Shown in pieces: positions 1-64,000 of a DNA stretch of 64,000 bases. A program made the position numbers and the translations under genes. The number at the start of each line of letters is the position of its first letter. The first letter of the stretch is position 1. Below the pieces are notes generated by a model. That model did not search any database. It had not been told where the DNA came from and saw only the letters and a program-made list of their open reading frames with translations. This stretch comes from Xenophilus aerolatus. Lineage in GTDB: Bacteria; Pseudomonadota; Gammaproteobacteria; Burkholderiales; Burkholderiaceae_C. The stretch lies in assembly GCA_029968055.1 (NCBI GenBank), contig JASCNX010000005.1:124001-188000 (forward strand), written 5' to 3'.

Positions 1-567
1 GAGCTGCCGGCCTACCGCTGGCCCAACCCGCGCAACCTGCTGCTGGGCCTGTGGGAGCGTGCCTGGATCTTCTTGCGCCGCGTGGGCACCATCATCCTGA
101 CGCTGACGATCCTGCTGTGGTTCCTGGCCACCTTCCCGTCGCCGCCCGAGGGCGCCACCGGCCCGGCCATCGAGTACAGCCTGGCTGGCATGCTGGGCCG
201 CGGGCTGCAATACATCTTCGCGCCCATCGGCTTCAACTGGCAGATCAGCATCGCGCTGGTGCCGGGCATGGCGGCGCGTGAAGTGGCGGTGGGTGCGCTG
301 GGCACCGTCTACGCGCTGTCGGCCTCGGGCGAGGAAGTTGCCGGCGCGCTGGAGCCGCTGATCGCCGGCAGCTGGTCGCTGGCCACGGCGCTGTCGCTGC
401 TGGTGTGGTTCGTCTTCGCGCCGCAGTGCATCTCGACGCTGGCCACTGTGAAGCGCGAGACCAATTCGTGGAAGTACGTCTGGATCATGGCCGCCTACCT
501 GTTCGGGCTGGCCTACGTCGCCTGCTTCGTCACCTACCGCGTGACGCTGGCACTCACCGGAGGATGA
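1..567 (+). CDS. feoB: FeoB ferrous iron transporter, C-terminal part (5' end outside window)
   Basis: The reading frame is open from base 1, so only the last 188 residues of a protein usually over 600 residues long are visible. What remains is the membrane part of FeoB, which moves Fe(II) across the inner membrane using the N-terminal GTPase domain, not seen here. Visible signs are a hydrophobic helix from about residue 28 (GTIILTLTILLWFLATF), the conserved stretch around VPGMAAREVAVGALGTVY, and the typical C-terminal CISTLA..KRETNSWK segment followed by a last membrane helix. The stop overlaps an ATG of the next frame, and a small Cys-rich membrane protein follows, as in many feo operons. 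Confidence 0.95.
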   Translation, partial: ELPAYRWPNPRNLLLGLWERAWIFLRRVGTIILTLTILLWFLATFPSPPEGATGPAIEYSLAGMLGRGLQYIFAPIGFNWQISIALVPGMAAREVAVGALGTVYALSASGEEVAGALEPLIAGSWSLATALSLLVWFVFAPQCISTLATVKRETNSWKYVWIMAAYLFGLAYVACFVTYRVTLALTGG

Positions 568-572
568 ATCCC

Positions 573-833
573 ATGGGTCCCGTCTGGCAGAACATCATCG
601 TCTTCGTGATCGTGGCCGCTGCCGCGCTTTATGCCGCCTGGCGCTGGATGCCCGCGGGCTGGCGCCGCGGCGCCGCGCGGCAGGTGGCGGCGGGCTCGCA
701 ACGCGCGGGCCTGGTCGATGCGCAGCGGGCAGAGAAGCTGGCGGCATCGCTGGCCAAGACCTCGGGCTGCGGCAGTTGCGACAGCTGCGGCAGTTGCGCC
801 CCCAAGAGCCCGGGCGACACCGCCGGGCGTTGA
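573..833 (+). CDS. Small FeoB-associated Cys-rich membrane protein
   Basis: An 86-residue protein with one N-terminal membrane helix (about residues 7-23), a basic linker and a C-terminal cluster GCGSCDSCGSC that could bind metal. Similar small Cys-rich membrane proteins often lie directly behind feoB, and a role in ferrous iron uptake is inferred from this position only. Two starts are possible: an ATG at 564 overlapping the feoB stop, and the ATG at 573. GGAGG at 559-563 abuts the first but lies 9 nt before the second, so 573 is preferred. The protein belongs with the FeoB-associated or DUF6587-like families; the exact family is not certain. Confidence 0.8.
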   Translation: MGPVWQNIIVFVIVAAAALYAAWRWMPAGWRRGAARQVAAGSQRAGLVDAQRAEKLAASLAKTSGCGSCDSCGSCAPKSPGDTAGR

Positions 834-896
834 TCCAGCGCGCCTTCTGGCGCCATCCCGGCGAAACGCGGCCGCCAGCAGGCATCATCGCGCGCC

Positions 897-2096
897 ATGA
901 CTTTGCAGATCCTCATCGCCGGCGGCGGCATCGGCGGCCTGGCCGCGGCCCTGGCCCTGGCGCAGCGCGGGCACCGGGCCGAGGTGCTGGAGCAGGCCGC
1001 GGCCTTCGGCGAGGTGGGCGCGGGCATCCAGCTCGGCCCCAATGTGACGCGGCGCTTGCGGGCGCTGGGCCTGCACGACGGCCTGGCACGCATCACGGCC
1101 CGCCCGGAGATGCTGCGCGTGCGCAGCGCGCACGACGGCCTCGAACTGGCCCGGCTGCCCTTCGGCGATGCGTTCCGGCACCGCTATGGCGCGCCGTACC
1201 TGTGCGTGCATCGCGCCGACCTGCACGCGCTGTTGCTCGACGCCGTGCGCACGGGCGCTGCGGCTTCGCAAGTCGGCCTGCACACCGATGCACGCGTGCT
1301 GCGCGTGTCCACCCGCGGCGGCGAGGCGGTGTGTGCCGAAAGCTCGCAGGCCCGTGCCTGGGAAGGCGACGCACTGATCGGTGCCGACGGCCTGTGGAGC
1401 CACGTGCGCACCGCGCTCGCCGAGAACGACCCGCCCCCCCTGGCCACCGGCCACACGGCTTGGCGCGCGCTGGTCCCGCAGGCTAACCTTCCGGCCGCAC
1501 TGCGCAGCACGCGCGTCGAGGTGTGGCTGGGTGCGCGCCTGCATGCCGTGGCCTACCCGGTGCGCGGCGGCGACTGGCTCAATGTCGTCGTGCTGGCCGA
1601 GACGGCGCCGCCGGGCGATGCGCAGCGTGCGCAAGACTGGGACCAGGCCGCCAGCCTGGCCGGCCTGCGGCAGGCCACGGGCCGCACCAGCCCGCAGCTG
1701 CAGGCCCTGCTGGAGGCCATGCCCGCCTGGCGCGCCTGGCACCTGCACGACCGGCCGCCATTGACGGGTGCCGCGCAGATGGCGAACGAGCGCATCGCGC
1801 TGCTGGGCGATGCGGCGCACCCGATGCTGCCGTACCTCGCGCAGGGCGCGGGCATGGCCATCGAAGACGCGCTGGCCCTGGCCGATGCGCTCGAGGGCAC
1901 CGCTCGCGCAGGGGTGCCGGCCGCGCTGGCCCGCTATGCCGAGGTGCGTTGGGCACGCAACGCGCGCGTGCAGGCGCGGGCGCGGCGCAACGGCGAGATC
2001 TTCCACGCCACCGGGCCGATGCGCGTGGGGCGCGACCTGACGTTGCGCCTGGGCGGCGCGAAGGTGCTCGACGTCCCCTGGCTCTACGCCGGCTGA
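897..2096 (+). CDS. FAD-dependent aromatic-ring monooxygenase (salicylate hydroxylase-like)
   Basis: A 399-residue class A flavoprotein monooxygenase. The N-terminal dinucleotide-binding motif GGGIGGLAAALALAQRG is followed by an acidic ribose-binding residue (VLEQ). The central IGADGLWSHVR matches the DG motif, and LLGDAAHPMLPYLAQGAGMAIEDA near residue 300 is the GD motif that contacts FAD. Family members hydroxylate aromatic acids such as salicylate, 3-hydroxybenzoate or 6-hydroxynicotinate with NAD(P)H and O2; the substrate cannot be read from the sequence. The gene stands alone downstream of the feo genes on the same strand, without ring-cleavage genes nearby. Confidence 0.85.
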   Translation: MTLQILIAGGGIGGLAAALALAQRGHRAEVLEQAAAFGEVGAGIQLGPNVTRRLRALGLHDGLARITARPEMLRVRSAHDGLELARLPFGDAFRHRYGAPYLCVHRADLHALLLDAVRTGAAASQVGLHTDARVLRVSTRGGEAVCAESSQARAWEGDALIGADGLWSHVRTALAENDPPPLATGHTAWRALVPQANLPAALRSTRVEVWLGARLHAVAYPVRGGDWLNVVVLAETAPPGDAQRAQDWDQAASLAGLRQATGRTSPQLQALLEAMPAWRAWHLHDRPPLTGAAQMANERIALLGDAAHPMLPYLAQGAGMAIEDALALADALEGTARAGVPAALARYAEVRWARNARVQARARRNGEIFHATGPMRVGRDLTLRLGGAKVLDVPWLYAG

Positions 2097-2104
2097 GTGC
2101 TCGG

Positions 2105-2165
2105 TTGCTATGTTTTTTAGTAGCTGCTGACGTCTGCCGGCTTTGCGCTCTGGCCACTTGTTTTT
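2105..2165. repeat. Dispersed intergenic repeat of the GCTAT...TAGCTGCT type
   Basis: The only AT-rich patch between the convergent monooxygenase and MATE genes. It holds GCTAT, a T run, then TAGTAGCTGCTGACG, followed by GCGCTCTGGCC and a second T run. The order of blocks resembles short dispersed repeats I know from Comamonadaceae intergenic regions. Assignment rests on memory of that pattern; no second copy was found in this window. Confidence 0.4.
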
Positions 2166-2185
2166 GCAAGTCGATCGCCGGACGC

Positions 2186-3604
2186 TCAGGGGCTGGGTGC
2201 GGCAGGCGCCGGCGCCGCCGGACCCGCGCGACTGAGCATCAGGGGGCGTTCGCGCCATCGGCCCCATCGGTGATATGCCCAGGCCAGCAGTGCCGAACTC
2301 AGCGCGCCGAACGGAAAGCTCCACCAGATCGCCGACTCGCCCAGCCAGGGTTCGAGCCCGAGTGCGAAGGGCACGCGGAAGGCCCACATGGTGACGATGA
2401 ACACGAGGGTCGGCGCCAGCATGGCGCCGTTGGCGCGCACGACCGCCGAGAGGCTCATCGTGATCGACAGCGCGATCCAGCCCCACAGCACGATGAAGTT
2501 GATGTCTCGGGCCTCGCGCAGCACCGCACCGTCATTCGGAATGAACAGGCGCAGCGGAAGTTCGTCGAACAGCGCACCGGCGCCGTAGATCAGCGCCGTG
2601 GTCGAAACGGAAATCGCCAGGCTGGCCAGGCAGCCGCGCCAGGCGATCTGCTCGACCCGCTGCCACAGGCCGGCGCCGATGTTCAGCGCCGCCATGGCCG
2701 ACATCGAGGCGGCGATCGCATTGCTCGGCATCTGCACGAAAGTCCAGAGCTGCGCCGCACCGCTGTACGCCGCGGCCGTGGCGGCGCCGTAGGCGTTCAC
2801 CTGGACCAGCAGCACGAAGTACGCCCCCTGCGTCACGATGGCCTCCAGTGCCACGGGCGTGCCCCGCTGCACCATCAGGCGCAGCAGCGCCGGCTCGGGG
2901 CGCAGATGTCGCAGGTCTTCGCCCCGTAACGCGATCGGCAGCCGACGCCAACGGACGAAGGCCACCAGCGCCCCCAGCGCGGCGGTGGCGGCGATCAGGT
3001 TGGCCAGGCCGACACCCGCGATGCCGACCGCCGGCACAAGCACCGGCACCAGCGCCACCACCAACGCGATCCACACCAGCGTGAAGCGGAAGGGCGTGCG
3101 CGAATCGCCGGCGCCGCGCATCATCATCACCATCACCAGGTAGGTGAAGATGGCCGGCATCGACAGGCAGGTGAAGCGCACGTGCGTTACGGCGAAAGTG
3201 ACGGCTTCGGGTGGCGTGCGCAACGCCGCGATGAGCGCCGGTGCCGCCCACCAGCCCAGGGCCGCGATGGTGCCGGAGACGCCCATCACGAAGCTCAGCG
3301 CGCAGCCGCTGATGCGCTTGACGGCATGGAGATCGCCGGCACCGAGCGACTGCCCGATCGCCACGCCGGCCGCGGTGCCGATGCCCATCGCCGCACCCAT
3401 CAGCATGAAGACCAGCACCGTGGCGGTCGCGACCGCAGCCAGCGCATGGGCGCCCAGAACCTGCCCGATCCAGACGGCCGACCACGTGCTGGCCGCGGCG
3501 TGCAGCAGGTTGGTGGCCAGAAGCGGCCACGCGAAGCGCAGCAGCGTAGGGGTGATCGGGCCGGCGACGAAGCGCCCGGCCGGGAGGTGCGGCGCGGAAC
3601 TCAC
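2186..3604 (-). CDS. MATE family multidrug efflux transporter
   Basis: A 472-residue polytopic inner-membrane protein of the multidrug and toxin extrusion family, which exports cationic or aromatic compounds by Na+ or H+ antiport. It starts with the usual short lead-in (RFVAGPITPTLLRFAWPLLATN) and shows two halves of hydrophobic helices, each with the glycine-rich membrane signature. The frame stays open 67 codons upstream, but that segment is Arg/His/Pro-rich and unlike a MATE N-terminus, so the GTG at 3604 was chosen. Its product then has the normal family length. No clear ribosome binding site supports the choice. It is transcribed away from kynA's direction of entry, 258 bp downstream of that gene, with no regulator next to it. 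Confidence 0.85.
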   Translation of the reverse strand: MSSAPHLPAGRFVAGPITPTLLRFAWPLLATNLLHAAASTWSAVWIGQVLGAHALAAVATATVLVFMLMGAAMGIGTAAGVAIGQSLGAGDLHAVKRISGCALSFVMGVSGTIAALGWWAAPALIAALRTPPEAVTFAVTHVRFTCLSMPAIFTYLVMVMMMRGAGDSRTPFRFTLVWIALVVALVPVLVPAVGIAGVGLANLIAATAALGALVAFVRWRRLPIALRGEDLRHLRPEPALLRLMVQRGTPVALEAIVTQGAYFVLLVQVNAYGAATAAAYSGAAQLWTFVQMPSNAIAASMSAMAALNIGAGLWQRVEQIAWRGCLASLAISVSTTALIYGAGALFDELPLRLFIPNDGAVLREARDINFIVLWGWIALSITMSLSAVVRANGAMLAPTLVFIVTMWAFRVPFALGLEPWLGESAIWWSFPFGALSSALLAWAYHRWGRWRERPLMLSRAGPAAPAPAAPSP

Positions 3605-3862
3605 GCTGCGCCGGTGCCGATGTTCTCGCCGCCGCGAATGAAGAGGTTGGTGTTCCGGTCGGCGACAGGGCGCGCGCTGCAGTCGTGGATAGGGAACATC
3701 GGTCGTCGGGGTTTGCTGCCTGGGCGCGTGAAGGTGCACCAATCTACGGTTCGGCGCACGGTGCCGGATGCAGCTTGGGAATGCGGATACATCAGTCCTG
3801 GACATGGGGTCGGCGCGGCGCGGCCACCTGACCGCGATGGCACCCAGGTCCAGGCCCGCGCG

Positions 3863-4717
3863 TCACAGGTTGGTGCGCAGCGTCCAGAGTTCGGGGAACA
3901 GCACCACGTCGAGCATCTTGCGCAGGTAGCTAACGCCGCCGGTGCCACCGGTGCCGCGCTTGAAGCCGATCACGCGCTCCACCGTGGTTACGTGGCGGAA
4001 GCGCCAGAGGCGGAAGGCGTCCTCGATGTCGGTGAGCTTCTCGCCGAGCTGGTAGAGGTCCCAGTGCGCGTGGGGGTCGCGGTACACCGCGAGCCAGGCC
4101 TCCTCGACGGCGGGACTGGCCACGTAGGGCTGGGTCCAGTCGCGCTCCAGGTGGTCGGCCGGCACGTCGACGCCTTCGCGCTTCATCAGCCGCAGGGCCT
4201 CGTCGTAGAGCGAGGGCGCGCGCCACGCGGCCTCGACCTGGGCCAGCAGTTCGGGCCGGTGCGCATGCGGCTTGAGCATGGCGGCGTTCTTGTTGCCCAG
4301 CGCGAACTCGATGCAGCGGTACTGCGCGCTCTGGAAGCCGCTGGAACTGGCCAGGTAGGGCCGCATCGCGCTGTACTCGGGCGGCGTCATGGTCGACAGC
4401 ACGGTCCATGCGTTGACCAGCTGCTCCATGATGCGCGTGACGCGGGCCAGCATCTTGAAGGCCTCGGGCTTGGTGTTGTCCGTCGGGTTGGCGATGGCAG
4501 CGATGGCAGCCCGCAGCTCGTGCAGCATGAGCTTCATCCACAGTTCGCTGGTCTGGTGCTGGATGATGAACAGCATCTCGTCGTGCGCGGGCGAGAGCGG
4601 ATGCTGCGCGTTCAGCACCTCGTCCAGGTGCAGGTAGTCGCCGTAGCTCATCGACTGGCTGAAGTCGAGCTGGGCCTTCTCGTCGTGGACGATCTTTTCG
4701 GTGTCGCCGGAGGTCAT
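3863..4717 (-). CDS. kynA: Tryptophan 2,3-dioxygenase
   Basis: A 284-residue heme enzyme, the normal bacterial length, that opens the indole ring of L-tryptophan to N-formylkynurenine. The N-terminal block [19 protein letters not shown] followed by [16 protein letters not shown] carries the distal substrate-contact His. The C-terminal block [21 protein letters not shown] carries the axial heme His and the GTGG loop. The ATG at 4717 starts 14 nt after the kynU stop, so the two are co-transcribed. With kynB and kynU it completes conversion of tryptophan to anthranilate. The pathway order (kynA product first) is the reverse of the gene order. Confidence 0.97.
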
Positions 4718-4731
4718 CGTGGGCTCGCTCT

Positions 4732-6111
4732 TCAGGTCACCGCGTTGCGCGTGTTGAACTCGGGGCGGCGCCATTCCTCTTCCTCCAGCACCTGCGCGAG
4801 GTTGCCGACGGCGTTCCACACGTCCTCGAAGCCGAGGTAGGCCGGCGTGAAGCCGAAGCGCAGGATGTCCGGCAGACCACGGCCCCCAGGGCTCGGCGTG
4901 CCGAGCCCGTCCCCCGAGGGGAGCTCGGCCGCTTGGGAGCGGCCCGGCGCGGCCTCGGGTTCATCACCCGCGCGGAAATCCCCGATCACGCCGCGGGCGA
5001 TGAGCGCCTGCACGATCGCATAGGCCGGGCCGCCGATGCGCTGGCCCGGGTCGGCCATGCGCAGGCACACCTGCGAGCCGCGCTGTGCGTGCTCGCGCGG
5101 CGTGACCAGCGCGAAATGCTCGGGGCAGCGCTGTTCTACCAGCGCGATGAAAGTGTCGGTGAGCGCGAGCGACTTGCTGCGCAGCGCCTGCATGCCACCC
5201 ATCGGCTCGGCCGCCAGCATGGCGTCGAGTCCGCAGCCCAGCGCGGTGAGGCTGAGGATCGGCTGCGTGCCGCACAGGTAGCGGCCGACGCCCGGGGCCG
5301 GGCGGTAGCCGGGCGTGAAGGCGAAGGGCGCGGCATGGCCCCACCAGCCCGACAGCGGCTGCTCCCAGGCGTCGGCGTGGCGCGCGTTCACCCAGACGAA
5401 GGCCGGTGCGCCGGGGCCGCCGTTGAGGTACTTGTAGCCGCAGCCGATGGCGTAGTCGGCCTCGGCGTCGTTGAGCGCCACGGGCACGGCGCCGGCGCTG
5501 TGCGCCAGGTCCCACACGGCCAGCGCGCCCGCGCCGTGCGCCAGCTTGGTCAGCGCCGCCATGTCGTGCATGGCACCGGTGCGGTAGTTGACGTGCGTGA
5601 GCATCAGCACCGCCACGTCGGCCGTGAGGGCCGCGGGGATCTCCGACGGGTCGTCGACCAGCCGGAGCGTCAGGCCGCGCTCGCGGCACAGCGATTCGGC
5701 GATGTAGAGGTCGGTCGGGAAGTTGCTGCGCTCGGACACGACGACCGTGCGACCGCTGTCCTTCTTCTGCGCCGACAGCGCCGCGAACAGCACCTTGTAC
5801 AGGTTGACCGAGGTGCTGTCGGTGCACACCACCTCGCCGGGCGCGGCGCCGATCAGGCGTGCCACCTGGTCGCCCAGGCGCTGCGGCAGGTCGAACCAGT
5901 GCGCGTCGTTCCACGAGCGGATGAGCCCCGTGCCCCACTCCTGCGTCACCGCCTCGGCGATGCGCGCGGGCGCGGCCCGGGGCAGCACGCCGAGCGAGTT
6001 GCCGTCGAGGTAGATCACGCCCTCGGGCAGGATGAACAGGTCGCGCAGCGCGCGCAGCGGGTCTTGGGCGTCGAGGCGCCGGCAGTCGTCGAGGGTGAGG
6101 GGAGTGGTCAT
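4732..6111 (-). CDS. kynU: Kynureninase with an in-frame repeat insertion
   Basis: A PLP-dependent enzyme of 459 residues that cleaves L-kynurenine to anthranilate and alanine. It shows YLDGNSLG near residue 34, WDLAHSAGA at 200-208 with the Asp that pairs with the PLP nitrogen, and the PLP lysine K227 in [12 protein letters not shown]. Usual kynureninases have about 416-420 residues. The surplus lies in residues about 382-413, a Gly/Pro/Ser-rich stretch between FRA and [10 protein letters not shown], which are normally adjacent. The matching DNA (about 4873-4968) resembles a repeat found upstream of trmD. All catalytic motifs lie outside the insert, so activity is likely kept. Confidence 0.95.
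4873..4968. repeat. GC-rich palindromic repeat inserted in frame within kynU
   Basis: The core at about 4909-4957 reads CCCCCGAGGGGAG, then GGCCG, then GGAGCGGCCCGGCG and GGCCTC. The same blocks in the same order occur at 31751-31802 in the rimM-trmD gap. Next to it, GGGCTCGGCGTGCCGAGCCC (4889-4908) is a perfect inverted repeat. The segment is a multiple of three long and contains no stop in the kynU frame, so it is translated. It behaves like an intergenic repeat that has entered a coding region. Confidence 0.7.
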
Positions 6112-6130
6112 GGTGAGGGTCTTGTAAGTC

Positions 6131-6270
6131 GGGCAGCCGAACGCAGAGGGCGCAACGATTCCGCAGAGGGCGCAGAAGGACATCCAGAAAGAATGAATCC
6201 AAAAAATTCTTGGCTGTTCTTCTGCGCCCTCTGCGAATCCTTCGCGCCCTCTGCGTTCGGCTGTCCGTAT
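6131..6270. repeat. Long palindromic repeat, copy A (kynB-kynU gap)
   Basis: Left arm CAGCCGAACGCAGAGGGCGC at 6134-6153 is mirrored by the right arm GCGCCCTCTGCGTTCGGCTG at 6244-6263. Each arm holds a second internal copy of the CGCAGAGGGCGCAGAA unit, so the whole folds into a long hairpin with an AT-rich loop. It fills the gap between kynB and kynU and ends 7 nt from the kynB stop. The same element occurs at 23799-23850 (right arm only) and 36247-36383. Confidence 0.85.
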
Positions 6271-6277
6271 GCGGTCT

Positions 6278-6943
6278 TTATCTGGCCAGCTCGCGCAAGA
6301 CCGCGCGCACCGGCGAGGCATCGGCCGTCACGAGCTTGAGGGGCAGGGCGATGAGTTCGTAGTCGCCTTCGGGCACGTCGTCGAGCACGAGGTTCTCGAG
6401 CACGCGCATGCCGTGGCGGCGGATGGTCTGGTGGCTGTCCAGGGTTTTGCTGTCGGCCGGGTCGATGCTGGCGGTGTCGATGCCGATGAGCTGCACGCCG
6501 CGCGCGGCCAGTTGCTCGACGGTGTCGGGCGCGTAGGCGGCGAGCTGCGGGTCCCAGCGGTCGACCGGCATGCGTTCGTAGGTGCGTACCAGCACGCGGG
6601 GCGGCAGGGTGTCGTCGATCGCATGCGCGATGTCGGACCAGCCGATGAGCGCACCTTTGCCGATGGCATGGATCACGCGGCAGCGGCCGAGGAAGGGCGC
6701 GAGGCCGGTGTCGCCGATGCTGGCGCCATCGGCGTCGTAGTGCAGCGGTGCATCGGCATGCGCGCCGACGTGGGGCGAGAGCGTGATCTCGCTGACGTTG
6801 ACCGGGCAGCCGGGGCCGATCGAGGCGGCCCAGCGTTGCCGGTAGGGCGTGTCGCCGGGGAACACGGGCGCGTCGGCATGCACCGGCGGAGAGATGTCCC
6901 ACACGCGCAGTGCTGCGGCGTTGGGCGTGGCGGTGGAAGGCAT
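6278..6943 (-). CDS. kynB: Kynurenine formamidase (arylformamidase), cyclase family
   Basis: A 221-residue metal-dependent hydrolase that turns N-formylkynurenine into kynurenine and formate, the second step of tryptophan breakdown. The metal-binding motif of the family appears as H58-V-G-A-H62-A-D64-A-P-L-H68; the usual Thr before the second His is Ala here. [18 protein letters not shown] near the start and the [22 protein letters not shown] segment near the end are typical of KynB. It is the promoter-proximal gene of kynB-kynU-kynA, separated from kynU by 166 bp filled by a palindromic repeat. Confidence 0.93.
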
Positions 6944-7038
6944 GCGGCGAAGTTAGCGCCGCATGCGAGGTCGTGGTGTCGGTTATTTGCAACGCAGGCG
7001 GCTGCGACCTGCAAGTCTTTGAAGTGGCCGCCGCCGAC

Positions 7039-7353
7039 TCAGCCGAATTCGGCGATGGGTGCGAGTCCGTGCCTGCTGCGCGCACGCTGGCAGGCGTCGC
7101 TGCCGGCTTCGAGTTCGTGGCACGGCCCGGGCCGCCATTCGTAGATGCCGCAGGCCACGCGTTCGCCGATGCGGCCCGTGAGCGCGGCGCAGCGCGGCGG
7201 CGTGTGGTCGGTGCCGCGCAAGCGGCACAGCGTGTCGTTCAGTTCCACCGCCAGGCCGGCAGGCACGCGGCCGCCCTCGCTGTCCAGTTCGTGGACGCTG
7301 AAATCGACGCGGAAGGCGGCGCAGCAGGCGCCGCAGGTCTGGCAGGGGTTCAT
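7039..7353 (-). CDS. YkgJ-type CxxCxxCC cluster protein
   Basis: A 104-residue cytosolic protein of the zinc/iron-chelating YkgJ-like family. The N-terminal MNPCQTCGACC gives the family's CxxCxxCC motif. Further cysteines in LCRL, PRCAAL, VACGIY and PCHELE complete a set that could hold a metal centre. The biochemical role of the family is not established. It lies between kynB (95 bp downstream of its stop) and a carotenoid oxygenase (74 bp upstream of its start), all on the minus strand, and may be read from the carotenoid oxygenase transcript. Confidence 0.85.
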   Translation of the reverse strand: MNPCQTCGACCAAFRVDFSVHELDSEGGRVPAGLAVELNDTLCRLRGTDHTPPRCAALTGRIGERVACGIYEWRPGPCHELEAGSDACQRARSRHGLAPIAEFG

Positions 7354-7427
7354 GGGTGGTGGCAGGCCGGCGCGATGCGGCGGCGCCGATTCTCGCCCTG
7401 CCGACCTGGCCGCGATCGTGATCGCGA

Positions 7428-8972
7428 TCAGGCCGGCAGGTACATCGCGTGCAGCCCGAGCGGCATCACGCGCGGCAGCACGCCCTGCACGAGCGGCCCG
7501 GCCGCGAGCTGGCGTGCATCGAAGACCGAGAACAGCATGGCGCTGCGGCGAATGTCGAGCGCGGTGCCCAGCAGCCAGCCGTCGCCTTCGCGCGCGCCGC
7601 GTCCGGTGCGTGGCACGAAGACGTGTTCCTCCGCCATCACGTCCTCGCCGTAGCGGTAGCGGTCGAGGCGGCCGCTCACGACATCCAGCCGCGCGACGGC
7701 GTCGAACATCGGCCGGCTGCCGGCGCCCACGCGCTGCGCCAGGAACACGTCGCGGTGGCGCCGCGAGACGCGGCGCGGGTCGACCCGCGGGAACTCCACC
7801 TGCGCGGCCAGCGCGTCCTGCCGCGCACGGCCGGTGCGCAGGTCCAGCGCGAGCACGGTGAGCCAGGTGGGCGGCGGCACGTCGTGCTCGCCGCGCATGA
7901 TGTTGCGAAGCCCGTGCGTGGCGTACGAGGCATCGTCGGAGCGGACGTAGTCGAGGTGGATCGTCTCGCCCTTCGCGTCTTCCCAGGCGTTGCCGACGTG
8001 GAAGACGAAGCCGGCCGGCAGCTCGAACCAGCGCGGCGCATCGAGCCGGTCCTTGGGCAGCACCATGACGCGCATGCCCAGCTCGGGCCGCCACACATGG
8101 CTGTCGAGGAAGCTCGCGCCCGCGTCCGACCGCGCCACGTCGAAGACCAGCGAGGGCAGCAGGAACACGAGGTGCCGCTCGGTCACCGCGAAGTCGTGGA
8201 CCATGGCGATGTCGGGCACCTTTATGCTGGTGGCCTGCACGTCGCGGCCGTCGGGCGAGATGCGGTAGATCGACAGCACGCCCTGGCGGCTGCTGACGCC
8301 GAAGTTCCACAGCACGCCGTCGGGGCCGACCTTCGGGTGGGCCGAGAAGGGCATGCCGGCGTAGTCGGCGCTCCAGGTCTTGACGCCCAGGGTGTCGAGG
8401 CTGGCCGGGTCGACGCGCGTGGCCGAGCCGCCCTCCCACAGCGCGAGGAATTCGCCGCCGTGGCTGAGCAGGCTGGTGTTGGCGACGTTGATCGAGTCGG
8501 GCGAGGTGATCGGCTCCATGCCGGGCAGGGCGGTGCCGAAGGCCGCGCGCACCGGTCGGCCGGCGGCGCTGTCCGCCTCGAATTTCTCGGTGCGCAGGAA
8601 GCGGCCACGGTGCACGACGCCGCCGGCGCCGATCTCGTACCGCTGCACCATGCCGTCGCCGTCGAACCAGTGGTGGTAGCGCTGGCCGCCCAGCGTGTGG
8701 CGGGCCGGGCCGTTGCGCAGGAAGGCGCCGCGCAGGTCGGGCGGCAGCCGGCCGTGCAGCTTCAGCGGCATCGGTTCCACGTCGGCCTGCAGGCCTTCGA
8801 AGCCCGTCTGCCACGGGTGTTCGGCGCGGTGGCTCTCGAAGGCGGCCTGCCAGTCGTCGGGCCGGAAGGCGGCGGCCGTGCCGGCGTCCTGGGTGAGCGC
8901 ATGCGCGCCGCCGGGCAGGAAGGGCAGGCCGGCCGCGCCGGCCAGGCCTCGCAGGAAGTCGCGGCGTTCCAT
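7428..8972 (-). CDS. Tat-exported carotenoid oxygenase (RPE65 family)
   Basis: A 514-residue non-heme iron oxygenase of the carotenoid/stilbene cleavage family. All four expected Fe(II) His ligands are visible in their usual contexts: H212 in SAHPKVGPDG, H259 in MVHDFAVTERH, H325 in VFHVGNAWED and H508 in GLHAMYLP at the C-terminus. The N-terminus (MERRDFLRGLAGAAGLPFLP) is a twin-arginine type signal, so the folded enzyme is probably exported. The substrate is unknown; carotenoids or lignin-type stilbenes are the family's usual targets. No carotenoid synthesis gene is nearby. The gene is 26 bp downstream of a secreted DUF2141 protein and likely shares its transcript. Confidence 0.9.
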   Translation of the reverse strand: MERRDFLRGLAGAAGLPFLPGGAHALTQDAGTAAAFRPDDWQAAFESHRAEHPWQTGFEGLQADVEPMPLKLHGRLPPDLRGAFLRNGPARHTLGGQRYHHWFDGDGMVQRYEIGAGGVVHRGRFLRTEKFEADSAAGRPVRAAFGTALPGMEPITSPDSINVANTSLLSHGGEFLALWEGGSATRVDPASLDTLGVKTWSADYAGMPFSAHPKVGPDGVLWNFGVSSRQGVLSIYRISPDGRDVQATSIKVPDIAMVHDFAVTERHLVFLLPSLVFDVARSDAGASFLDSHVWRPELGMRVMVLPKDRLDAPRWFELPAGFVFHVGNAWEDAKGETIHLDYVRSDDASYATHGLRNIMRGEHDVPPPTWLTVLALDLRTGRARQDALAAQVEFPRVDPRRVSRRHRDVFLAQRVGAGSRPMFDAVARLDVVSGRLDRYRYGEDVMAEEHVFVPRTGRGAREGDGWLLGTALDIRRSAMLFSVFDARQLAAGPLVQGVLPRVMPLGLHAMYLPA

Positions 8973-8998
8973 CGTGGGGCTCCTGGGCGGTCGGCCGC

Positions 8999-9439
8999 TC
9001 AGCGCAGCGTGATGGCGGTGGTCATGTCACCCTGGACGTCGATCACGGCGTCGTCGAAGGCGGCCGGGCCCATGCGGCCGCGTGCGTCGCGGCTGAAGCC
9101 GGTGCGCTCGGTGGGCATGCCGACCACGTTGGTGTCGACCTTCTCGTTGCCGTTCTCGTCATGGAAGGCCGACAGGGCGTAGCGGCCCGGCGGAATGTTC
9201 CGGAACACCAGCACGGTGACGGGCTGTGCGGCCGGCGCGCGTGCGCCCTGCAGCTTCTGCGGCTCCTTGAGCCAGGTGTCGGCGCTGCCGTAGAGCGCGG
9301 CGCTGACGCTGCCCTGGGTGGAGCGGGCACCGCTCACCTCGACGGTGAGGTCGGCGGCGTGGCTGGCGCCGGCGAGCAGTGCGAGGCCGAGGCCGAGGCC
9401 GGCCAGGGCGGCGGGGTGAGGGCGCGGGAGCGAGGGCAT
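8999..9439 (-). CDS. Secreted DUF2141 family protein
   Basis: A 146-residue protein with a clear Sec signal peptide ending near GASHA/ADL, then a small beta-rich domain (LTVEVSGARSTQGSVSAALYG...FRNIPPGRYALSAFHDENGN) typical of DUF2141. The DENGNEKVDTN stretch could bind a divalent cation, but no function is established. The ATG at 9439 was chosen over an upstream start at 9505 because it directly precedes the signal peptide. It sits immediately upstream of the carotenoid oxygenase; both products are predicted to leave the cytoplasm, which suggests a joint periplasmic role. Confidence 0.85.
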   Translation of the reverse strand: MPSLPRPHPAALAGLGLGLALLAGASHAADLTVEVSGARSTQGSVSAALYGSADTWLKEPQKLQGARAPAAQPVTVLVFRNIPPGRYALSAFHDENGNEKVDTNVVGMPTERTGFSRDARGRMGPAAFDDAVIDVQGDMTTAITLR

Positions 9440-9686
9440 GGCGGTTCTCCGGGGGGCGGTGGACGGCGAATGCCGTCCCTGGGCCCCACTGTGGGCGATC
9501 CGCATGACAGTGGACAGCGGCCTGCGACGGAATGCGCCGGCACGGCGCGAGATGCAGGGCCGCGGCCACGGCCTGCGGCGAACACCACGATGCTATCGAC
9601 AAGAGAGCGCGTTGCGCAGCGCCGCTTTGCCGGGGCCCGAGCCGGCTCGCACCCCGAAACGCGCGCGGCAGCGACGCCGCCGCCGC

Positions 9687-10613
9687 TCAGGCGATGCGCC
9701 CGAGCAGCAGGAACTCCATCAGCGCCTTCTGTGCGTGCAGGCGGTTCTCGGCCTCGTCCCACACGACCGACTGCGGGCCGTCGATGACCTCGGCCTGCAC
9801 TTCCTCGCCGCGGTGCGCGGGCAGGCAATGCATGAAGAGCGCGTCGGGCTGCGCGACGCGCATCATTTCCTCGTCCACGCACCAGTCGGCGAAGGCCTTG
9901 CGGCGGGCCTCGTTCTCGGCCTCGTAGCCCATGCTGGTCCACACGTCGGTGGTCACCAGGTCGGCGCCGCGGCAGGCGTCCATCGGGTCCTTGAAGACCT
10001 TGTAGCTGTCGGCCGAGCGGATGCCGGCGACGTCCTGGTCGACCTCGTAGCCCGAGGGCGTGCTCACGTGCACGGTGAAGTCCAGGATCTCGGCCGCCTG
10101 CAGCCAGGTGTTGGCCATGTTGTTGCCGTCGCCGACCCAGGCGACTGTCTTGCCCTTGATCGAGCCGCGGTGCTCGATGAAGGTGAAGAGGTCGGCCAGG
10201 ATCTGGCAGGGGTGGAACTCGTTGGTCAGGCCGTTGATGACCGGCACCCGCGAGGCGGCGGCAAAGGCCTCGATCTTGGCCTGCTCGAAGGTGCGGATCA
10301 TCACCAGGTCGACCATGCGGCTGATGACCTTGGCGCTGTCGTCGATCGGCTCGGAGCGGCCGAGCTGGCTGTCGCCCGTGGTGAGGTGCACCACGCTGCC
10401 GCCGAGCTGGTACATGCCGGCCTCGAAGCTCACGCGGGTGCGCGTGCTCGCCTTCTCGAAGATCAGCGCCAGGGTGCGGTCCGTCAGCGGCTGGTGCTTC
10501 TCGTAGGCCTTGAATCGGGCCTTGATGAAGGCCGCGCGCTCGAACAGGTAGGCGTACTCGTCGGCCGTGAAGTCGCTGAACTGGAGGTAATGGCGGATCG
10601 CGGGTGCGGTCAT
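9687..10613 (-). CDS. argF: Ornithine carbamoyltransferase
   Basis: A 308-residue cytosolic enzyme that makes citrulline from ornithine and carbamoyl phosphate in arginine biosynthesis. It shows the carbamoyl-phosphate site STRTR, the HPCQ motif and the ornithine loop FMHCLPAHRG. The ATG at 10613 (MTAPAIRHYLQFSDFT) is preferred to one six codons upstream (10631) because homologues start close to the HYLQF segment; no strong Shine-Dalgarno decides. argD lies 69 bp upstream on the same strand, so the two arginine genes probably form one transcript. Confidence 0.95.
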   Translation of the reverse strand: MTAPAIRHYLQFSDFTADEYAYLFERAAFIKARFKAYEKHQPLTDRTLALIFEKASTRTRVSFEAGMYQLGGSVVHLTTGDSQLGRSEPIDDSAKVISRMVDLVMIRTFEQAKIEAFAAASRVPVINGLTNEFHPCQILADLFTFIEHRGSIKGKTVAWVGDGNNMANTWLQAAEILDFTVHVSTPSGYEVDQDVAGIRSADSYKVFKDPMDACRGADLVTTDVWTSMGYEAENEARRKAFADWCVDEEMMRVAQPDALFMHCLPAHRGEEVQAEVIDGPQSVVWDEAENRLHAQKALMEFLLLGRIA

Positions 10614-10682
10614 GGCAGAAGGGGCGGGCACGGCATGCCCGATGCGCTCAAAGATGCATTGTGGCAGCAGGCGCCGCGACGC

Positions 10683-11879
10683 TCACTCGGCCAGGAAGGC
10701 CTTCACGATCGGCGCCAGGATGGCGACGATCTCGTCCGCCTCGGCCACCGAGAGGATCAGCGGCGGCACCAGGCGGATCACCGAATCGGCCGTCACCGAC
10801 AGCAGCAGCCCGGCGTCGCAGGCCCGGCCCAGGATGGCGCCGGCCGGACGGTCGAGCTCGATGCCCAGCATCAGGCCCTGGCCGCGCACTTCCTTGACGC
10901 CGGCCACGCCGTCGAAGGCCGCCTGGAGCGCCGATTTCAGGTGCGTGCCGACCTTCTCCACATGGGCCAGCAGGTTCTGCTCTTCCATGATGCGGATGGT
11001 CTCGATGCCGGCGCGCATGGCCAGGGGGTTGCCGCCGAAGGTGGTGCCGTGGTTGCCGGGCTGGAAGATGTGGGCGGCCCTGGGGCCGGCCACCACCGCG
11101 CCGATCGGCACGCCCGAGCCCAGGCCCTTGGCCAGCGGCATCACGTCGGGCACGATGCCGGCCCACTGGTGCGCGAACCACTTGCCCGTGCGGCCCATGC
11201 CGCACTGGACCTCGTCGATCATCATCAGCCAGTCCTGCTGGTTGCACAGGGCGCGGACCTGCTTGAGGTAATCCCAACGCATGGGGTTGATGCCGCCTTC
11301 GCCCTGGATGGTCTCGAAGAACACGGCCACCACGTTCGGGTTGCCTTCCGTGGCCTTCTTCAGCGCCTCGATGTCGTTGAGCGGCACGCGGATGAAGCCT
11401 TCCACCAGCGGGCCGAAGCCGGCCTGGATCTTCGGGTTGCCGGTGGCCGACAGCGTCGCGATGCTGCGGCCGTGGAAGGCCTTCTCGTAGACCACGATCT
11501 GCGGCTTCTCGATGCCCTTGTCGTGGCCGAACTTGCGCGCCAGCTTGATGGCCGCCTCGTTGGCTTCCAGGCCCGTGCAGCAGAAAAAGGCGTTGGTCAG
11601 GCCCGACAGCTCGGTGAGCTTCCTGGCCAGGATTTCCTGGCCGGGCACGTGGTAGTAGTTGGAGCTGTGGATGATCTTCGTCAGCTGGTCCTGCAGCGCC
11701 GGCACGAGCTGCGGGTGGTTGTGGCCCAGCGTGTTGACGGCGATGCCGCCCAGGCCGTCGAGGTAGGCCTTGCCGTTGGTGTCCCACACGCGGCAGCCCT
11801 GGCCGTGCGACAGCGCGATCGGCAGCCGGCCGTAGGTGTTCATGACGTGGGGCGAGGTGGGTTCGGCAACGGCGCTCAT
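10683..11879 (-). CDS. argD: Acetylornithine aminotransferase
   Basis: A 398-residue class III PLP aminotransferase converting N-acetylglutamate semialdehyde to N-acetylornithine; family members often also act in lysine synthesis. Visible features are LDGLGGIAVNTLGHNHPQ near the start, the MIDEVQCGMGRTGKWFAHQ block with the PLP-contacting Asp, and the PLP lysine in PLAKGLGSGVPIGA. GTHLKSALQAAFDG and RGQGLMLGIEL close the C-terminal domain. It is the upstream gene of argD-argF. The 171 bp to the divergent DUF3579 gene must hold both promoters. Confidence 0.95.
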   Translation of the reverse strand: MSAVAEPTSPHVMNTYGRLPIALSHGQGCRVWDTNGKAYLDGLGGIAVNTLGHNHPQLVPALQDQLTKIIHSSNYYHVPGQEILARKLTELSGLTNAFFCCTGLEANEAAIKLARKFGHDKGIEKPQIVVYEKAFHGRSIATLSATGNPKIQAGFGPLVEGFIRVPLNDIEALKKATEGNPNVVAVFFETIQGEGGINPMRWDYLKQVRALCNQQDWLMMIDEVQCGMGRTGKWFAHQWAGIVPDVMPLAKGLGSGVPIGAVVAGPRAAHIFQPGNHGTTFGGNPLAMRAGIETIRIMEEQNLLAHVEKVGTHLKSALQAAFDGVAGVKEVRGQGLMLGIELDRPAGAILGRACDAGLLLSVTADSVIRLVPPLILSVAEADEIVAILAPIVKAFLAE

Positions 11880-12050
11880 CGGCTCTCCAGAAGGTGCTTC
11901 GTCAAAGGAAGGGAAATTCTAGGGGCCGGTCGTGACCCCTTCGTTGAGGATTCCGCATCACAGCCATGCCCGCGGGCACGGTGTGTGCAAGGGGCTGCCG
12001 GTAGAATCCTTGTGCACTGCAGCACCTCCGTCTGCAGGCGCTTTGCAAGC

Positions 12051-12371
12051 ATGGCTTCCCCCCCCGGTAAAGAGATCTTCATTCAGGGCATCACGAGCAC
12101 CGGCCGCACCTTCCGGCCGAGCGACTGGGCCGAACGTCTCGCGGGCGTCATGTGCCAGTTCCGCCCTGGCGGCGCCACCCGCGACAGCTACCTGAGCTAC
12201 TCGCCCTGGTGCGTGCCGACCGTGATCGGTGGCGTGAAGTGCGTGGTTGTGCACGAAGACCTGCGCGAGGCCGAGCCCATGGCCTGGGACTTCGTGCTGA
12301 ATTTCGCCAAGGACAACGACCTCCAGGTGGGCGAGGCCTGCCTGATGCCCGAGGCGCGGCCGAAGGCCTGA
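12051..12371 (+). CDS. DUF3579 domain protein
   Basis: A 106-residue soluble protein with the DUF3579 pattern (EIFIQGITSTGRTFRPSDWAERLAGVM ... LEDFVLNFAKDNDL-like C-terminal helix). The family is common in betaproteobacteria and often found near argD/argF or rpsT; its function is unknown. A TAGAAT box at 12002-12007 could be the -10 of its promoter. It is convergent with rpsT and followed by a strong hairpin terminator. Confidence 0.88.
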   Translation: MASPPGKEIFIQGITSTGRTFRPSDWAERLAGVMCQFRPGGATRDSYLSYSPWCVPTVIGGVKCVVVHEDLREAEPMAWDFVLNFAKDNDLQVGEACLMPEARPKA

Positions 12372-12402
12372 GCCGGCTCCCGGTTTCCTCGCGCCCAAGA
12401 AA

Positions 12403-12430
12403 AAACCGCCCGAAGGCGGTTTCTCTTTTT
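12403..12430 (+). terminator. Rho-independent terminator after the DUF3579 gene
   Basis: AAACCGCC (12403-12410), a CGAA loop and GGCGGTTT (12415-12422) form a perfect hairpin, followed by a T-rich run. A-rich sequence on the other side means it may also work for rpsT from the opposite strand. Confidence 0.85.
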
Positions 12431-12460
12431 TGCTTGCTGCAGCGCACCCGATCAAACGGC

Positions 12461-12480
12461 GGATCGCTGTTCAGCGATCC
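12461..12480. repeat. Inverted repeat downstream of rpsT
   Basis: GGATCGCT and AGCGATCC (arms 12461-12468 and 12473-12480) flank a GTTC loop, 17 bases past the rpsT stop. No T run follows on the minus strand, so it may protect the 3' end rather than terminate. Confidence 0.45.
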
Positions 12481-12496
12481 GGGCTGACCTGAAACG

Positions 12497-12808
12497 TCAG
12501 GCGGCGGCCTTCTCGGCAGTGGCCAGGGCTTTCACCTTGGCGGCCAGGCGGCTCTTGTCGCGCGAGGCCTTGTTCTTGTGGAAGATGCCCTTGTCGGCCA
12601 CGATGTCCACGACGCTCTGCGCCTTGGCGAACAGTTCGGCGGCCTTCGTCTTGTCGCCGGCGGCCACGGCCTTCTCGACGTTCTTGACGGCGGTGCGGTA
12701 CTTCGAGCGCAGCGAGCTGTTGGCTGCGTTCAGCTTGGTGTCCTGGCGGACGCGCTTGCGGCCCGACGCGAGGCGCGGGTTCTTCTTCTTGGGCTTGGCG
12801 GATGCCAT
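12497..12808 (-). CDS. rpsT: 30S ribosomal protein S20
   Basis: A 103-residue, strongly basic helical protein that binds 16S rRNA near the 5' domain. It starts [22 protein letters not shown] and contains [19 protein letters not shown] and [18 protein letters not shown], both typical of S20, with an Ala/Lys-rich tail somewhat longer than in E. coli. It is a single-gene unit divergent from murJ, as in many betaproteobacteria. Its promoter carries a -10 box with a downstream sequence shared with rpsP and rplS. Confidence 0.97.
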
Positions 12809-12839
12809 GTGTCTGTTTCCTTAAAGGGTCTGTGGATGT

Positions 12840-12861
12840 TGCAGCAAAGCCTTCCATTATA
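12840..12861 (-). promoter_or_regulatory. rpsT promoter -10 and conserved start region
   Basis: On the minus strand, TATAAT (12856-12861) is followed at once by GGAAGGCTTTGCTGC. The stretch CTATAATGGAAGGCTTT is also found upstream of rpsP, and in slightly changed form upstream of rplS. No clear -35 box is visible. Confidence 0.65.
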
Positions 12862-12927
12862 GGCGCAACCCGACGGCTGGCCATTTACCCCGGAGGAAAG
12901 CCCTGCCGCCGCCTACACTCCGCCCCC

Positions 12928-14490
<1,563 letters not shown>

Positions 14491-14547
14491 CCGCGCGCCG
14501 CGCCGGCGGTGCCTTGACGCTCGCCGGCACCTCCACTACAAAGACCT

Positions 14548-15399
14548 ATGCCCTTCAGCTTCGAGCCGCCGACGCCCCTGGCGTACTTCACCGCGCTGGT
14601 GCAGAGCGACGACCACTTTCCGCTGCTGGAGGCCGCCGCCAGCCTGGCGCAGGACGAGTACCCCGACATGGACGTCCAGCAGGTGCTGGGCGATGTCGAC
14701 CAGCTGCTCGCGCGCCTGAAGCGCCGCCTGCCGGCCGACGCGGCGCCGCTTGCCCGGCTGCGTGCGCTCAACCAGTTCTTCTTCCATGACCTTTCGTTCG
14801 GCGGCAACGTCAACGACTATTACGACCCCGACAACAGCTACCTGAGCGCGGTGCTGCGCACGCGGCGCGGCATCCCCATTTCGCTCGCGGTGCTGTGGAT
14901 GGAGCTGGCGCAGGGCCTGGGGCTGCATGCGCGCGGCGTGAGCTTCCCGGGGCACTTCATGCTCAAGGTCACGCTGCCCAAGGGGCAGGTCGTGATCGAC
15001 CCGTTCACCGGCAAGTCGCTCTCGCGCGAGGAGCTGAGCGAGCGGCTGGAGCCCTACAAGCGCAGCAGCGGGCTGGTGGGCGACTTCGACGTGCCGCTGG
15101 GGCTGTACCTGCAGCCGGCCATGCCGCGCGAGATCGTCGGCCGTATGCTGCGCAACCTCAAGGAGATCCACCGCACGCAGGAAGACTGGATGCGGCTGAT
15201 CGCAGTGCAGGACCGGCTGCTGGTCCTCCTGCCGGAGGCCTGGGCCGAGTACCGCGACCGCGGCCTCGCGCACGCCGAGCAGGGCCACACCGAGCTGGCC
15301 GTGCGCGACCTGGAAACCTACCTCGCGCACGCCGAGGACGCCCTCGACGTCGACGCCATGGCCGAGCGCGTGGCCGCGCTGCGCCGCGAGCGAAGCTGA
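14548..15399 (+). CDS. SirB1-type transglutaminase-like/TPR protein
   Basis: A 283-residue soluble protein. The centre holds a transglutaminase-like SirB1_N domain (FFHDLSFGGNVNDYYDPDNSYL, then RRGIPISLAVLWMELAQGLGL and GVSFPGHFMLKV), and the C-terminal 80 residues form helical TPR-like repeats (AEYRDRGLAHAEQGHTELAVRDLETYL). E. coli YchA/SirB1 is the best-known relative; its biochemical role is unclear. The gene lies 57 bp behind murJ and 11 bp before a VOC-family gene on the same strand. Confidence 0.85.
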   Translation: MPFSFEPPTPLAYFTALVQSDDHFPLLEAAASLAQDEYPDMDVQQVLGDVDQLLARLKRRLPADAAPLARLRALNQFFFHDLSFGGNVNDYYDPDNSYLSAVLRTRRGIPISLAVLWMELAQGLGLHARGVSFPGHFMLKVTLPKGQVVIDPFTGKSLSREELSERLEPYKRSSGLVGDFDVPLGLYLQPAMPREIVGRMLRNLKEIHRTQEDWMRLIAVQDRLLVLLPEAWAEYRDRGLAHAEQGHTELAVRDLETYLAHAEDALDVDAMAERVAALRRERS

Positions 15400-15410
15400 G
15401 GCTCCCCCGC

Positions 15411-15887
15411 ATGGACACCGCGCCGACCCGCCCCCAAGGCACGCCGGCGCCGGGCCGGGCGGCGCCGCTGGCCGAGCGCCACGCCTTCCATGGCCTGCAG
15501 CCGGTGCTGCCCGTGGCCGACGTGCAGCGCGCCGCCCGGTGGTTCTGCGAGGTGCTGGGCTTCCAGCTCGATTTCATCGCCGGCGAACCCCCCAGCTATG
15601 CGCGCGTGCGGCATCTGCCGGCGGTTGCGGGCGAGGGCTGGCAGGGCGCCCGCGACGGCGGGGTGCCGATGTACATCCGCCTGTGGCAGTGCGCGCCGGA
15701 GGCGATGCCGCCCTGGCGTGGCGAGCTGGTCGTGCACGTGGGCCACGACATCGACGGCCTGCATGCCGCCTACCTGGCGCGCGGCGTGACGGTGCTGGAG
15801 CCGCCCATCTCGCAGCCCTGGGGCGTGCGCGAATTCGCGATCCGCGAGCCTGACGGCCATGTGCTGCGTTTCTGCGCGGCCACCTGA
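15411..15887 (+). CDS. VOC/glyoxalase-fold protein
   Basis: A 158-residue protein with a single vicinal-oxygen-chelate domain: HGLQPVLPVADVQRAARWFCEVLGFQLDF opens the first beta-alpha-beta module and GVTVLEPPISQPWGVREFAIREPDGHVLRF closes the second. Such proteins are lyases, dioxygenases or resistance proteins that bind small molecules; nothing visible identifies the ligand. The first 25 residues are an Ala/Pro-rich extension before the fold. It is followed by a YciI-like gene and an ECF sigma factor, an association seen elsewhere for VOC proteins. Confidence 0.82.
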   Translation: MDTAPTRPQGTPAPGRAAPLAERHAFHGLQPVLPVADVQRAARWFCEVLGFQLDFIAGEPPSYARVRHLPAVAGEGWQGARDGGVPMYIRLWQCAPEAMPPWRGELVVHVGHDIDGLHAAYLARGVTVLEPPISQPWGVREFAIREPDGHVLRFCAAT

Positions 15888-16009
15888 GCCGCGATCAGAT
15901 TCACAAAATGTTGCCATCCCGATCGACGTCCGTGTCGATCCGGGGCAGTCTCGTGCGTCGTGTGCATGAAGGCCCGCCTTCATTCCCTCAACTTCCACAG
16001 GAGCTGGAC

Positions 16010-16441
16010 ATGCGTTTCATGGTGATCGTCAAGGCCAACAAGGATTCCGAAGCCGGCGTGATGCCGAGCGAGCAACTGCTCGCGGCCATGGGCAACTACA
16101 ACGAGGCGCTGGTCGATGCCGGGGTGATGCTCGCCGGCGAAGGCCTGCACCCCAGTTCGCGCGGGCTGCGCGTGCGCTACGAAGGCACGAAGCGCACCGT
16201 GATCGACGGCCCTTTCGCCGAAACGAAGGAACTTATCGCCGGCTACTGGCTGTGGCAGGTGCGTTCGCGCGAGGAGGCAGTGGAGTGGCTCAAGCGCGCG
16301 CCGTTCGACGGCGGCGCGGAACTGGAATTGCGCCAGGTGTTCGAGTCCGACGACTTCGGAGCCGAGTTCACGCCCGAGCTGCGCGAGCAGGAGCAGCGCA
16401 TCCAGGCCAAGGCCGCGGATGCGGCGGCCGGGCCGCGCTGA
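16010..16441 (+). CDS. YciI/DGPF-family protein
   Basis: A 143-residue protein of the YCII-related family. It opens with MRFMVIVKANKDSEAG and contains the name-giving motif as DGPFAETKELIAGYWLWQV. The family forms small alpha-beta dimers of unknown function and is very often paired with an SigJ-like ECF sigma factor, as here, where the sigma gene begins 4 nt after this stop. A good ribosome binding site (AGGAG, 15999-16003) lies just before the ATG. Confidence 0.88.
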   Translation: MRFMVIVKANKDSEAGVMPSEQLLAAMGNYNEALVDAGVMLAGEGLHPSSRGLRVRYEGTKRTVIDGPFAETKELIAGYWLWQVRSREEAVEWLKRAPFDGGAELELRQVFESDDFGAEFTPELREQEQRIQAKAADAAAGPR

Positions 16442-16445
16442 GGCC

Positions 16446-17789
16446 GTGCGCGCAGACCCGGCCGCGCCCCGGGCGGGCGCCGGCGACGTGCACGCCATCG
16501 TATGCACGCTCTGGCGCATGGAGTCGGCCCGGCTCGTGGGCGCGGTGGCCCGGCGCGTGCGCGATCTCGGGGTGGCCGAGGAAATCGCACAGGACGCGTT
16601 GCTCTCTGCGTTCGAGCATTGGCCGCGCAGCGGTGTGCCGGACAACCCGGCGGCGTGGCTCATGGCGACGGCCCGTCATCTGGCGCTGGACCATCTGCGG
16701 CGCCAGCAGGTGCGCGCCACGCAGCAGGACGCGTTGAGCCACGCGCTCGACCTGCGCCATGAGATCGCGCAGGACGCGCAAGCCCAGGCGGTGGATGACC
16801 GGCTCGACGACGTGGTGGGCGACGACCTGCTGCGGCTTGTCTTCACGGCCTGCCATCCGGTGCTGTCTCCGGAGGCGCGGGTTGCTTTGGCGCTGCGCGT
16901 GCTCGGCGGGCTGCAGACGCACGAGATCGCGCGTTCCTTCCTCGTGCCCGAGGCCACCGTGGCCCAGCGCATCGTGCGCGCCAAGCGCGCGCTGGCCGAG
17001 GCGCGCGTGCCCTTCGAGCTGCCCGGCGCGGCCGATCTGCGCGAGCGCCTGGCGCCCGTGCTCGAGGTGGTGTACCTCGTCTTCAACGAAGGCTATGCCG
17101 CAACCGCCGGCGAGGACTGGATGCGCCCGGCGCTATGTGACGAGGCCATGCGTCTGGGCCGCGTGCTGGCGCGGCTGATGCCGCGCGAGTCCGAGGTGCA
17201 CGGCCTGCTGGCACTCATCGAACTGCAGGCCTCGCGCCAGGCCGCGCGCACCGGCCCGGACGGGCGGCCGGTGCTGCTGCTCGAGCAGCGGCGCTCGCGC
17301 TGGGACCAGGTGCTGATCCGCCGCGGGATGGAGGCCCTGGCCGCCGCGCAGGCCTGTGCCGCTGCGTCGGGTGCGGCGCTGGGGCCCTATGCGCTGCAGG
17401 CCGCCATCGCTGCCTGCCATGCGCGGGCACGGCATGCGGAGGCGACCGACTGGGCGCGCATCGTCGCCCTGTACGACGCGCTGGCTGCGCTCACCGGATC
17501 ACCGGTGGTCGAACTCAATCGCGCAATGGCGGTGTCGATGGCGTCGGGTGCGCAGGCCGCCTTGCCGTTGGTCGAGGCGCTGGCCGACGAGCCGCTGCTG
17601 CGGACCTACCATCTGCTGCCGGCCGTGCGCGCCGACCTGCTCTTCCGGCTCGGCCGCCGCGACGAGGCGGCACGGGCCTACGCGGATGCCGCCGCGCTCG
17701 CGCGAAACGCCCAGGACCGCCACATGCTGGAGGCCCGCGTGCAAGAATGCCTGCCCCCCGCGCCGGTCGCGCCAAAGCCATCGCCTTGA
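16446..17789 (+). CDS. ECF-type RNA polymerase sigma factor with long C-terminal domain
   Basis: A 447-residue sigma factor. Region 2 is visible around ARRVRDLGVAEEIAQDALLSAFEHWP and ARHLALDHLRR, and region 4 around LGGLQTHEIARSFLVPEATVAQRIVRAKRAL. About 240 further residues follow, beginning VYLVFNEGYAATAGEDWMRPALCDEAMRLGR; this helical extension (DUF6596/SnoaL-free type) is typical of sigma factors paired with YciI-like proteins. No anti-sigma gene is present, so the C-terminal part may control activity itself. The GTG at 16446, 4 nt behind the YciI stop, fits translational coupling; an internal ATG at 16518 would cut little of region 2. Confidence 0.85.
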   Translation: MRADPAAPRAGAGDVHAIVCTLWRMESARLVGAVARRVRDLGVAEEIAQDALLSAFEHWPRSGVPDNPAAWLMATARHLALDHLRRQQVRATQQDALSHALDLRHEIAQDAQAQAVDDRLDDVVGDDLLRLVFTACHPVLSPEARVALALRVLGGLQTHEIARSFLVPEATVAQRIVRAKRALAEARVPFELPGAADLRERLAPVLEVVYLVFNEGYAATAGEDWMRPALCDEAMRLGRVLARLMPRESEVHGLLALIELQASRQAARTGPDGRPVLLLEQRRSRWDQVLIRRGMEALAAAQACAAASGAALGPYALQAAIAACHARARHAEATDWARIVALYDALAALTGSPVVELNRAMAVSMASGAQAALPLVEALADEPLLRTYHLLPAVRADLLFRLGRRDEAARAYADAAALARNAQDRHMLEARVQECLPPAPVAPKPSP

Positions 17790-17909
17790 GCCGAATCGGC
17801 CCGCAACGACCGTGAGGCGGGCGCGAGCAGCTATCGAAATGAGAGTAATGCACCGATGCGAGGGTGGCCATCCGCCGGGTGGCACGCATCCTGCGCCGTA
17901 CTGGCCGAC

Positions 17910-20171
17910 ATGAACTTCCTGTCCCTCCACACCCTGCGCCTGCACTGGCAGGCGGTGGCCGCGCGCGCTCAGCCGCTGCGGGTGCTGATGGTGCTCGGCG
18001 GCCTGATGGCGGCCTGCCGCGTCACCGGCCACCAGGAGGCGGTGATCCCGCTTTTCCTCGGCACCATTGCCAGCGCGCTGGCCGAGACCGACGACAGCTG
18101 GCAGGGCCGCCTGCGCGCCCAGCTCGTCACGCTGGCCTGCTTCGCGGTCGCTGCCTTCTCGGTCGAGGCGCTGTTCGGCCGGCCGCTGCTCTTCATCGTC
18201 GCGCTCTCGCTCGCGGCCTTCGCGCTCACCATGCTCGGCGCCGTGGGCGCGCGCTACAAGGCGATCGCCTATGCCACGCTGATCCTGGGCATGTACACCA
18301 CGCTCTCGGCCGACCATGCGCAGGCCATGCCGGTGCCGCCGCCGCGCTGGCACGAGCCGGCGCTGCTGCTGGCCGGCGCGGCGTGCTTCGGCGCCGTGTC
18401 GGTGCTGTGGTGCGCGCTCTTTCCGGCACAGCCGGTGAAGGCGCAGCTCGAGCGGCTGTTCCACGTGCTGGGCGACTACGTGCAGTACAAGGCGTCGCTC
18501 TTCGAGCCGCTGCGCGACCTGGACATCGAGCGCAAGCGCCTCGCGCTGGCGCAGCTCAACGCGGCCGTGGTGTCGGAACTCAACGCCACCAAGGAGGCGA
18601 TCTTCAGCCGCCTGGGCCCGCGCGCGCCGACCGGGCGCATCGCGCGCTACCGCGGCCTGTACCTCATCGCGCAGGACGTGCACGAGCGCGCCAGCTCGTC
18701 GCACGACGACTACCACGCGCTGGCCGACACCTTCTTCCACAGCGACCTGCTCTACCGCTGCCAGCGCGTGCTCGCGCTGCAGGGCCAGGCCTGCCACCGC
18801 CTTGCGCAGTCGATCGGGCGGCGCGAGCCCTTCGTCGCCGGCAGCCAGAGCGTGCAGGCCCTGGCCGAGCTGCGCAGCGCCATCGCGCACGCGCGCAGCC
18901 AGGCGGTGCCGGAAGGCGCGGCGCAGCAGCGCGCGGCCCTGCTGCGCTCCATCGAGGCACTGGCGCGCAACCTCGCCCAGCTCGACGGACAGCTGGCCGG
19001 CGCCAGCCACACGGCGCACCCGGCCGCGCGGCTGGGCCGCACCGACATGAGCCTGTTCGACCGCTCGCCGCAGTCGTGGCGCGACGCGGCCGCGCGCGTG
19101 CGGCGCCAGCTCACGCCGCGCTCGCCGCTGTTCCGCCACGCGGTGCGGCTGGCCGTGGCGCTGGCGGTGGGCTACGCGGTGATGCGCAGCATCCACGCGA
19201 AGCAGGGCTACTGGATCCTGCTCACCACGCTCTTCGTCTGCCAGCAGGGCTATGGCGACACCATCACGCGCATGGGACAGCGCATCGCGGGCACGGCGGT
19301 GGGCGTGGTGGCGGGCTGGGCGCTGATCGAGCTGTTCCCGCAGCCGCTCGTGCAGTCGGCGCTGGCGGTGGCGGCCGGCGTGGTGTTCTTCGCCACCCGC
19401 AGCAGCCGCTACCTGGTGGCCACCGCCTGCATGACGCTGCTGGTGCTGCTGTGCTTCAACCAGGTGATCGACAGCGGCGTGCTCATCGTGCCGCGCCTGG
19501 TCGACACGGCCATCGGCAGCGTGATCGCCGGGCTCGCGGTGCTGCTGGTGCTGCCGCACTGGCAGTCGCGCCGCATCCACGAGGTGGCGGCGGCCGCGCT
19601 GCGCAACGCGGCCAGCTACCTGCGCGCCATCGCCGCGCAGTACCGCGACGGCGCAGGCGACACGCTGGCCTACCGCCTGGCGCGCCGCAACGCCCACAAC
19701 GCCGACGCGGCGCTGACCACGGCCGTGTCGGAGATGTTCCGCGAGCCGGGCTTCGTGCGTCCGCGCGCCGGCGTGGCGCTGCGCTTCCTGATCCAGGCAC
19801 ACACGCTGCTGAGCTACCTGTCGGCCCTGGGCGCGCACCGCATGCAGGTGCCCGAAGGCCCGCGCCGCGCGGTGCTGCAGAACGCCGCGGAGCAGCTGGC
19901 ACTCGCGCTGGAGCGGCTCGCGCAGGGGCTGGAAGCGGGCACGGTCGACGCGCAGGACAGCGCCGAGGCGGTGCAGGCACGCCGGGCGCTGTCGACCCTG
20001 GGCGAGTCCGACGGGGCGCCCGACGACGAGGCCGAGGCCGCGCTGCGCCTGGTGCGCACGCAGCTGTCGCTGCTGTGGCTGCAGCTCGACGCGCTGCGCG
20101 AGCACGCCCAGGCATGGCTGGCGCCGGCCGAGGGTGACGCGCCGGCCGAGGGGGCGGTGCAGGCGCCTTGA
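17910..20171 (+). CDS. FUSC/YccS-type integral membrane protein
   Basis: A 753-residue protein with two blocks of about six membrane helices, one in residues 25-190 and one in about 405-560, each followed by a large helical cytoplasmic domain. This is the YccS/YhfK architecture of the fusaric acid resistance-like superfamily, related to aromatic acid exporters (AaeB). Transport of a lipophilic acid is the usual guess; function has not been shown for most members. The ATG at 17910 directly precedes the first family-like residues. It is convergent with the GlxA-type regulator gene. Confidence 0.85.
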   Translation: MNFLSLHTLRLHWQAVAARAQPLRVLMVLGGLMAACRVTGHQEAVIPLFLGTIASALAETDDSWQGRLRAQLVTLACFAVAAFSVEALFGRPLLFIVALSLAAFALTMLGAVGARYKAIAYATLILGMYTTLSADHAQAMPVPPPRWHEPALLLAGAACFGAVSVLWCALFPAQPVKAQLERLFHVLGDYVQYKASLFEPLRDLDIERKRLALAQLNAAVVSELNATKEAIFSRLGPRAPTGRIARYRGLYLIAQDVHERASSSHDDYHALADTFFHSDLLYRCQRVLALQGQACHRLAQSIGRREPFVAGSQSVQALAELRSAIAHARSQAVPEGAAQQRAALLRSIEALARNLAQLDGQLAGASHTAHPAARLGRTDMSLFDRSPQSWRDAAARVRRQLTPRSPLFRHAVRLAVALAVGYAVMRSIHAKQGYWILLTTLFVCQQGYGDTITRMGQRIAGTAVGVVAGWALIELFPQPLVQSALAVAAGVVFFATRSSRYLVATACMTLLVLLCFNQVIDSGVLIVPRLVDTAIGSVIAGLAVLLVLPHWQSRRIHEVAAAALRNAASYLRAIAAQYRDGAGDTLAYRLARRNAHNADAALTTAVSEMFREPGFVRPRAGVALRFLIQAHTLLSYLSALGAHRMQVPEGPRRAVLQNAAEQLALALERLAQGLEAGTVDAQDSAEAVQARRALSTLGESDGAPDDEAEAALRLVRTQLSLLWLQLDALREHAQAWLAPAEGDAPAEGAVQAP

Positions 20172-20215
20172 GCGGCGCGAGCGGTGATGGGTCCGGAGGG
20201 CAGATCGGTCCAGGC

Positions 20216-21214
20216 TCAGCGCGCCGGCACGGCATCCGACGGCGAGCCCGGCAACCCGAACTGCCGCCACGCGCGGCGTAACTGCGTGTCCGACCCGAAG
20301 CCCGACTGCTCGGCCGCCCGCGTGACGCTGGCGCCCGACGCCAGAGCGGCCTGCGCCGTCGCCAGCCGCAGTTGCCGCAGCCAGGTCAGCGGCGCGATGC
20401 CGGCGTGCTCGACGAACAGGCGCGTCAGGTGCCGCGGCGAGGTGTGCGCGACCTCGGCCATGCGCGGCACGTTCCAGTCGGCCTGTGGCTGCTCGCCCAC
20501 CGCGTCCTGCACGCGATGCAGCGCGGCGTGCAGGTGGTTGCGGTGCGCCAGGAAGGGCGACAGCTCCGGATCGTGCGGCCCGCGGCGAAGCGCCACCACC
20601 ATGCTCTGCGCGACCTGTGCGGCCAGCGCCTCGCCGCACAGCGCGGCGATGCGGTGCAGTACCAGGTCGATGCCGGTCGTGACGCCGGCGCTGCTGTAGA
20701 GCGGCGCATCGAGCACGAACACGCGGTTGGCCACCACGTCGCAGTGCGGCTCCAGTTCGGCCAGCTCCTGCAGGTGGTGGTGGTGCGTGGTGGCCCGGCG
20801 GCCGGCCAGCACGCCCGCATGGGCGGCCAGCACCGCGCCGGCGCAGACGGTGATGAGTTCCAGCCGCCCGGCTGCGAAACGCTGGCCGCGCAACCAGTGC
20901 AGCAGGGCGCGCGCGTCGGGCGTGCCGACATCGATGCGCCGGCCCGGCTGCCCGACGAGAACGATCCACGCCGGTTCCGGCCCCCATCGCACCGGCAGCG
21001 GCGAGAGCCCCGCGATCTGCACGCCGACCGAGCTGCGGGCGCTGGGAGCGGGGCCCGCGAATTCGACGCGGAAACGCTCCGGACGCCCGCCGGCCACCAG
21101 CAGTTGGTTGGCAATGCGCAGCGCCTCCGCCGGCCCGGCCCAGTCGAGGACCAGACTGTCCGGCAGCAGCACGAAGACGACGCGGATGGGGGGCTCGTTC
21201 ACCGCGGCACCCAC
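20216..21214 (-). CDS. GlxA-family transcriptional regulator (DJ-1/PfpI + AraC HTH)
   Basis: A 332-residue regulator. The N-terminal 200 residues are a DJ-1/PfpI-like domain with the nucleophile-elbow cysteine in ITVCAGAVLAAHAGVL and the following TTHHHHLQEL. The C-terminal 110 residues are an AraC-type double helix-turn-helix (WNVPRMAEVAHTSPRHLTRLFVEHAGIAPLTWLRQLRL ... EQSGFGSDTQLRRAWRQFGL; each part shorter in reality). It is the last gene of a minus-strand trio with a stand-alone DJ-1/PfpI protein and an isochorismatase-like hydrolase, which it may regulate. Confidence 0.88.
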   Translation of the reverse strand: MGAAVNEPPIRVVFVLLPDSLVLDWAGPAEALRIANQLLVAGGRPERFRVEFAGPAPSARSSVGVQIAGLSPLPVRWGPEPAWIVLVGQPGRRIDVGTPDARALLHWLRGQRFAAGRLELITVCAGAVLAAHAGVLAGRRATTHHHHLQELAELEPHCDVVANRVFVLDAPLYSSAGVTTGIDLVLHRIAALCGEALAAQVAQSMVVALRRGPHDPELSPFLAHRNHLHAALHRVQDAVGEQPQADWNVPRMAEVAHTSPRHLTRLFVEHAGIAPLTWLRQLRLATAQAALASGASVTRAAEQSGFGSDTQLRRAWRQFGLPGSPSDAVPAR

Positions 21215-21263
21215 GCGCCGCGTGCAGTCGCTCTCGACGATGGCACGGCGGGCTCGCGCGACC

Positions 21264-21899
21264 TCATGCCTCGGTCCAGCGGTAGTCCATCTGCCGTGCG
21301 GTGGCCTCGGCCAGCGCGCGGCCGGCCAGGCGCGCCACCAGGTGAAGGCTCATGTCGATGCCGGCGCTGATTCCGGCGGAAGTGACGATGCGACCCTGCT
21401 CCACCCAGCGCCGTGTGCCATCCACCTCGAGCCCGGGAAAAGCGACGCGCAGGTCCGCCACGTCTTCCCAGTGTGTGGTGCAGGGGCCAGAGGCCAGCAC
21501 GCCGGCCTGCGCCAGCACGAACGCACCGGTGCAGACCGAGGCCGTGACCTCGGTGACGGCATGCGCCTGCGCAATCCAGCGCAGCAGCCGTGCATCGTCC
21601 ATGCAGGCGTCGACCACGCCGCCGGGCACCAGCAGCAGCTCGGCCGCCGGGGCATCGTCCAGCGTGTGGTCGGGCAGCATCCCGAGGCCGGCGCGGGCGC
21701 GCACCGGGCCCGGCCGCGGCGCGACGCTGTGGACGGCAAAGGGCGGTGCATCGTCCGGCCGGCGCCGCGCGTGCACGCGGCTGGCCGTGGTGAAGACCTC
21801 GAAGGGGCCGGCAAAATCCAGCGCCTCCACGCCGTCGAAGGCAAGGATCGCGACGCGGCGGGTGCGTGGAGCGGGCGGGGACGGCGCCGGATCGAGCAT
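21264..21899 (-). CDS. DJ-1/PfpI family protein (isonitrile hydratase-like)
   Basis: A 211-residue single-domain protein. The fold starts RRVAILAFDGVEALDFAGPFEVF and has the nucleophilic cysteine in ASVCTGAFVLAQAGVL, followed by TTHWEDVADL. This is the InhA-type branch, whose named member hydrates isonitriles to formamides; others are glyoxalase- or chaperone-like. The domain resembles the N-terminal half of the neighbouring regulator, which suggests a shared ligand. It lies 13 bp after the hydrolase gene and 49 bp before the regulator. Confidence 0.85.
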   Translation of the reverse strand: MLDPAPSPPAPRTRRVAILAFDGVEALDFAGPFEVFTTASRVHARRRPDDAPPFAVHSVAPRPGPVRARAGLGMLPDHTLDDAPAAELLLVPGGVVDACMDDARLLRWIAQAHAVTEVTASVCTGAFVLAQAGVLASGPCTTHWEDVADLRVAFPGLEVDGTRRWVEQGRIVTSAGISAGIDMSLHLVARLAGRALAEATARQMDYRWTEA

Positions 21900-21912
21900 C
21901 GCGGCGCTCCGC

Positions 21913-22485
21913 TCAGGCCGTGGCGAGCGCGCCGGCGCGGGCCAGTGCTTCGTCCACGGTGCACACGGTGGCGAAGCGGCCCTGCAGCACGGTGGCGGTG
22001 CGGGCCTTGATCTCCGCCGCCCGGAGCGGCCGGCCGTCGGGCTGCGTCATGTCGAAGGTGAGCGTGGCGTCCAGCACGTAGTCCACCTCCCAGCCCAGGT
22101 CCGAGGCATGGCGCGTGGTGGTCTCGCAGCACTGTTCGGTGCGGATGCCGCTCACGATCAGGCGGCCGATGCCGTGGCGCGTGAGCCAGACCTCGAACCC
22201 GCTTCCCACCAGCGCGCTGTGGCGGTGCTTGACGAAGGTGGCGTCCGCCGCGAAGTCGACGAGCCCGGCGAGGGGCCGCACCAGCCCGGATTCCTGGGCG
22301 AAGGGGTTGCCCGCCTCGGCCGGCGCGTCGACGTGGAACACGCGCACCACCGGAACGCCGGCGGCGATGCATCCTTCGATCAACGCGTTCTGCGCTGCCA
22401 GGTAGGCCGGCACGTCGTCGGGGCGGAAGTAGGGGCGATGGCGGAACGACTCCTGGGCGTCGATCACAATCAGACAGGTGTTCAT
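21913..22485 (-). CDS. Isochorismatase-like cysteine hydrolase
   Basis: A 190-residue hydrolase of the isochorismatase superfamily. The catalytic triad residues are visible: Asp in CLIVIDAQESF, Lys in TFVKHRHSAL, and Cys in SGIRTEQCCETTTRHASDLGW, where the second cysteine of the CC pair is the usual nucleophile position. Members hydrolyse amides, carbamoyl compounds or isochorismate; the substrate here is unknown. The ATG at 22485 starts at the conserved beta strand; an ATG six codons upstream adds nothing recognisable. First gene of the trio. Confidence 0.88.
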   Translation of the reverse strand: MNTCLIVIDAQESFRHRPYFRPDDVPAYLAAQNALIEGCIAAGVPVVRVFHVDAPAEAGNPFAQESGLVRPLAGLVDFAADATFVKHRHSALVGSGFEVWLTRHGIGRLIVSGIRTEQCCETTTRHASDLGWEVDYVLDATLTFDMTQPDGRPLRAAEIKARTATVLQGRFATVCTVDEALARAGALATA

Positions 22486-22605
22486 GGCGAGTCCTCGAGG
22501 CATCGGTGATGAGATGCGACCGATTCTTCTGCACCGGCAGCCCGGCGTCGCTCGACGGAAAGACGAGTTCCGATCAGTTTAGGACATCACCGGCACCGGC
22601 CGGGA

Positions 22606-23703
22606 TCAGACCAGCCGAGCGGCCTGCAGCTCTTTCTTGAGGTAGGCGTAGAAGAGCGGCGCCGCCACCAGCCCCGCGGGCCCGAACACCGCCTCGGCCG
22701 CGAACATCACGGCCAGGAGCTCCCACACGGCGATGTGCGTGCGGCTGCCCACCACCTTGGCGTTGATGACGTACTCGGCCTTGTGGATGAGGATCAGGAA
22801 GATCAGGCAGGCCGCGGCCGTGAGCGGCGACACCGACAGCCCCACCAGCGTGATCACCACGTTGCACAGCAGGTTGCCGACGATCGGGATCAGCCCGGCC
22901 AGGAAGGTCAGTGTGATCAGCGCCGGCGTGTAGGGCAGGCTGAGGTCCCACACCGGCAGGATGAAGAGCAGGAACACGGCCGTCAGGGCGGTGTTGAAAG
23001 TCGCGATCCAGAACTGCGCCGCCACGATCTGCCGGAAGGCCTGGCCGAAGACGCTGATGCGACGGTGCATCTGGGCGGCCAGCGGCTGGCGCAGGGCCGG
23101 CGGCCGCGCCACGGCGGCCAGCCCGCCGACGATGAGGCCCACGTAGGCGAAGAGCAGGGCGGTGAGCCAGGCCCGGCCCGCCAGCGCCAGCGAACCGGCC
23201 TGGGTGCGCAGGTAGTTGGCGACCATGTGCTGCACGTCGCCGGCCGCCGCGGGCAGGGAGGCGGCCAGGTCGGGCGGCAGCTTTTGACGCAGGTCGAGGA
23301 TGGTGCGGGCCACGTAGTCGAGCAGTTCGCGGTACTGCTGCGGCGCGTCGACCACGAATTCGCGCGCCTGCGACAGGCCCACGCCCAGCAGCGCCAGCGG
23401 GCCGGCCACCACGACGACGATGGTGAGCGCCTGGATCAGGCGCTGGATGCGCGCCGGCAGGCTGCGGCCCGCGGCCTCGGGGCGGGAGCGGGCGATCATG
23501 CGCTCGGCCAGCCGGATCACACCTCGCACGAAGGTGCGGGTGGCCAGGAAGCCCACGCACACCGCCAGCAGGCCCACCAGCAGGTGATTGAGCAGCATGC
23601 CCAGCAGGGCCGCGCCCATGAGCACGTAGCTGGCTCCAACCACCCAGCGCGAAGCCGGGGCCTCGTGGGTGGCGGCGGCTGCGGCGGGTTCGGTGGAGCT
23701 CAT
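22606..23703 (-). CDS. AI-2E family transporter (TqsA/PerM-like)
   Basis: A 365-residue inner-membrane protein with about eight helices, two near the N-terminus and the rest after residue 150. The C-terminal half carries LPYTPALITLTFLAGLIPIVGNL and IVINAKVVGSRTHIAVWEL-like segments that define the AI-2E transporter family. The E. coli relative TqsA exports autoinducer 2, but many members are Na+/H+ or unknown permeases, so the substrate is open. It is followed on the same strand, in transcription order, by no close partner; purM lies upstream, separated by the half-copy of the palindromic repeat. Confidence 0.88.
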   Translation of the reverse strand: MSSTEPAAAAATHEAPASRWVVGASYVLMGAALLGMLLNHLLVGLLAVCVGFLATRTFVRGVIRLAERMIARSRPEAAGRSLPARIQRLIQALTIVVVVAGPLALLGVGLSQAREFVVDAPQQYRELLDYVARTILDLRQKLPPDLAASLPAAAGDVQHMVANYLRTQAGSLALAGRAWLTALLFAYVGLIVGGLAAVARPPALRQPLAAQMHRRISVFGQAFRQIVAAQFWIATFNTALTAVFLLFILPVWDLSLPYTPALITLTFLAGLIPIVGNLLCNVVITLVGLSVSPLTAAACLIFLILIHKAEYVINAKVVGSRTHIAVWELLAVMFAAEAVFGPAGLVAAPLFYAYLKKELQAARLV

Positions 23704-23798
23704 GACGAGCGCGGCATCGAAACGGGACGAAGGAGGGTTGCGTGGGCGTCGGTGGCGCCAAGACCGCCGGGAGCGCCCATCCCATTCATCCCCGAATA

Positions 23799-23850
23799 CT
23801 TCTGCGCCCTCTGCGAAACCTCTGCGCCCTCTGCGTTCGGCTGCCCGTAT
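23799..23850. repeat. Palindromic repeat, copy B (right arm only)
   Basis: Two tandem CTGCGCCCTCTGCG units and the end GTTCGGCTGCCCGTAT match the right arm of copy A almost base for base. The mirrored left arm is missing. The element ends 8 nt from the purM stop codon, in the same orientation and distance as copy A has to kynB. Confidence 0.8.
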
Positions 23851-23858
23851 TCCACACG

Positions 23859-24929
23859 TCAGCCCACGGTCACCGCGGCGCCGGTCCCGCGCTCGGCGAT
23901 GACGCCGATCTCGTACACCGTCTCGCCCTCGGCGCGCAGCGTGGCGGCGCAGGCCGCGGCCTCGGCGGCGTCGATGACGACCACCATGCCGATGCCGTTG
24001 TTGAAGGTGCGGTTCATCTCGATGTCGTCGATGCCCGCCACCTTCTGCAGCCAGGCGAAGAGCTCGGTCTGCGGCCAGCTGCCCTTCTTCAGGTGCGCCG
24101 CGGTGCCCTCGGGCAGCACGCGCGGGATGTTTTCGAGCAGGCCGCCGCCGGTGATGTGGGCCAGGGCCTTGATGCCGCCGGGCGAGGCGGCATCCTTCGA
24201 GTGCGGGTGCTTGGCCAGCGCGGCCAGCACGGGCTTGACGTACAGGCGCGTCGGGGCCATCACGGCCTCGCGGAAGGGCTTGCCGTCGAGGGTGGCGGGC
24301 AGATCGTCGCCCGCGCGCTCGATCACCTTGCGCACCAGCGAGAAGCCGTTGGAATGCGCGCCGTGCGAGGCCAGGCCCAGCACCACGTCGCCGGGCTTGA
24401 CGTTCTGCCCGGTGAGGATCTTGGATTTCTCCACGGCACCGACCGCGAAGCCCGCCAGGTCGTACTCGCCGGCCGGGTACATGCCGGGCATTTCGGCCGT
24501 CTCGCCACCGATCAGCGCGCAGCCCGAGAGCTCGCAGCCCCTGGCGATGCCGCCGACCACGCGGGCGGCGGTGTCGACGTCGAGCTTGCCGCAGGCGAAG
24601 TAGTCGAGGAAGAACAGCGGTTCGGCGCCCTGCACCAGCACGTCGTTCACGCTCATGGCCACCAGATCGATGCCGACGGTGTCGTGCATCTGCCACTCGA
24701 AGGCCAGCTTGAGCTTGGTGCCCACGCCGTCGGTGCCGGAGACGAGCACGGGCTCCCTGTAGCGCTTGGGCACCTCGAAAAGGGCGCCGAAACCGCCGAT
24801 GCCGGCCAGCACGCCCTCGCGCATCGTCTTCTTCGCCAGCGGCTTGATGCGGTCGACCAGCGCGTCGCCGGCATCGATGTCGACGCCGGCGTCCTTGTAG
24901 CTGAGCGGGGTGGAAGAGGGCGAAGTCAT
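23859..24929 (-). CDS. purM: Phosphoribosylformylglycinamidine cyclo-ligase (AIR synthetase)
   Basis: A 356-residue enzyme of purine synthesis that closes the imidazole ring of FGAM with ATP to give aminoimidazole ribotide. Typical features are [21 protein letters not shown] at the start, [26 protein letters not shown], the ATP-site [12 protein letters not shown] and [16 protein letters not shown]. Length matches the family. It is divergent from hda across 135 bp, an order common in Burkholderiales. Confidence 0.97.
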
Positions 24930-25064
24930 GGTCGGCAGGCGGGAGGGGTGAAAGAGGCGCCGCCGCGCGATGCGGGCGGACCGATAGAATTTCGGGTGAT
25001 TTTAAGGGCCGTCCCCTGGCGTTCCCGGCCGATCCCCCTCCCTTTCTCCGTCCCCATCCATGGC

Positions 25065-25748
25065 ATGAAGCAGCTCGCGCTCGACATCGGTCTGCAGGCC
25101 GGGCCGACCCTCGCCAGCTTCTTCGCCGGCCCCAACGAGGCTGCCCTGCGCCACCTGCAGCTGTGGGTGGGCGCCGGTCGCGGGGCGGTGCATTCGCCGG
25201 TGCCGACCTACCTGTGGGGCGAGGGCGGCAGCGGCAAGACACACCTTCTCGAGTCGGTACGTACCGCGCTGCGCGAGCAGGGCGCCGAGGTCGGCTGGCT
25301 GCACCCCGGCCTGTTCGACCCGCCGGCCTTCGACGAGCGCTGGAGCGCCGTGGTGATGGACGACGTGCATCTGTACACCGCCGTGCAGCAGCATGCGGCC
25401 TTCAACTGGTTCGTCAACGCGCAGACGATGCAGCGCGGCGTGGTGGCGGCCGGCAGCCTGCCGCCGGCCGACCTGCCGCTGCGCGAGGACCTGCGCACGC
25501 GCCTGGGCTGGGGCCACGTGTTCCAGCTGCAGGTGCTGAGCGAGGCCGAGCGCCGCGCCGTGCTGCGTCAGGCCGCCGATGCGCGCGGGGTGATGCTGTC
25601 GGACGACGTGATCGACTACGTGCTGCACCGCTTCAGCCGCGACCTGGGCAGCCTGATGGAACTGCTGGAACACCTGGACGGCTACGCGCTGCGCACCCAG
25701 CGGGCGGTCACCATCCCGCTGATCCGCTCCATGCTGGAAAACGAATGA
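25065..25748 (+). CDS. hda: Hda, DnaA regulatory inactivator
   Basis: A 227-residue AAA+ protein related to the ATPase domain of DnaA but lacking its DNA-binding domain. The Walker A motif is GEGGSGKTHLL and Walker B is VVMDDVH; LREDLRTRLGWGHVFQLQVL contains the sensor/arginine region. Hda binds the DNA-loaded beta clamp and makes DnaA hydrolyse ATP, preventing re-initiation. The ATG at 25065 starts MKQLALDIGL, the short clamp-binding motif expected at the Hda N-terminus, which decides the start. pcnB follows 30 bp downstream. Confidence 0.93.
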   Translation: MKQLALDIGLQAGPTLASFFAGPNEAALRHLQLWVGAGRGAVHSPVPTYLWGEGGSGKTHLLESVRTALREQGAEVGWLHPGLFDPPAFDERWSAVVMDDVHLYTAVQQHAAFNWFVNAQTMQRGVVAAGSLPPADLPLREDLRTRLGWGHVFQLQVLSEAERRAVLRQAADARGVMLSDDVIDYVLHRFSRDLGSLMELLEHLDGYALRTQRAVTIPLIRSMLENE

Positions 25749-25778
25749 GGCGCCGCGAGGCGTCCACTGACTGAATTC

Positions 25779-27395
25779 ATGATCAAGACCTTCATCGACA
25801 AACTCCTGGGCAAGTCCAAGGCCGGCGCCAAGTCGCGCTTCGGCAAGCGCGAGGAGGTCGACGCCAGCGTGCACGGCATCAATCCCGACCTGGTCGACGA
25901 ACGGGCCAGGAACGTCGTCACGACGCTTCAGCAGGCCGGCTTCGAGGCCTACATCGTGGGCGGCGCGGTGCGCGACCTGCTCCTGGGTCTGCGGCCGAAG
26001 GACTTCGACGTGGCGACCAATGCCACGCCCGAGCAGGTCAAGGGCCTGTTCCGGCGTGCCTTCATCATCGGGCGGCGCTTCCGCATCGTCCATGTGGTGT
26101 ACGGCCGGGGGCGCGAGCATGAGGTGATCGAGGTCTCGACCTTCCGCGCCTACATGGACAACGCGGCGGCCGAGCAGGTCAAGGGCAACGAGCGCACCAG
26201 CAAGGGCGAACTGGCCGGCATGACGCATGCGGTCGATTCCAGCGGCCGGGTGCTGCGCGACAACGTGTGGGGACCGCAGGACGAGGATGCGGCGCGGCGG
26301 GATTTCACCGTCAATGCCATGTACTACGACCCCGCCAACCAGATCGTGGTCGACTACCACCACGGCATCCGCGACGCCAAGAAGCTCACCTTGCGCATGA
26401 TCGGCGACCCGGCCACGCGCTACCGCGAAGACCCGGTGCGCGTGATCCGCGCCATCCGCTTCTCCGCCAAGCTGGCCGCCCTCGGCTTCAAGCTCGAGAC
26501 CAAGACCGCCGCCCCGCTGGTCGACTCCGCGAAGCTGTTGGCCGACGTGCCGCAGAGCCGGCTCTTCGACGAAATGCTCAAGCTGCTGCAGACGGGGCAT
26601 GCCATCGCCACCATCGAGCAACTGCGCAAGCTGGGGCTGGCCAGCGGCATCTACCCGCTGCTGGACGTGGTGGTCCAGCGCGCCGACCAGCCTTTCGTGA
26701 AGGCGGCCCTGGCCGACACCGACCGCCGGGTGGGCGAGGGCAAGCCGGTGGCGGCCAGCTTCCTTCTGGCCTGCGTGCTGTGGAACGATGTGCGCGAGGG
26801 GTGGCAATCGCGCACGCAGGATCACGGCGGCCAGCGCGGCCAGGCCCCGTTCCCGGCGTTGCAGGACGCGATCGACGATGTGTTCAACGCCCGCATCGGT
26901 GACGTGTCGGGCCGAGGCAAGCTCGCTGCCGACATGCGCGAGATCTGGATGATGCAGCCGCGCTTCGACAAGCGCAGCGGCTCGACGCCCTACAGCCTGG
27001 TCGAGCAGGCGCGTTTCCGCGCCGCCTTCGACTTCATGCGACTGCGCGCCGACGTCGGCGAGGTCGACGAGGCCATCGCCGAGTGGTGGCAGGAGTTCAG
27101 CACGGCCGACGACCTGCGCCGCCAGGACCTGATGGACCAGGTGCGGGCCGAGCAGCGCAAGGGCCCGCGCCAGCCGGGCCCGCGCGTGCATGTGCGCACG
27201 CCAGCGCCGCGCGCGCCGCGGGATGCGCAGGAGGCCGTGGCAGACGCCGCGCACGACGAGGCGGCCGAGCCGGAGGTGGTGGGCGAGGCCACCCCCGGGG
27301 CGCCACGCAAGCGCCGCCGGCGCCGCAAGCCCCGTGCGGGCGGCGGCGCCGCGCCGGCATCCAGCGGCGACATGGGCGGCGGCACCGGCGAATGA
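25779..27395 (+). CDS. pcnB: Poly(A) polymerase I
   Basis: A 538-residue class II nucleotidyltransferase that adds 3' poly(A) tails to RNA and so speeds up decay. The catalytic site is YIVGGAVRDLLLGLRPKDFDVATNATPEQVK at about residues 55-85, in pieces matching the GG and DxD motifs. RRDFTVNAMYYDP and EDPVRVIRAIRFSAKL are further family marks. The last 90 residues are rich in Arg, Lys, Pro and Ala, a disordered basic tail longer than in E. coli. Its stop overlaps the folK start as ATGA, so the two are translationally coupled. Confidence 0.95.
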   Translation: MIKTFIDKLLGKSKAGAKSRFGKREEVDASVHGINPDLVDERARNVVTTLQQAGFEAYIVGGAVRDLLLGLRPKDFDVATNATPEQVKGLFRRAFIIGRRFRIVHVVYGRGREHEVIEVSTFRAYMDNAAAEQVKGNERTSKGELAGMTHAVDSSGRVLRDNVWGPQDEDAARRDFTVNAMYYDPANQIVVDYHHGIRDAKKLTLRMIGDPATRYREDPVRVIRAIRFSAKLAALGFKLETKTAAPLVDSAKLLADVPQSRLFDEMLKLLQTGHAIATIEQLRKLGLASGIYPLLDVVVQRADQPFVKAALADTDRRVGEGKPVAASFLLACVLWNDVREGWQSRTQDHGGQRGQAPFPALQDAIDDVFNARIGDVSGRGKLAADMREIWMMQPRFDKRSGSTPYSLVEQARFRAAFDFMRLRADVGEVDEAIAEWWQEFSTADDLRRQDLMDQVRAEQRKGPRQPGPRVHVRTPAPRAPRDAQEAVADAAHDEAAEPEVVGEATPGAPRKRRRRRKPRAGGGAAPASSGDMGGGTGE

Positions 27396-27865
27396 GCATG
27401 TCGCGCCCGCCAGTCCAGGCCTATGTCGGAATCGGCGGCAACCTGGGCAACGCGCAGGCGACCGTGAAGCGTGCCATCGAGGCACTGGCGCAACTGCCCG
27501 GCACGCATCGCGTGGCGTGCTCGTCGCTGTACCGCAGCGCACCGGTCGACGCAGGGGGGCCGGATTTCGTCAATGCCGTCGCCGCGCTGGAGACCACGCT
27601 GACGGCACCTGCCCTGCTGGCCGCCCTGCAGCGCATCGAGCAGGCCGAAGGCCGCGAGCGGCCCTACCGCAACGCACCGCGCACGCTCGACCTGGACCTG
27701 CTGCTGTACGGCAACGGGCGCATCGACAGCCCGGCCCTCGTCGTGCCGCATCCGCGCATGCAGCAGCGGGCCTTCGTCCTGCAGCCGCTGGCCGAGATCG
27801 CGCCGGCGCGCGTGTACGCCGCGGCGCTGGCGGCGGTGGCTGACCAGGCGATCCAGCGGCTCTGA
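27392..27865 (+). CDS. folK: 6-hydroxymethyl-7,8-dihydropterin pyrophosphokinase
   Basis: A 157-residue enzyme that transfers pyrophosphate from ATP to hydroxymethyldihydropterin in folate synthesis. YVGIGGNLGNAQ near the start, the catalytic block RTLDLDLLLYG with two Mg-binding aspartates, and PHPRMQQRAFVLQPLAEI are all present. The ATG at 27392 overlaps the pcnB stop; a second ATG two codons on (27398) is equally possible. The pcnB-folK pair is widely conserved. Confidence 0.95.
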   Translation: MSMSRPPVQAYVGIGGNLGNAQATVKRAIEALAQLPGTHRVACSSLYRSAPVDAGGPDFVNAVAALETTLTAPALLAALQRIEQAEGRERPYRNAPRTLDLDLLLYGNGRIDSPALVVPHPRMQQRAFVLQPLAEIAPARVYAAALAAVADQAIQRL

Positions 27866-27960
27866 CGCGGCCGGGCGACGGCGCGGGTCGGCCAATTACA
27901 CTCACGGATTGCCCGGGTGTCATCACCCTGTCGCACCCATCTGGTAAGGAATCCGTCGCC

Positions 27961-28605
27961 ATGCTCGGCAAGCTGCTGCCCCGTGAGGGCAATTTTTTCG
28001 AAATGTTCAACCAGCACGCCGAGCGCATCGTCGAGGCAGCGCGTGCCTTCGAGCAGCTCGTCGCCAACTACAACGACCTGCACCTGCGTGAGCAGTACAA
28101 CCGCGACGTCGACAACGCCGAGCGTGCCGCCGACCGCGTGACGCACGAGGTCAACCGCGTGCTGCACAAGACCTTCATCACGCCCATCGACCGCGAGCAG
28201 ATCCACAAGCTCATCAACACCATGGACGACGTGGCCGACCTGATCCAGGACTGCGCCGAGACCATGGCGCTGTACGACGTGCGGCACATGACCGACGAGA
28301 TCACGCGCCTGACCACGCTGAGCGTGAAGTGCTGCGACCGTCTCAAGGACGCCGTGAAGTACCTGGGCAAGATCACCGACCCGGCCATCGCCGAGGCCAC
28401 GCTCAAGACCTGCGAGGAGATCGACCGGCTGGAGTCCGACGCCGATCGCGTCATGCGCAGCGCCATGAGCAAGCTCTTTCGCGAAGAGCCGGACGTGCGC
28501 GAGGTGATCAAGCTCAAGGCCATCTACGAGCTGCTGGAGACCATCACCGACAAGTGCGAGGACGTCGCCAACGTGATCGAGGGCATCATCCTCGAGAACT
28601 CCTGA
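27961..28605 (+). CDS. DUF47/PhoU-like phosphate transport regulator
   Basis: A 214-residue all-helical protein of the DUF47 (TIGR00153) family, structurally like PhoU. It begins MLGKLLPREGNFFEMFNQHAE and has repeated acidic/His motifs (EQYNRDVDNAERAADRV; NTMDDVADLIQD; EEIDRLESDADRVM) that in PhoU bind metal. Genes of this family nearly always precede a Pit phosphate transporter, as here by 13 bp, and are thought to control its activity. Cytoplasmic, membrane-associated through its partner. Confidence 0.92.
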   Translation: MLGKLLPREGNFFEMFNQHAERIVEAARAFEQLVANYNDLHLREQYNRDVDNAERAADRVTHEVNRVLHKTFITPIDREQIHKLINTMDDVADLIQDCAETMALYDVRHMTDEITRLTTLSVKCCDRLKDAVKYLGKITDPAIAEATLKTCEEIDRLESDADRVMRSAMSKLFREEPDVREVIKLKAIYELLETITDKCEDVANVIEGIILENS

Positions 28606-28618
28606 GCGGGGCGTTTCG

Positions 28619-29629
28619 ATGGCAACGGTTCAGGTCGCCCTCTGGGTGGTGGTGCTGCTGGTCGCGCTCGCGATCGCCTTCGACTTCATGAACGGCTTCC
28701 ACGACGCGGCGAACTCGATCGCCACCGTCGTGTCCACCGGCGTGCTGCGGCCCGGGCAGGCGGTGCTCTTCGCCGCCTTCTTCAACCTCGTCGCCATCTT
28801 CGTGTTCCACCTCAGCGTGGCCGCGACGGTGGGCAAGGGCATCGCGCAGCCCGGGGTGGTGGACGTGCATGTGGTCTTCGGCGCGCTGGTGGGGGCCATC
28901 AGCTGGAACCTCGTCACCTGGTACTACGGCATCCCCAGCAGCTCGTCGCACGCGCTGATCGGCGGGATCGTCGGTGCCGTGATGGCCAAGACGGGCGCCT
29001 CGGGCCTGGTGGCCGCGGGCATCTGGAAGACCGTGGCCTTCATCTTCGTGTCGCCGCTGCTGGGCTTCCTGCTGGGCTCGCTGATGATGGTCGCCGTGGC
29101 CTGGATCTTCCGCCGCTCGACGCCCTCTCGCGTGGACCGGTGGTTCCGGCGGCTGCAGCTCGTCTCGGCCGGCGCCTACAGCCTGGGCCACGGCGGCAAC
29201 GACGCGCAGAAGACCATCGGCATCATCTGGATGCTGCTGATCGCCACCGGCTACGCCTCGGCCGGCGCGGCGGAGCCGCCGCTGTGGACGATCGTGGCCT
29301 GCTACACGGCCATCGCGCTGGGCACCATGTTCGGCGGCTGGCGCATCGTGCGCACCATGGGCCAGAAGATCACCAAGCTCAAACCGGTGGGCGGCTTCTG
29401 CGCCGAGACGGGCGGGGCGCTGACGCTGTTCATCGCCACGGCGCTGGGCATCCCGGTGTCGACCACGCACACCATCACCGGCGCCATCGTCGGCGTGGGC
29501 GCCACGCAGCGCATGAGCGCGGTGCGCTGGGGCGTGGCGGGCAACATCGTGTGGGCCTGGATCTTCACCATCCCGGCGGCGGCCTTCGTGGCCGCGATCG
29601 CCTACTGGGTCAGCCTGCAGATCTTCTGA
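28619..29629 (+). CDS. pit: Low-affinity inorganic phosphate transporter, PiT family
   Basis: A 336-residue inner-membrane protein that imports phosphate, usually as a metal-phosphate complex, with protons. Both inverted signature repeats are clear: AFDFMNGFHDAANSIATVV near residue 20 and GAYSLGHGGNDAQKTIGII near residue 185; SSSHALIGGIVGAV and STTHTITGAIVGVGATQ are the matching re-entrant segments. The length suits the short bacterial Pit type without a central loop. Forms an operon with the DUF47 gene. Confidence 0.95.
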   Translation: MATVQVALWVVVLLVALAIAFDFMNGFHDAANSIATVVSTGVLRPGQAVLFAAFFNLVAIFVFHLSVAATVGKGIAQPGVVDVHVVFGALVGAISWNLVTWYYGIPSSSSHALIGGIVGAVMAKTGASGLVAAGIWKTVAFIFVSPLLGFLLGSLMMVAVAWIFRRSTPSRVDRWFRRLQLVSAGAYSLGHGGNDAQKTIGIIWMLLIATGYASAGAAEPPLWTIVACYTAIALGTMFGGWRIVRTMGQKITKLKPVGGFCAETGGALTLFIATALGIPVSTTHTITGAIVGVGATQRMSAVRWGVAGNIVWAWIFTIPAAAFVAAIAYWVSLQIF

Positions 29630-29684
29630 TTGCCATTTGGCCGACGGCCGGCCGCGCAGGCGGGCCGGGCGCTGCGCGCCGATC

Positions 29685-30176
29685 TCACTGCGAAATCTTG
29701 CGGCCTTCCTCGATCTGGTGCTCGAAGTAGCGCTGGAAGCTGAACACGATGCTCGACATGAGCACCGTGGTGCCGATCAGCAGCGCGAACACGACGGCGC
29801 CGATGGTGAACCAGCTGGTGCGGCCGGGCGCTGCGTCGGGCGCCAGCGAGGGGTTGTGGCGGGCATTCCACTTCTCCGGCGTCGCCAGGCCGTAGATGAT
29901 CGCCATCAGGGCGCAGCCCGCGATGGTGAAACCCACGAAAGGGATCAGCACCCAGCTCCAGCCGTCGTCCAGCCCATAGAGGCGGGCGCGCTCGATGCCG
30001 TACAGGCCCAGCGCCGTCGGGATGGGCAGCAGCCAACCGAGCAGGTCGCCCAGGCCGTGCAGGTAGAAGCGGTGCAGCCCGAGCGGCCCGCCGAGGAACG
30101 CGAGCCAGGCCGCGAGCGTCTTGCTTTTCGGCGAACGAGCCATCGCGGCGGGGGGGGTGGTGGCGTCGGCGGTCAT
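29685..30176 (-). CDS. TM2-domain-like membrane protein
   Basis: A 163-residue protein. After a short polar lead it shows KTLAAWLAFLGGPLGLHRFYLHGLGDLLGWLLP, the glycine/His pattern of a TM2 domain (two helices joined by a short turn; quoted in two pieces in effect), followed by two more hydrophobic helices near residues 75-95 and 125-150. Function unknown; an envelope role is inferred from topology. The ATG at 30176 was taken; a GTG three codons upstream (30185) is closer to the GAAGAA stretch. It follows the GNAT gene by 13 bp and is probably co-transcribed. Confidence 0.8.
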   Translation of the reverse strand: MTADATTPPAAMARSPKSKTLAAWLAFLGGPLGLHRFYLHGLGDLLGWLLPIPTALGLYGIERARLYGLDDGWSWVLIPFVGFTIAGCALMAIIYGLATPEKWNARHNPSLAPDAAPGRTSWFTIGAVVFALLIGTTVLMSSIVFSFQRYFEHQIEEGRKISQ

Positions 30177-30189
30177 GGGCAGCACTTCT

Positions 30190-30717
30190 TCATTCGGGGG
30201 CGGTGCCGCTGCCTTCGCCCAGCACCTTGTCCATCAGGACCACGTCGCGCCACTGGCCGAACTTCCAGCCGCAGTCCTTGAGCACGCCGACGTGGGAAAA
30301 GCCCTGCTTGCGGTGCACGCCGATGGAGCCGGCGTTGGCCGAGTCGCCGATCACCGCGATGAGCTTGCGCACGCCCGCCGCCTGCGCCGCGTCGGTCAGC
30401 GCGGTGAGCAGTTGCGTGCCGACGCCTCGGCCGCGCGCCGTGTCGGCCAGGTAGATCGAATCCTCGGCCGAGTAGCGGTAGGCCGGCCGGGGCTTGAACC
30501 AGTTGCAGTAGGCGAAGCCCAGCAGCGCGCCGGCCTCGTCCTCCGCCACCAGGTAGGGCAAGCCCTTGCCCAGCACGTCGGCGCGGCGCGCAGCCATGTC
30601 GGCCTCGGTGGGTGGCTCCGTTTCGAAGGTGCCCGTGCCGTGCAGCACGTGATGTGCGTAGATCGCGGTGAGGGCCGCGACGTCCTGGTCGCGGCTGGGG
30701 CGGATGTGCAGGCTCAT
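30190..30717 (-). CDS. GNAT N-acetyltransferase (phosphinothricin acetyltransferase-like)
   Basis: A 175-residue acetyl-CoA-dependent transferase. The pattern IRPSRDQDVAALTAIYAHHV, then TGTFETEPPT, the acetyl-CoA loop ARGRGVGTQLL and the C-terminal GFSHVGVLKDCGWKFGQWRDVVLMD are those of the Pat/MddA group, which acetylates phosphinothricin, methionine sulfoximine or similar amino acids. The natural substrate is not known. Divergent from the rpsP operon. Confidence 0.88.
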   Translation of the reverse strand: MSLHIRPSRDQDVAALTAIYAHHVLHGTGTFETEPPTEADMAARRADVLGKGLPYLVAEDEAGALLGFAYCNWFKPRPAYRYSAEDSIYLADTARGRGVGTQLLTALTDAAQAAGVRKLIAVIGDSANAGSIGVHRKQGFSHVGVLKDCGWKFGQWRDVVLMDKVLGEGSGTAPE

Positions 30718-30754
30718 GGGGCTCGAAAAGGAAAAAGGGGGAAGGGGAAGCGCG

Positions 30755-30780
30755 CAGGCTATAATGGAAGGCTTTTCAGC
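30755..30780 (+). promoter_or_regulatory. rpsP operon promoter -10 and conserved start region
   Basis: TATAAT at 30760-30765 is followed by GGAAGGCTTTTCAGC. The stretch CTATAATGGAAGGCTTT is identical to that before rpsT on the other strand. It leaves a leader of about 110 bases before the rpsP ATG. The -35 region (GGGGGAAGGGG) is not recognisable. Confidence 0.7.
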
Positions 30781-30885
30781 GTGTCGCTGGCCGGGTGGCT
30801 ATGTCGCGTGTCTCAACGCTGGAAGAAATCTCGGCAGCCTCTTGATCCTCTTGCAGGGGCGCCGGTTCCACCCGAAGGATAAATC

Positions 30886-31149
30886 ATGGTCGTGATTCGA
30901 CTCTCCCGCGGCGGCTCCAAGCACCGCCCGTTCTTCAACATCGTCGTGGCCGACAAGCGCACCCGTCGCGATGGCCGCTTCATCGAGCGCCTGGGTTTCT
31001 ACAACCCCGCCGCCAAGGAAAACGAGGAAAGCATCCGCATCGCGCAGGATCGCCTGACGTATTGGAAGAGCGTCGGCGCCCAGGCTTCGCCCACCGTCGT
31101 TCGCCTGATCAAGCAAGCCGCTGCCGCGGCCCCCAAGGCAGCTGCCTGA
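30886..31149 (+). CDS. rpsP: 30S ribosomal protein S16
   Basis: An 87-residue ribosomal protein needed for 30S assembly. The start [25 protein letters not shown] (conserved in S16) is followed by [14 protein letters not shown] and [12 protein letters not shown]-like segments. It leads the standard rpsP-rimM-trmD-rplS cluster, with rimM 14 bp downstream. Confidence 0.98.
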
Positions 31150-31163
31150 GCTGCCATTCGGTG

Positions 31164-31715
31164 ATGCTGCCCACACTCGAAGCCGCCGAACTTCCGGCGG
31201 ATGCGATCGAGGTGGGGCGCATCGCCGATGCCTGGGGGATCAAGGGCTGGTTCAAGGTCCTCCCCCACAGCGCCCAGCCCGAGGCGCTTTTTTCATCCAA
31301 ACGCTGGTTCCTGCAGGCTCCGGGCGACAGCTCGAAGGTCTTCCGCCTGCCGGTGCGCGAAGCGAAGGAACACTCCGACTGCATCGTGGCCACGTCGGCC
31401 GAAGTGCCCGACCGCACGGCGGCCGAAGCATTGCGCGGGGCCCGCGTGTTCGTGCCGCGCTCGAGCTTTCCCACGCCCGGCGATGACGAGTACTACTGGG
31501 TCGACCTGATCGGCCTGTCGGTGGTCAACCGCGAAGGCGTGGCCCTGGGCACCGTGCGCGAACTGATGGCGAACGGCCCGCAGACCACGCTGGTGCTGGC
31601 GGCCGAGCAGGACGGCAAGGCCGTCGAGCGCCTGATTCCCTTCGTGGCGGCCTTCGTCGACAAGGTCGACCTCGCCGGCCGCCTCATCACCGTCGACTGG
31701 CAAGCCGAGTACTGA
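31164..31715 (+). CDS. rimM: 16S rRNA processing protein RimM
   Basis: A 183-residue assembly factor that binds S19 and matures the 30S head. It contains IEVGRIADAWGIKGWFKV at the N-terminal RimM domain and EYYWVDLIGLSVVN at the start of the PRC-barrel; RLIPFVAAFVDKVDLAGRLITVDW is the usual end. The ATG at 31164 follows a GTG three bases upstream; both are possible. Between this gene and trmD lies a GC-rich repeat. Confidence 0.95.
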   Translation: MLPTLEAAELPADAIEVGRIADAWGIKGWFKVLPHSAQPEALFSSKRWFLQAPGDSSKVFRLPVREAKEHSDCIVATSAEVPDRTAAEALRGARVFVPRSSFPTPGDDEYYWVDLIGLSVVNREGVALGTVRELMANGPQTTLVLAAEQDGKAVERLIPFVAAFVDKVDLAGRLITVDWQAEY

Positions 31716-31750
31716 TGCCCCCCGGCTTTTCACGCCTTCGGCGTGTAACT

Positions 31751-31821
31751 CCACGCCCCGAGGGGGAGGCCCGGCCGGCTCGGGGCGGCCCGGCGGTGGC
31801 CTCCGACCCCAGGTGAGCCTG
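31751..31821. repeat. GC-rich palindromic repeat in the rimM-trmD gap
   Basis: CGCCCCGAGGGGGAG, GGCCGG, GGGGCGGCCCGGCG and GGCCTC (31754-31802) match the insert in kynU block by block in the same order and orientation. Further inverted repeats lie at each side: CACGCCTTCGGCGTG just before it (31730-31744) and CCCCAGGTGAGCCTGGGG (31807-31824) just before the trmD ATG. Strong secondary structure in the operon mRNA is expected. Confidence 0.7.
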
Positions 31822-31831
31822 GGGTGAGCCC

Positions 31832-32584
31832 ATGCGTTTCGACGTCATCACCCTGTTCCCCGAACTGTTCAAGCCCTTCCTCGAAAGCGGCGTGACGCGG
31901 CGCGCCTACGCCTCCGGCCAGGTCGAGGTGGTGCTCTGGAACCCGCGCGACTTCGCCGAGGGCAACTACCGCCGGGTCGACGACCGTCCCTTCGGCGGCG
32001 GCCCCGGCATGGTCATGATGGCCGAGCCGCTGGCGGCTTGCCTCGACGCGGCGCTGGCCGCGCGCGGCCGGTCCGCCGGCGTGCCGGTGATGCTGTTCTC
32101 GCCGGTGGGTGAGGCGCTGCGCCATGAGGGCGTGGTCGCCTGGGCCGCGGGCGAGGGTGCGGTGCTGGTGTGCGGGCGTTACGAAGGCATCGACCAGCGC
32201 TTCATCGACCAGCGCGTCACGCATCAGATCAGCCTGGGCGACTTCGTGCTTTCGGGCGGCGAGATCCCTGCCATGGCGCTGCTCGACGCCGTCGCCCGCC
32301 TGCAGCCGGGCGTGCTGGGCGACCAGGGCAGCCATGCGCAGGACAGCTTCAACCCGGCGCTGGACGGGCTGCTCGACTGCCCCCACTACACGCGGCCCGA
32401 GGTGTGGCAGGGCGAGGCCGTGCCCGCGCCGTTGCTGTCGGGTCACCACGCGCAGATCGAGCGCTGGCGGCGCGACCAGCGCCTGCAAATCACGGCCGAG
32501 CGACGGCCGGACCTGATCGATGCGGCCCGCTCGCACGGGCGCCTCAGCCGTGCGGATGAGACAGCCCTGGCAAAAAAGCTATAA
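31832..32584 (+). CDS. trmD: tRNA (guanine37-N1)-methyltransferase
   Basis: A 250-residue SPOUT methyltransferase that methylates G37 in tRNAs reading CNN codons, preventing frameshifts. It begins [25 protein letters not shown], has [13 protein letters not shown], and the knotted AdoMet site [13 protein letters not shown] and [15 protein letters not shown]. Its last codons overlap the -10 box of the rplS promoter (TATAAT 32580-32585 includes the TAA stop). Confidence 0.97.
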
Positions 32585-32600
32585 TCGAGGGCTTTCCGAT
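32558..32600 (+). promoter_or_regulatory. rplS promoter overlapping the trmD stop
   Basis: GAGACA (32558-32563) as a weak -35, 16 bp, then TATAAT (32580-32585) and the downstream CGAGGGCTTTCC. The -10 and the GGGCTTT start region match those before rpsP and rpsT. This gives rplS its own promoter inside the operon, with a leader of about 95 bases. Confidence 0.65.
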
Positions 32601-32687
32601 CCTCTGCCCGGCCGCGGCCAGGAAGCTACCTTCGGTAGTCCGGCCGCCTTCCATGTGTAGCGCGGGCACGATCCATCGCAGGAAACC

Positions 32688-33071
32688 ATGAACCTCATCC
32701 AGACCCTCGAGCAAGAGGAAATCGCCCGCCTGGGCAAGAAGATCCCCGAATTCGCCCCCGGCGACACCGTGATCGTCAGCGTGAACGTCGTCGAAGGCAC
32801 CCGCAAGCGCGTGCAGGCCTACGAAGGCGTCGTCATCGCGAAGCGCAACCGCGGCCTGAACAGCGCGTTCACCGTGCGCAAGATCTCCAGCGGCGAAGGC
32901 GTGGAGCGTACCTTCCAGACCTACAGCCCGCTGATCGCCGGCGTGGAAGTCAAGCGCCGCGGCGATGTGCGCCGCGCCAAGCTGTACTACCTGCGCGAGC
33001 GCAGCGGCCGTTCGGCACGCATCAAGGAAAAGCTGCCGGGCAAGTCGGCCGCCAACGCAGCGGCCAAGTAA
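32688..33071 (+). CDS. rplS: 50S ribosomal protein L19
   Basis: A 127-residue protein at the 30S/50S interface. It opens [22 protein letters not shown] and contains [46 protein letters not shown]-type L19 core segments, [13 protein letters not shown] and the basic tail. Length is slightly above E. coli L19 because of the Ala/Lys tail. Last gene of the cluster, followed by a perfect terminator hairpin. Confidence 0.98.
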
Positions 33072-33111
33072 GGTCTGCTGCCTGGATGCCCCAAAGGCAT
33101 CCGGCGCCGAG

Positions 33112-33139
33112 AAAAAGCCGCCCGCCTGGGCGGCTTTTT
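33112..33139 (+). terminator. Rho-independent terminator after rplS
   Basis: AAAAAGCCGCCC (33112-33123), loop GCCT, GGGCGGCTTTTT (33128-33139): a perfect 12-bp stem ending in a T run. It closes the rpsP-rimM-trmD-rplS transcript. Confidence 0.92.
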
Positions 33140-33288
33140 GCTTTTGCGCCACAGTTTGGCGGGGCGCGCTTCACTTTTGTGACTTATGGTCTTCGACGCC
33201 CGCCCGGCGGTGCACGGCCGGCCCGCTTGTTCGTTATCTTGAAGAACCTTCCACACCCTTGACCGATTCCCCGCCCTCCGAGTCCGCC

Positions 33289-34002
33289 ATGCACGCCGCC
33301 CCCGAAGTGATCAACGTCGTGCCGCAGATGGTGCCGATCACCGACCCGCGTGCCGTGCCGGTGACCGCGGTCGACAGCCACCTGCCCGCGGTCCCGGTCG
33401 ATCGGCTGGGCGCACAGGCCCTGCGCCGCCGGTTCGCCTCGCCGCCGGTGTGGACGCCCGAACTGCGCCGCGAACCGCGCATGACCGAACGCCAGCCTGC
33501 GCAGGCCGCGGTGCTGGTGCCCATCGTCCAGCGCGACGAGCCGATGGTGCTGCTCACCGAGCGGGCCACGCGCATGTCGACCCATTCGGGGCAGATCGCC
33601 TTTCCAGGCGGGCGCGTCGATCCGGACGACGCGAACATTGCCGCAGCCGCCCTGCGCGAGGCCTGGGAAGAGGTGGGGCTGTCGGCGCGCTTCATCGAGG
33701 TGCTGGGGCTGCTGCCGACCTACACCACGGTGACCTCCTTCATCGTGACGCCTGTGGTGGCGCTGGTGGAGCCGGGTTTCGAGCTGGTGCCCAATCCTGC
33801 CGAGGTGGCCGACGTTTTCGAGGTGCCGCTGGCCTTCCTCATGGACCCGGCCAACCACCGCCGCCACCAGATGGACCCGGGCGGGCCGTCGGCGCGCTAC
33901 TGGTTCTCGATGCCGTACCACGACGGCCCGAACGAGCGCTTCGTCTGGGGCGCCACGGCCGGCATGCTGCGCAACCTCTACCGCTTCCTCATCGCAGACT
34001 GA
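33289..34002 (+). CDS. NUDIX hydrolase, CoA pyrophosphatase-like
   Basis: A 237-residue pyrophosphohydrolase. The Nudix box is GGRVDPDDANIAAAALREAW followed by EEVGL. It is preceded by LLTERATRMSTHSGQIAFP, the extra motif that marks the CoA/acyl-CoA pyrophosphatase group (NudL/YeaB), which splits CoA into 3',5'-ADP and phosphopantetheine. An N-terminal extension of about 65 residues before the fold is unusual. The ATG at 33289 is the best codon; a TTG ten codons upstream stays in frame. Confidence 0.88.
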   Translation: MHAAPEVINVVPQMVPITDPRAVPVTAVDSHLPAVPVDRLGAQALRRRFASPPVWTPELRREPRMTERQPAQAAVLVPIVQRDEPMVLLTERATRMSTHSGQIAFPGGRVDPDDANIAAAALREAWEEVGLSARFIEVLGLLPTYTTVTSFIVTPVVALVEPGFELVPNPAEVADVFEVPLAFLMDPANHRRHQMDPGGPSARYWFSMPYHDGPNERFVWGATAGMLRNLYRFLIAD

Positions 34003-34062
34003 CGGCGTCGCACTTGCGCGCCGCAGCCATGTTGCTCTGGCGCGGCGTTTTATCATCCGGCG

Positions 34063-35064
34063 ATGAGCTTCTTCGCCATCCTGTGCGCGTTGTTGATCGA
34101 GCAGGTGCGTCCGCTCGCGCATCACAACCCCGTGTATGGCGCCGTGCTGGCCTGGACGCGCTGGACCAGCCGCAACTTCGACGCCGGCAAGCCGCACCAC
34201 GGCTGGGTGGCGTGGGCGCTGGCGGTCGGCGTGCCCACGCTGCTGGCGCTGGGCGTCCACTGGCTGCTGCTGCTCACTTTGCCGTTGCCCTTCGCGGTGC
34301 TGTGGAGCATCGCGGTGCTGTACGTCACGCTCGGCTTCCGACAGTTCAGCCACCACTTCACGGGCATCCGCGACGCGCTGGACATCGGCGACGAGGCGCT
34401 CGCGCGCTCGCTGCTCGCGCACTGGAAGCGCGTCGACGCGGCCGACCTGCCGCGCAGCGAGATCGTGCGCCATGTGATCGAGTACTCGGTGATCGCCGCA
34501 CACCGCCACGTGTTCGGCGTGCTGGCCTGGTTCTCGGTGCTCGCGGCCCTGGGCCTGGGGCCGGCGGGCGCGGTGTTCTACCGCATGAGCGAGTTCGTGG
34601 CGCGCTACTGGGCGCACAAGAACAACGCCTCGATCCAGCCCGCCAGCGTGTGGGTGCAGGAAGCCGCCGACCGCGCCTGGGCTGCCATCGATTGGTTGCC
34701 CGCACGCATCACCGCGCTGGGCTTTGCGGTGGTCGGCAGCTTTGAAGAGGCCATCGACTGCTGGCGCAACGATGCGCGTCGCTTCCCGGACCCGAACGAC
34801 GGCGTCATCCTCGCCGCGACGTCGGGGGCGCTGAACGTGCGCCTGGGTGGCGGGCAGTTGCGCGCCATCGCCGTGCCGGACGCGCTGCCCCACGCGCAGG
34901 CGGGCGACCCGGTCAGCGGCATGGCGGTGCTGGACAGCGGCAGCACCCCGGGCCGCGAGCCCGAACCGGGCCACCTGCGCAGCGTGGTGGGCCTGGTGTG
35001 GCGCTCGGTCGTGATGTGGATGGTGCTGCTGGCCCTGCTCACACTGGCGCGCCTCCTGGGTTGA
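34063..35064 (+). CDS. CobD/CbiB-family membrane protein
   Basis: A 333-residue membrane protein with helices near residues 48-65, 75-100 and 150-175 and a C-terminal one at 312-330. IRDALDIGDEALARSLLAHW and the RFPDPNDGVILAATSGALNVRLGGG segment match the CobD/CbiB/AmpE superfamily. CobD itself makes adenosylcobinamide from cobyric acid, but betaproteobacterial members outside cob clusters may act elsewhere. No other cobalamin gene is in the window; the following gene encodes a HisC-type aminotransferase, the fold also used by the cobalamin enzyme CobC. Confidence 0.8.
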   Translation: MSFFAILCALLIEQVRPLAHHNPVYGAVLAWTRWTSRNFDAGKPHHGWVAWALAVGVPTLLALGVHWLLLLTLPLPFAVLWSIAVLYVTLGFRQFSHHFTGIRDALDIGDEALARSLLAHWKRVDAADLPRSEIVRHVIEYSVIAAHRHVFGVLAWFSVLAALGLGPAGAVFYRMSEFVARYWAHKNNASIQPASVWVQEAADRAWAAIDWLPARITALGFAVVGSFEEAIDCWRNDARRFPDPNDGVILAATSGALNVRLGGGQLRAIAVPDALPHAQAGDPVSGMAVLDSGSTPGREPEPGHLRSVVGLVWRSVVMWMVLLALLTLARLLG

Positions 35065-35131
35065 ATTTTGTCCGAGCCGATCGGCCGACAGAGCGCGCCG
35101 GACGGGCGCCGCAAGCAAATGAAATCCTGGC

Positions 35132-36217
35132 ATGACTGATTCCGTTCCTCCGTTCTGGAGCCCGCGCATCGCCGCCCTGGAGCCGTACGTGCCCGGTGAG
35201 CAGCCGCGCATTCCGGGCCTCGTCAAGCTCAATACCAACGAGAACCCGTATCCGCCCTCGCCGCGCGCGTTGCAGGCCATCGCACGCGCTGCGCAGGAGG
35301 GGCTGGAGCGCTATCCCGACCCGGCGTCTGCCGCGCTTCGCGAGGCCGTGTGCCGCCGCCATGCGCTGCGGCCCGGCGAGGTCTTCGTCGGCAACGGCTC
35401 CGACGAGGTGCTGGCCCACGCCTTCTTCGCCTTCTTCCAGCAGCCGGGGCAGGCCCTGCTGTTCCCCGATGTGACCTACAGCTTCTACAAGGTCTACGCG
35501 CAGCTCTACGGCATCGAGCCTGCGCTGATGCCGGTGGATGCGGGGCTGGGCATCGACGTCGACGCGCTGGCGGCACGTGCCGCCCAGGGCTGTGCGGGCA
35601 TCGTCGTGGCCAATCCGAATGCGCCCACTGGCATCGGCTTGCCGCTTGCCGCCATCGAGCGGCTGCTGGCCGCGGCGCCGCAGCGCGTGGTGCTGGTCGA
35701 CGAGGCGTATGTCGATTTCGGCGGCGAGAGCGCCGTGCCGCTGATCGCGCGCCACCCCAACCTGCTGGTGGTGCACACGCTGTCCAAGTCACGCTCGCTG
35801 GCCGGCTTGCGCGTGGGCTACGCGATGGGACAGGCGCCGCTGGTCGAGGCGCTCGACCGGGTAAAGAACAGCTTCAACTCCTATCCGCTGGACCGCCTGG
35901 CCGAGGCCGGCGCCATCGGCGCCTTGGACGACGAAGCGTATTTCGAGCACACCCGCCGCGAGGTGATGGACACGCGCGAGGGCCTGGTGCTGCAGCTGGA
36001 AGACCTGGGCTTCGACGTGCTGCCCTCGCAGGCCAACTTCTTGTTTGCGCGCCACCCGCAGCACGATGCCGGCGAACTCGCGGCCGGCCTTCGCGCGCGG
36101 GCCGTGCTGGTGCGCCACTTTCGCCAGCCGCGCATTGACGCATGGCTGCGCATCAGCATCGGCACGCGGGACCAGTGCGGGTTGCTGGTGCAGCGGCTGC
36201 AGGAGATCCTGGCGTAG
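35132..36217 (+). CDS. hisC: Histidinol-phosphate aminotransferase
   Basis: A 361-residue class I/II PLP aminotransferase. KLNTNENPYPPSPRALQAI near residue 30 is the HisC substrate loop; FVGNGSDEVLAHAF, ANPNAPTG, VDEAYVDF and the PLP lysine in HTLSKSRSLAGLRVGYAM follow in order. It transaminates histidinol phosphate, and close relatives act on aromatic amino acids or threonine phosphate. The neighbour is CobD/CbiB-like, so a CobC-type role cannot be excluded, but the motifs fit HisC better. No other his gene is near. The gene ends in a tandem-repeat/palindrome array. Confidence 0.85.
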   Translation: MTDSVPPFWSPRIAALEPYVPGEQPRIPGLVKLNTNENPYPPSPRALQAIARAAQEGLERYPDPASAALREAVCRRHALRPGEVFVGNGSDEVLAHAFFAFFQQPGQALLFPDVTYSFYKVYAQLYGIEPALMPVDAGLGIDVDALAARAAQGCAGIVVANPNAPTGIGLPLAAIERLLAAAPQRVVLVDEAYVDFGGESAVPLIARHPNLLVVHTLSKSRSLAGLRVGYAMGQAPLVEALDRVKNSFNSYPLDRLAEAGAIGALDDEAYFEHTRREVMDTREGLVLQLEDLGFDVLPSQANFLFARHPQHDAGELAAGLRARAVLVRHFRQPRIDAWLRISIGTRDQCGLLVQRLQEILA

Positions 36218-36222
36218 GCGCC

Positions 36223-36262
36223 GGACAGCCGGACAGCCGGACAGCCGGACAGCCGGACAGCC
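36223..36262. repeat. Five tandem copies of GGACAGCC
   Basis: An 8-bp unit repeated five times without change, starting 5 bases after the hisC stop. The last copy runs into the left arm of palindrome copy C (GGACAGCCGAACGCAG), so the array looks like an expansion of that element's tip, where copy A has a single GGGCAGCC. Confidence 0.95.
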
Positions 36263-36383
36263 GAACGCAGAGGGCGCGGAGATTGCGCAGAGGGCGCAGA
36301 AAAGAACAACCAAGAAGAGTTCTCATGGGTCTTTTCTGCGCCCTCTGCGGGCCCTCTGCGCCCTCTGCGTTCAGCTGCCCGCC
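36247..36383. repeat. Long palindromic repeat, copy C (hisC-rsgA gap)
   Basis: Left arm CAGCCGAACGCAGAGGGCGC plus a second CGCAGAGGGCGCAGAAAAGA unit pair with TCTTTTCTGCGCCCTCTGCG and the end CTGCGTTCAGCTGCCCG. The right arm carries an extra GGGCCCTCTGCG unit compared with copy A. The element separates the convergent hisC and rsgA genes and abuts the rsgA stop, so it could terminate both. Confidence 0.85.
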
Positions 36384-37343
36384 TCAGTATTTCGGCGCGC
36401 TCAACTCGGCGAACAAGTCGCTATAGATTTTATAGCGCGTGGCGCTGATCGGGCCTGCGTTGGCGGCCGATTCGACGTGTGAAATCACGCCGCAGCCCGG
36501 CTCGTGAAGGTGGGTGCAGTTGTAGAACCTGCACTCGCCGGCATGGGCGGCGATGTCGGGCATCAGGTTGGCGAGCTGCATCGGTTCAATGTGGTGCAGG
36601 CCGAATTCCTGGAAGCCCGGCGAGTCGATCAGCGCGGTCTGGCGATCGGCATCGACCCAGTACCAGGTGGTGGTCGTCGTCGTGTGCTTGCCCGAATTCA
36701 GCGCCTGCGAGATTTCGCCCGTCTGCGCGGTGGCACCCGGGACCAGCAGGTTGATCAGCGTGCTCTTGCCGGCGCCCGAAGGGCCGAGCACCAGCGTGGT
36801 CTTGCCGCCGAGTTGCTTCATCAGCGCCTCGCGGTCGACCTCGCCCGAAGCGGTCAACGCCAGCGGCAGCACGCCGTAATGCATGTGCCGGTAGGGCGCC
36901 AGCCGCGCCCATGCGCGCGCGAAGGGCTCGACCAAGTCGCTCTTGTTGAGCGCGATGACCGGGCGGATGCGTTCGGCCTCGGCGGCGATCAGCGCGCGCG
37001 CGAGCTGGTGTTCGGAAAACTCGGGCTCGGCCGCCACGAGGATCAGCACCTGGTCGAGGTTGGCCGCGAAGGACTTCGTGCGGATCTCGTCCTGCCGGTA
37101 GAAGAGGTTGCGCCGCTCGAGCACGCGCTCGATCGTGCCCTCGTCTTCGCTGGCTTGCCACTGCACGCGGTCGCCGACCACGGCCTGGCTCTTCTTGCCG
37201 CGCGGGTGGCAGATGCGGCGTTCGCCGTCGGGCGTCTCGACCACGCAGTGCCGGCCGTGGCTGCCGACGACGAGCCCGTCCTGCAGCGTGGCGTTGCCGG
37301 AGGTGGGGCCGGCGTTGCGCGCCCGCTGCCTGGACGAAGCCAT
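36384..37343 (-). CDS. rsgA: Ribosome small subunit-dependent GTPase RsgA
   Basis: A 319-residue circularly permuted GTPase that checks late 30S maturation. An N-terminal OB domain (GDRVQWQASEDEGTIERVLERRN in part) is followed by the G motifs in permuted order: G4 ALNKSDLV, then G1 GPSGAGKSTLINLL, then G3 DSPGFQEFG. The C-terminal zinc finger is CRFYNCTHLHEPGCGV. The ATG at 37343 lies 7 nt after the phhB stop. Order M48 protease-phhB-rsgA is standard in Burkholderiales. Confidence 0.96.
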   Translation of the reverse strand: MASSRQRARNAGPTSGNATLQDGLVVGSHGRHCVVETPDGERRICHPRGKKSQAVVGDRVQWQASEDEGTIERVLERRNLFYRQDEIRTKSFAANLDQVLILVAAEPEFSEHQLARALIAAEAERIRPVIALNKSDLVEPFARAWARLAPYRHMHYGVLPLALTASGEVDREALMKQLGGKTTLVLGPSGAGKSTLINLLVPGATAQTGEISQALNSGKHTTTTTTWYWVDADRQTALIDSPGFQEFGLHHIEPMQLANLMPDIAAHAGECRFYNCTHLHEPGCGVISHVESAANAGPISATRYKIYSDLFAELSAPKY

Positions 37344-37350
37344 GGAACGG

Positions 37351-37707
37351 TCAGCCGCTGCTGGGCTCGCCCAGCAGGGCGTCGGCCTGCCGCGCACAGT
37401 CGAGGTCGGTGGTCGAGATGCCGCCGACGTCGTGCGTGTTGAATCGCACCACGCAACGGTTGTAGTGCACCGACAGGTCGGGGTGGTGGTCCTGCCGGTG
37501 CGCGATGAGGGCCAGGGCGTTCACGAAGGCGATGGTCTCGAAGTAGTTCGCGAAGGTGTAGGTCTTCTCGATCGCGACATCGGCGCCGTCGCCCGTGAGC
37601 TTCCAGCCCGAAAGGCGCGCAAGGCCGCTCACGATGTCGCTCGGCCCCAGCGCCTTGCGCGTCGGGGCGGACTTCCAGTCGGCGATGGTCAGCATGCTGT
37701 GGCTCAT
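37351..37707 (-). CDS. phhB: Pterin-4a-carbinolamine dehydratase
   Basis: A 118-residue enzyme that dehydrates 4a-hydroxytetrahydropterin, recycling the cofactor of aromatic hydroxylases. The active-site signature EKTYTF...AHRQDHHPDLSVHYNRCVV and the following HDVGGISTTDLDCA are clear. No phenylalanine hydroxylase gene is nearby. The ATG at 37707 is used; a second one four codons later (37695) is possible. Lies between the M48 protease and rsgA with 15 and 7 nt gaps. Confidence 0.93.
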   Translation of the reverse strand: MSHSMLTIADWKSAPTRKALGPSDIVSGLARLSGWKLTGDGADVAIEKTYTFANYFETIAFVNALALIAHRQDHHPDLSVHYNRCVVRFNTHDVGGISTTDLDCARQADALLGEPSSG

Positions 37708-37722
37708 GGTGGTGCTCTCTGG

Positions 37723-38994
37723 TCAGGCGGCCGCGGGGCCGGTGCCCATGCGGGCCAGCCGCTCGGACGCGGGGGGGTGCGAGTAGTAGAACTTGACGAA
37801 CACCGGGTCGGGCGTGAGCGTCGACGCGTTGTCCTGGTACAGCTTGAGCAGGGCAGCCGACAGGTCCTGCCCGCTGGTCTGCGCCACGGCATAGGCATCG
37901 GCCTCGAACTCGTCGCGGCGCGACAACTGGGCCAGCAGCGGCGACACGAACACGGTGAACACCGGCACGGCCAGCACGAAGAGCAGCAGCGCCAATGAGT
38001 CGTTCGGCCCCGTCATGTTCGGCTCCACCCCCAGCCCGGTGTAGAACCAGGTGTGGCGCGAGACCCAGCCGAGCACGGCGAAGGCCGCAAGGCTCAGCGT
38101 GAACATCATCACCATGCGCTTGACGATGTGCCGGTGCTTGAAGTGGCCCAGCTCGTGCGCGAGCACGGCCTCCACCTCGCCGGCGCTGAGCTGCTTGAGC
38201 AGCGTGTCGAAGAACACCACGCGCTTGGACGCACCGAAGCCCGTGAAATACGCATTGGCGTGCGCGCTCCGGCGGCTGCCGTCCATCACGAACAGGCCCT
38301 TGGCCTTGAAGCCGCAGCGCGCCATGAGCGCATTGACGCGCTGCTTGAGCGTCAAATCGTCCAGCGGCTCGAACTTGTTGAACAGCGGCGCGATCCAGGT
38401 CGGCAGGATGAACTGCAGCAACAGCATCCAACCCGTGAGCGCGGCCCAGGCCCAGAGCCACCAGCTGTCGCCGGCCCGGCCCATCAGCCAAAGCACGAGC
38501 GCCGCCAGCGGCAGGCCGATGGCGGCGCCCAGCAGCGTGCCTTTCACGGCATCGGCCAACCAGAGCTTCCAGGTCATCTTGTTGAAGCCGAAGCGCTGTT
38601 CCAGGCGGAAGGTCTGCCACAGCGTGAAGGGCAGGTCGAGCAGGCCGCCGATGAGGCTGAAGGCGACCAGCAGGGCCAGCTGCTGCCCCATGCCGCTGCC
38701 CATCCAGGCCAGCAGGGCCTTGTTGAGCATGTCGAGGCCACCGAGCAAGGTCCAGCCGAGCAGCACCGCTGCGCCCCAAGCGAGCTCGAGCACGCCGAAG
38801 CGGGCCTTGGCGATGGTGTAGTCGGCCGCCTTCTGGTGCGCAGCCAGGCTGATGGTCTGCGCAAAGGCGGCCGGCACGCGGTCGCGGTGCCGCGCCACAT
38901 GGCGGACCTGGCGCGTGGCGAGCCAGAACTTCACGAGCAGGCCCAGCACGAGGGCGGCCGAGAAGGCGAGGGTGAGGGCGAGGGAGGCGGACAT
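37723..38994 (-). CDS. M48 family (Ste24-like) membrane metalloprotease
   Basis: A 423-residue membrane zinc protease. About seven hydrophobic helices surround the catalytic HELGH (in [17 protein letters not shown]), and the third zinc ligand Glu lies in [32 protein letters not shown] is the usual upstream block. Relatives are the CAAX protease Ste24 and HtpX; in bacteria a role in membrane protein quality control is likely. First gene of the M48-phhB-rsgA transcript, divergent from orn over 96 bp. Confidence 0.92.
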
Positions 38995-39090
38995 CGTGGC
39001 GTGGCGGGGGAGGGCGGAAGTGTAGTTCCGGCCCTGGGGCGCGGCGTCGACCGGCCCCGCGCCCCGCAAGGCCTCGTGGACAATGGTCGA

Positions 39091-39693
39091 ATGTCCGAGT
39101 CCATCGCTTCCGAGCCGACCCCCGCCACCCCGATCCCCGAGCTGCGCAAGAGCGACCAGAACCTGGTCTGGCTCGACTGCGAGATGAGCGGGCTGGACCC
39201 GGAGAAGGAGCGGCTCCTCGAGATCGCCGTGGTCGTCACCGGTCCCGACCTCACGCCGCGCATCGACGGGCCGGTGCTGGTGATCCACCAGAGCGACGCG
39301 GTGCTCGACGCCATGGACGCCTGGAACAAGGGCACCCACGGGCGCAGCGGTCTGATCGACAAGGTCAAGGCCTCCACGCTCGACGAGGCAACGGCCGAAC
39401 AGCAGCTGATCGACTTCATCTCACGTTACGTGCCGAAGAACGGCTCGCCCATGTGCGGCAACACCATCGGCCAGGACCGGCGTTTCCTCGTCAAGTACAT
39501 GCCGAAGCTGGAAGCCTTCTTCCACTACCGCAACCTCGACGTCAGCACCCTCAAGGAGTTGGCGAAGCGCTGGAAGCCGGCGGCCTACAGCGCCTTCAAG
39601 AAGCAGCAGGCTCACACGGCGCTGGCCGACGTGCACGAGTCGATCGAGGAGCTGGCGCACTACCGCACGACCTTCTTGCGCTTGCAGGATTAG
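39091..39693 (+). CDS. orn: Oligoribonuclease
   Basis: A 200-residue DEDDh 3'-5' exonuclease that degrades 2-5 nt RNAs, including pGpG from cyclic di-GMP. The acidic residues are in [14 protein letters not shown] (D,E), [11 protein letters not shown] (D) and [14 protein letters not shown] (H and D). The first 20 residues, rich in Pro/Ser/Thr, precede the fold. The ATG at 39091 was chosen; it is in frame with all motifs and close to the expected length. Confidence 0.96.
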
Positions 39694-39709
39694 GTAAAAA
39701 CCCCGATTC

Positions 39710-39760
39710 GTGTCACAATCGTGGGCTTGCCTGAAGGCGCCAACTCGTTTGGCGGCGCAT
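39710..39760 (+). promoter_or_regulatory. Promoter and structured leader of the DEAD-box helicase gene
   Basis: CACAAT (39714-39719) followed by CGTGGGCTTGCC resembles the TATAATCGAGGGCTTTCC of rplS. A leader of about 230 bases follows, starting with a hairpin: CCTGAA pairs with TTCAGG and inside it CGCCAA pairs with TTGGCG. Long structured leaders are known for DEAD-box helicase genes that regulate themselves. Confidence 0.5.
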
Positions 39761-39956
39761 TTCAGGTCTGATCCTGCATCTCCCTTCTCGCACATTGGCT
39801 GGCCGTCGGGCACCCTTCACGGGTGTCGTCTGAGCGGCAGAGGAAAGCCAAGACAGCACTGCCGCTGTCTCATGTCGTTGGATGGTTGATGTTTTTTGAC
39901 CCTCCAACGCGCGCATCCGCCTCGGGTGCGTTGCGTGCGAAAAATTGAGTTTTTCC

Positions 39957-41765
39957 ATGACCGACTCCCTGCAAGACGTGCAGGGCGCTGCTGCGCCCGC
40001 GTCCCTTTCTACCGAAGCTCACGCCGAAGTTCACACCGAATCCACAGTTCCGGCCGTGGCCGCCACGCCCGACGTCGTCGCGGCCGAGGCCCCCGTCCAG
40101 GCCGACGCCCAGGCGTTTGCCGAACTGGGCCTGGCACCCGAGCTCGTCGCCGCCGTGCGCGATCTCGGCTACACCGAGCCCACCGCCGTGCAGCACAAGG
40201 CCATCCCGCTGGCCATGGGCGACGCCAACACCGCCATGGTCGACCTGATGGTCTCGAGCCAGACCGGCAGCGGCAAGACCGCGGCCTTCCTGCTGCCCGT
40301 GCTGCACACGCTGCTGGCCCAGCAGAACGCTGCGCACGCGCAGGCCGAGGCCGACTTCGCCCGCCAGTGCGCTGAAGCCGCCGAGCGCGGCGAGCCCGCG
40401 CCCAAGCGCCCGCGCCGCCAGAACCCGACCAACCCGCGCCAGTTCAAGCCCGCCACCCCTGGTGCGCTGGTGCTGTGCCCCACGCGCGAACTCGCGCAGC
40501 AGGTGGCGCACGACGCCATCGGCCTCGTGCAGCACTGCCGCGGCCTGCGCATCGCCAACGTGGTCGGCGGCATGCCCTACCAGTTGCAGATCGCGCGCCT
40601 GCAGAACGCCAACCTGGTCGTCGCAACGCCGGGCCGTCTGCTCGACCTGCAGCGCTCGATGCAGATCAAGCTCGACCAGGTGCAATTCCTGGTCGTGGAC
40701 GAGGCCGACCGCATGCTCGACCTCGGCTTTGCCGACGACCTGGCCGAGATCAACCAGCTGACGATCCAGCGCAAGCAGACCATGATGTTCAGCGCCACCT
40801 TCGCGCCGCGCATCCAGCAACTGGCCGCCCGCGTGATGCGCGAGCCGCGCAAGTTGCAGATCGATTCGCCGCAAGAGAAGCACGCCAACATCAAGCAGAT
40901 CCTGCATTGGGCCGACCACTTCGACCACAAGCGCGCGCTGCTCGACCACTGGCTTCGCGATTCGTCGATCCAGCAGGCCATCGTCTTTGCCAGCACGCAG
41001 ATCGAGTGCGACGGGCTGGCCAACGACCTGCAGCAAGCCGGCTTCTCGGCCGTGGCGCTGCATGGCGCGCTGAGCCAGGGTCTGCGCAACCGCCGCCTGA
41101 TGGCGCTGCGTAACGGCCAGGTGCAGATCCTCGTGGCCACCGATGTCGCCGCCCGCGGCATCGACGTGCCCAGCATTAGCCACGTCTTCAACTTCGGCCT
41201 GCCGATGAAGGCCGAGGACTACACCCACCGCATTGGCCGCACCGGCCGTGCGGGTCGCGACGGCATCGCCGTGACCTTTGCCGAGTTCCGCGACCAGCGT
41301 CGCGTGTTCGACATCGAGGCCTTCACCCGCCAGCAGTTCAATGCCGAGATGATCCCCGGCATGGAACCCACGCGCCGTGCCCCGACGGCCCAGCCGCCTC
41401 GCGGCTTCGGTGGCGGCAAGGGCCGTGGTCGCCCGAGCGAAGGCGCCGGCCCGCGTGGCCCGCGCCGTGACCACGGCTTCCACGGCAACCGTGCGCCGGG
41501 CTGGGGCGAAGGCGCCGCGCCGTCGCACCCGCGCAGCCATGCGCGCGACGGGTTCCAGGGCAAGTCGGCGCACGGCTCCGATGGAGCAGGCGCCAAGCGC
41601 TATCAGAAAGATGGCGCGGCCTTCGCCGGTCAGGGCAAGGCTGCCGGTGCCACGCGCACTTGGTCGCCCGAGCGCGACACGCGCGGCTTCGGCGGCAAGG
41701 GTGGTGGTGGCAAGCCGGCGGGGCGCCCTCAGGGTGGCCGCGTGTTCGTGCCGCGGGATCGCTGA
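39957..41765 (+). CDS. DEAD-box ATP-dependent RNA helicase (RhlE-like)
   Basis: A 602-residue RNA helicase. In order: Q motif GYTEPTAVQHKAIPLA, motif I SSQTGSGKTAAF, Ia PTRELAQQ, Ib TPGRLLDL, II VDEADRML, III SAT, V TDVAARGID and VI HRIGRTGRAGRDG. An unusual insert of about 50 charged residues (ARQCAEAAERGEPAPKRPRRQ) sits between motifs I and Ia. The C-terminal 170 residues are Gly/Arg/Lys-rich and disordered, probably for RNA binding. Such enzymes act in RNA decay and cold adaptation. A TTG at 39945 would add four codons. Confidence 0.93.
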   Translation: MTDSLQDVQGAAAPASLSTEAHAEVHTESTVPAVAATPDVVAAEAPVQADAQAFAELGLAPELVAAVRDLGYTEPTAVQHKAIPLAMGDANTAMVDLMVSSQTGSGKTAAFLLPVLHTLLAQQNAAHAQAEADFARQCAEAAERGEPAPKRPRRQNPTNPRQFKPATPGALVLCPTRELAQQVAHDAIGLVQHCRGLRIANVVGGMPYQLQIARLQNANLVVATPGRLLDLQRSMQIKLDQVQFLVVDEADRMLDLGFADDLAEINQLTIQRKQTMMFSATFAPRIQQLAARVMREPRKLQIDSPQEKHANIKQILHWADHFDHKRALLDHWLRDSSIQQAIVFASTQIECDGLANDLQQAGFSAVALHGALSQGLRNRRLMALRNGQVQILVATDVAARGIDVPSISHVFNFGLPMKAEDYTHRIGRTGRAGRDGIAVTFAEFRDQRRVFDIEAFTRQQFNAEMIPGMEPTRRAPTAQPPRGFGGGKGRGRPSEGAGPRGPRRDHGFHGNRAPGWGEGAAPSHPRSHARDGFQGKSAHGSDGAGAKRYQKDGAAFAGQGKAAGATRTWSPERDTRGFGGKGGGGKPAGRPQGGRVFVPRDR

Positions 41766-41794
41766 GACGCCCAGCCAGCAGACACTGCACAGAG

Positions 41795-41822
41795 AGCGGC
41801 CCTTCGGGGCCGCTTTTTTTTT
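41795..41822 (+). terminator. Rho-independent terminator after the DEAD-box helicase gene
   Basis: AGCGGCCC (41795-41802), TTCG tetraloop, GGGCCGCT (41807-41814) and nine Ts: a textbook terminator. Confidence 0.93.
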
Positions 41823-42163
41823 GGCACCACGGATGCGCGCCGGCTTGTCCGACGATTGTTCGCGGCCCAGGCATTTCGGCTCATGACGGTCCACGGGGGT
41901 GGAAAAAAGTCACGGCCTCATCTACTTTCGATTGGGGATGGGCAGTTTCCGATTAGCCAGCAAACTCCTTGACCTTCACCGCGAGGTGAAAATGGTCTGC
42001 AACAAGAATGGTCAGGGAGTTCCATATGTCATCTTTCGGTGACGCGATGTCTCGGCGCGAGTTCCGCCCGGCGACACGCGACAGCAGCGCGTCCATACGC
42101 ACCTGTACAGGTGCACTGAGCAACCGGTCGCGTTCGTGACCGGCCCCTGGGATCGCTGCGGGG
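41823..42163. other. Gene-poor border of the T6SS remnant
   Basis: Between the helicase terminator and the vgrG frame lies a stretch of visibly lower GC than its surroundings. No gene start or core T6SS gene is recognisable. A minus-strand frame of 72 codons (41953-42171) is open, whose C-terminal part would read WNSLTILVADHFHLAVKV; it matches no family I know. The border probably marks one end of a rearrangement. Confidence 0.5.
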
Positions 42164-44833
42164 TTGCACACGCAACCCGTCCGCGGCGCGTGCCCCTTCT
42201 GCGCGGGTCAACCGACCCGGTGCAGTCGTTGGCACCCGCGGGCGTCCGTGGGCGCACTGCAGGACAAGCGGCGGATCGCCCGGATCCATGCAGACGTCGC
42301 GTCCGCGGACAGCCACTACGCCATCGACGCCGAATCGCTGTCGCTCGGCAAGCTCGTGCTGGCCAGTGCCGCAGGCATCTTTGCCGACGGCACGCCTTTC
42401 GACGCGCCGGGCCAGACCCCGCCGCCCGCGCCGCTCAACCTCGACCTCGATGCCTTCATCGGACGCGACATCACCTGCTTCATCGAACTCGATGGCGCCG
42501 GCGAATTCATCCCCGGTGCCGTGGACGCCAGCACCGACCGCGTCGGCGCCGGCGTGCGCGAGATCAGCGCCCTCATCACCGACGCGCAGCTGTGGGGCGA
42601 GGAAGGCCGGCACGTCCAATACAAGCTCACCCTGCGCCCCTGGTTGCACCTGGCCACACTCAGCACCGACTGCAAGATCTTCCAGAACAGGAGCGTCGTC
42701 GACATCCTCGACGAACTGCTCGCCGACTACCCCTTCCCGGTCGACAAGCGCCTGATCGACACCTACCCGGCGCGCGACTACCAGACCCAGTACAACGAAA
42801 CCGACTTCCAGTTCTTCGAGCGCCTGTGCCAGGAATGGGGCATCAACTACTTCTTCGAGCATTCCGATGGCAAGCACCGGCTGGTGCTCATCGACAACAT
42901 GGGCGCGCACCGCGCCAATCCCAGCGAGGCCTACGCCCAGGTCGAGTACCACCCGCCCCACTGGAAGGTCGACGCCGAGTACATCCACGCCTTCGCCCCG
43001 CACAACCAGCTCACCAGCGGCCGCTATGCGACGCGTGACTACGACTACACCAGGCCGAAGGCCGATCTGACCGTCAGCCGCAACGACCCCCGCCCCACCG
43101 GCCAGGCCGAGGGCGAGGTCTACCAGTGGCACCACGGCGGCGCAGGCAGTCAGTACGCGCAGCCCGGCGCCGGCGCGGCACAGGGCAACGACCCCCACGA
43201 GGAAGGCCGGCACCTGGCCCGTCTGCGCATGCAGCAGCTGCGCACCCACGGAGCGCGTGCACAAGCCAGTGGCCATCTGCGCGGCATGGTCCCCGGCTGT
43301 ACCTTCAGGTTGCAGAAGCACCCTCGGAAAAAGGCCAACGGCGAATACCTCGTTCTGGACACGCGCTTCCTCATCGAGGAGGTCGGGCGGGACAGCCAGA
43401 ACGTCGACGCCGTCGCCGGGCGCCGCCAGCAGTGGCGCGCGCAGGTGGACTTCACCGCTCATCCGGTTGCCGAGCCCCTGCGCCCCGCGTTCACTCGGCA
43501 AAAGCCCTACACCCGGGGCCCCGAAGTGGCCGTCGTCGTCGGCCCTGAAGGCGAGAACATCTGGACCGACGCCCTGGGTCGCATCAAGGTGCAGTTTCCG
43601 TGGGACCGCATCGGCCGCCGCGACCAGAACAGCACCTGCTGGCTGCGTGTCAGCAGCCCCTGGGCAGGGAACCAACTCGGCGGCATGCATCTTCCCCGTA
43701 TCGGCCAGGAAGTCGTCGTCGACTTCATCTCGGGCGACCCCGACCTGCCGCTGTGCCTCGGGCGCGTCTATAACCAGTTGAACCTCCCGCCCTGGGCGCT
43801 GCCCAACCAGCAGGCCCTGTCGGGCTTTCGCAGCCGGGAATTGACCGAAGGAGGCGGCGGCAACGGTGCGGGCGGGCGAGGCAATCACCTGGTGCTCGAT
43901 GACACCGACAAGAAGATCCAGGCGCAGCTCAAGTCCGACCACCAGCACAGCCAGTTGAGCCTGGGCAGCATCGCCCGCATCGAAGACAACGCCGGCCGCA
44001 AGGACCCCCGCGGACAGGGCTTCGAACTGCGCACCGACGGCCATGGCGCGCTGCGCGCCGCCGACGGCCTGCTCATCACCACCGAAGCGCGCCACGGCGC
44101 ACGGCAGCACATGCTGGACAGCGAAGAAACCGCGTCGCGTCTGGCTCAAGGGCAGGACCAGCACGACAGCCTCGCGAGCGCAGCCCGCCAGGCCGAGGCC
44201 CAGGAAGCGGGCGACCAGCACGATGTCGCCGCCGCCCTGAAGGCGCAGAACGACGACATCAAGGGCAAGGGCGGTGATCGGGCCGCGAACGAATTCCCCG
44301 AACTGCTCGCGCCCCACCTGGTGCTCTCCAGTCCGGCCGGCATCGAATCCACCACGCCGAAGTCCACCCACGTGGCCAGCGGCGATCACATTGCCCTGAC
44401 CAGCGGCGCCCACACCAGCGTCTCTGCCGGCAAGAGCTTCCTGGTGAGCGTCAAGCAGGCGATCCGGCTGTTTGTCTACAAGGGCGTCATCAGGATCGTC
44501 GCGGCGTTGGACAACATCTACATCGAGGCCCAGAAGCAGGGCATCCATTTGAGGGCCAAGGAGGAGATCACCCTTCGGGCCAAGAGGATCGTCCTCGAAG
44601 CCGACGAGTTCGTGAAGGTCAACGGCGGCACCAGCTACGGCAACTGGAACAGCTCGGGCATCGTCAACGGCACCAACGGCACCTGGCTGGAGCACGCGGC
44701 CGTTCATTCCTTCGCAGGCCCCGACAGCCTGCCCTTGCCGGCCATACGGTTTCCGGAGCCGAAGGACAGCACGGTCTGCAAGGAGTGCCTGCTCAAGGCC
44801 ATGGCAGCGGGCTCCGCATTTGCCAAGGCATGA
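42164..44833 (+). CDS. vgrG: VgrG-type T6SS spike protein with TssK-like N-terminal segment (chimera)
   Basis: An open frame of 889 codons. Residues from about 94 on are VgrG: FIGRDITCFIELDG, LRPWLHLATLSTDCKIFQN, YNETDFQFFERLCQEWGI (gp27-like), RVSSPWAGNQLGGMHLPRIGQEV (gp5 OB fold) and a DUF2345 tail with beta-helix, without an added toxin domain. The usual first 60-70 VgrG residues are missing. In their place residues 50-92 read HYAIDAESLSLGKLVL..GIFADGTPFDAP..PPPAPLNL, the N-terminal pattern of the baseplate protein TssK. There is no ATG before residue 249; the frame starts with TTG (42164) or GTG (42248), without a ribosome binding site. Expression as an intact spike is doubtful. Confidence 0.7.
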   Translation: MHTQPVRGACPFCAGQPTRCSRWHPRASVGALQDKRRIARIHADVASADSHYAIDAESLSLGKLVLASAAGIFADGTPFDAPGQTPPPAPLNLDLDAFIGRDITCFIELDGAGEFIPGAVDASTDRVGAGVREISALITDAQLWGEEGRHVQYKLTLRPWLHLATLSTDCKIFQNRSVVDILDELLADYPFPVDKRLIDTYPARDYQTQYNETDFQFFERLCQEWGINYFFEHSDGKHRLVLIDNMGAHRANPSEAYAQVEYHPPHWKVDAEYIHAFAPHNQLTSGRYATRDYDYTRPKADLTVSRNDPRPTGQAEGEVYQWHHGGAGSQYAQPGAGAAQGNDPHEEGRHLARLRMQQLRTHGARAQASGHLRGMVPGCTFRLQKHPRKKANGEYLVLDTRFLIEEVGRDSQNVDAVAGRRQQWRAQVDFTAHPVAEPLRPAFTRQKPYTRGPEVAVVVGPEGENIWTDALGRIKVQFPWDRIGRRDQNSTCWLRVSSPWAGNQLGGMHLPRIGQEVVVDFISGDPDLPLCLGRVYNQLNLPPWALPNQQALSGFRSRELTEGGGGNGAGGRGNHLVLDDTDKKIQAQLKSDHQHSQLSLGSIARIEDNAGRKDPRGQGFELRTDGHGALRAADGLLITTEARHGARQHMLDSEETASRLAQGQDQHDSLASAARQAEAQEAGDQHDVAAALKAQNDDIKGKGGDRAANEFPELLAPHLVLSSPAGIESTTPKSTHVASGDHIALTSGAHTSVSAGKSFLVSVKQAIRLFVYKGVIRIVAALDNIYIEAQKQGIHLRAKEEITLRAKRIVLEADEFVKVNGGTSYGNWNSSGIVNGTNGTWLEHAAVHSFAGPDSLPLPAIRFPEPKDSTVCKECLLKAMAAGSAFAKA

Positions 44834-45780
44834 GCATGTCCAACTATTTCGCCGTCGATCCCATGAGCCCCGGCACTGTGGCCGCTTTTCTTGGCGTATG
44901 GCGTTCACTCTCTCAGGCGCATGCCGGGCTTCGACTCTATGCGATGGTTGATGCGGCCTTCGACGAGCAGCAATTTGCCAGGCACCTCGATCGGCATGAA
45001 GGCGCCGCAGTGTCGCTCTATGCAGGCACTGAACTGGCGGAGCTTGACAGCATCGCCCCTTGGCTTCTGGAACTGAATGCTGCAGGTTCTCCGGCCCTTA
45101 CCCAGCAGATACGGCAACTCGCCGAACTGCGCGGCACACGGCCGATGCTCTCCTTCTTTGCCACCCGGTGTGATCTTGGGTCACTGCAGCGCCACTTCCA
45201 ATCCTTCTTGTTCACGGCGATCGACGGCGATCTGCGTTGGATGCTGCGACTGGCCGATACCCGCATCCTCGAATCACTGAGCCGTGTACTCAGTCCGCTA
45301 CAAATCGACGCTCTATTTCCGGGTGACATCCATGTCTGGTTCCCCCTGCGTCGGGATGGACAGGCAGCGGTCCGCTCCATAGACCCCACACGTTCCGATT
45401 CCAAGGGCGGCGGTCCCATGGCTTTCGATGCGAAGCAGTTTGAAGCCATGGTCGAGGCAGGCGAGGCCGACCTCGTCGTCACGCACTTGACGCTCTCCAA
45501 TCCCCGGTGCTTCGACGGTGCTCGTCCCGCTGAGATCCATGGTTTCATCGACGAGCAGGTGCGGCGGGCCCATGCGCATGGCATCGAGGACGCGCGCAGC
45601 CTCGAGACCTATTGCGTCGCGGCGCTGGCGCTGGGCGCGCGCTTCGATGAGCAGCCCGAATTCGCCTTTGCCATCACGCAGGCGGTCCCCGTGCCCGGCT
45701 CTCTCGTCGAACGCTTCGCCGACATACCTGATCAGACCTGGCGTCAAGTCAAGGCATCGCTTGGCAGCGGCGATTCCTGA
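44830..45780 (+). CDS. DUF4123 T6SS effector adaptor
   Basis: A 316-residue soluble protein of the DUF4123 (VgrG chaperone/adaptor) family, which loads effectors onto the VgrG tip. The start ATG overlaps the vgrG stop (ATGA), so the two are coupled. Family features are LRLYAMVDAAFDEQQFARHL near residue 40, YAGTELAELDSIAPWLLEL, and LQRHFQSFLFTAIDGDLRWMLRLADTRIL-type core (each shorter). A helical C-terminal part follows. No effector gene of normal size remains behind it, only a 55-codon frame, so its cargo may have been lost. Confidence 0.85.
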   Translation: MSMSNYFAVDPMSPGTVAAFLGVWRSLSQAHAGLRLYAMVDAAFDEQQFARHLDRHEGAAVSLYAGTELAELDSIAPWLLELNAAGSPALTQQIRQLAELRGTRPMLSFFATRCDLGSLQRHFQSFLFTAIDGDLRWMLRLADTRILESLSRVLSPLQIDALFPGDIHVWFPLRRDGQAAVRSIDPTRSDSKGGGPMAFDAKQFEAMVEAGEADLVVTHLTLSNPRCFDGARPAEIHGFIDEQVRRAHAHGIEDARSLETYCVAALALGARFDEQPEFAFAITQAVPVPGSLVERFADIPDQTWRQVKASLGSGDS

Positions 45781-45928
45781 GCAGCGCCTCACCGATGCGG
45801 AAAGCATCGAACTGCGCGGGATGATCCCGGAGGCATACAAAAGCGGCGCAATGTGGGCCACGCGCCAGAGAACGCGGCGCGAGACCGGCGGTCACATCCA
45901 CTACCGCAAGGTGTTCGATGCGAGTTGA
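45761..45928 (+). CDS. Small unassigned ORF behind the DUF4123 gene
   Basis: A 55-codon frame that overlaps the last 20 bases of the DUF4123 gene, starting at a TTG (45761); a later ATG lies at 45821. The product would read RLTDAESIELRGMIPEAYKSG and end GGHIHYRKVFDAS, a plausible globular sequence without known family. It sits where an effector or immunity gene would be expected, and may be the end of a deleted one. Confidence 0.35.
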   Translation: MAAAIPEQRLTDAESIELRGMIPEAYKSGAMWATRQRTRRETGGHIHYRKVFDAS

Positions 45929-45988
45929 TATCACGCCGGGCGACAGCCTGCATAGCCAGCGCAGCAGGTCTTTCCGTCGTAACTTCCT

Positions 45989-47422
45989 ATGGATGTCCAT
46001 GCCATGAGTGCGGTTCCGCCCAACAATTTCCAGACCGTCGATCACAGCGGGCTCGCGCCGGATCCGTCCTCGCCCTCTACGGCGACGGGCGCGGCGACGT
46101 CCTCGTCGGTCACGTTGGATGCCGATCCTCCTGTCCGGCCCCGCCTGGACGCGGTGAAGTCCGCGAAGAACCCCTTGCTGGAGGCGGCGCAGCCCTTGCT
46201 GCGCGCGCTGGCAGACATGTCGCCCACCCTGGACTCGGAAGGCGTCGAGCCCCTGCGCCGCCTGCTCGAGCGCGAGGTGCTCACCTTCCAGGCGCTGTGC
46301 AGCGACGCCGCAATTCGCCACGAGCACGTGGTGGCGGCCAGCTATGCGCTTTGCACCGCACTGGACGAAGCGGCCAACAGCACGGAATGGGGCGGCACCA
46401 AGGCAGAGGGCCAGGCGGGCGTCTGGGCTTCGCAGCAGTTGGCGGCGCAGTTCCATGGCGACATCAAGGGCGGCGACAAGTTCTTCCTGCTGGTCGGCCG
46501 GCTGGCCGCCAGCCCGCAGGAGCACATCGACCTGCTGGAGCTGATGTACTACGTGCTGGGCCTGGGCTTCCGGGGGCGTTACAGCACGGCGACCAACGGG
46601 CACCAACAACTCGAAGCCATTCGCCGGCGGCTGCTGACGCTGCTGAACTCGGCCCGCGGCGACGTGCCGCGCGAACTCTCGCCGCATTGGCGCGGCGAGG
46701 GCGCGGGCAAGTTCCGGCTGCTGCGCAGCGTTCCGGTATGGGTGACGGCGTCGCTGCTGTCGCTGGCGGCGCTGGGCCTGTTCGCCTGGTACAAGTTCCA
46801 GCTCGGGCAGATGAGCACCGACGTGGAGCAGCGCATCGCGGCGATCGGCCGCATGCACCCGCCGCCGGTGCCGGTGGCGACGGTCAAGCCGCTGCGGCTC
46901 AAGGAGCTGCTGGCGGCCGAGATCGCGCGCGGCACGGTGAGCGTGGAGGAAGACGAGCGCCGCAGCGCCGTGACCTTCAAGGGCGACGACATGTTCGTGC
47001 CGGGCCAGGCGAGGCTGAGCCAGAAGATCATCCCCGTGCTGGGCAAGGTGGCCGACGAAATCAACCAGGTCACGGGCACGGTGCAGGTCACCGGCCACTC
47101 GGACAACCAGCCCATCCGCACGCGCGAGTTCCCCGACAACCAGGTGCTGAGCGAGAAGCGCGCGGCAGCCGTGTCCACGGTGCTGCAGGGCCGCGGCGTG
47201 GTGGCCTCGCGCATCCAGACCGAGGGCAAGGGCGACACGGTGCCGGTGGCGCAGAACGCCACGCCGGCCGGCCGCGCCCGCAACCGCCGGGTCGACATCG
47301 TCGTGACGCAGGGCGGTGCCACCACGTACGTGGCCACGATCGGTGCGCCCGCAGGGGGTGCCGTGGTGGCTCCGGCCGCGCCAGCGGCAACGCCGGTGCA
47401 GCCGCCGCAGCCGCGGCGCTGA
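45989..47422 (+). CDS. tssL: TssL, T6SS membrane protein (DotU + OmpA domains)
   Basis: A 477-residue inner-membrane protein, apparently complete. Residues 60-235 are the cytoplasmic DotU domain (NPLLEAAQPLLRALADMS, YALCTALDEAANSTEWG, LELMYYVLGLGFRGRY). A single membrane helix follows at about 250-270 (VWVTASLLSLAALGLFAWY), then a periplasmic OmpA-like peptidoglycan-binding domain (VQVTGHSDNQPIRTREFPDNQVLSEKRA, RNRRVDIVV) and a Pro/Ala tail. It normally anchors the T6SS membrane complex with TssM and TssJ. An ATG five codons on (46004) is an alternative start. Confidence 0.92.
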   Translation: MDVHAMSAVPPNNFQTVDHSGLAPDPSSPSTATGAATSSSVTLDADPPVRPRLDAVKSAKNPLLEAAQPLLRALADMSPTLDSEGVEPLRRLLEREVLTFQALCSDAAIRHEHVVAASYALCTALDEAANSTEWGGTKAEGQAGVWASQQLAAQFHGDIKGGDKFFLLVGRLAASPQEHIDLLELMYYVLGLGFRGRYSTATNGHQQLEAIRRRLLTLLNSARGDVPRELSPHWRGEGAGKFRLLRSVPVWVTASLLSLAALGLFAWYKFQLGQMSTDVEQRIAAIGRMHPPPVPVATVKPLRLKELLAAEIARGTVSVEEDERRSAVTFKGDDMFVPGQARLSQKIIPVLGKVADEINQVTGTVQVTGHSDNQPIRTREFPDNQVLSEKRAAAVSTVLQGRGVVASRIQTEGKGDTVPVAQNATPAGRARNRRVDIVVTQGGATTYVATIGAPAGGAVVAPAAPAATPVQPPQPRR

Positions 47423-47441
47423 GCGCGGTCAGGGAGTTTTC

Positions 47442-47921
47442 ATGCAATACCTCAAACAGTTCCTGGGTTTTCTCTTCTCTCGCCAGATGCTGGCGTTCTT
47501 GGCCGTGGTGCTGCTGGCGGTGGTGATCTGGTTCGTCGGGCCGCTGCTGGCGGTGGACGGCCTGCGGCCGCTGGCCTCGGCGGGCGTGCGCATCAGCTTC
47601 ATCGTGCTGCTGCTGGCGCTGGGCATCCTCTGGTTGGTGTCGGGGCCGGTCAGCCTCATCGGCGTGGCGGCCCTGTGCCTGCTGGTGTGGTATGCCGGGC
47701 CGCTGCTGGCCTTGGGCAGCGCACAGCCGCTGGCGCCGGTGTGGGTGCGCACGGTGGTCATCACGGTCGTCCTGCTGGCCTGCGCGCTCTACTGGCTCCA
47801 CCGCTTGTGGCGGGCGCTTCGCAACAACGACGACCTGCTCGCCAGATTCCTCAACTTCGGCCAGGACGCGCGCCAAGAGGACGTGGCCAAGGGCTTTCGC
47901 TGCCCGGGCAGGGCGAGTTGA
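47442..47921 (+). pseudogene. tssM: tssM remnant: N-terminal membrane part fused to a short tail
   Basis: A 159-codon frame; full TssM has about 1200 residues. It starts MQYLKQFLGFLFSRQMLAFLAVV with a good ribosome binding site (AGGGAG, 47431-47436), shows four hydrophobic stretches and DDLLARFLNFGQDARQEDVAK, then ends at once with GFRCPGRAS. The tail resembles the extreme C-terminus of TssM proteins, so an internal deletion of about 1000 codons is the simplest reading. The NTPase and periplasmic domains are absent. It could still make a small membrane protein. Confidence 0.8.
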
Positions 47922-47925
47922 CGCC

Positions 47926-48081
47926 ATGCTGCGCACGCTGATCCCTTGCGGCCCCGTCACGCCGCCGGCCATCTGGGGCAAGTTGCCTGGCCACGCCCAC
48001 TGCTTGCGCAGCGGCATGCGGCATGGCGTGGGCGAGGGCTGGCGCCCCTGGCCGGCGCTGCTGCGGAGCAGTCAATCGTGA
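47926..48081 (+). pseudogene. tagF: tagF remnant
   Basis: A 51-codon frame whose first 40 residues (MLRTLIPCGPVTPPAIWGKL, PGHAHCLRSGMRHGVGEGW) match the N-terminus of the T6SS-associated TagF/ImpM (DUF2094) protein, normally well over 200 residues. The rest is missing, yet the stop overlaps the GTG start of tagK as GTGA, as intact neighbours would. An internal deletion that kept both gene ends is inferred. Confidence 0.65.
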
Positions 48082-48923
48082 AGCTCCCGAACGATCGTTC
48101 CAGCGGCGCGCAGCCTGCGGGCGCGCCGGCCTTGCAACTGCGCGTGATGCGCGCGGCGGCGAGAGCGGGATCGGGCGCGGGCGTGGAGCCCGTGCTTCAC
48201 GACGCGCCCCGGCCGCACGCCGTCGATGCCCTGGACGTCTTCGACTTGCGCGACCTGGCGTCGCTGCCACAGCACGCATCTGCGACCGCGTGGGCGATCG
48301 CTGAAAGCAGGAGCGATCCTTTCGGCGTGCTCGACATCGCGGGTGCGCAGGCCCGGCCCTCCGGGGCCACCCTTTCGGAAATGGTGGGTGAAACGCCTTC
48401 GCCGCTCGCCCGCTTAGCGGGGCCACCCGTGCCTGCGTCCGGCGGAATGCAGTCGGGACCCGCCGCGAAGGCCGTCCCGGCGGAGCGGCATCCCTCCGCG
48501 TCCACGGCCGTGCTGGATGAACTGCATGAGGAGTTCGTGCGCGTGGTGCGCGACCCTTCGCAGCTCGCGGGGCGCTCCGACTGGGGAGGGGCTGTCGCCC
48601 CTGAAGCTGCGTCCTCGACGGCCGTTCACGCGCTGGGCCAGGCCGCCGAACTCTCCCCGCTGCTGCTCGACATGCTGCAACCGCCGGGAAGCATCGACCA
48701 GGTCATCCAGCAATTCGATCCGCTGAGCCGCTCGACCCTCCTCGATGTGGACGGGCCCGAGGACGTGCTGCGCCTCTTTGCGCCGGAACTGGCGCACGAC
48801 ATGCGCGTGGCGGTGCCCAGCCTCACGAGGCGCGAGCACCACGAACTCTCGCCCGACAGTCATGTCCGCATGGGCGGGGAGAGGCCGGGCCAGAACGCCG
48901 CCGCGCCGGGAGAGGCCGCATGA
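48078..48923 (+). CDS. tagK: TagK-like T6SS-associated protein
   Basis: A 281-residue protein of the TAGK type. The N-terminal 150 residues are Ala/Pro-rich and variable. The C-terminal domain carries the family blocks LDELHEEFVRVVRDPSQLAG, LLLDMLQPPGSIDQVIQQFD, DVLRLFAPEL and VPSLTRREHHELSPDSHVR. Function in the T6SS is unknown. Start GTG (48078) overlaps the tagF remnant stop; its own stop overlaps an ATG (ATGA) of a micro-ORF. Confidence 0.8.
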   Translation: MKLPNDRSSGAQPAGAPALQLRVMRAAARAGSGAGVEPVLHDAPRPHAVDALDVFDLRDLASLPQHASATAWAIAESRSDPFGVLDIAGAQARPSGATLSEMVGETPSPLARLAGPPVPASGGMQSGPAAKAVPAERHPSASTAVLDELHEEFVRVVRDPSQLAGRSDWGGAVAPEAASSTAVHALGQAAELSPLLLDMLQPPGSIDQVIQQFDPLSRSTLLDVDGPEDVLRLFAPELAHDMRVAVPSLTRREHHELSPDSHVRMGGERPGQNAAAPGEAA

Positions 48924-49054
48924 GATTCCCGATCCCCGGCGCCGCCGGCCCAGGATGTTCGAAACGAGACGAGACCGGCTCGCCGTCGCGCGCGGGACCG
49001 GCAATTTCAACATGGGCTCGCACCGTGGTGCGATGCACGGAGGTCCTTCGATGA
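48920..49054 (+). CDS. Micro-ORF coupled to tagK
   Basis: A 44-codon frame. Its ATG overlaps the tagK stop (ATGA at 48920-48923) and its own stop overlaps the ATG of the next ORF (ATGA at 49051-49054). The product (MRFPIPGAAGPGCSKRDE...) has no recognisable domain and no helix of note. The coupling at both ends suggests the shell of a former larger gene. Confidence 0.35.
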   Translation: MRFPIPGAAGPGCSKRDETGSPSRAGPAISTWARTVVRCTEVLR

Positions 49055-49245
49055 GTGCCCAAACCCTGATCCTGAAGCATGACGAATGGCGAAAGGGCCT
49101 GGGCGGCGCCCCGGCCGGCGTGGCGGGCGAGAGCGATGGCAATGCCTACATGGGCCTGGACCTGAACCTGATCACGTTCTCGGCCAGCATGGTCTTCGAG
49201 CCCGAGCAGTACGTCGGCTCGCGCTACCGCGCCAGCGCCCATTGA
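49051..49245 (+). CDS. Small conserved-looking protein of unknown function in the T6SS locus
   Basis: A 64-codon frame with a very good ribosome binding site (GGAGG at 49039-49043, 7 nt before ATG). It reads MSAQTLILKHDEWRKGLGG, then a short Gly/Ala linker, then AYMGLDLNLITFSASMVFEP and a basic end. The amphipathic second half looks like a folded segment. I cannot name a family. It may be a real small protein or a further internally shortened T6SS gene. Confidence 0.5.
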   Translation: MSAQTLILKHDEWRKGLGGAPAGVAGESDGNAYMGLDLNLITFSASMVFEPEQYVGSRYRASAH

Positions 49246-49280
49246 CCTTCCTTCTTGCCAAACGCCTTTTCGCCCCCGCC

Positions 49281-50375
49281 ATGACCCGTGTCGCCACCCC
49301 CGACCAGCCCGCCACTGCCGCACGCGCGCCCTTCGCCGCCGCCGAGTGGCTGCAGCCGCTGAGTGCGCAGCAGCCCTGCGGCGCCAGCCTCGAATACGAC
49401 CCCGAATACGCCGTGCTGCTGTCGCGCATGCTGCCGCGTGGCGATGCGCAGTACGGCAACTTCGTCGGCACGCCCGAGGCGCCCAACTGGGCCGAGATCG
49501 AACGCGACTGCCGCCGTCTGCTCCTGCGCACCAGGGACATCAATCTCGTCATCTGGCTGGCCCGCGCGCGCACCCGGCTCGGCCAGGCGGGCGGGCTGGC
49601 GCAGGTGCTCGGCATGCTTGCGGCATTGCTGCAGGCCTGGCCCGAGGCGGTGCATCCGCAACTGGTGGTCGAAGGCGAGCTCGACCCGGCAGTGCGCGCC
49701 AACGCGCTGGCGGCGCTGGCCGATCCCGACGGCCTGCTGGGTGACGTGCGCGATGTCGTCGTCGCGCCGCATACCGCGTTGCGCCTGGCCGTGCGCGATG
49801 TCGAACGTGCCTTTGCCAGCCCCCGCCCCGCCGAGGCGCCGAGTCCCGAATCCGTTGCCCAGCAGCTGGCCGCCCTGCGCGAGGCGGCCGGGGACGACGC
49901 CCAGGCCCCCGTGCACCAGCTCGCGCAGGCGGCCCGCGAAGCGCACGCCATCGAGCGCTGGTGCCGCGAGCACCTGAACGACGACGCTCCGACCTTGCAG
50001 CCGCTGCTGCGTGTGCTCGACCTCTTCCTGCCGCCGCCTGCGCCGGCCCCTGCAACCGGCGTGGCGGACTGGGCCGGAACCGCACGGCTTTCGGCCACCG
50101 CAGCCGTGGCCCATCCTCTTCTGCCATTCGCCGGCGCGCCCTTGCCGGGCAGCAGCGCGCCTGCTTCGCGCGACGACGTCCTGCTCACCCTCCGTGCCGC
50201 CCGCCAATGGTTCGAAGCGCATGAGCCGAGCAGTCCCGTCGCCGTGCTGCTCAAGCAGGCCGAGCGCATGGTCGGCAAGCGCTTTTCGCAGGTGGCCGAC
50301 GCCATCCCGCTCGACCTGCTGCACAAATGGGAGTCGGCCGACGACGACGGAAGCCGCACCGGAGGCCATTCGTGA
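49281..50375 (+). CDS. tssA: TssA, T6SS baseplate/tail assembly protein
   Basis: A 364-residue soluble protein, apparently intact. The ImpA_N domain is clear: PCGASLEYDPEYAVLLSRML, APNWAEIERDCRRLLLRTRDINLVIWLARART-type core and LVVEGELDPAVRANALAAL. The C-terminal part has LLTLRAARQWFEAHEPSSPVAVLLKQAER and a final dimer/ring-forming segment. TssA caps the growing sheath, but no sheath genes are in the window. Its stop overlaps the GTG of the next gene (GTGA). Confidence 0.9.
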   Translation: MTRVATPDQPATAARAPFAAAEWLQPLSAQQPCGASLEYDPEYAVLLSRMLPRGDAQYGNFVGTPEAPNWAEIERDCRRLLLRTRDINLVIWLARARTRLGQAGGLAQVLGMLAALLQAWPEAVHPQLVVEGELDPAVRANALAALADPDGLLGDVRDVVVAPHTALRLAVRDVERAFASPRPAEAPSPESVAQQLAALREAAGDDAQAPVHQLAQAAREAHAIERWCREHLNDDAPTLQPLLRVLDLFLPPPAPAPATGVADWAGTARLSATAAVAHPLLPFAGAPLPGSSAPASRDDVLLTLRAARQWFEAHEPSSPVAVLLKQAERMVGKRFSQVADAIPLDLLHKWESADDDGSRTGGHS

Positions 50376-51154
50376 ACCCGCCGCTTGCGCTTGGGGTCGC
50401 AGCCTTCGCCCTCGGCCTGCTGGGTGCGGCGCTCGGCGCGTGGTGGCTCTCGAAGCGGCTGAGCGCCCAATGGGCGTTGGAGATGCCGCGGCTGCTGCAG
50501 GCGCAACTCGAAGCCCATGCGCGTGCGCAGGTCCCGCCGCTGCGCGACGCCTCGCCTGCGGCAGAGGCGCCGGTGTTCGACACCGCGCTGCTGGCCGCAC
50601 AACTGCGATCGCAGCTCACGGCCGCATTCGATGCCCAGCGCGAGGCGTTGCAACGGGCCTGGCAGCAGGCCGACGACACCTTGCACCAGGCCCTGCAGCG
50701 CCTGCCGCAAGGGGTGCAGCAGGCCATTCAGGTCGAGTTGGAGTTCCAGGCCCAGCAACAGGCCGGGCGCGATGCAGCACGCGCGGTGGAACAGCAGCGC
50801 TGGCAGGCCGAGCAGGACGAGCGCCGTGCAGCCGAACTGCGCGTGCTGCTCCAGGCCCCGGGCGCGCAGCCACCAGCGGGGCCGCGAACCGCCGCCCCGC
50901 CGCCCGAGCCCGCACACCCCCCAGTGCCCGCGCCCGCCGCGCCGGCGCGCCACGCTGCAGCCGTGTCGGCCCGCCCGCCCGAACTCGAACTGACGCCCTT
51001 GCCCCGCCCTCAACCGAGCCGCGGGCCCGAACCGGCCGCACCCGAACTCAGCGACGAGGAACTCGACGCGCTGCCGCCAGACTTGCCCGCGCCCGACAAG
51101 GCCCGCAGACGCATCCTGCCGCCGCCCAAGAGGCCCCCGTTTCGCAGTCTTTAG
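50372..51154 (+). CDS. Membrane-anchored coiled-coil, Pro-rich protein of unknown function
   Basis: A 260-residue protein translationally coupled to tssA (GTG at 50372 overlaps the tssA TGA). One N-terminal membrane helix (LALGVAAFALGLLGAALGAW) is followed by about 130 residues of Ala/Gln/Glu/Arg heptads likely to form a coiled coil (LQRAWQQADDTLHQALQRL), and then about 85 residues rich in Pro and Ala with an acidic patch and a basic end (PPPKRPPFRSL). No family recognised. Position suggests a T6SS accessory role. Confidence 0.75.
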   Translation: MNPPLALGVAAFALGLLGAALGAWWLSKRLSAQWALEMPRLLQAQLEAHARAQVPPLRDASPAAEAPVFDTALLAAQLRSQLTAAFDAQREALQRAWQQADDTLHQALQRLPQGVQQAIQVELEFQAQQQAGRDAARAVEQQRWQAEQDERRAAELRVLLQAPGAQPPAGPRTAAPPPEPAHPPVPAPAAPARHAAAVSARPPELELTPLPRPQPSRGPEPAAPELSDEELDALPPDLPAPDKARRRILPPPKRPPFRSL

Positions 51155-51289
51155 ATCGTGTGCGCAGATCGCGACGTGCGCCCAGACCGGCCGATGTCAG
51201 CCAATGCCCTGCGTGCGGATGCGAATTCGGCCGGTAGGTCATCGCATGCGGCGCAGCCATGCTTTACAGCCTGATCCAAGGAGCTTGCC

Positions 51290-51475
51290 GTGAACCTGCC
51301 GTCGTCTGCCTCTGAAGACATCATCGTCCCGCGTTCGGTCGTGGACGTCACCCGCGCCGAGGAAGTCGCCTACTGGATGGCGACGCTCGGCGTATCCGAA
51401 ATGGACTTGCGCCGCGCGGTCGCCGCGTCCGGCGAGGTTCCCGGGGACGTGCGCGACTATCTCGGCGTCAAGTAA
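51290..51475 (+). CDS. DUF3606-like small protein
   Basis: A 61-residue protein with the short helical pattern of DUF3606: residues 19-36 read DVTRAEEVAYWMATLGVS, followed by EMDLRRAVAASG and a C-terminal YLGVK. Function unknown. GTG start at 51290 with AAGGAG (51278-51283) 6 nt upstream. It stands alone between the T6SS remnant and tRNA-Lys, and need not belong to either. Confidence 0.78.
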   Translation: MNLPSSASEDIIVPRSVVDVTRAEEVAYWMATLGVSEMDLRRAVAASGEVPGDVRDYLGVK

Positions 51476-51573
51476 GGCCTGCGATCGGCCTGACGGCCAG
51501 TGCCCTGCAGGGTAGCGGTCGTCGGCGCATTCGGCGCGGCACCTGAGTGTTGCCTTCGGCCCCAGGCCGCGAG

Positions 51574-51614
51574 CCCAAAAAGAAAATGCCCCGCATGAGG
51601 ACATGCGGGGCATT
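51574..51614 (-). terminator. Terminator of tRNA-Lys
   Basis: AATGCCCCGCAT (51585-51596) and ATGCGGGGCATT (51603-51614) form a perfect 12-bp stem. On the minus strand it is followed by TTTTCTTTTT, the expected run. Confidence 0.88.
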
Positions 51615-51621
51615 CGTGTTT

Positions 51622-51697
51622 TGGTGGGCCCTGAGTGACTCGAACACTCGACCTACGGATTAAGAGTCCGCTGCTCTACCAACTGAGCTAAGAGCCC
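51622..51697 (-). tRNA. tRNA-Lys (CTT)
   Basis: Minus-strand sequence starts GGGCTCTTAGCTCAGTTGG, with anticodon stem GCGGA/TCCGT around loop CTCTTAA (anticodon CTT, reading AAG), T loop TTCGAGT and an encoded CCA end. A TATACT box (51748-51753, minus strand) about 50 bases upstream is a candidate -10. Confidence 0.95.
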
Positions 51698-51880
51698 TTG
51701 CTTGTTTACACCGCGTTGTGCGCTGTGCATTTTTAGGCAAGACCGCGAGTATAGCGCAATTTTCTGGACCCGTGCACGGGCGTCGGCGCGCCTTGGTGTG
51801 CGCGGGTAGGATGGCGCCATCGCGCGTTGCGCCGCTCACTGCGTCTTCCCATGATCTCGCCTGTTTCCCCCTCCGCACCC

Positions 51881-52567
51881 ATGCACGTCGTCATCACCGG
51901 CGCGGCCGGCGCGCTCGGCCGCGCCGTCACGCAACACTACCTGGACGCCGGCGCGCGGCTCGCGCTGCTCGAACGTCATCCCGATCACCTGACGCAGGCC
52001 TTCCCGGGCCTCGACAACTCGCAGCACCTGCTGCTGGCCGCCGACGTCACGTCGGCCGAATCGGTCAAGGCGGCCGGCGAACAGATCCTGCGTGCCTTCG
52101 GGCATGTCGATGCCGTCATCCACATCGCGGGCGGCTTCGAGATGGGGCCCGCCGTGCACGAACTCGATCGCGCGGCCTGGGACCGCATGCTGAACCTCAA
52201 CGCCTGGTCCTTCGTCGCCGTGTCGCAGGCCTTCGTGCCGGCCATGGTCGCGCGCGGCGCCGGCGCGCTGGTTGCGGTGACGGCCAAGTCGGCCAGCCGT
52301 GGCGTGGCGCACATGGCGGCCTACTGCGCGTCGAAGAGCGCGCTGCAGCGCCTCGTCGAAAGCCTGGCGGCCGAGGTTGCGCCGAGTGGCGTGCAGGTCA
52401 ACAGCATCGCGCCGAGCGTGCTCGACACGCCAGCCAACCGCCAGGCCATGCCCGACGCCGATCCGAGCGAGTGGGTGTCGACCTCCGTCGCCGCGAAGAC
52501 CATTGCGTACCTGGCAGGCGACGGCGCGGCCGCGCTGCATGGCCAGCACCTCGTGCTGGACGCCTGA
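51881..52567 (+). CDS. SDR-family oxidoreductase
   Basis: A 228-residue short-chain dehydrogenase. The nucleotide-binding TGAAGALG lies in [14 protein letters not shown], the catalytic tyrosine motif is [10 protein letters not shown] (YxxxK) with the serine in TAKSASRG, and the PG-type loop reads [14 protein letters not shown]. An NAD(P)-dependent reductase of unknown substrate. ATG 51881 begins at the first beta strand; ATG 51851 would add ten Ser/Pro-rich residues. Enclosed between two tRNA genes of opposite strand. Confidence 0.88.
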
Positions 52568-52574
52568 AGGCGCA

Positions 52575-52609
52575 AAGAAAAAGGCCCCGGTGCGATGCAC
52601 AGGGGCCTT
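52575..52609 (-). terminator. Terminator of tRNA-Ala
   Basis: AAGGCCCC (52581-52588) and GGGGCCTT (52602-52609) pair. On the minus strand the stem is followed by TTTCTTTG, so it ends the tRNA-Ala transcript; it may serve the SDR gene too. Confidence 0.75.
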
Positions 52610-52621
52610 CTGGAGAATCGT

Positions 52622-52697
<76 letters not shown>

Positions 52698-52740
52698 AAC
52701 GCAGGGCGCGATTCTATAACCGCCGGCCTGCCCGCGCCAC

Positions 52741-53718
52741 TCACATGAGCAGGTGCTCGCCGGCGTTGTCGCCGCCCAGGATGACGTAGTTGACCTTGCG
52801 CACATCCATCAGCTTGCGGCCGCCCGCATAGCTGATGGAGCTCTGCACGTCCTCCTGCATCTCGCGCAGCACGTCCTCCAGCGTTCCCTTGACCGGCTCG
52901 AGGATGCGCTTGCCCTCGACGTGCTTGTACTCGCCCTTGTTGAAGTCCGAGGCCGAGCCGTAGTACTCCTTGAAGCGCTTGCCGTCGACGACGACCGTCT
53001 CGCCGGGGCTTTCCTCCAGGCCGGCCAGCAGCGAGCCGATCATGACCATGGTGGCGCCGAAGCGGATGCTCTTGGCGATGTCGCCATGCTCGCGGATGCC
53101 GCCGTCGGCAATGATGGGCTTGGTGGCCACGCGCGCGCACCACTTGAGCGCCGACAGCTGCCAGCCGCCGGTGCCGAAGCCGGTCTTGAGCTTGGTGATG
53201 CACACCTTGCCCGGCCCGATGCCGACCTTGGTCGCGTCGGCGCCCCAGTTCTCCAGGTCGATCACGGCCTCGGGCGTGCCCACGTTGCCGGCAATGACGA
53301 AGGCCTTGGGCAGCTTCTCCTTGAGGTAGCCGATCATGTTCTTCACGCTGTCGGCATGGCCGTGCGCGATGTCGATCGTGACGTAGTCGGGCACGAGACC
53401 CTTGGCGACCAGTTGATCGACGGTGTCGTAGTCGGGCTTCTTCACGCCCAGCGAGATCGAGGCGAACACGTCTTGGGCCTGCATGTGCTCGACGAACTTC
53501 ACGTTGTCGAGGTCGAAGCGGTGCATCACGTAGAAGTAGCCGTTCTTGGCCAGCCAGAGGCAGATCTTCTCGTTGACCACCGTCTTCATGTTGGCCGGTA
53601 CGACGGGGATGCGGAAGCTGCGGCCGCCCAGCTCGATGCTGGTGTCGCATTCGGAGCGGCTTTCCACGCGGCACTTGCGCGGCAGCAGCAGGACGTTGTC
53701 GTAGTCGAAGATTTCCAT
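52741..53718 (-). CDS. guaC: GMP reductase
   Basis: A 325-residue IMPDH/GMPR-fold enzyme that deaminates GMP to IMP with NADPH, linking guanine and adenine nucleotide pools. It starts [18 protein letters not shown], has [31 protein letters not shown], the catalytic cysteine loop [17 protein letters not shown], and [26 protein letters not shown] lies 9-10 nt before the ATG at 53718 and decides the start. The absence of CBS domains and the [15 protein letters not shown] loop favour GuaC over IMPDH. Confidence 0.94.
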
Positions 53719-53811
53719 GACCCAAGCTCTCCTTGATGAAGGTCGTTGACGGCGAACGATGGAGCGCTTGGCCTGGCCGGTTCCGCGGCCCGCCCGGCAG
53801 TGCGGTGGCCA

Positions 53812-53845
53812 CAAAAAAACCGGGCGCAAGAAACTTGGGCCCGGT
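53812..53845 (-). terminator. Terminator downstream of ompW
   Basis: ACCGGGC (53819-53825) pairs with GCCCGGT (53839-53845). Seen from the minus strand the stem is followed by seven Ts, placed about 80 bases after the ompW stop. Confidence 0.8.
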
Positions 53846-53926
53846 GACCGAGTGTAGGGGAGGGGGCTTGGCCCCGCCTGTATGGTGGTCATACGGCCGC
53901 CGCTATGGCGGTGGCCGCGGCGCGGC

Positions 53927-54595
53927 CTAGAAGCGGTAGCCCACGCCCACGCCGAAGAGCCAGGGGTCGACCTTCACCTGCGACACCTTCTGCGCGCCCA
54001 GCTTGACGTCGGCGCGGATCTGCACCTTCTTGACGTCGACGTTCAGGAACCAGTTCCTGGCCAGTGCGATGTCCACGCCGCCGCCCACGGCCAGGCCCCA
54101 GCTGTTGCGATCGAGGTCCAGCCGGCCGACGGTCGGCACGTACAGGTTCACCCCGCTCAGCCGCGTGTAGTTGATGCCGGCGCCGACATACGGCCGCACG
54201 GTGGCGTCGGGGCGGAAGTGGTACTGCAGCATCAGCGTGGGCGGCAGGTGTTTGAAGCTCCCGATGTCGGTCGGGCCGCCCAGCGCACTCTGCTGCACCG
54301 TCACGCGCTGCTTCTGCGGCACCGTGAGCACGAGTTCGGCCGCGATGTTCGGCGTGAAGAAGTAGCTCACGTCGACTTCGGGAATGGTCTTGTCGTTCAC
54401 CGTGATGGCATTGGCCGGCACCGCCAGCGAGGGGATGGCTGCGGACTTGTCGGCCATGTCCAGACGCACGGCGCGCAGGCGGACCAGCCACGGGCCTTGG
54501 GTGTCGGTGGTCTGTGCCTGAACGGACGGGGCGAGCAGCGCAGCGATCAATGCGGCCGGCGTGGCGAGGTGAAAGAGGCGGGAAAGCAATGTCAT
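53927..54595 (-). CDS. ompW: OmpW-family outer membrane protein
   Basis: A 222-residue eight-stranded beta-barrel with a signal peptide (ending near SVQAQ). Family marks are [10 protein letters not shown] in strand 1, [31 protein letters not shown] and [12 protein letters not shown], with the C-terminal aromatic VGVGYRF needed for Bam insertion. OmpW proteins form narrow hydrophobic channels for small apolar molecules and are often oxygen-regulated. An FNR/Anr-like box lies 111-124 bases upstream of the ATG, shared with azurin. Confidence 0.92.
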
Positions 54596-54705
54596 GGCAT
54601 CGGCTTGTTGTGGTGGATGTACCGGGCCAGTGTGGAACGCGCAGTCGGCGCCGTCCTTGAGGCCGCGCAAGCTGGGCGGGTGCCTCGCGAGCACACCGCC
54701 TGCCC

Positions 54706-54719
54706 TTGACGCAGGTCAT
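54706..54719. promoter_or_regulatory. FNR/Anr-like operator between ompW and azurin
   Basis: TTGAC-GCAG-GTCAT fits the FNR/Anr consensus TTGAT-N4-ATCAA in spacing and eight of ten positions counting C/G changes as mismatches at the inner bases only. It lies in the divergent region of two genes often induced at low oxygen. Confidence 0.5.
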
Positions 54720-54811
54720 GAACGCCGCTGCAAGCCCCACCCAGAATCGCCGCGGCGCCATCGCCGCCCGAGGGGGTGGCTGGCACCCACGTCATCAAGG
54801 AACACCGCACC

Positions 54812-55258
54812 ATGAAGTCTCCGCTCATCGCCATCGGCCTCGCCGCGGCCTGCGTCGCCGCCCAGGCCGCCGACTGCGCCATCACCGTCGAAGGCAACGA
54901 CGCCATGCAGTTCGACAGGAAGGAGATCGTCGTGCCCAAGGAATGCAAGAGCTTCAGCGTGCAGATCAGGCATGCCGGCAAGCTGCCGATCCAGGCCATG
55001 GGCCACAACTGGGTGCTGACGAAGACGGCCGACGTCCAGGCAGTGGCGGCCGACGGCGTGGCCGCAGGCCTGGCCAACCAGTACGTCAAGGCGGGCGATG
55101 CGCGCGTGCTGGCCCACACCAAGGTCGTCGGGCCGGGGCAGAGCGACACCGCGGCGGTCGACGTCGCCCGGCTCAAGGCCGGCGAGTCCTACACCTTCTT
55201 CTGCTCCTTCCCCGGACATGCCGCCGTGATGAAGGGGGCGTTCAAGCTCGGCACCTGA
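54812..55258 (+). CDS. azu: Azurin
   Basis: A 148-residue periplasmic type 1 blue copper protein with a 20-residue signal peptide (cleaved after AQA). The mature part starts [16 protein letters not shown]. Copper ligands are His in AMGHNWVLT and Cys, His and Met in [14 protein letters not shown]; the two structural cysteines are Cys in ADCAI and PKECKSF. Azurin carries electrons between cytochrome chains and enzymes such as nitrite reductase or peroxidases. AAGGA before the ATG at 54812 sets the start. Divergent from ompW. Confidence 0.95.
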
Positions 55259-55319
55259 GCGCTCGCGGGCTTGCTCGCGCCGGCAGGCGCCGGCAACCCC
55301 GCGTTCCTACAATGCCGGG

Positions 55320-57713
55320 ATGTCCTTTCCTGGCCACGATGCCGGGCCCGCCGCGGCCGATTCCCCCCTCCTTGCCACCCTGAACGACGAGCAGCGCGCC
55401 GCCGTCACCCTGCCCGAGGGCAACGCGCTCATCCTGGCGGGGGCCGGTTCGGGCAAGACCCGCGTGCTCACCACCCGCATCGCCTGGCTGCTGTCCACGG
55501 GGCAGGTCTCGCCGGGCGGCGTGCTGGCCGTGACCTTCACCAACAAGGCGGCCAAGGAAATGATGACGCGCCTGTCGGCCCTGCTGCCGGTGAACGTGCG
55601 CGGCATGTGGATCGGCACCTTCCACGGCCTGTGCAACCGCTTCCTGCGCGCGCACTGGAAGCTGGCCGGCCTGCCGCAGAGCTTCCAGATCCTCGACACG
55701 CAGGACCAGCTCTCGGCCATCAAGCGGCTGATGAAGCAGTTCAACGTCGACGACGAGCGCTTTCCCGCCAAGCAGACGCAGTGGTTCATCGCCGGCGCCA
55801 AGGAAGACGGCCTGCGCCCGCGCGACATCGAGGCCCGCAGCGAGGACGACCGCAAGAAGATCGAGCTTTACCAGCTCTACGAGGAGCAGTGCCAGCGCGA
55901 AGGCGTGGTCGACTTCGGCGAGCTGATGCTGCGCAGCTACGAACTGCTGCGCGACAACGACCCGGTGCGCGAGCACTACCAGCGGCGCTTTCGCCACATC
56001 CTGATCGACGAGTTCCAGGACACCAACCGCCTGCAGTACGCCTGGATCAAGATGCTGGCGGGCCACACGGTCGACGGCCGATTCGTGCCCGGCCCCAACA
56101 GCGTGCTGGCCGTGGGCGACGACGACCAGAGCATCTACGCCTTCCGCGGCGCACGCGTGGGCAACATGAGCGACTTCGTGCGCGAGTTCGACGTGCACCA
56201 CCAGATCAAGCTGGAGCAGAACTACCGCAGCTTCAGCAACATCCTCGACTCGGCCAACGAGCTGATCAGCCGCAACACCAAGCGCCTGGGCAAGAACCTG
56301 CGCACGGACCAGGGGCCGGGCGAACCGGTGCGCGTGTACGAGTCGACCAGCGACTTCGCCGAGGCGCAGTGGATGGTCGAGGAGATGCGCCAGCTGGTGC
56401 GCGACGGCATCGACCGCAAGGAGATCGCCGTGCTCTACCGCAGCAATGCGCAAAGCCGCGTGATCGAGACGGCGCTCTTCAATGCCGCCGTGCCGTACCG
56501 CGTGTATGGCGGCCTGCGCTTCTTCGAGCGCGCCGAAATCAAGCACGCGCTGGCCTACCTGCGCCTGCTGGAGAACCCCGGCGACGACACCAGCTTCCTG
56601 CGCGTGGTGAACTTCCCGCCGCGCGGCATCGGCGCGCGCAGCATCGAGGTATTGCAGGACACGGCCCGCGCGCGCGGCGCCTCGCTGTACAAGGCGGTGG
56701 AAGGCATGAGCGGCAAGGCCGGCGCCAACCTGGCCGCCTTCGTCGCGAAGATCGACGTGCTGCGCGAGCAGACACAGGGCCTGTCGCTCAAGGAGATCAT
56801 CGAACTGGTGCTCGACGCCAGCGGCCTGATCGAGCACTACAAGGCCGACCGCGAAGGCGCCGACCGGCTGGAGAACCTGGAGGAACTGGTCAACGCGGCC
56901 GAGAGCTTCGTCACGCAGGAAGGCTTCGGGCGCGATGCCGTCGCGCTGCCGGTGGACGAGCTGCGCCAGTCGCCCGCGAGCCAGGGCATCGACCTCTCGC
57001 AGCCCGTGCTCGACGAACCCCTGGCGCCCGACGCGGAGACGGGCGAGACGCTCAGCCCGCTGGCCGCCTTCCTCACGCACGCCGCGCTCGAATCCGGCGA
57101 CAACCAGGCGCAGGCCGGGCAGGACGCCGTGCAGCTCATGACCGTGCACGCCGCCAAGGGCCTGGAGTTCGACGTGGTGTTCATCACCGGGCTGGAAGAG
57201 GGCCTGTTCCCGCACGAGAACTCCATGAGCGACCACGAGAGCCTGGAGGAGGAGCGCCGCCTGATGTACGTGGCCATCACGCGCGCGCGGCAGCGCCTGT
57301 ACCTGAGCCACTCGCAGACGCGCATGCTGCACGGCCAGACCCGCTACAACCTCAAGAGCCGCTTCTTCGACGAACTGCCCGAGGGCGCACTGAAGTGGCT
57401 CACGCCGAAGAACCCGGGCTTCGGCCAGTTCGCCGGCGGCGCGCTGAACTCGTCAAGCGGCCGGGCCGGCGGGGCGGGCGCTGGAGGCGGCTTCGGCGCC
57501 TACTACAGCGGCGCGGCAGCGGCACCGGTGCCGCAGAAGGCGCCGTCCGCGCACGGCCTGCGCATCGGCATGCAGGTCTTCCACAACAAGTTCGGCGAGG
57601 GCGCGGTGCTGGCGCTCGAGGGCGCGGGCGACGATGCGCGCGCGCAGGTCAAGTTCGGGCGCCACGGCATCAAGTGGCTGGCGCTCAGCGTGGCCAAGCT
57701 CACGCCGGTCTGA
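55320..57713 (+). CDS. uvrD: UvrD/Rep-type ATP-dependent DNA helicase
   Basis: A 797-residue superfamily 1A 3'-5' helicase. In order: LNDEQRAAVT (Q motif), Walker A AGAGSGKTRVLTTRI, FTNKAAKEMMTRL (Ia), DEFQDTNRLQYAWI (II), GDDDQSIYAFRGA (III), EQNYRS (IV), TVHAAKGLEFDVVFITGLEEG (V) and EERRLMYVAITRA (VI). The C-terminal 60 residues GMQVFHNKFGEGAVLALEG form the tudor-like RNA polymerase-binding domain of UvrD/PcrA. Acts in excision and mismatch repair. Confidence 0.95.
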   Translation: MSFPGHDAGPAAADSPLLATLNDEQRAAVTLPEGNALILAGAGSGKTRVLTTRIAWLLSTGQVSPGGVLAVTFTNKAAKEMMTRLSALLPVNVRGMWIGTFHGLCNRFLRAHWKLAGLPQSFQILDTQDQLSAIKRLMKQFNVDDERFPAKQTQWFIAGAKEDGLRPRDIEARSEDDRKKIELYQLYEEQCQREGVVDFGELMLRSYELLRDNDPVREHYQRRFRHILIDEFQDTNRLQYAWIKMLAGHTVDGRFVPGPNSVLAVGDDDQSIYAFRGARVGNMSDFVREFDVHHQIKLEQNYRSFSNILDSANELISRNTKRLGKNLRTDQGPGEPVRVYESTSDFAEAQWMVEEMRQLVRDGIDRKEIAVLYRSNAQSRVIETALFNAAVPYRVYGGLRFFERAEIKHALAYLRLLENPGDDTSFLRVVNFPPRGIGARSIEVLQDTARARGASLYKAVEGMSGKAGANLAAFVAKIDVLREQTQGLSLKEIIELVLDASGLIEHYKADREGADRLENLEELVNAAESFVTQEGFGRDAVALPVDELRQSPASQGIDLSQPVLDEPLAPDAETGETLSPLAAFLTHAALESGDNQAQAGQDAVQLMTVHAAKGLEFDVVFITGLEEGLFPHENSMSDHESLEEERRLMYVAITRARQRLYLSHSQTRMLHGQTRYNLKSRFFDELPEGALKWLTPKNPGFGQFAGGALNSSSGRAGGAGAGGGFGAYYSGAAAAPVPQKAPSAHGLRIGMQVFHNKFGEGAVLALEGAGDDARAQVKFGRHGIKWLALSVAKLTPV

Positions 57714-57728
57714 CGCGGCGCGGCGGCC

Positions 57729-58526
57729 TCAATCGGCCTGGAAGCAGTCGCGGAAGCTGAACCAGGTCGAGGTCAGGAACATGGCCGTGAGCACGAACGA
57801 GCCGCCGACCAGCACCGCCACGCCCACGCTGCCCGCGGCCGCCATCGCGACGCTGGCCGCGAGCGACAGCACGATGCTGCCCGCCAGCACCACGGCGAAC
57901 CACACCAAGCCGTAGACCGCCATCGCGCCGAAGTTGCGCACGCAGGTCACCAGGCTGAAGAACAGGCTCTTGACCGGCGGCACCGCGTGCCAGTGGACCA
58001 GCGCGGGCGCGTGCCAGAAGGCCAGCGCGACCGGCAGGTACAGCGCCATGCGCAGCAGCATGGCGAACTGGAAGCCGGCACTCTGGATGACCTCGGGCCG
58101 GGGCGCGCCCTGCGCGTCGAAGGCACCCGCCATCGGGTCGCCCGCGATCGCGCTGGCCAGCAGGCCGGCCAGCGTCACCGCGACGCCGTACAGCGCCCCC
58201 AATGCGACAAGAGGCCGGACACGGCTGCGCACCGCGCCCAGCGCCGACGCGAACAGCACCGCCGTCACGGGCCGGCCGTCGGGCGCGATGCGGCCCGGGG
58301 GCAGCCGGCTGGCCTGCTCGGCGGCGGCCATCAGGGCCAGCGTGCTGGCCGGCGCCAGCGCCACCGCCAGCGCGCCGCCGATGACCGGCACGCGCGACAG
58401 CAGCGCGATGGCCGACATGAACAGCATGAACAGCGAGAAGAAGGCCATCGGTGCGCGGCGGAAGGCCTGCAGGCCTTCGCGCACCCATTGGGCGCCGGTG
58501 CGGGGCGCGACGAGCAGCAGCTTCAT
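57729..58526 (-). CDS. BPSS1780-family membrane protein
   Basis: A 265-residue inner-membrane protein with about six hydrophobic helices. The start KLLLVAPRTGAQWVREGLQAFRRAPMAF followed by a membrane helix, and the end STWFSFRDCFQ, are those of the BPSS1780 family found throughout betaproteobacteria. Function unknown. It follows thrB by 4 nt on the minus strand and convergently meets the uvrD gene 15 bp away. Confidence 0.88.
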   Translation of the reverse strand: MKLLLVAPRTGAQWVREGLQAFRRAPMAFFSLFMLFMSAIALLSRVPVIGGALAVALAPASTLALMAAAEQASRLPPGRIAPDGRPVTAVLFASALGAVRSRVRPLVALGALYGVAVTLAGLLASAIAGDPMAGAFDAQGAPRPEVIQSAGFQFAMLLRMALYLPVALAFWHAPALVHWHAVPPVKSLFFSLVTCVRNFGAMAVYGLVWFAVVLAGSIVLSLAASVAMAAAGSVGVAVLVGGSFVLTAMFLTSTWFSFRDCFQAD

Positions 58527-58530
58527 GGCG

Positions 58531-59628
58531 TCAGGCCGGCACGGCCTCTTCGGCGGGCTCGGCGCCCTCAATGCCTTCGGCGCTGGCAACGCGCACCGGC
58601 GCATGCGCCCGCTGGCGCAGCACGCGCTCGAAGTGCGCCGGGTCGTGGGGCTTGAGCATGCTCGCCTCGCGCGGCAGGTGGAAATCCCACAGCCGCGAGA
58701 TCCAGAAGCGCAGGGCCGCCGCGCGCAGCATGCCGGGCAGCAGTTCGCGCTCGGCCCGGGTCAGCGGCCGCACCGTCTCGTAGGCGGCCAGCAGCGCGGT
58801 GCTGCGCTCGGCATCGGGCGCGCCCGTCGGCAGGTCGATGGCCCAGTCGTTCAGGCACACGGCCAAATCGAACAGCCAGGTATCGGTGCCGGCGAAGTAG
58901 AAGTCGAACACGCCGGTGAGGCGCGGCGGCGCATCGGCGTCGCGGTCGTCGCCATCGCCCTCCGTCGAGAACATCGCGTTGTCGCGGAACAGGTCGGCAT
59001 GCACCGGCCCGCGCGGCAGCGCCGCATAGGCGGCAGACGCCGCCACGTGGTTCTGGTAGGCCAGCTCGCCTGCGAGCAGGGCGGCCTGGGCCGCATCGAG
59101 GTAGGGCATGACCACCGGCGCGGTCTCGTTCCACCAGGGCAGCCCGCGCAGGTTGGGCTGGGTGCGCGGGAAATCGCGCGCCGCCAGGTGCATGCGGGCC
59201 AGCAGGGCCCCGAGTTCGCGGCAGTGCGCCGCACCGGGCGCCAGTTCGCTGCGGCCCGAGAGGCGCTGCACCACGGCCGCCGGCTTGCCGGCCACGGTGT
59301 GCAGCAGCGCGCAGGGCGCATCGGCCGGGACTTCGAGCGGGTGTGTGCCGTCCGCCACGATCGGCGCCTGTGCCGGGTCGGCGGCTGGGGCCGGCACCGG
59401 CAGGCCGGCGTCGGCCAGGTGCTTCATCAGGCAAAGGTAGTAGGGCAGCTGGGCGAAGCTCAGGCGCTCGAACAGCGTCAGGACGTACTCGCCCTGATCG
59501 GTGCTGGCGAAGTAATTGGTGTTCTCGATGCCGCCCTCGATGCCCCGCAGGCTGTGCAGCTCGCCCAGCCCCAGGCGCCGCAGCAGGGCGCCGGCCTCTT
59601 CGGGCCCGACTTCGGTGAAGACCGCCAC
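58531..59628 (-). CDS. thrB: Homoserine kinase (ThrB, aminoglycoside-kinase fold)
   Basis: A 365-residue type II homoserine kinase that phosphorylates homoserine in threonine synthesis. It begins MAVFTEV with LGELHSLRGIEGGIENTNYF, a kinase-like glycine/ATP loop, and has the APH-type catalytic loop GPVHADLFRDNAMF and the metal-binding Asp in GVFDFYFAG. An acidic tail (GIEGAEPAEEAV) is extra. The DUF2782 gene lies 9 bp upstream and polA is divergent, the same neighbourhood as in Pseudomonas. Confidence 0.93.
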   Translation of the reverse strand: MAVFTEVGPEEAGALLRRLGLGELHSLRGIEGGIENTNYFASTDQGEYVLTLFERLSFAQLPYYLCLMKHLADAGLPVPAPAADPAQAPIVADGTHPLEVPADAPCALLHTVAGKPAAVVQRLSGRSELAPGAAHCRELGALLARMHLAARDFPRTQPNLRGLPWWNETAPVVMPYLDAAQAALLAGELAYQNHVAASAAYAALPRGPVHADLFRDNAMFSTEGDGDDRDADAPPRLTGVFDFYFAGTDTWLFDLAVCLNDWAIDLPTGAPDAERSTALLAAYETVRPLTRAERELLPGMLRAAALRFWISRLWDFHLPREASMLKPHDPAHFERVLRQRAHAPVRVASAEGIEGAEPAEEAVPA

Positions 59629-59637
59629 CGCGGACCG

Positions 59638-60012
59638 TCAGAACTTGAGGACGTTCCAGACGCGCGGGCCGTTGCCGCTGGGTCCGGATTCCGACTGGGT
59701 GCGCCCCTGGCGCTGGCCGTCGCTGGGCAGCACCTCGTAGGGGGCGGCGCCGTTCTTGGGCGTGACGGTGATCTGCTGGGTGCGGCCACCGTAGCGCGTC
59801 TCGTCGACGCGAGCGCCCGAATCCTCGGTGCGCAGATGCTCGATCTTCTGGTTGCGGCGGCCCTCGAGCGCCTCCGAGTCGCCTGCCGGTGCCGCGGGCT
59901 GCGCCGCCGGGGCGGGCTGCGCGGCCGCCTGGGCATGGACGGAAGCCAGGGGCAGGAGACAGCCCAGCGCCAGCAGGGCCGTGCGCAGGGGGGCGAATCG
60001 GTTGGAGCTCAT
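59638..60012 (-). CDS. DUF2782-like secreted protein
   Basis: A 124-residue protein with a signal peptide (cut near SVHAQ), an Ala/Pro-rich linker, and a small C-terminal domain with RVDETRYGGRTQQITVTPKNGAAPYEV, the pattern of DUF2782. These proteins are encoded between polA and thrB in many proteobacteria; function unknown. The ATG at 60012 precedes the signal peptide directly; the open frame extends ten codons more. Confidence 0.8.
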   Translation of the reverse strand: MSSNRFAPLRTALLALGCLLPLASVHAQAAAQPAPAAQPAAPAGDSEALEGRRNQKIEHLRTEDSGARVDETRYGGRTQQITVTPKNGAAPYEVLPSDGQRQGRTQSESGPSGNGPRVWNVLKF

Positions 60013-60121
60013 GCGCGGGATTGTAGGTGCGGGCCGAGGCACCCCGCTGTCAGCCTGCGCGCTTCATGCCTGTCTGCCGAATGCGCCCAAGCCACCGTGT
60101 CGAAGGCGGCAAAATGCCCCG

Positions 60122-62914
60122 ATGACCGACAAGAAAACGCTGCTGCTCGTCGACGGATCGAGCTACCTGTACCGCGCGTTCCATGCCATGCCCGACCTGC
60201 GCGCGGTGCCCGGCGACAGCAAGAGCCCGGCCACCGGCGCCATCCGCGGAATGATCAACATGATGCAGGCCCTGCGGCGCGAGGTGCGCGCCGATTACGT
60301 GGCCTGCATCTTCGATGCGCCCGGCAAGACCTTCCGCGACGACTGGTATCCCGCCTACAAGGCCAACCGCTCGCCCATGCCGGACGATTTGCGCGCGCAG
60401 ATCGAGCCGATCCACCAGGTGGTGCAGCTGATGGGCTGGCCGGTGCTCAGCGTGCCCGACGTCGAGGCCGACGACGTGATCGGCACGCTGGCGCGGGCCG
60501 GCGCCGCGCAGGGCATGGAGGTGATCGTCTCCAGCGGCGACAAGGACCTGTCGCAACTCGTGGACGAGAACATCACCATCATCGACACCATGAACGGCAA
60601 GCGCCGCGACGTGGCCGGCGTGACGGCCGAATTCGGCGTGCCGCCCACCCTCATGGTCGACTACCAGACACTGGTCGGCGACGCGGTCGACAACGTGCCC
60701 GGCGTCGAGAAGGTCGGCCCCAAGACGGCGGCCAAGTGGCTGATGCAGTACGGCTCGCTCGATGCGCTCATTGCCGCCGCGGGCGAGGTCAAGGGCCAGG
60801 CCGGCGAGAACCTGCGCAAGGCGCTCGACCAGCTGCCGCTGTCGCGCCGCCTGGTCACCGTCCGCACCGATTGCGACCTCGACGGCCACGTGCCGGGCCT
60901 GCCGTCGCTCGACGCGCTGGCCATCCGCGAGCAGGACACCGAGGCGCTCAAGAACTTCTACGAGCAGTACGGCTTCAAGAGTCTGGTCAAGACGCTGCAG
61001 GCGCACGAAGTGCCGCCCGAGCTCGTGGAGGAGAACAAGGCGCGGGGCGGCCCGGAGGGCGGCACGGGCCTGCTCGAAGGCTTCGAGGTGGCGGCGGCCG
61101 CGCGCGCCACCAACCTGGCCTACGACACCGTCTTCACCTGGGAGCAGTTCGACACCTGGCTGGCACGGCTGGAGGCGGCCGAACTCGCCGCGATCGACAC
61201 CGAGACCACCTCGCTGGACGAAATGCGGGCCGAGATCGTGGGCATCAGCTTCAGCGTCCAGCCCGGCGAGGCGGCGTACATCCCGCTCACGCACAACTAC
61301 CCCGACGCGCCCGAGCAGCTGCCGCGCGACGAGGTGCTGGCGCGGCTGAAGCCCTGGCTGGAGAACGGCGCGAAGAAGAAGCTGGGCCAGCACGTCAAGT
61401 ACGACCGGCACGTCTTCGCCAACCACGGCATCGAGGTGCAGGGCTACGCGCACGACACCATGCTGCAAAGCTACGTGCTCGAGGTGCACAAGCCGCACGG
61501 CCTGGCCAGCCTGGCCGAGCGCCACCTCGGCCGCAGCGGCATCGACTACGAAGACCTGTGCGGCAAGGGCGCGCACCAGATCCCGTTCAGCCAGGTTGCC
61601 ATCGACAAGGCGGCCGAGTATTCCTGCGAGGACAGCGACCAGACGCTGGACGTGCACCGCGTGCTGTGGCCGCAGTTGCAGGCCGACGAGAAGCTGCGCT
61701 TCATCTACGCGCTGGAGATGGAGAGCAGCGAATCGCTCTACCGCATCGAGCGCAACGGCGTGCTCATCGACGCGCCCACGCTCGCCGCGCAGAGCAACGA
61801 CCTGGGCAAGCGCATCCTGGCGCTGGAGCAGGAGGCCTACGAGATCGCGGGCCAACCCTTCAACCTCGGCAGCCCCAAACAGATCGGCGACATCTTCTTC
61901 AACAAGCTGGGCCTGCCGGTGGTGAAGAAAACGCCCAGCGGTGCACCCAGCACCGACGAGGAAGTGCTCGAGAAGCTGGCCGAGGACTACCCGCTGCCCG
62001 CGAAGATCCTCGAGCACCGTGGCCTGTCCAAGCTCAAGGGCACCTACACCGACAAGCTGGCGCAGATGGCGCTGCCGCGAACCGGTCGTGTGCACACCCA
62101 CTACGCGCAGGCCGTGGCGGTGACCGGCCGGCTGTCGAGCAACGACCCCAACCTGCAGAACATCCCGATCCGCACGGCCGAGGGCCGGCGCGTGCGCGAG
62201 GCCTTCGTCGCACCGCCAGGCCATGTGATCGCCAGCGCCGACTATTCGCAGATCGAGCTGCGCATCATGGCCCACATCAGCGGCGACGAGGCCCTGCTGC
62301 GCGCCTTCACCGAGGGCATGGACGTGCACCGCGCCACCGCCGCCGAGGTCTTCGGCCTGCCGCCCGAGCAGGTGAGCAGCGAGCAGCGACGCTATGCCAA
62401 GGTCATCAACTTCGGCCTCATCTACGGCATGAGCAGCTTCGGGCTGGCGCGCAACCTGGGCATCGACAACACGGCGGCCAAGAGCTACATCGACCGCTAC
62501 TTCGCGCGCTACCCGGGCGTGAAGCACTACATGGACGAGACGCGTGCCAGCGCCAAGGAGCGCGGCTATGTCGAGACCGTGTTCGGCCGGCGCCTGTACC
62601 TGCCCGAGATCAACTCGCCCAACGGCCCGCGCCGTGGCGGTGCCGAGCGTGCGGCCATCAACGCGCCCATGCAAGGCACCGCGGCCGACCTCATCAAGCT
62701 CAGCATGAACAAGGTGCAGGCGGTGCTCGACGCCGAGCGGCGCGGCACCCGGATGATCATGCAGGTGCACGACGAACTGGTGTTCGAGGTGCCCGAGGCG
62801 GAAGTCGACTGGGTGCGCGGCGAGATCCCGCGCCTGATGGCCGGCGTGGCCGACCTGAAGGTGCCGCTACTGGCCGAGATCGGCGTGGGACCGAACTGGG
62901 ACCAGGCCCATTGA
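60122..62914 (+). CDS. polA: DNA polymerase I
   Basis: A 930-residue three-domain polymerase. Residues 1-290 are the 5'-3' flap nuclease (LLLVDGSSYLYRAFHAM, ADDVIGTLA, SGDKDLSQLV). Residues about 330-530 are the 3'-5' proofreading exonuclease with its acidic motif kept (AIDTETTSLDEM). The polymerase domain shows motif A SADYSQIELRIMAHISGDE, motif B RRYAKVINFGLIYGMSSFGL and motif C MQVHDELVFEV. It fills repair gaps and removes Okazaki primers. Divergent from the DUF2782-thrB transcript. Confidence 0.97.
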   Translation: MTDKKTLLLVDGSSYLYRAFHAMPDLRAVPGDSKSPATGAIRGMINMMQALRREVRADYVACIFDAPGKTFRDDWYPAYKANRSPMPDDLRAQIEPIHQVVQLMGWPVLSVPDVEADDVIGTLARAGAAQGMEVIVSSGDKDLSQLVDENITIIDTMNGKRRDVAGVTAEFGVPPTLMVDYQTLVGDAVDNVPGVEKVGPKTAAKWLMQYGSLDALIAAAGEVKGQAGENLRKALDQLPLSRRLVTVRTDCDLDGHVPGLPSLDALAIREQDTEALKNFYEQYGFKSLVKTLQAHEVPPELVEENKARGGPEGGTGLLEGFEVAAAARATNLAYDTVFTWEQFDTWLARLEAAELAAIDTETTSLDEMRAEIVGISFSVQPGEAAYIPLTHNYPDAPEQLPRDEVLARLKPWLENGAKKKLGQHVKYDRHVFANHGIEVQGYAHDTMLQSYVLEVHKPHGLASLAERHLGRSGIDYEDLCGKGAHQIPFSQVAIDKAAEYSCEDSDQTLDVHRVLWPQLQADEKLRFIYALEMESSESLYRIERNGVLIDAPTLAAQSNDLGKRILALEQEAYEIAGQPFNLGSPKQIGDIFFNKLGLPVVKKTPSGAPSTDEEVLEKLAEDYPLPAKILEHRGLSKLKGTYTDKLAQMALPRTGRVHTHYAQAVAVTGRLSSNDPNLQNIPIRTAEGRRVREAFVAPPGHVIASADYSQIELRIMAHISGDEALLRAFTEGMDVHRATAAEVFGLPPEQVSSEQRRYAKVINFGLIYGMSSFGLARNLGIDNTAAKSYIDRYFARYPGVKHYMDETRASAKERGYVETVFGRRLYLPEINSPNGPRRGGAERAAINAPMQGTAADLIKLSMNKVQAVLDAERRGTRMIMQVHDELVFEVPEAEVDWVRGEIPRLMAGVADLKVPLLAEIGVGPNWDQAH

Positions 62915-62948
62915 TCGCTTTTCCAACATGACGAGGAACCCAAGCCCG

Positions 62949-64000
62949 ATGTATCGATCCAGAACCACACTGCGCGTCCTGGCCCTGGCCTGCGCCCTGG
63001 CAACGGGTGCCGGCGCTGCGCTGGCGGCCCCCGACGCCCGCATCGCCGCGCTCGCCGCCGAGCAGAAGCAACCCTTGCTCGACTCGCTGTCGCAGCTCGT
63101 CGGCATCGAGTCCGGCAGCCGCGACCTCGAAGGGCTGGACAAGATCGCCGCCCTGATCGCCGACCGGCTGAAGGCGCTGGGTGGGCGCGTGGAACTGATC
63201 GAGCCCGGCAGCCCGGTCTCGCCCGAGGTCTACCGCATGGAGGACACGCCCGAGAAGATCGGCAAGATGGTCAAGGCCACCTTCACCGGCACCGGGACCC
63301 GGAAGATCATGCTCATCGCCCACATGGACACCGTGTACCAGGTGGGCATGGGCGCCAGGCAGCCCTTCCGCATCCAGGGCGACAAGGCCTACGGCCTGGG
63401 CATCGCCGACGACAAGCAGGGCATCGCCGTCATCCTGCATGCGGTGGCCATGCTGCAGAAGCTGGGCTTCAAGGAGTACGGCCAGCTGACGGTGTTGATC
63501 AACGGCGACGAGGAGATCAGCTCGCCGGGCTCGCGCGCGCTCATCACGAAGCTGGCGAGCGAGCACGACGCCGTGCTGTCGCACGAAGGCGCGTCGGTGG
63601 CCGAGGACAAGCTGTCGCTGGCCACGGCCGGCATCGGTGCGGTGTCGCTGAAGGTGCAGGGCAAGGCCTCGCACGCCGGCTCGGCGCCCGAGCGCGGCGT
63701 GAACGCCTTCTACGAGATGGCGCACCAGGTGCTGCAGATGCGCGACCTGTCCGATCCGGCCACGGGCCTGAAGATGAACTGGACCGTGGCGCAGGCCGGC
63801 AACAACCGCAACGTGATCCCGGCCACGGCCACCGCCATGGCCGACGTGCGCGTGACCCAGGTCGCCGACTACGACCGCGTCGAGCGCGCCATTGCCGAGC
63901 GGGTGAAGAAGCAGCTCATCCCCGAGGCCAAGGTCGAGGCGAAGTTCGAGCGCCGCCGCCCGCCGCTCGAGTCCAATCCGGCGTCGCTGGCGATGGCCAA
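62949..64000 (+). CDS. M20-family metallopeptidase (glutamate carboxypeptidase-like), 3' end outside window
   Basis: The first 350 residues of a secreted zinc peptidase. A signal peptide (RTTLRVLALACALATGAGAA) leads into the M20 fold. Metal-site residues are visible: His and Asp in MLIAHMDTVYQVG, the bridging Asp in GLGIADDKQGIA, catalytic and metal Glu in NGDEEISSPGS, and LSHEG. The dimerisation lid begins at VQGKASHAGSAPERGVN. The best match by memory is carboxypeptidase G2, which removes C-terminal glutamate from folates; the frame runs off the end. Confidence 0.9.
   Translation, partial: MYRSRTTLRVLALACALATGAGAALAAPDARIAALAAEQKQPLLDSLSQLVGIESGSRDLEGLDKIAALIADRLKALGGRVELIEPGSPVSPEVYRMEDTPEKIGKMVKATFTGTGTRKIMLIAHMDTVYQVGMGARQPFRIQGDKAYGLGIADDKQGIAVILHAVAMLQKLGFKEYGQLTVLINGDEEISSPGSRALITKLASEHDAVLSHEGASVAEDKLSLATAGIGAVSLKVQGKASHAGSAPERGVNAFYEMAHQVLQMRDLSDPATGLKMNWTVAQAGNNRNVIPATATAMADVRVTQVADYDRVERAIAERVKKQLIPEAKVEAKFERRRPPLESNPASLAMA

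Follow-up and report, generated by a model that had tools for sequence, protein, structure and literature searches.

A ClpV–TssK–VgrG chimeric reading frame as the probable scar of deletions in a type VI secretion operon of Xenophilus aerolatus

The window analyzed here, a stretch of 64,000 nucleotides on contig C5 of a 5.1 Mb Xenophilus aerolatus genome assembled in 11 contigs, contains an open reading frame of 889 codons (42164–44833, plus strand, TTG start according to the ORF reading) that joins parts of three type VI secretion system (T6SS) genes. The 5' leader of clpV, a piece of ClpV, codons 46–89 of TssK, and VgrG from codon 61 to its end follow each other in a single reading frame. 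We regard this chimera as a composite pseudogene, left as the scar of several deletions in a spare, decaying T6SS operon, and give this reading a probability of about 0.92.

Make-up and borders of the chimeric frame

The TssK-like stretch that the initial annotation had claimed for residues 50–92 was confirmed by Pfam and NCBIfam profiles, which matched residues 50–93/95. Searched alone (42164–42445), the region matched positions 28–71 of PF05936 with an E-value of 1.9e-10 and positions 42–86 of TIGR03353 with 5.4e-9, and at such values the similarity is evidently not due to chance. The sole solved TssK that we found, 5y0e, aligned via residues 51–88 (E 0.00063). At the DNA level, the piece comprises 42310 to 42435/42437 and is 82% identical over 126 bp to tssK of Pseudacidovorax intermedius DSM 21352 (G003, grouped in the same genus), and the protein identity to P. 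intermedius TssK is 86% over 44 residues. It is a fragment, covering about 45 of the 429 positions of TIGR03353 and scoring 33–38 bits against a cut-off of 100 for full-length TssK.

VgrG homology sets in at about 42438–42441. The VgrG profile matches open at residues 92–93, where PF05954 is entered at position 20 and TIGR01646 at position 29, and TIGR03361 matches from position 54, so that the complete VgrG N-terminus is absent. The hub, OB, and Vgr profiles all scored above their cut-offs (PF05954 284 bits, PF04717 50.5, PF13296 116.6), as did TIGR03361 (431.5 versus a cut-off of 186). The DNA of the vgrG part and beyond is 73% identical to P. intermedius DSM 21352 over 2,669 bp, and the vgrG part matches the gene of that strain with 67% over residues 61–856. 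The chimera thus resembles VgrG/TssI tip proteins (TIGR03361, PF05954; for example, 4mtk and 9mlp) in possessing the hub, OB, T6SS_Vgr, and DUF2345 regions, but it differs from them in lacking the first approximately 60 residues and the native start. Profiles and the DNA comparison with the intact P. intermedius cluster agree that TssK and VgrG are joined in frame, and residues 40–95 matched ClpV and TssK and did not align to VgrG N-termini.

While this join is real, the initial annotation, which described a fusion of two genes, missed a third piece as well as the operon-wide decay. Residues 29–48, approximately, correspond in the chimera's frame to a region near the C-terminal end of ClpV that is 92% identical over 53 bp to clpV of X. 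aerolatus E41 (G005). In E41, a further 20 codons and the stop of clpV follow, which are gone from the chimera. Residues 1–28 are read from the old 5' leader of clpV. With only some 20 ClpV codons remaining, the frame had no match to any AAA profile.

The loss of the VgrG N-terminus together with its ATG, as well as the restriction to TTG and GTG starts, had also been proposed from the sequence, and both hold. There is no in-frame ATG between the upstream stop (42137) and 42700, and the in-frame starts ahead of the VgrG part are TTG 42164, GTG 42248, and GTG 42356. By eye, no clear Shine-Dalgarno sequence was seen in the 22 bases upstream of these three codons. The small ORF in the leader, located 5' of the former clpV and shared by the window, E41, and the related genome G007, has an ATG preceded by the Shine-Dalgarno-like AGGGAG, and its product begins with MSSFGD(A/V)M.

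The chimera appears to be unique to its own genome, which was the only one with a single match over both the TssK and VgrG pieces, both among 15 genomes of the genus and, among the matches listed, in a sample of 399 family genomes drawn from a larger group. Several other matches overran the join by some 5 to 20 residues, as ordinary local alignments of vgrG or tssK do. In the plasmid collection, 91 records matched partially and none covered 80% of the query. One Burkholderia multivorans plasmid match began in the tssK piece and extended over 2.7 kb against 1.4 kb of query; this would fit an intact tssK–vgrG pair.

The relic operon and its counterparts in related genomes

The remains of the T6SS operon span 41824–51194 (Table 1). 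Besides the chimera, six fragments or shrunken genes lie 3' of it (effector region, tssM, tagF, tagK-like, pentapeptide gene, and tssG). Pfam failed to detect most of the short remnants (tssM, tagF, tagK-like, and pentapeptide/tssG), owing to their small size or extensive change, and they were recognized by comparison with P. intermedius DSM 21352, whose tssM has 1423 codons (TssM by TIGR03348). The tagF and tagK-like genes are shortened with their native ends kept, as judged from the frames, and the stop of the tagF stub overlaps the next start in the same way as in P. intermedius. No match to tssB, tssC, tssF, or tssJ was found from position 30000 on in the window with the P. intermedius ORFs as queries (E 1e-6). 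With core genes of sheath, baseplate, and membrane complex missing or reduced, the locus does not constitute a functional T6SS cluster. The downstream fragments are collinear with P. intermedius DSM 21352 except for the pentapeptide gene, which follows tssG there and precedes the tssG end in the relic. This difference in order counts against the deletion reading and is only partly explained: in P. intermedius NS331, tssF and tssG are about 12 kb apart, so that insertions do occur at that place.

The P. intermedius gene names were verified by profiles for the ClpB-type AAA+ protein, VipA/TssB, VipB/TssC, TssJ, TssM, TagF, the TagK-domain protein, ImpE, TssF, and TssG. An assignment of the gene following tagF as fha was rejected, as the profile search revealed a TagK domain. 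The gene at 50372–51154 is presumably tagX-like.

Table 1. Features of the relic T6SS locus and its surroundings (window positions unless another locus is given)
Feature	Position	Strand	Basis or remark
DEAD-box helicase gene flanking the relic on the left	39945–41765	+	Pfam DEAD, Helicase_C
Old 5' leader preceding clpV in the T6SS operon	41824–42244	+	Matches G007 up to a position upstream of where clpV starts
Small leader ORF, 37 codons	42026–42139	+	Also in E41 and G007; stop 42137 in the chimera's frame
clpV/tssH piece, about 20 codons near the C-terminal end	42249–42308	+	92% to E41 over 53 bp; last approximately 20 codons and stop lost
tssK codons 46–89	42310–42437	+	PF05936, TIGR03353
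vgrG, codon 61 to stop	42438–44833	+	PF05954, PF04717, PF13296, PF10106
DUF4123 gene (adaptor-like), approximately full length	44785–45780	+	PF13503; G003 residues 1–331 of 334
Effector-region gene, final 46 codons	45788–45925	+	tblastn, G003 residues 663–708 of 708, 46% identity
tssL (DotU and OmpA domain), approximately full length	45989–47422	+	PF09850, PF00691; G003 residues 1–439 of 508
tssM, shrunk in frame to 159 codons (first approximately 150 and native C-terminal tail)	47442–47921	+	G003 comparison
tagF stub, 51 codons	47926–48081	+	G003 residues 5–62; G003 gene TagF by PF09867
tagK-like gene with internal in-frame loss	48078–48923	+	tblastn to G003 ORF residues 303–536; G003 TagK domain NF033419
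Pentapeptide-repeat gene, initial 45 codons	49051–49186	+	G003 residues 1–59, the last of them covering the tssG end; Pfam of the full-length G003 gene
tssG C-terminal end, fused in frame to the pentapeptide piece	49187–49245	+	G003 tssG by PF06996
tssA, full length	49281–50375	+	PF06812
Presumed tagX-like gene	50372–51154	+	Part of tagX by G003 comparison; no profile match
tRNA-Lys(ctt), just beyond the right end of the relic	51622–51697	-	ARAGORN
VgrG/Tla3-like fusion in E41 (same in L166 of G006)	L165 10708–11970 (minus strand)		PF20995, E 8e-5, just under cut-off

Deletion had been suggested as an origin of the join, and the intact relatives support this. Of the 25 entries from fetched loci with a tssK match of more than 300 residues, 10 have a vgrG in the same orientation no more than 3 kb downstream. 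These represent eight distinct places, three of the entries being one P. intermedius locus, and the gap is at most 299 bp in seven of the eight. The remaining 15 entries lack such a vgrG; nine of them carry a more distant type of tssK (37–41% identity), and at least one runs off the end of its fetched stretch. As most loci were fetched for encoding relatives of VgrG or TssK, these numbers are no census. Given this tssK–vgrG succession in intact relatives, one deletion of about 1.35 kb suffices for the join (1,354 bp, P. intermedius DSM 21352 positions 12576 to 13931).

The ancestral operon would have had the order clpV-tssB-tssC-...-tssJ-tssK-vgrG-DUF4123-effector region-tssL-tssM-tagF-tagK-like-...-tssG-tssA-tagX and would have been located between the helicase gene and the tRNA-Lys gene. 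A first deletion, of about 2.7 kb relative to G007 (5434 to 8110), would have removed the clpV start and most of clpV; a second, estimated at about 3.7 kb (P. intermedius clpV end to 12451), would have taken out everything from the clpV end up to and including tssK codon 45; and the third, at the tssK/vgrG join, tssK codon 90 through vgrG codon 60. The pieces of clpV, tssK, and vgrG would thereby have been left in one frame with the native start gone, and other deletions in the same operon would have emptied tssM, tagF, the tagK-like gene, tssG, and the effector region. The order of these events is one that we infer.

Three other sources for the parts were considered and rejected. The intact tssK on contig C2 of the same genome is 49% identical to the piece and is no candidate donor, and the second vgrG of P. 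intermedius DSM 21352 matches the junction more poorly than the counterpart used. A VgrG N-terminal fragment on contig C7 (L008) is not the missing N-terminus, as it overlaps the retained part with 82% DNA identity; it is a paralogue that is itself truncated. This second broken vgrG (L008 868–2127, minus strand; L164) encodes VgrG for its first approximately 211 residues, followed by unrelated in-frame sequence, and, by eye, its downstream frame shifts later.

The same site is worn in different ways in sister genomes. The window is 90% identical to E41 over 36951–42197 and 92% over 49187–64000. The named genus members E41 and P. intermedius DSM 21352 gave no support to the Variovorax affiliation presumed in the initial annotation. 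The E41 locus retains clpV, tssB, an in-frame fusion of tssC (residues 1–67) and tssG, which scores as TssG in NCBIfam, and tssA. Genome G006 equals E41 over the 6,700 bp compared, and the two were counted as one case. G007 retains clpV, tssB, and a tssC with an out-of-frame internal loss, the end of which continues in frame as tssA, beginning with codon 187. In G009 and G010, the site is empty; 46 and 59 bp, respectively, separate the helicase end from the sequence that corresponds to window position 51195. Across the 15 genomes of the genus search, we thus observed a relic at the site in four and an empty site in two, with no match in seven and a short match alone in the other two. In G007, about 50 kb of extra DNA (C55, 47922–98283) separates the relic from the tRNA-Lys match; the ORF at its start resembles, by eye, a phage-type integrase, and the insert is probably an integrative element at tRNA-Lys. 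In E41 and G006, a VgrG N-terminal part of approximately 290 residues continues in frame into the C-terminal portion of a Tla3-like lipase adaptor.

These comparisons also bear on the reading that tssK and vgrG were fused by an assembly artefact, which we consider extremely unlikely. Searches of the remaining assembly did not recover the missing parts: neither the rest of the relic tssK nor a second tssC was detected in its contigs. Moreover, the locus has several independent joins, and related species have their own deletions at the same site.

Selection, fate of the product, and the frame of the joins

Contig C2 carries matches for a T6SS core (tssK, tssL, tssM, tssF, tssG, clpV, vgrG, tssC, tssB, tssA, and tssJ), and the relic copy would therefore be redundant. 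It was in principle conceivable that the chimera is a working spike, loaded by this C2 system, in which the ClpV/TssK segment stands in for the first 60 residues of VgrG. In favor of this, VgrG can be read without interruption up to its stop, the following DUF4123 gene is approximately full length, and no relaxation of selection was seen. Nevertheless, we find it very improbable, because a credible start codon is lacking, the neighboring effector-region gene is down to 46 codons, the chimera is confined to 1 of 399 family genomes among the matches listed, and the C2 VgrG shares just 26% identity with the P. intermedius representative of this vgrG lineage. Where the initial annotation left the choice between a spike with a foreign N-terminus and a dead product, we infer the latter: the start is gone, the machinery encoded around it is mostly absent or reduced, and the product is presumably not made or does not assemble.

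The TssK–VgrG frame runs for 840 codons without a stop. This is weak evidence for function because the opposite strand likewise has a frame without stops across these 840 codons. This antisense frame (42029–44908, minus strand) has 959 codons and is probably an effect of the high G+C coding sequence.

Eight relative-rate tests were performed. Compared with its P. intermedius relative, the VgrG part had changes at positions 1+2 versus position 3 of 119:108 as against 126:139 (Fisher p 0.32), and two other outgroups gave p 0.86 and 0.93; the five tests against L082, L146, and L087 all showed no difference (p 0.32 to 0.93). L149 was dropped as an outgroup, as its three tests were significant through its own excess of position 1+2 changes. 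This vgrG relative (E41, contig C11) has an open frame and is perhaps a frameshifted or decaying vgrG copy.

Relative to E41, dN/dS was 0.256 for tssA and 0.427 for tagX, compared to 0.102, 0.17, and 0.054 for the flanking helicase, IMPDH-family, and uvrD genes, respectively. The absence of a rate excess in VgrG and the tssA value below 1 disfavor long-standing neutrality and argue for recent loss or some constraint. The stop-free frame, the unrelaxed VgrG part, and the tssA ratio speak against a pseudogene, and fit a recent loss or some retained use. A recent pseudogene is the most likely state of the chimera. An AlphaFold prediction made with 25 VgrG homologues had a mean pLDDT of 41.4 and was too poor to use.

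Eight of the nine assessable joins are in frame: clpV/tssK, tssK/vgrG, tssM, tagF, tagK-like, and pentapeptide/tssG in the window, tssC/tssG in E41, and tssC/tssA in G007; the internal tssC loss of G007 is out of frame. As the tssK/vgrG join was noticed for being in frame, we also give the count excluding it, which is seven of eight. The VgrG–Tla3-like fusion of E41 and G006 and the truncated VgrG on C7 were left out, as they were met via VgrG searches. At a neutral expectation of 1/3, the binomial p is 0.00097 for 8/9 and 0.0026 for 7/8.

These values could reflect selection favoring in-frame deletions during erosion, which would add to the deletions described above and not exclude them; for example, ribosomes would keep moving, so that the full-length tssL, tssA, and DUF4123 genes stay expressed. 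The neutral expectation itself is higher than 1/3, however, given the compositional differences among codon positions: for these genes in P. intermedius, the in-phase share of exact matches is 0.434 with 3 bp, 0.594 with 6 bp, and 0.876 with 10 bp. A rate of 0.434 yields p values of 0.007 (8/9) and 0.014 (7/8), and longer microhomology, at 0.594, raises them to 0.066 and 0.10. The shared sequence at resolvable joins is about 0–3 bp as judged from relatives, which stand in for the true ancestral sequences, and tssM is ambiguous. The tagF and tagK-like joins, moreover, rest on weaker homology; without these two and the tssK/vgrG join, the count is 5/6, with p from 0.018 to 0.059. Codon-phase bias and small numbers may explain the in-frame excess, which is a hint and not a result, and we consider such selection doubtful. 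The same doubt applies to the wider idea that several species wear down this operon in parallel by mostly frame-keeping deletions that turn genes into in-frame stubs and fusions, with selection preserving translation of the operon. A limited literature search on in-frame deletion, microhomology, pseudogene, and polarity found no paper.

Relation to known T6SS remnants and significance

Remnant T6SS loci have been described before. In the parts of the sources that we consulted, Escherichia coli ST410-B/H24 has a remnant T6SS with an rhsG–tssM junction after a 21.0 kb deletion (PMC10711316), and Bordetella bronchiseptica has T6SS-deficient and T6SS-degenerate strains (PMC4618060). As in E. coli, the X. 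aerolatus locus was lost by internal deletion with gene remnants joined. The E. coli case, as far as those parts describe it, involves one large deletion per lineage and two joined remnants, whereas the relic has several deletions in one locus and three genes in one open frame, and its sister species decay differently. The similarity to B. bronchiseptica lies in locus loss or pseudogenes that vary among close strains; unlike the relic, gene fusions are not described in the consulted parts of that source (PMC4618060). In a limited literature search, we found no description of a ClpV–TssK–VgrG chimera, and a search for T6SS decay in the Comamonadaceae returned no paper.

Dying T6SS loci can thus yield chimeric ORFs that are convincing and probably meaningless; profile-based annotation would call the present one VgrG. 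The sister species offer one and the same operon for comparison in various stages of decay. Should the in-frame excess hold in a larger set, it would be informative on selection in dying operons.
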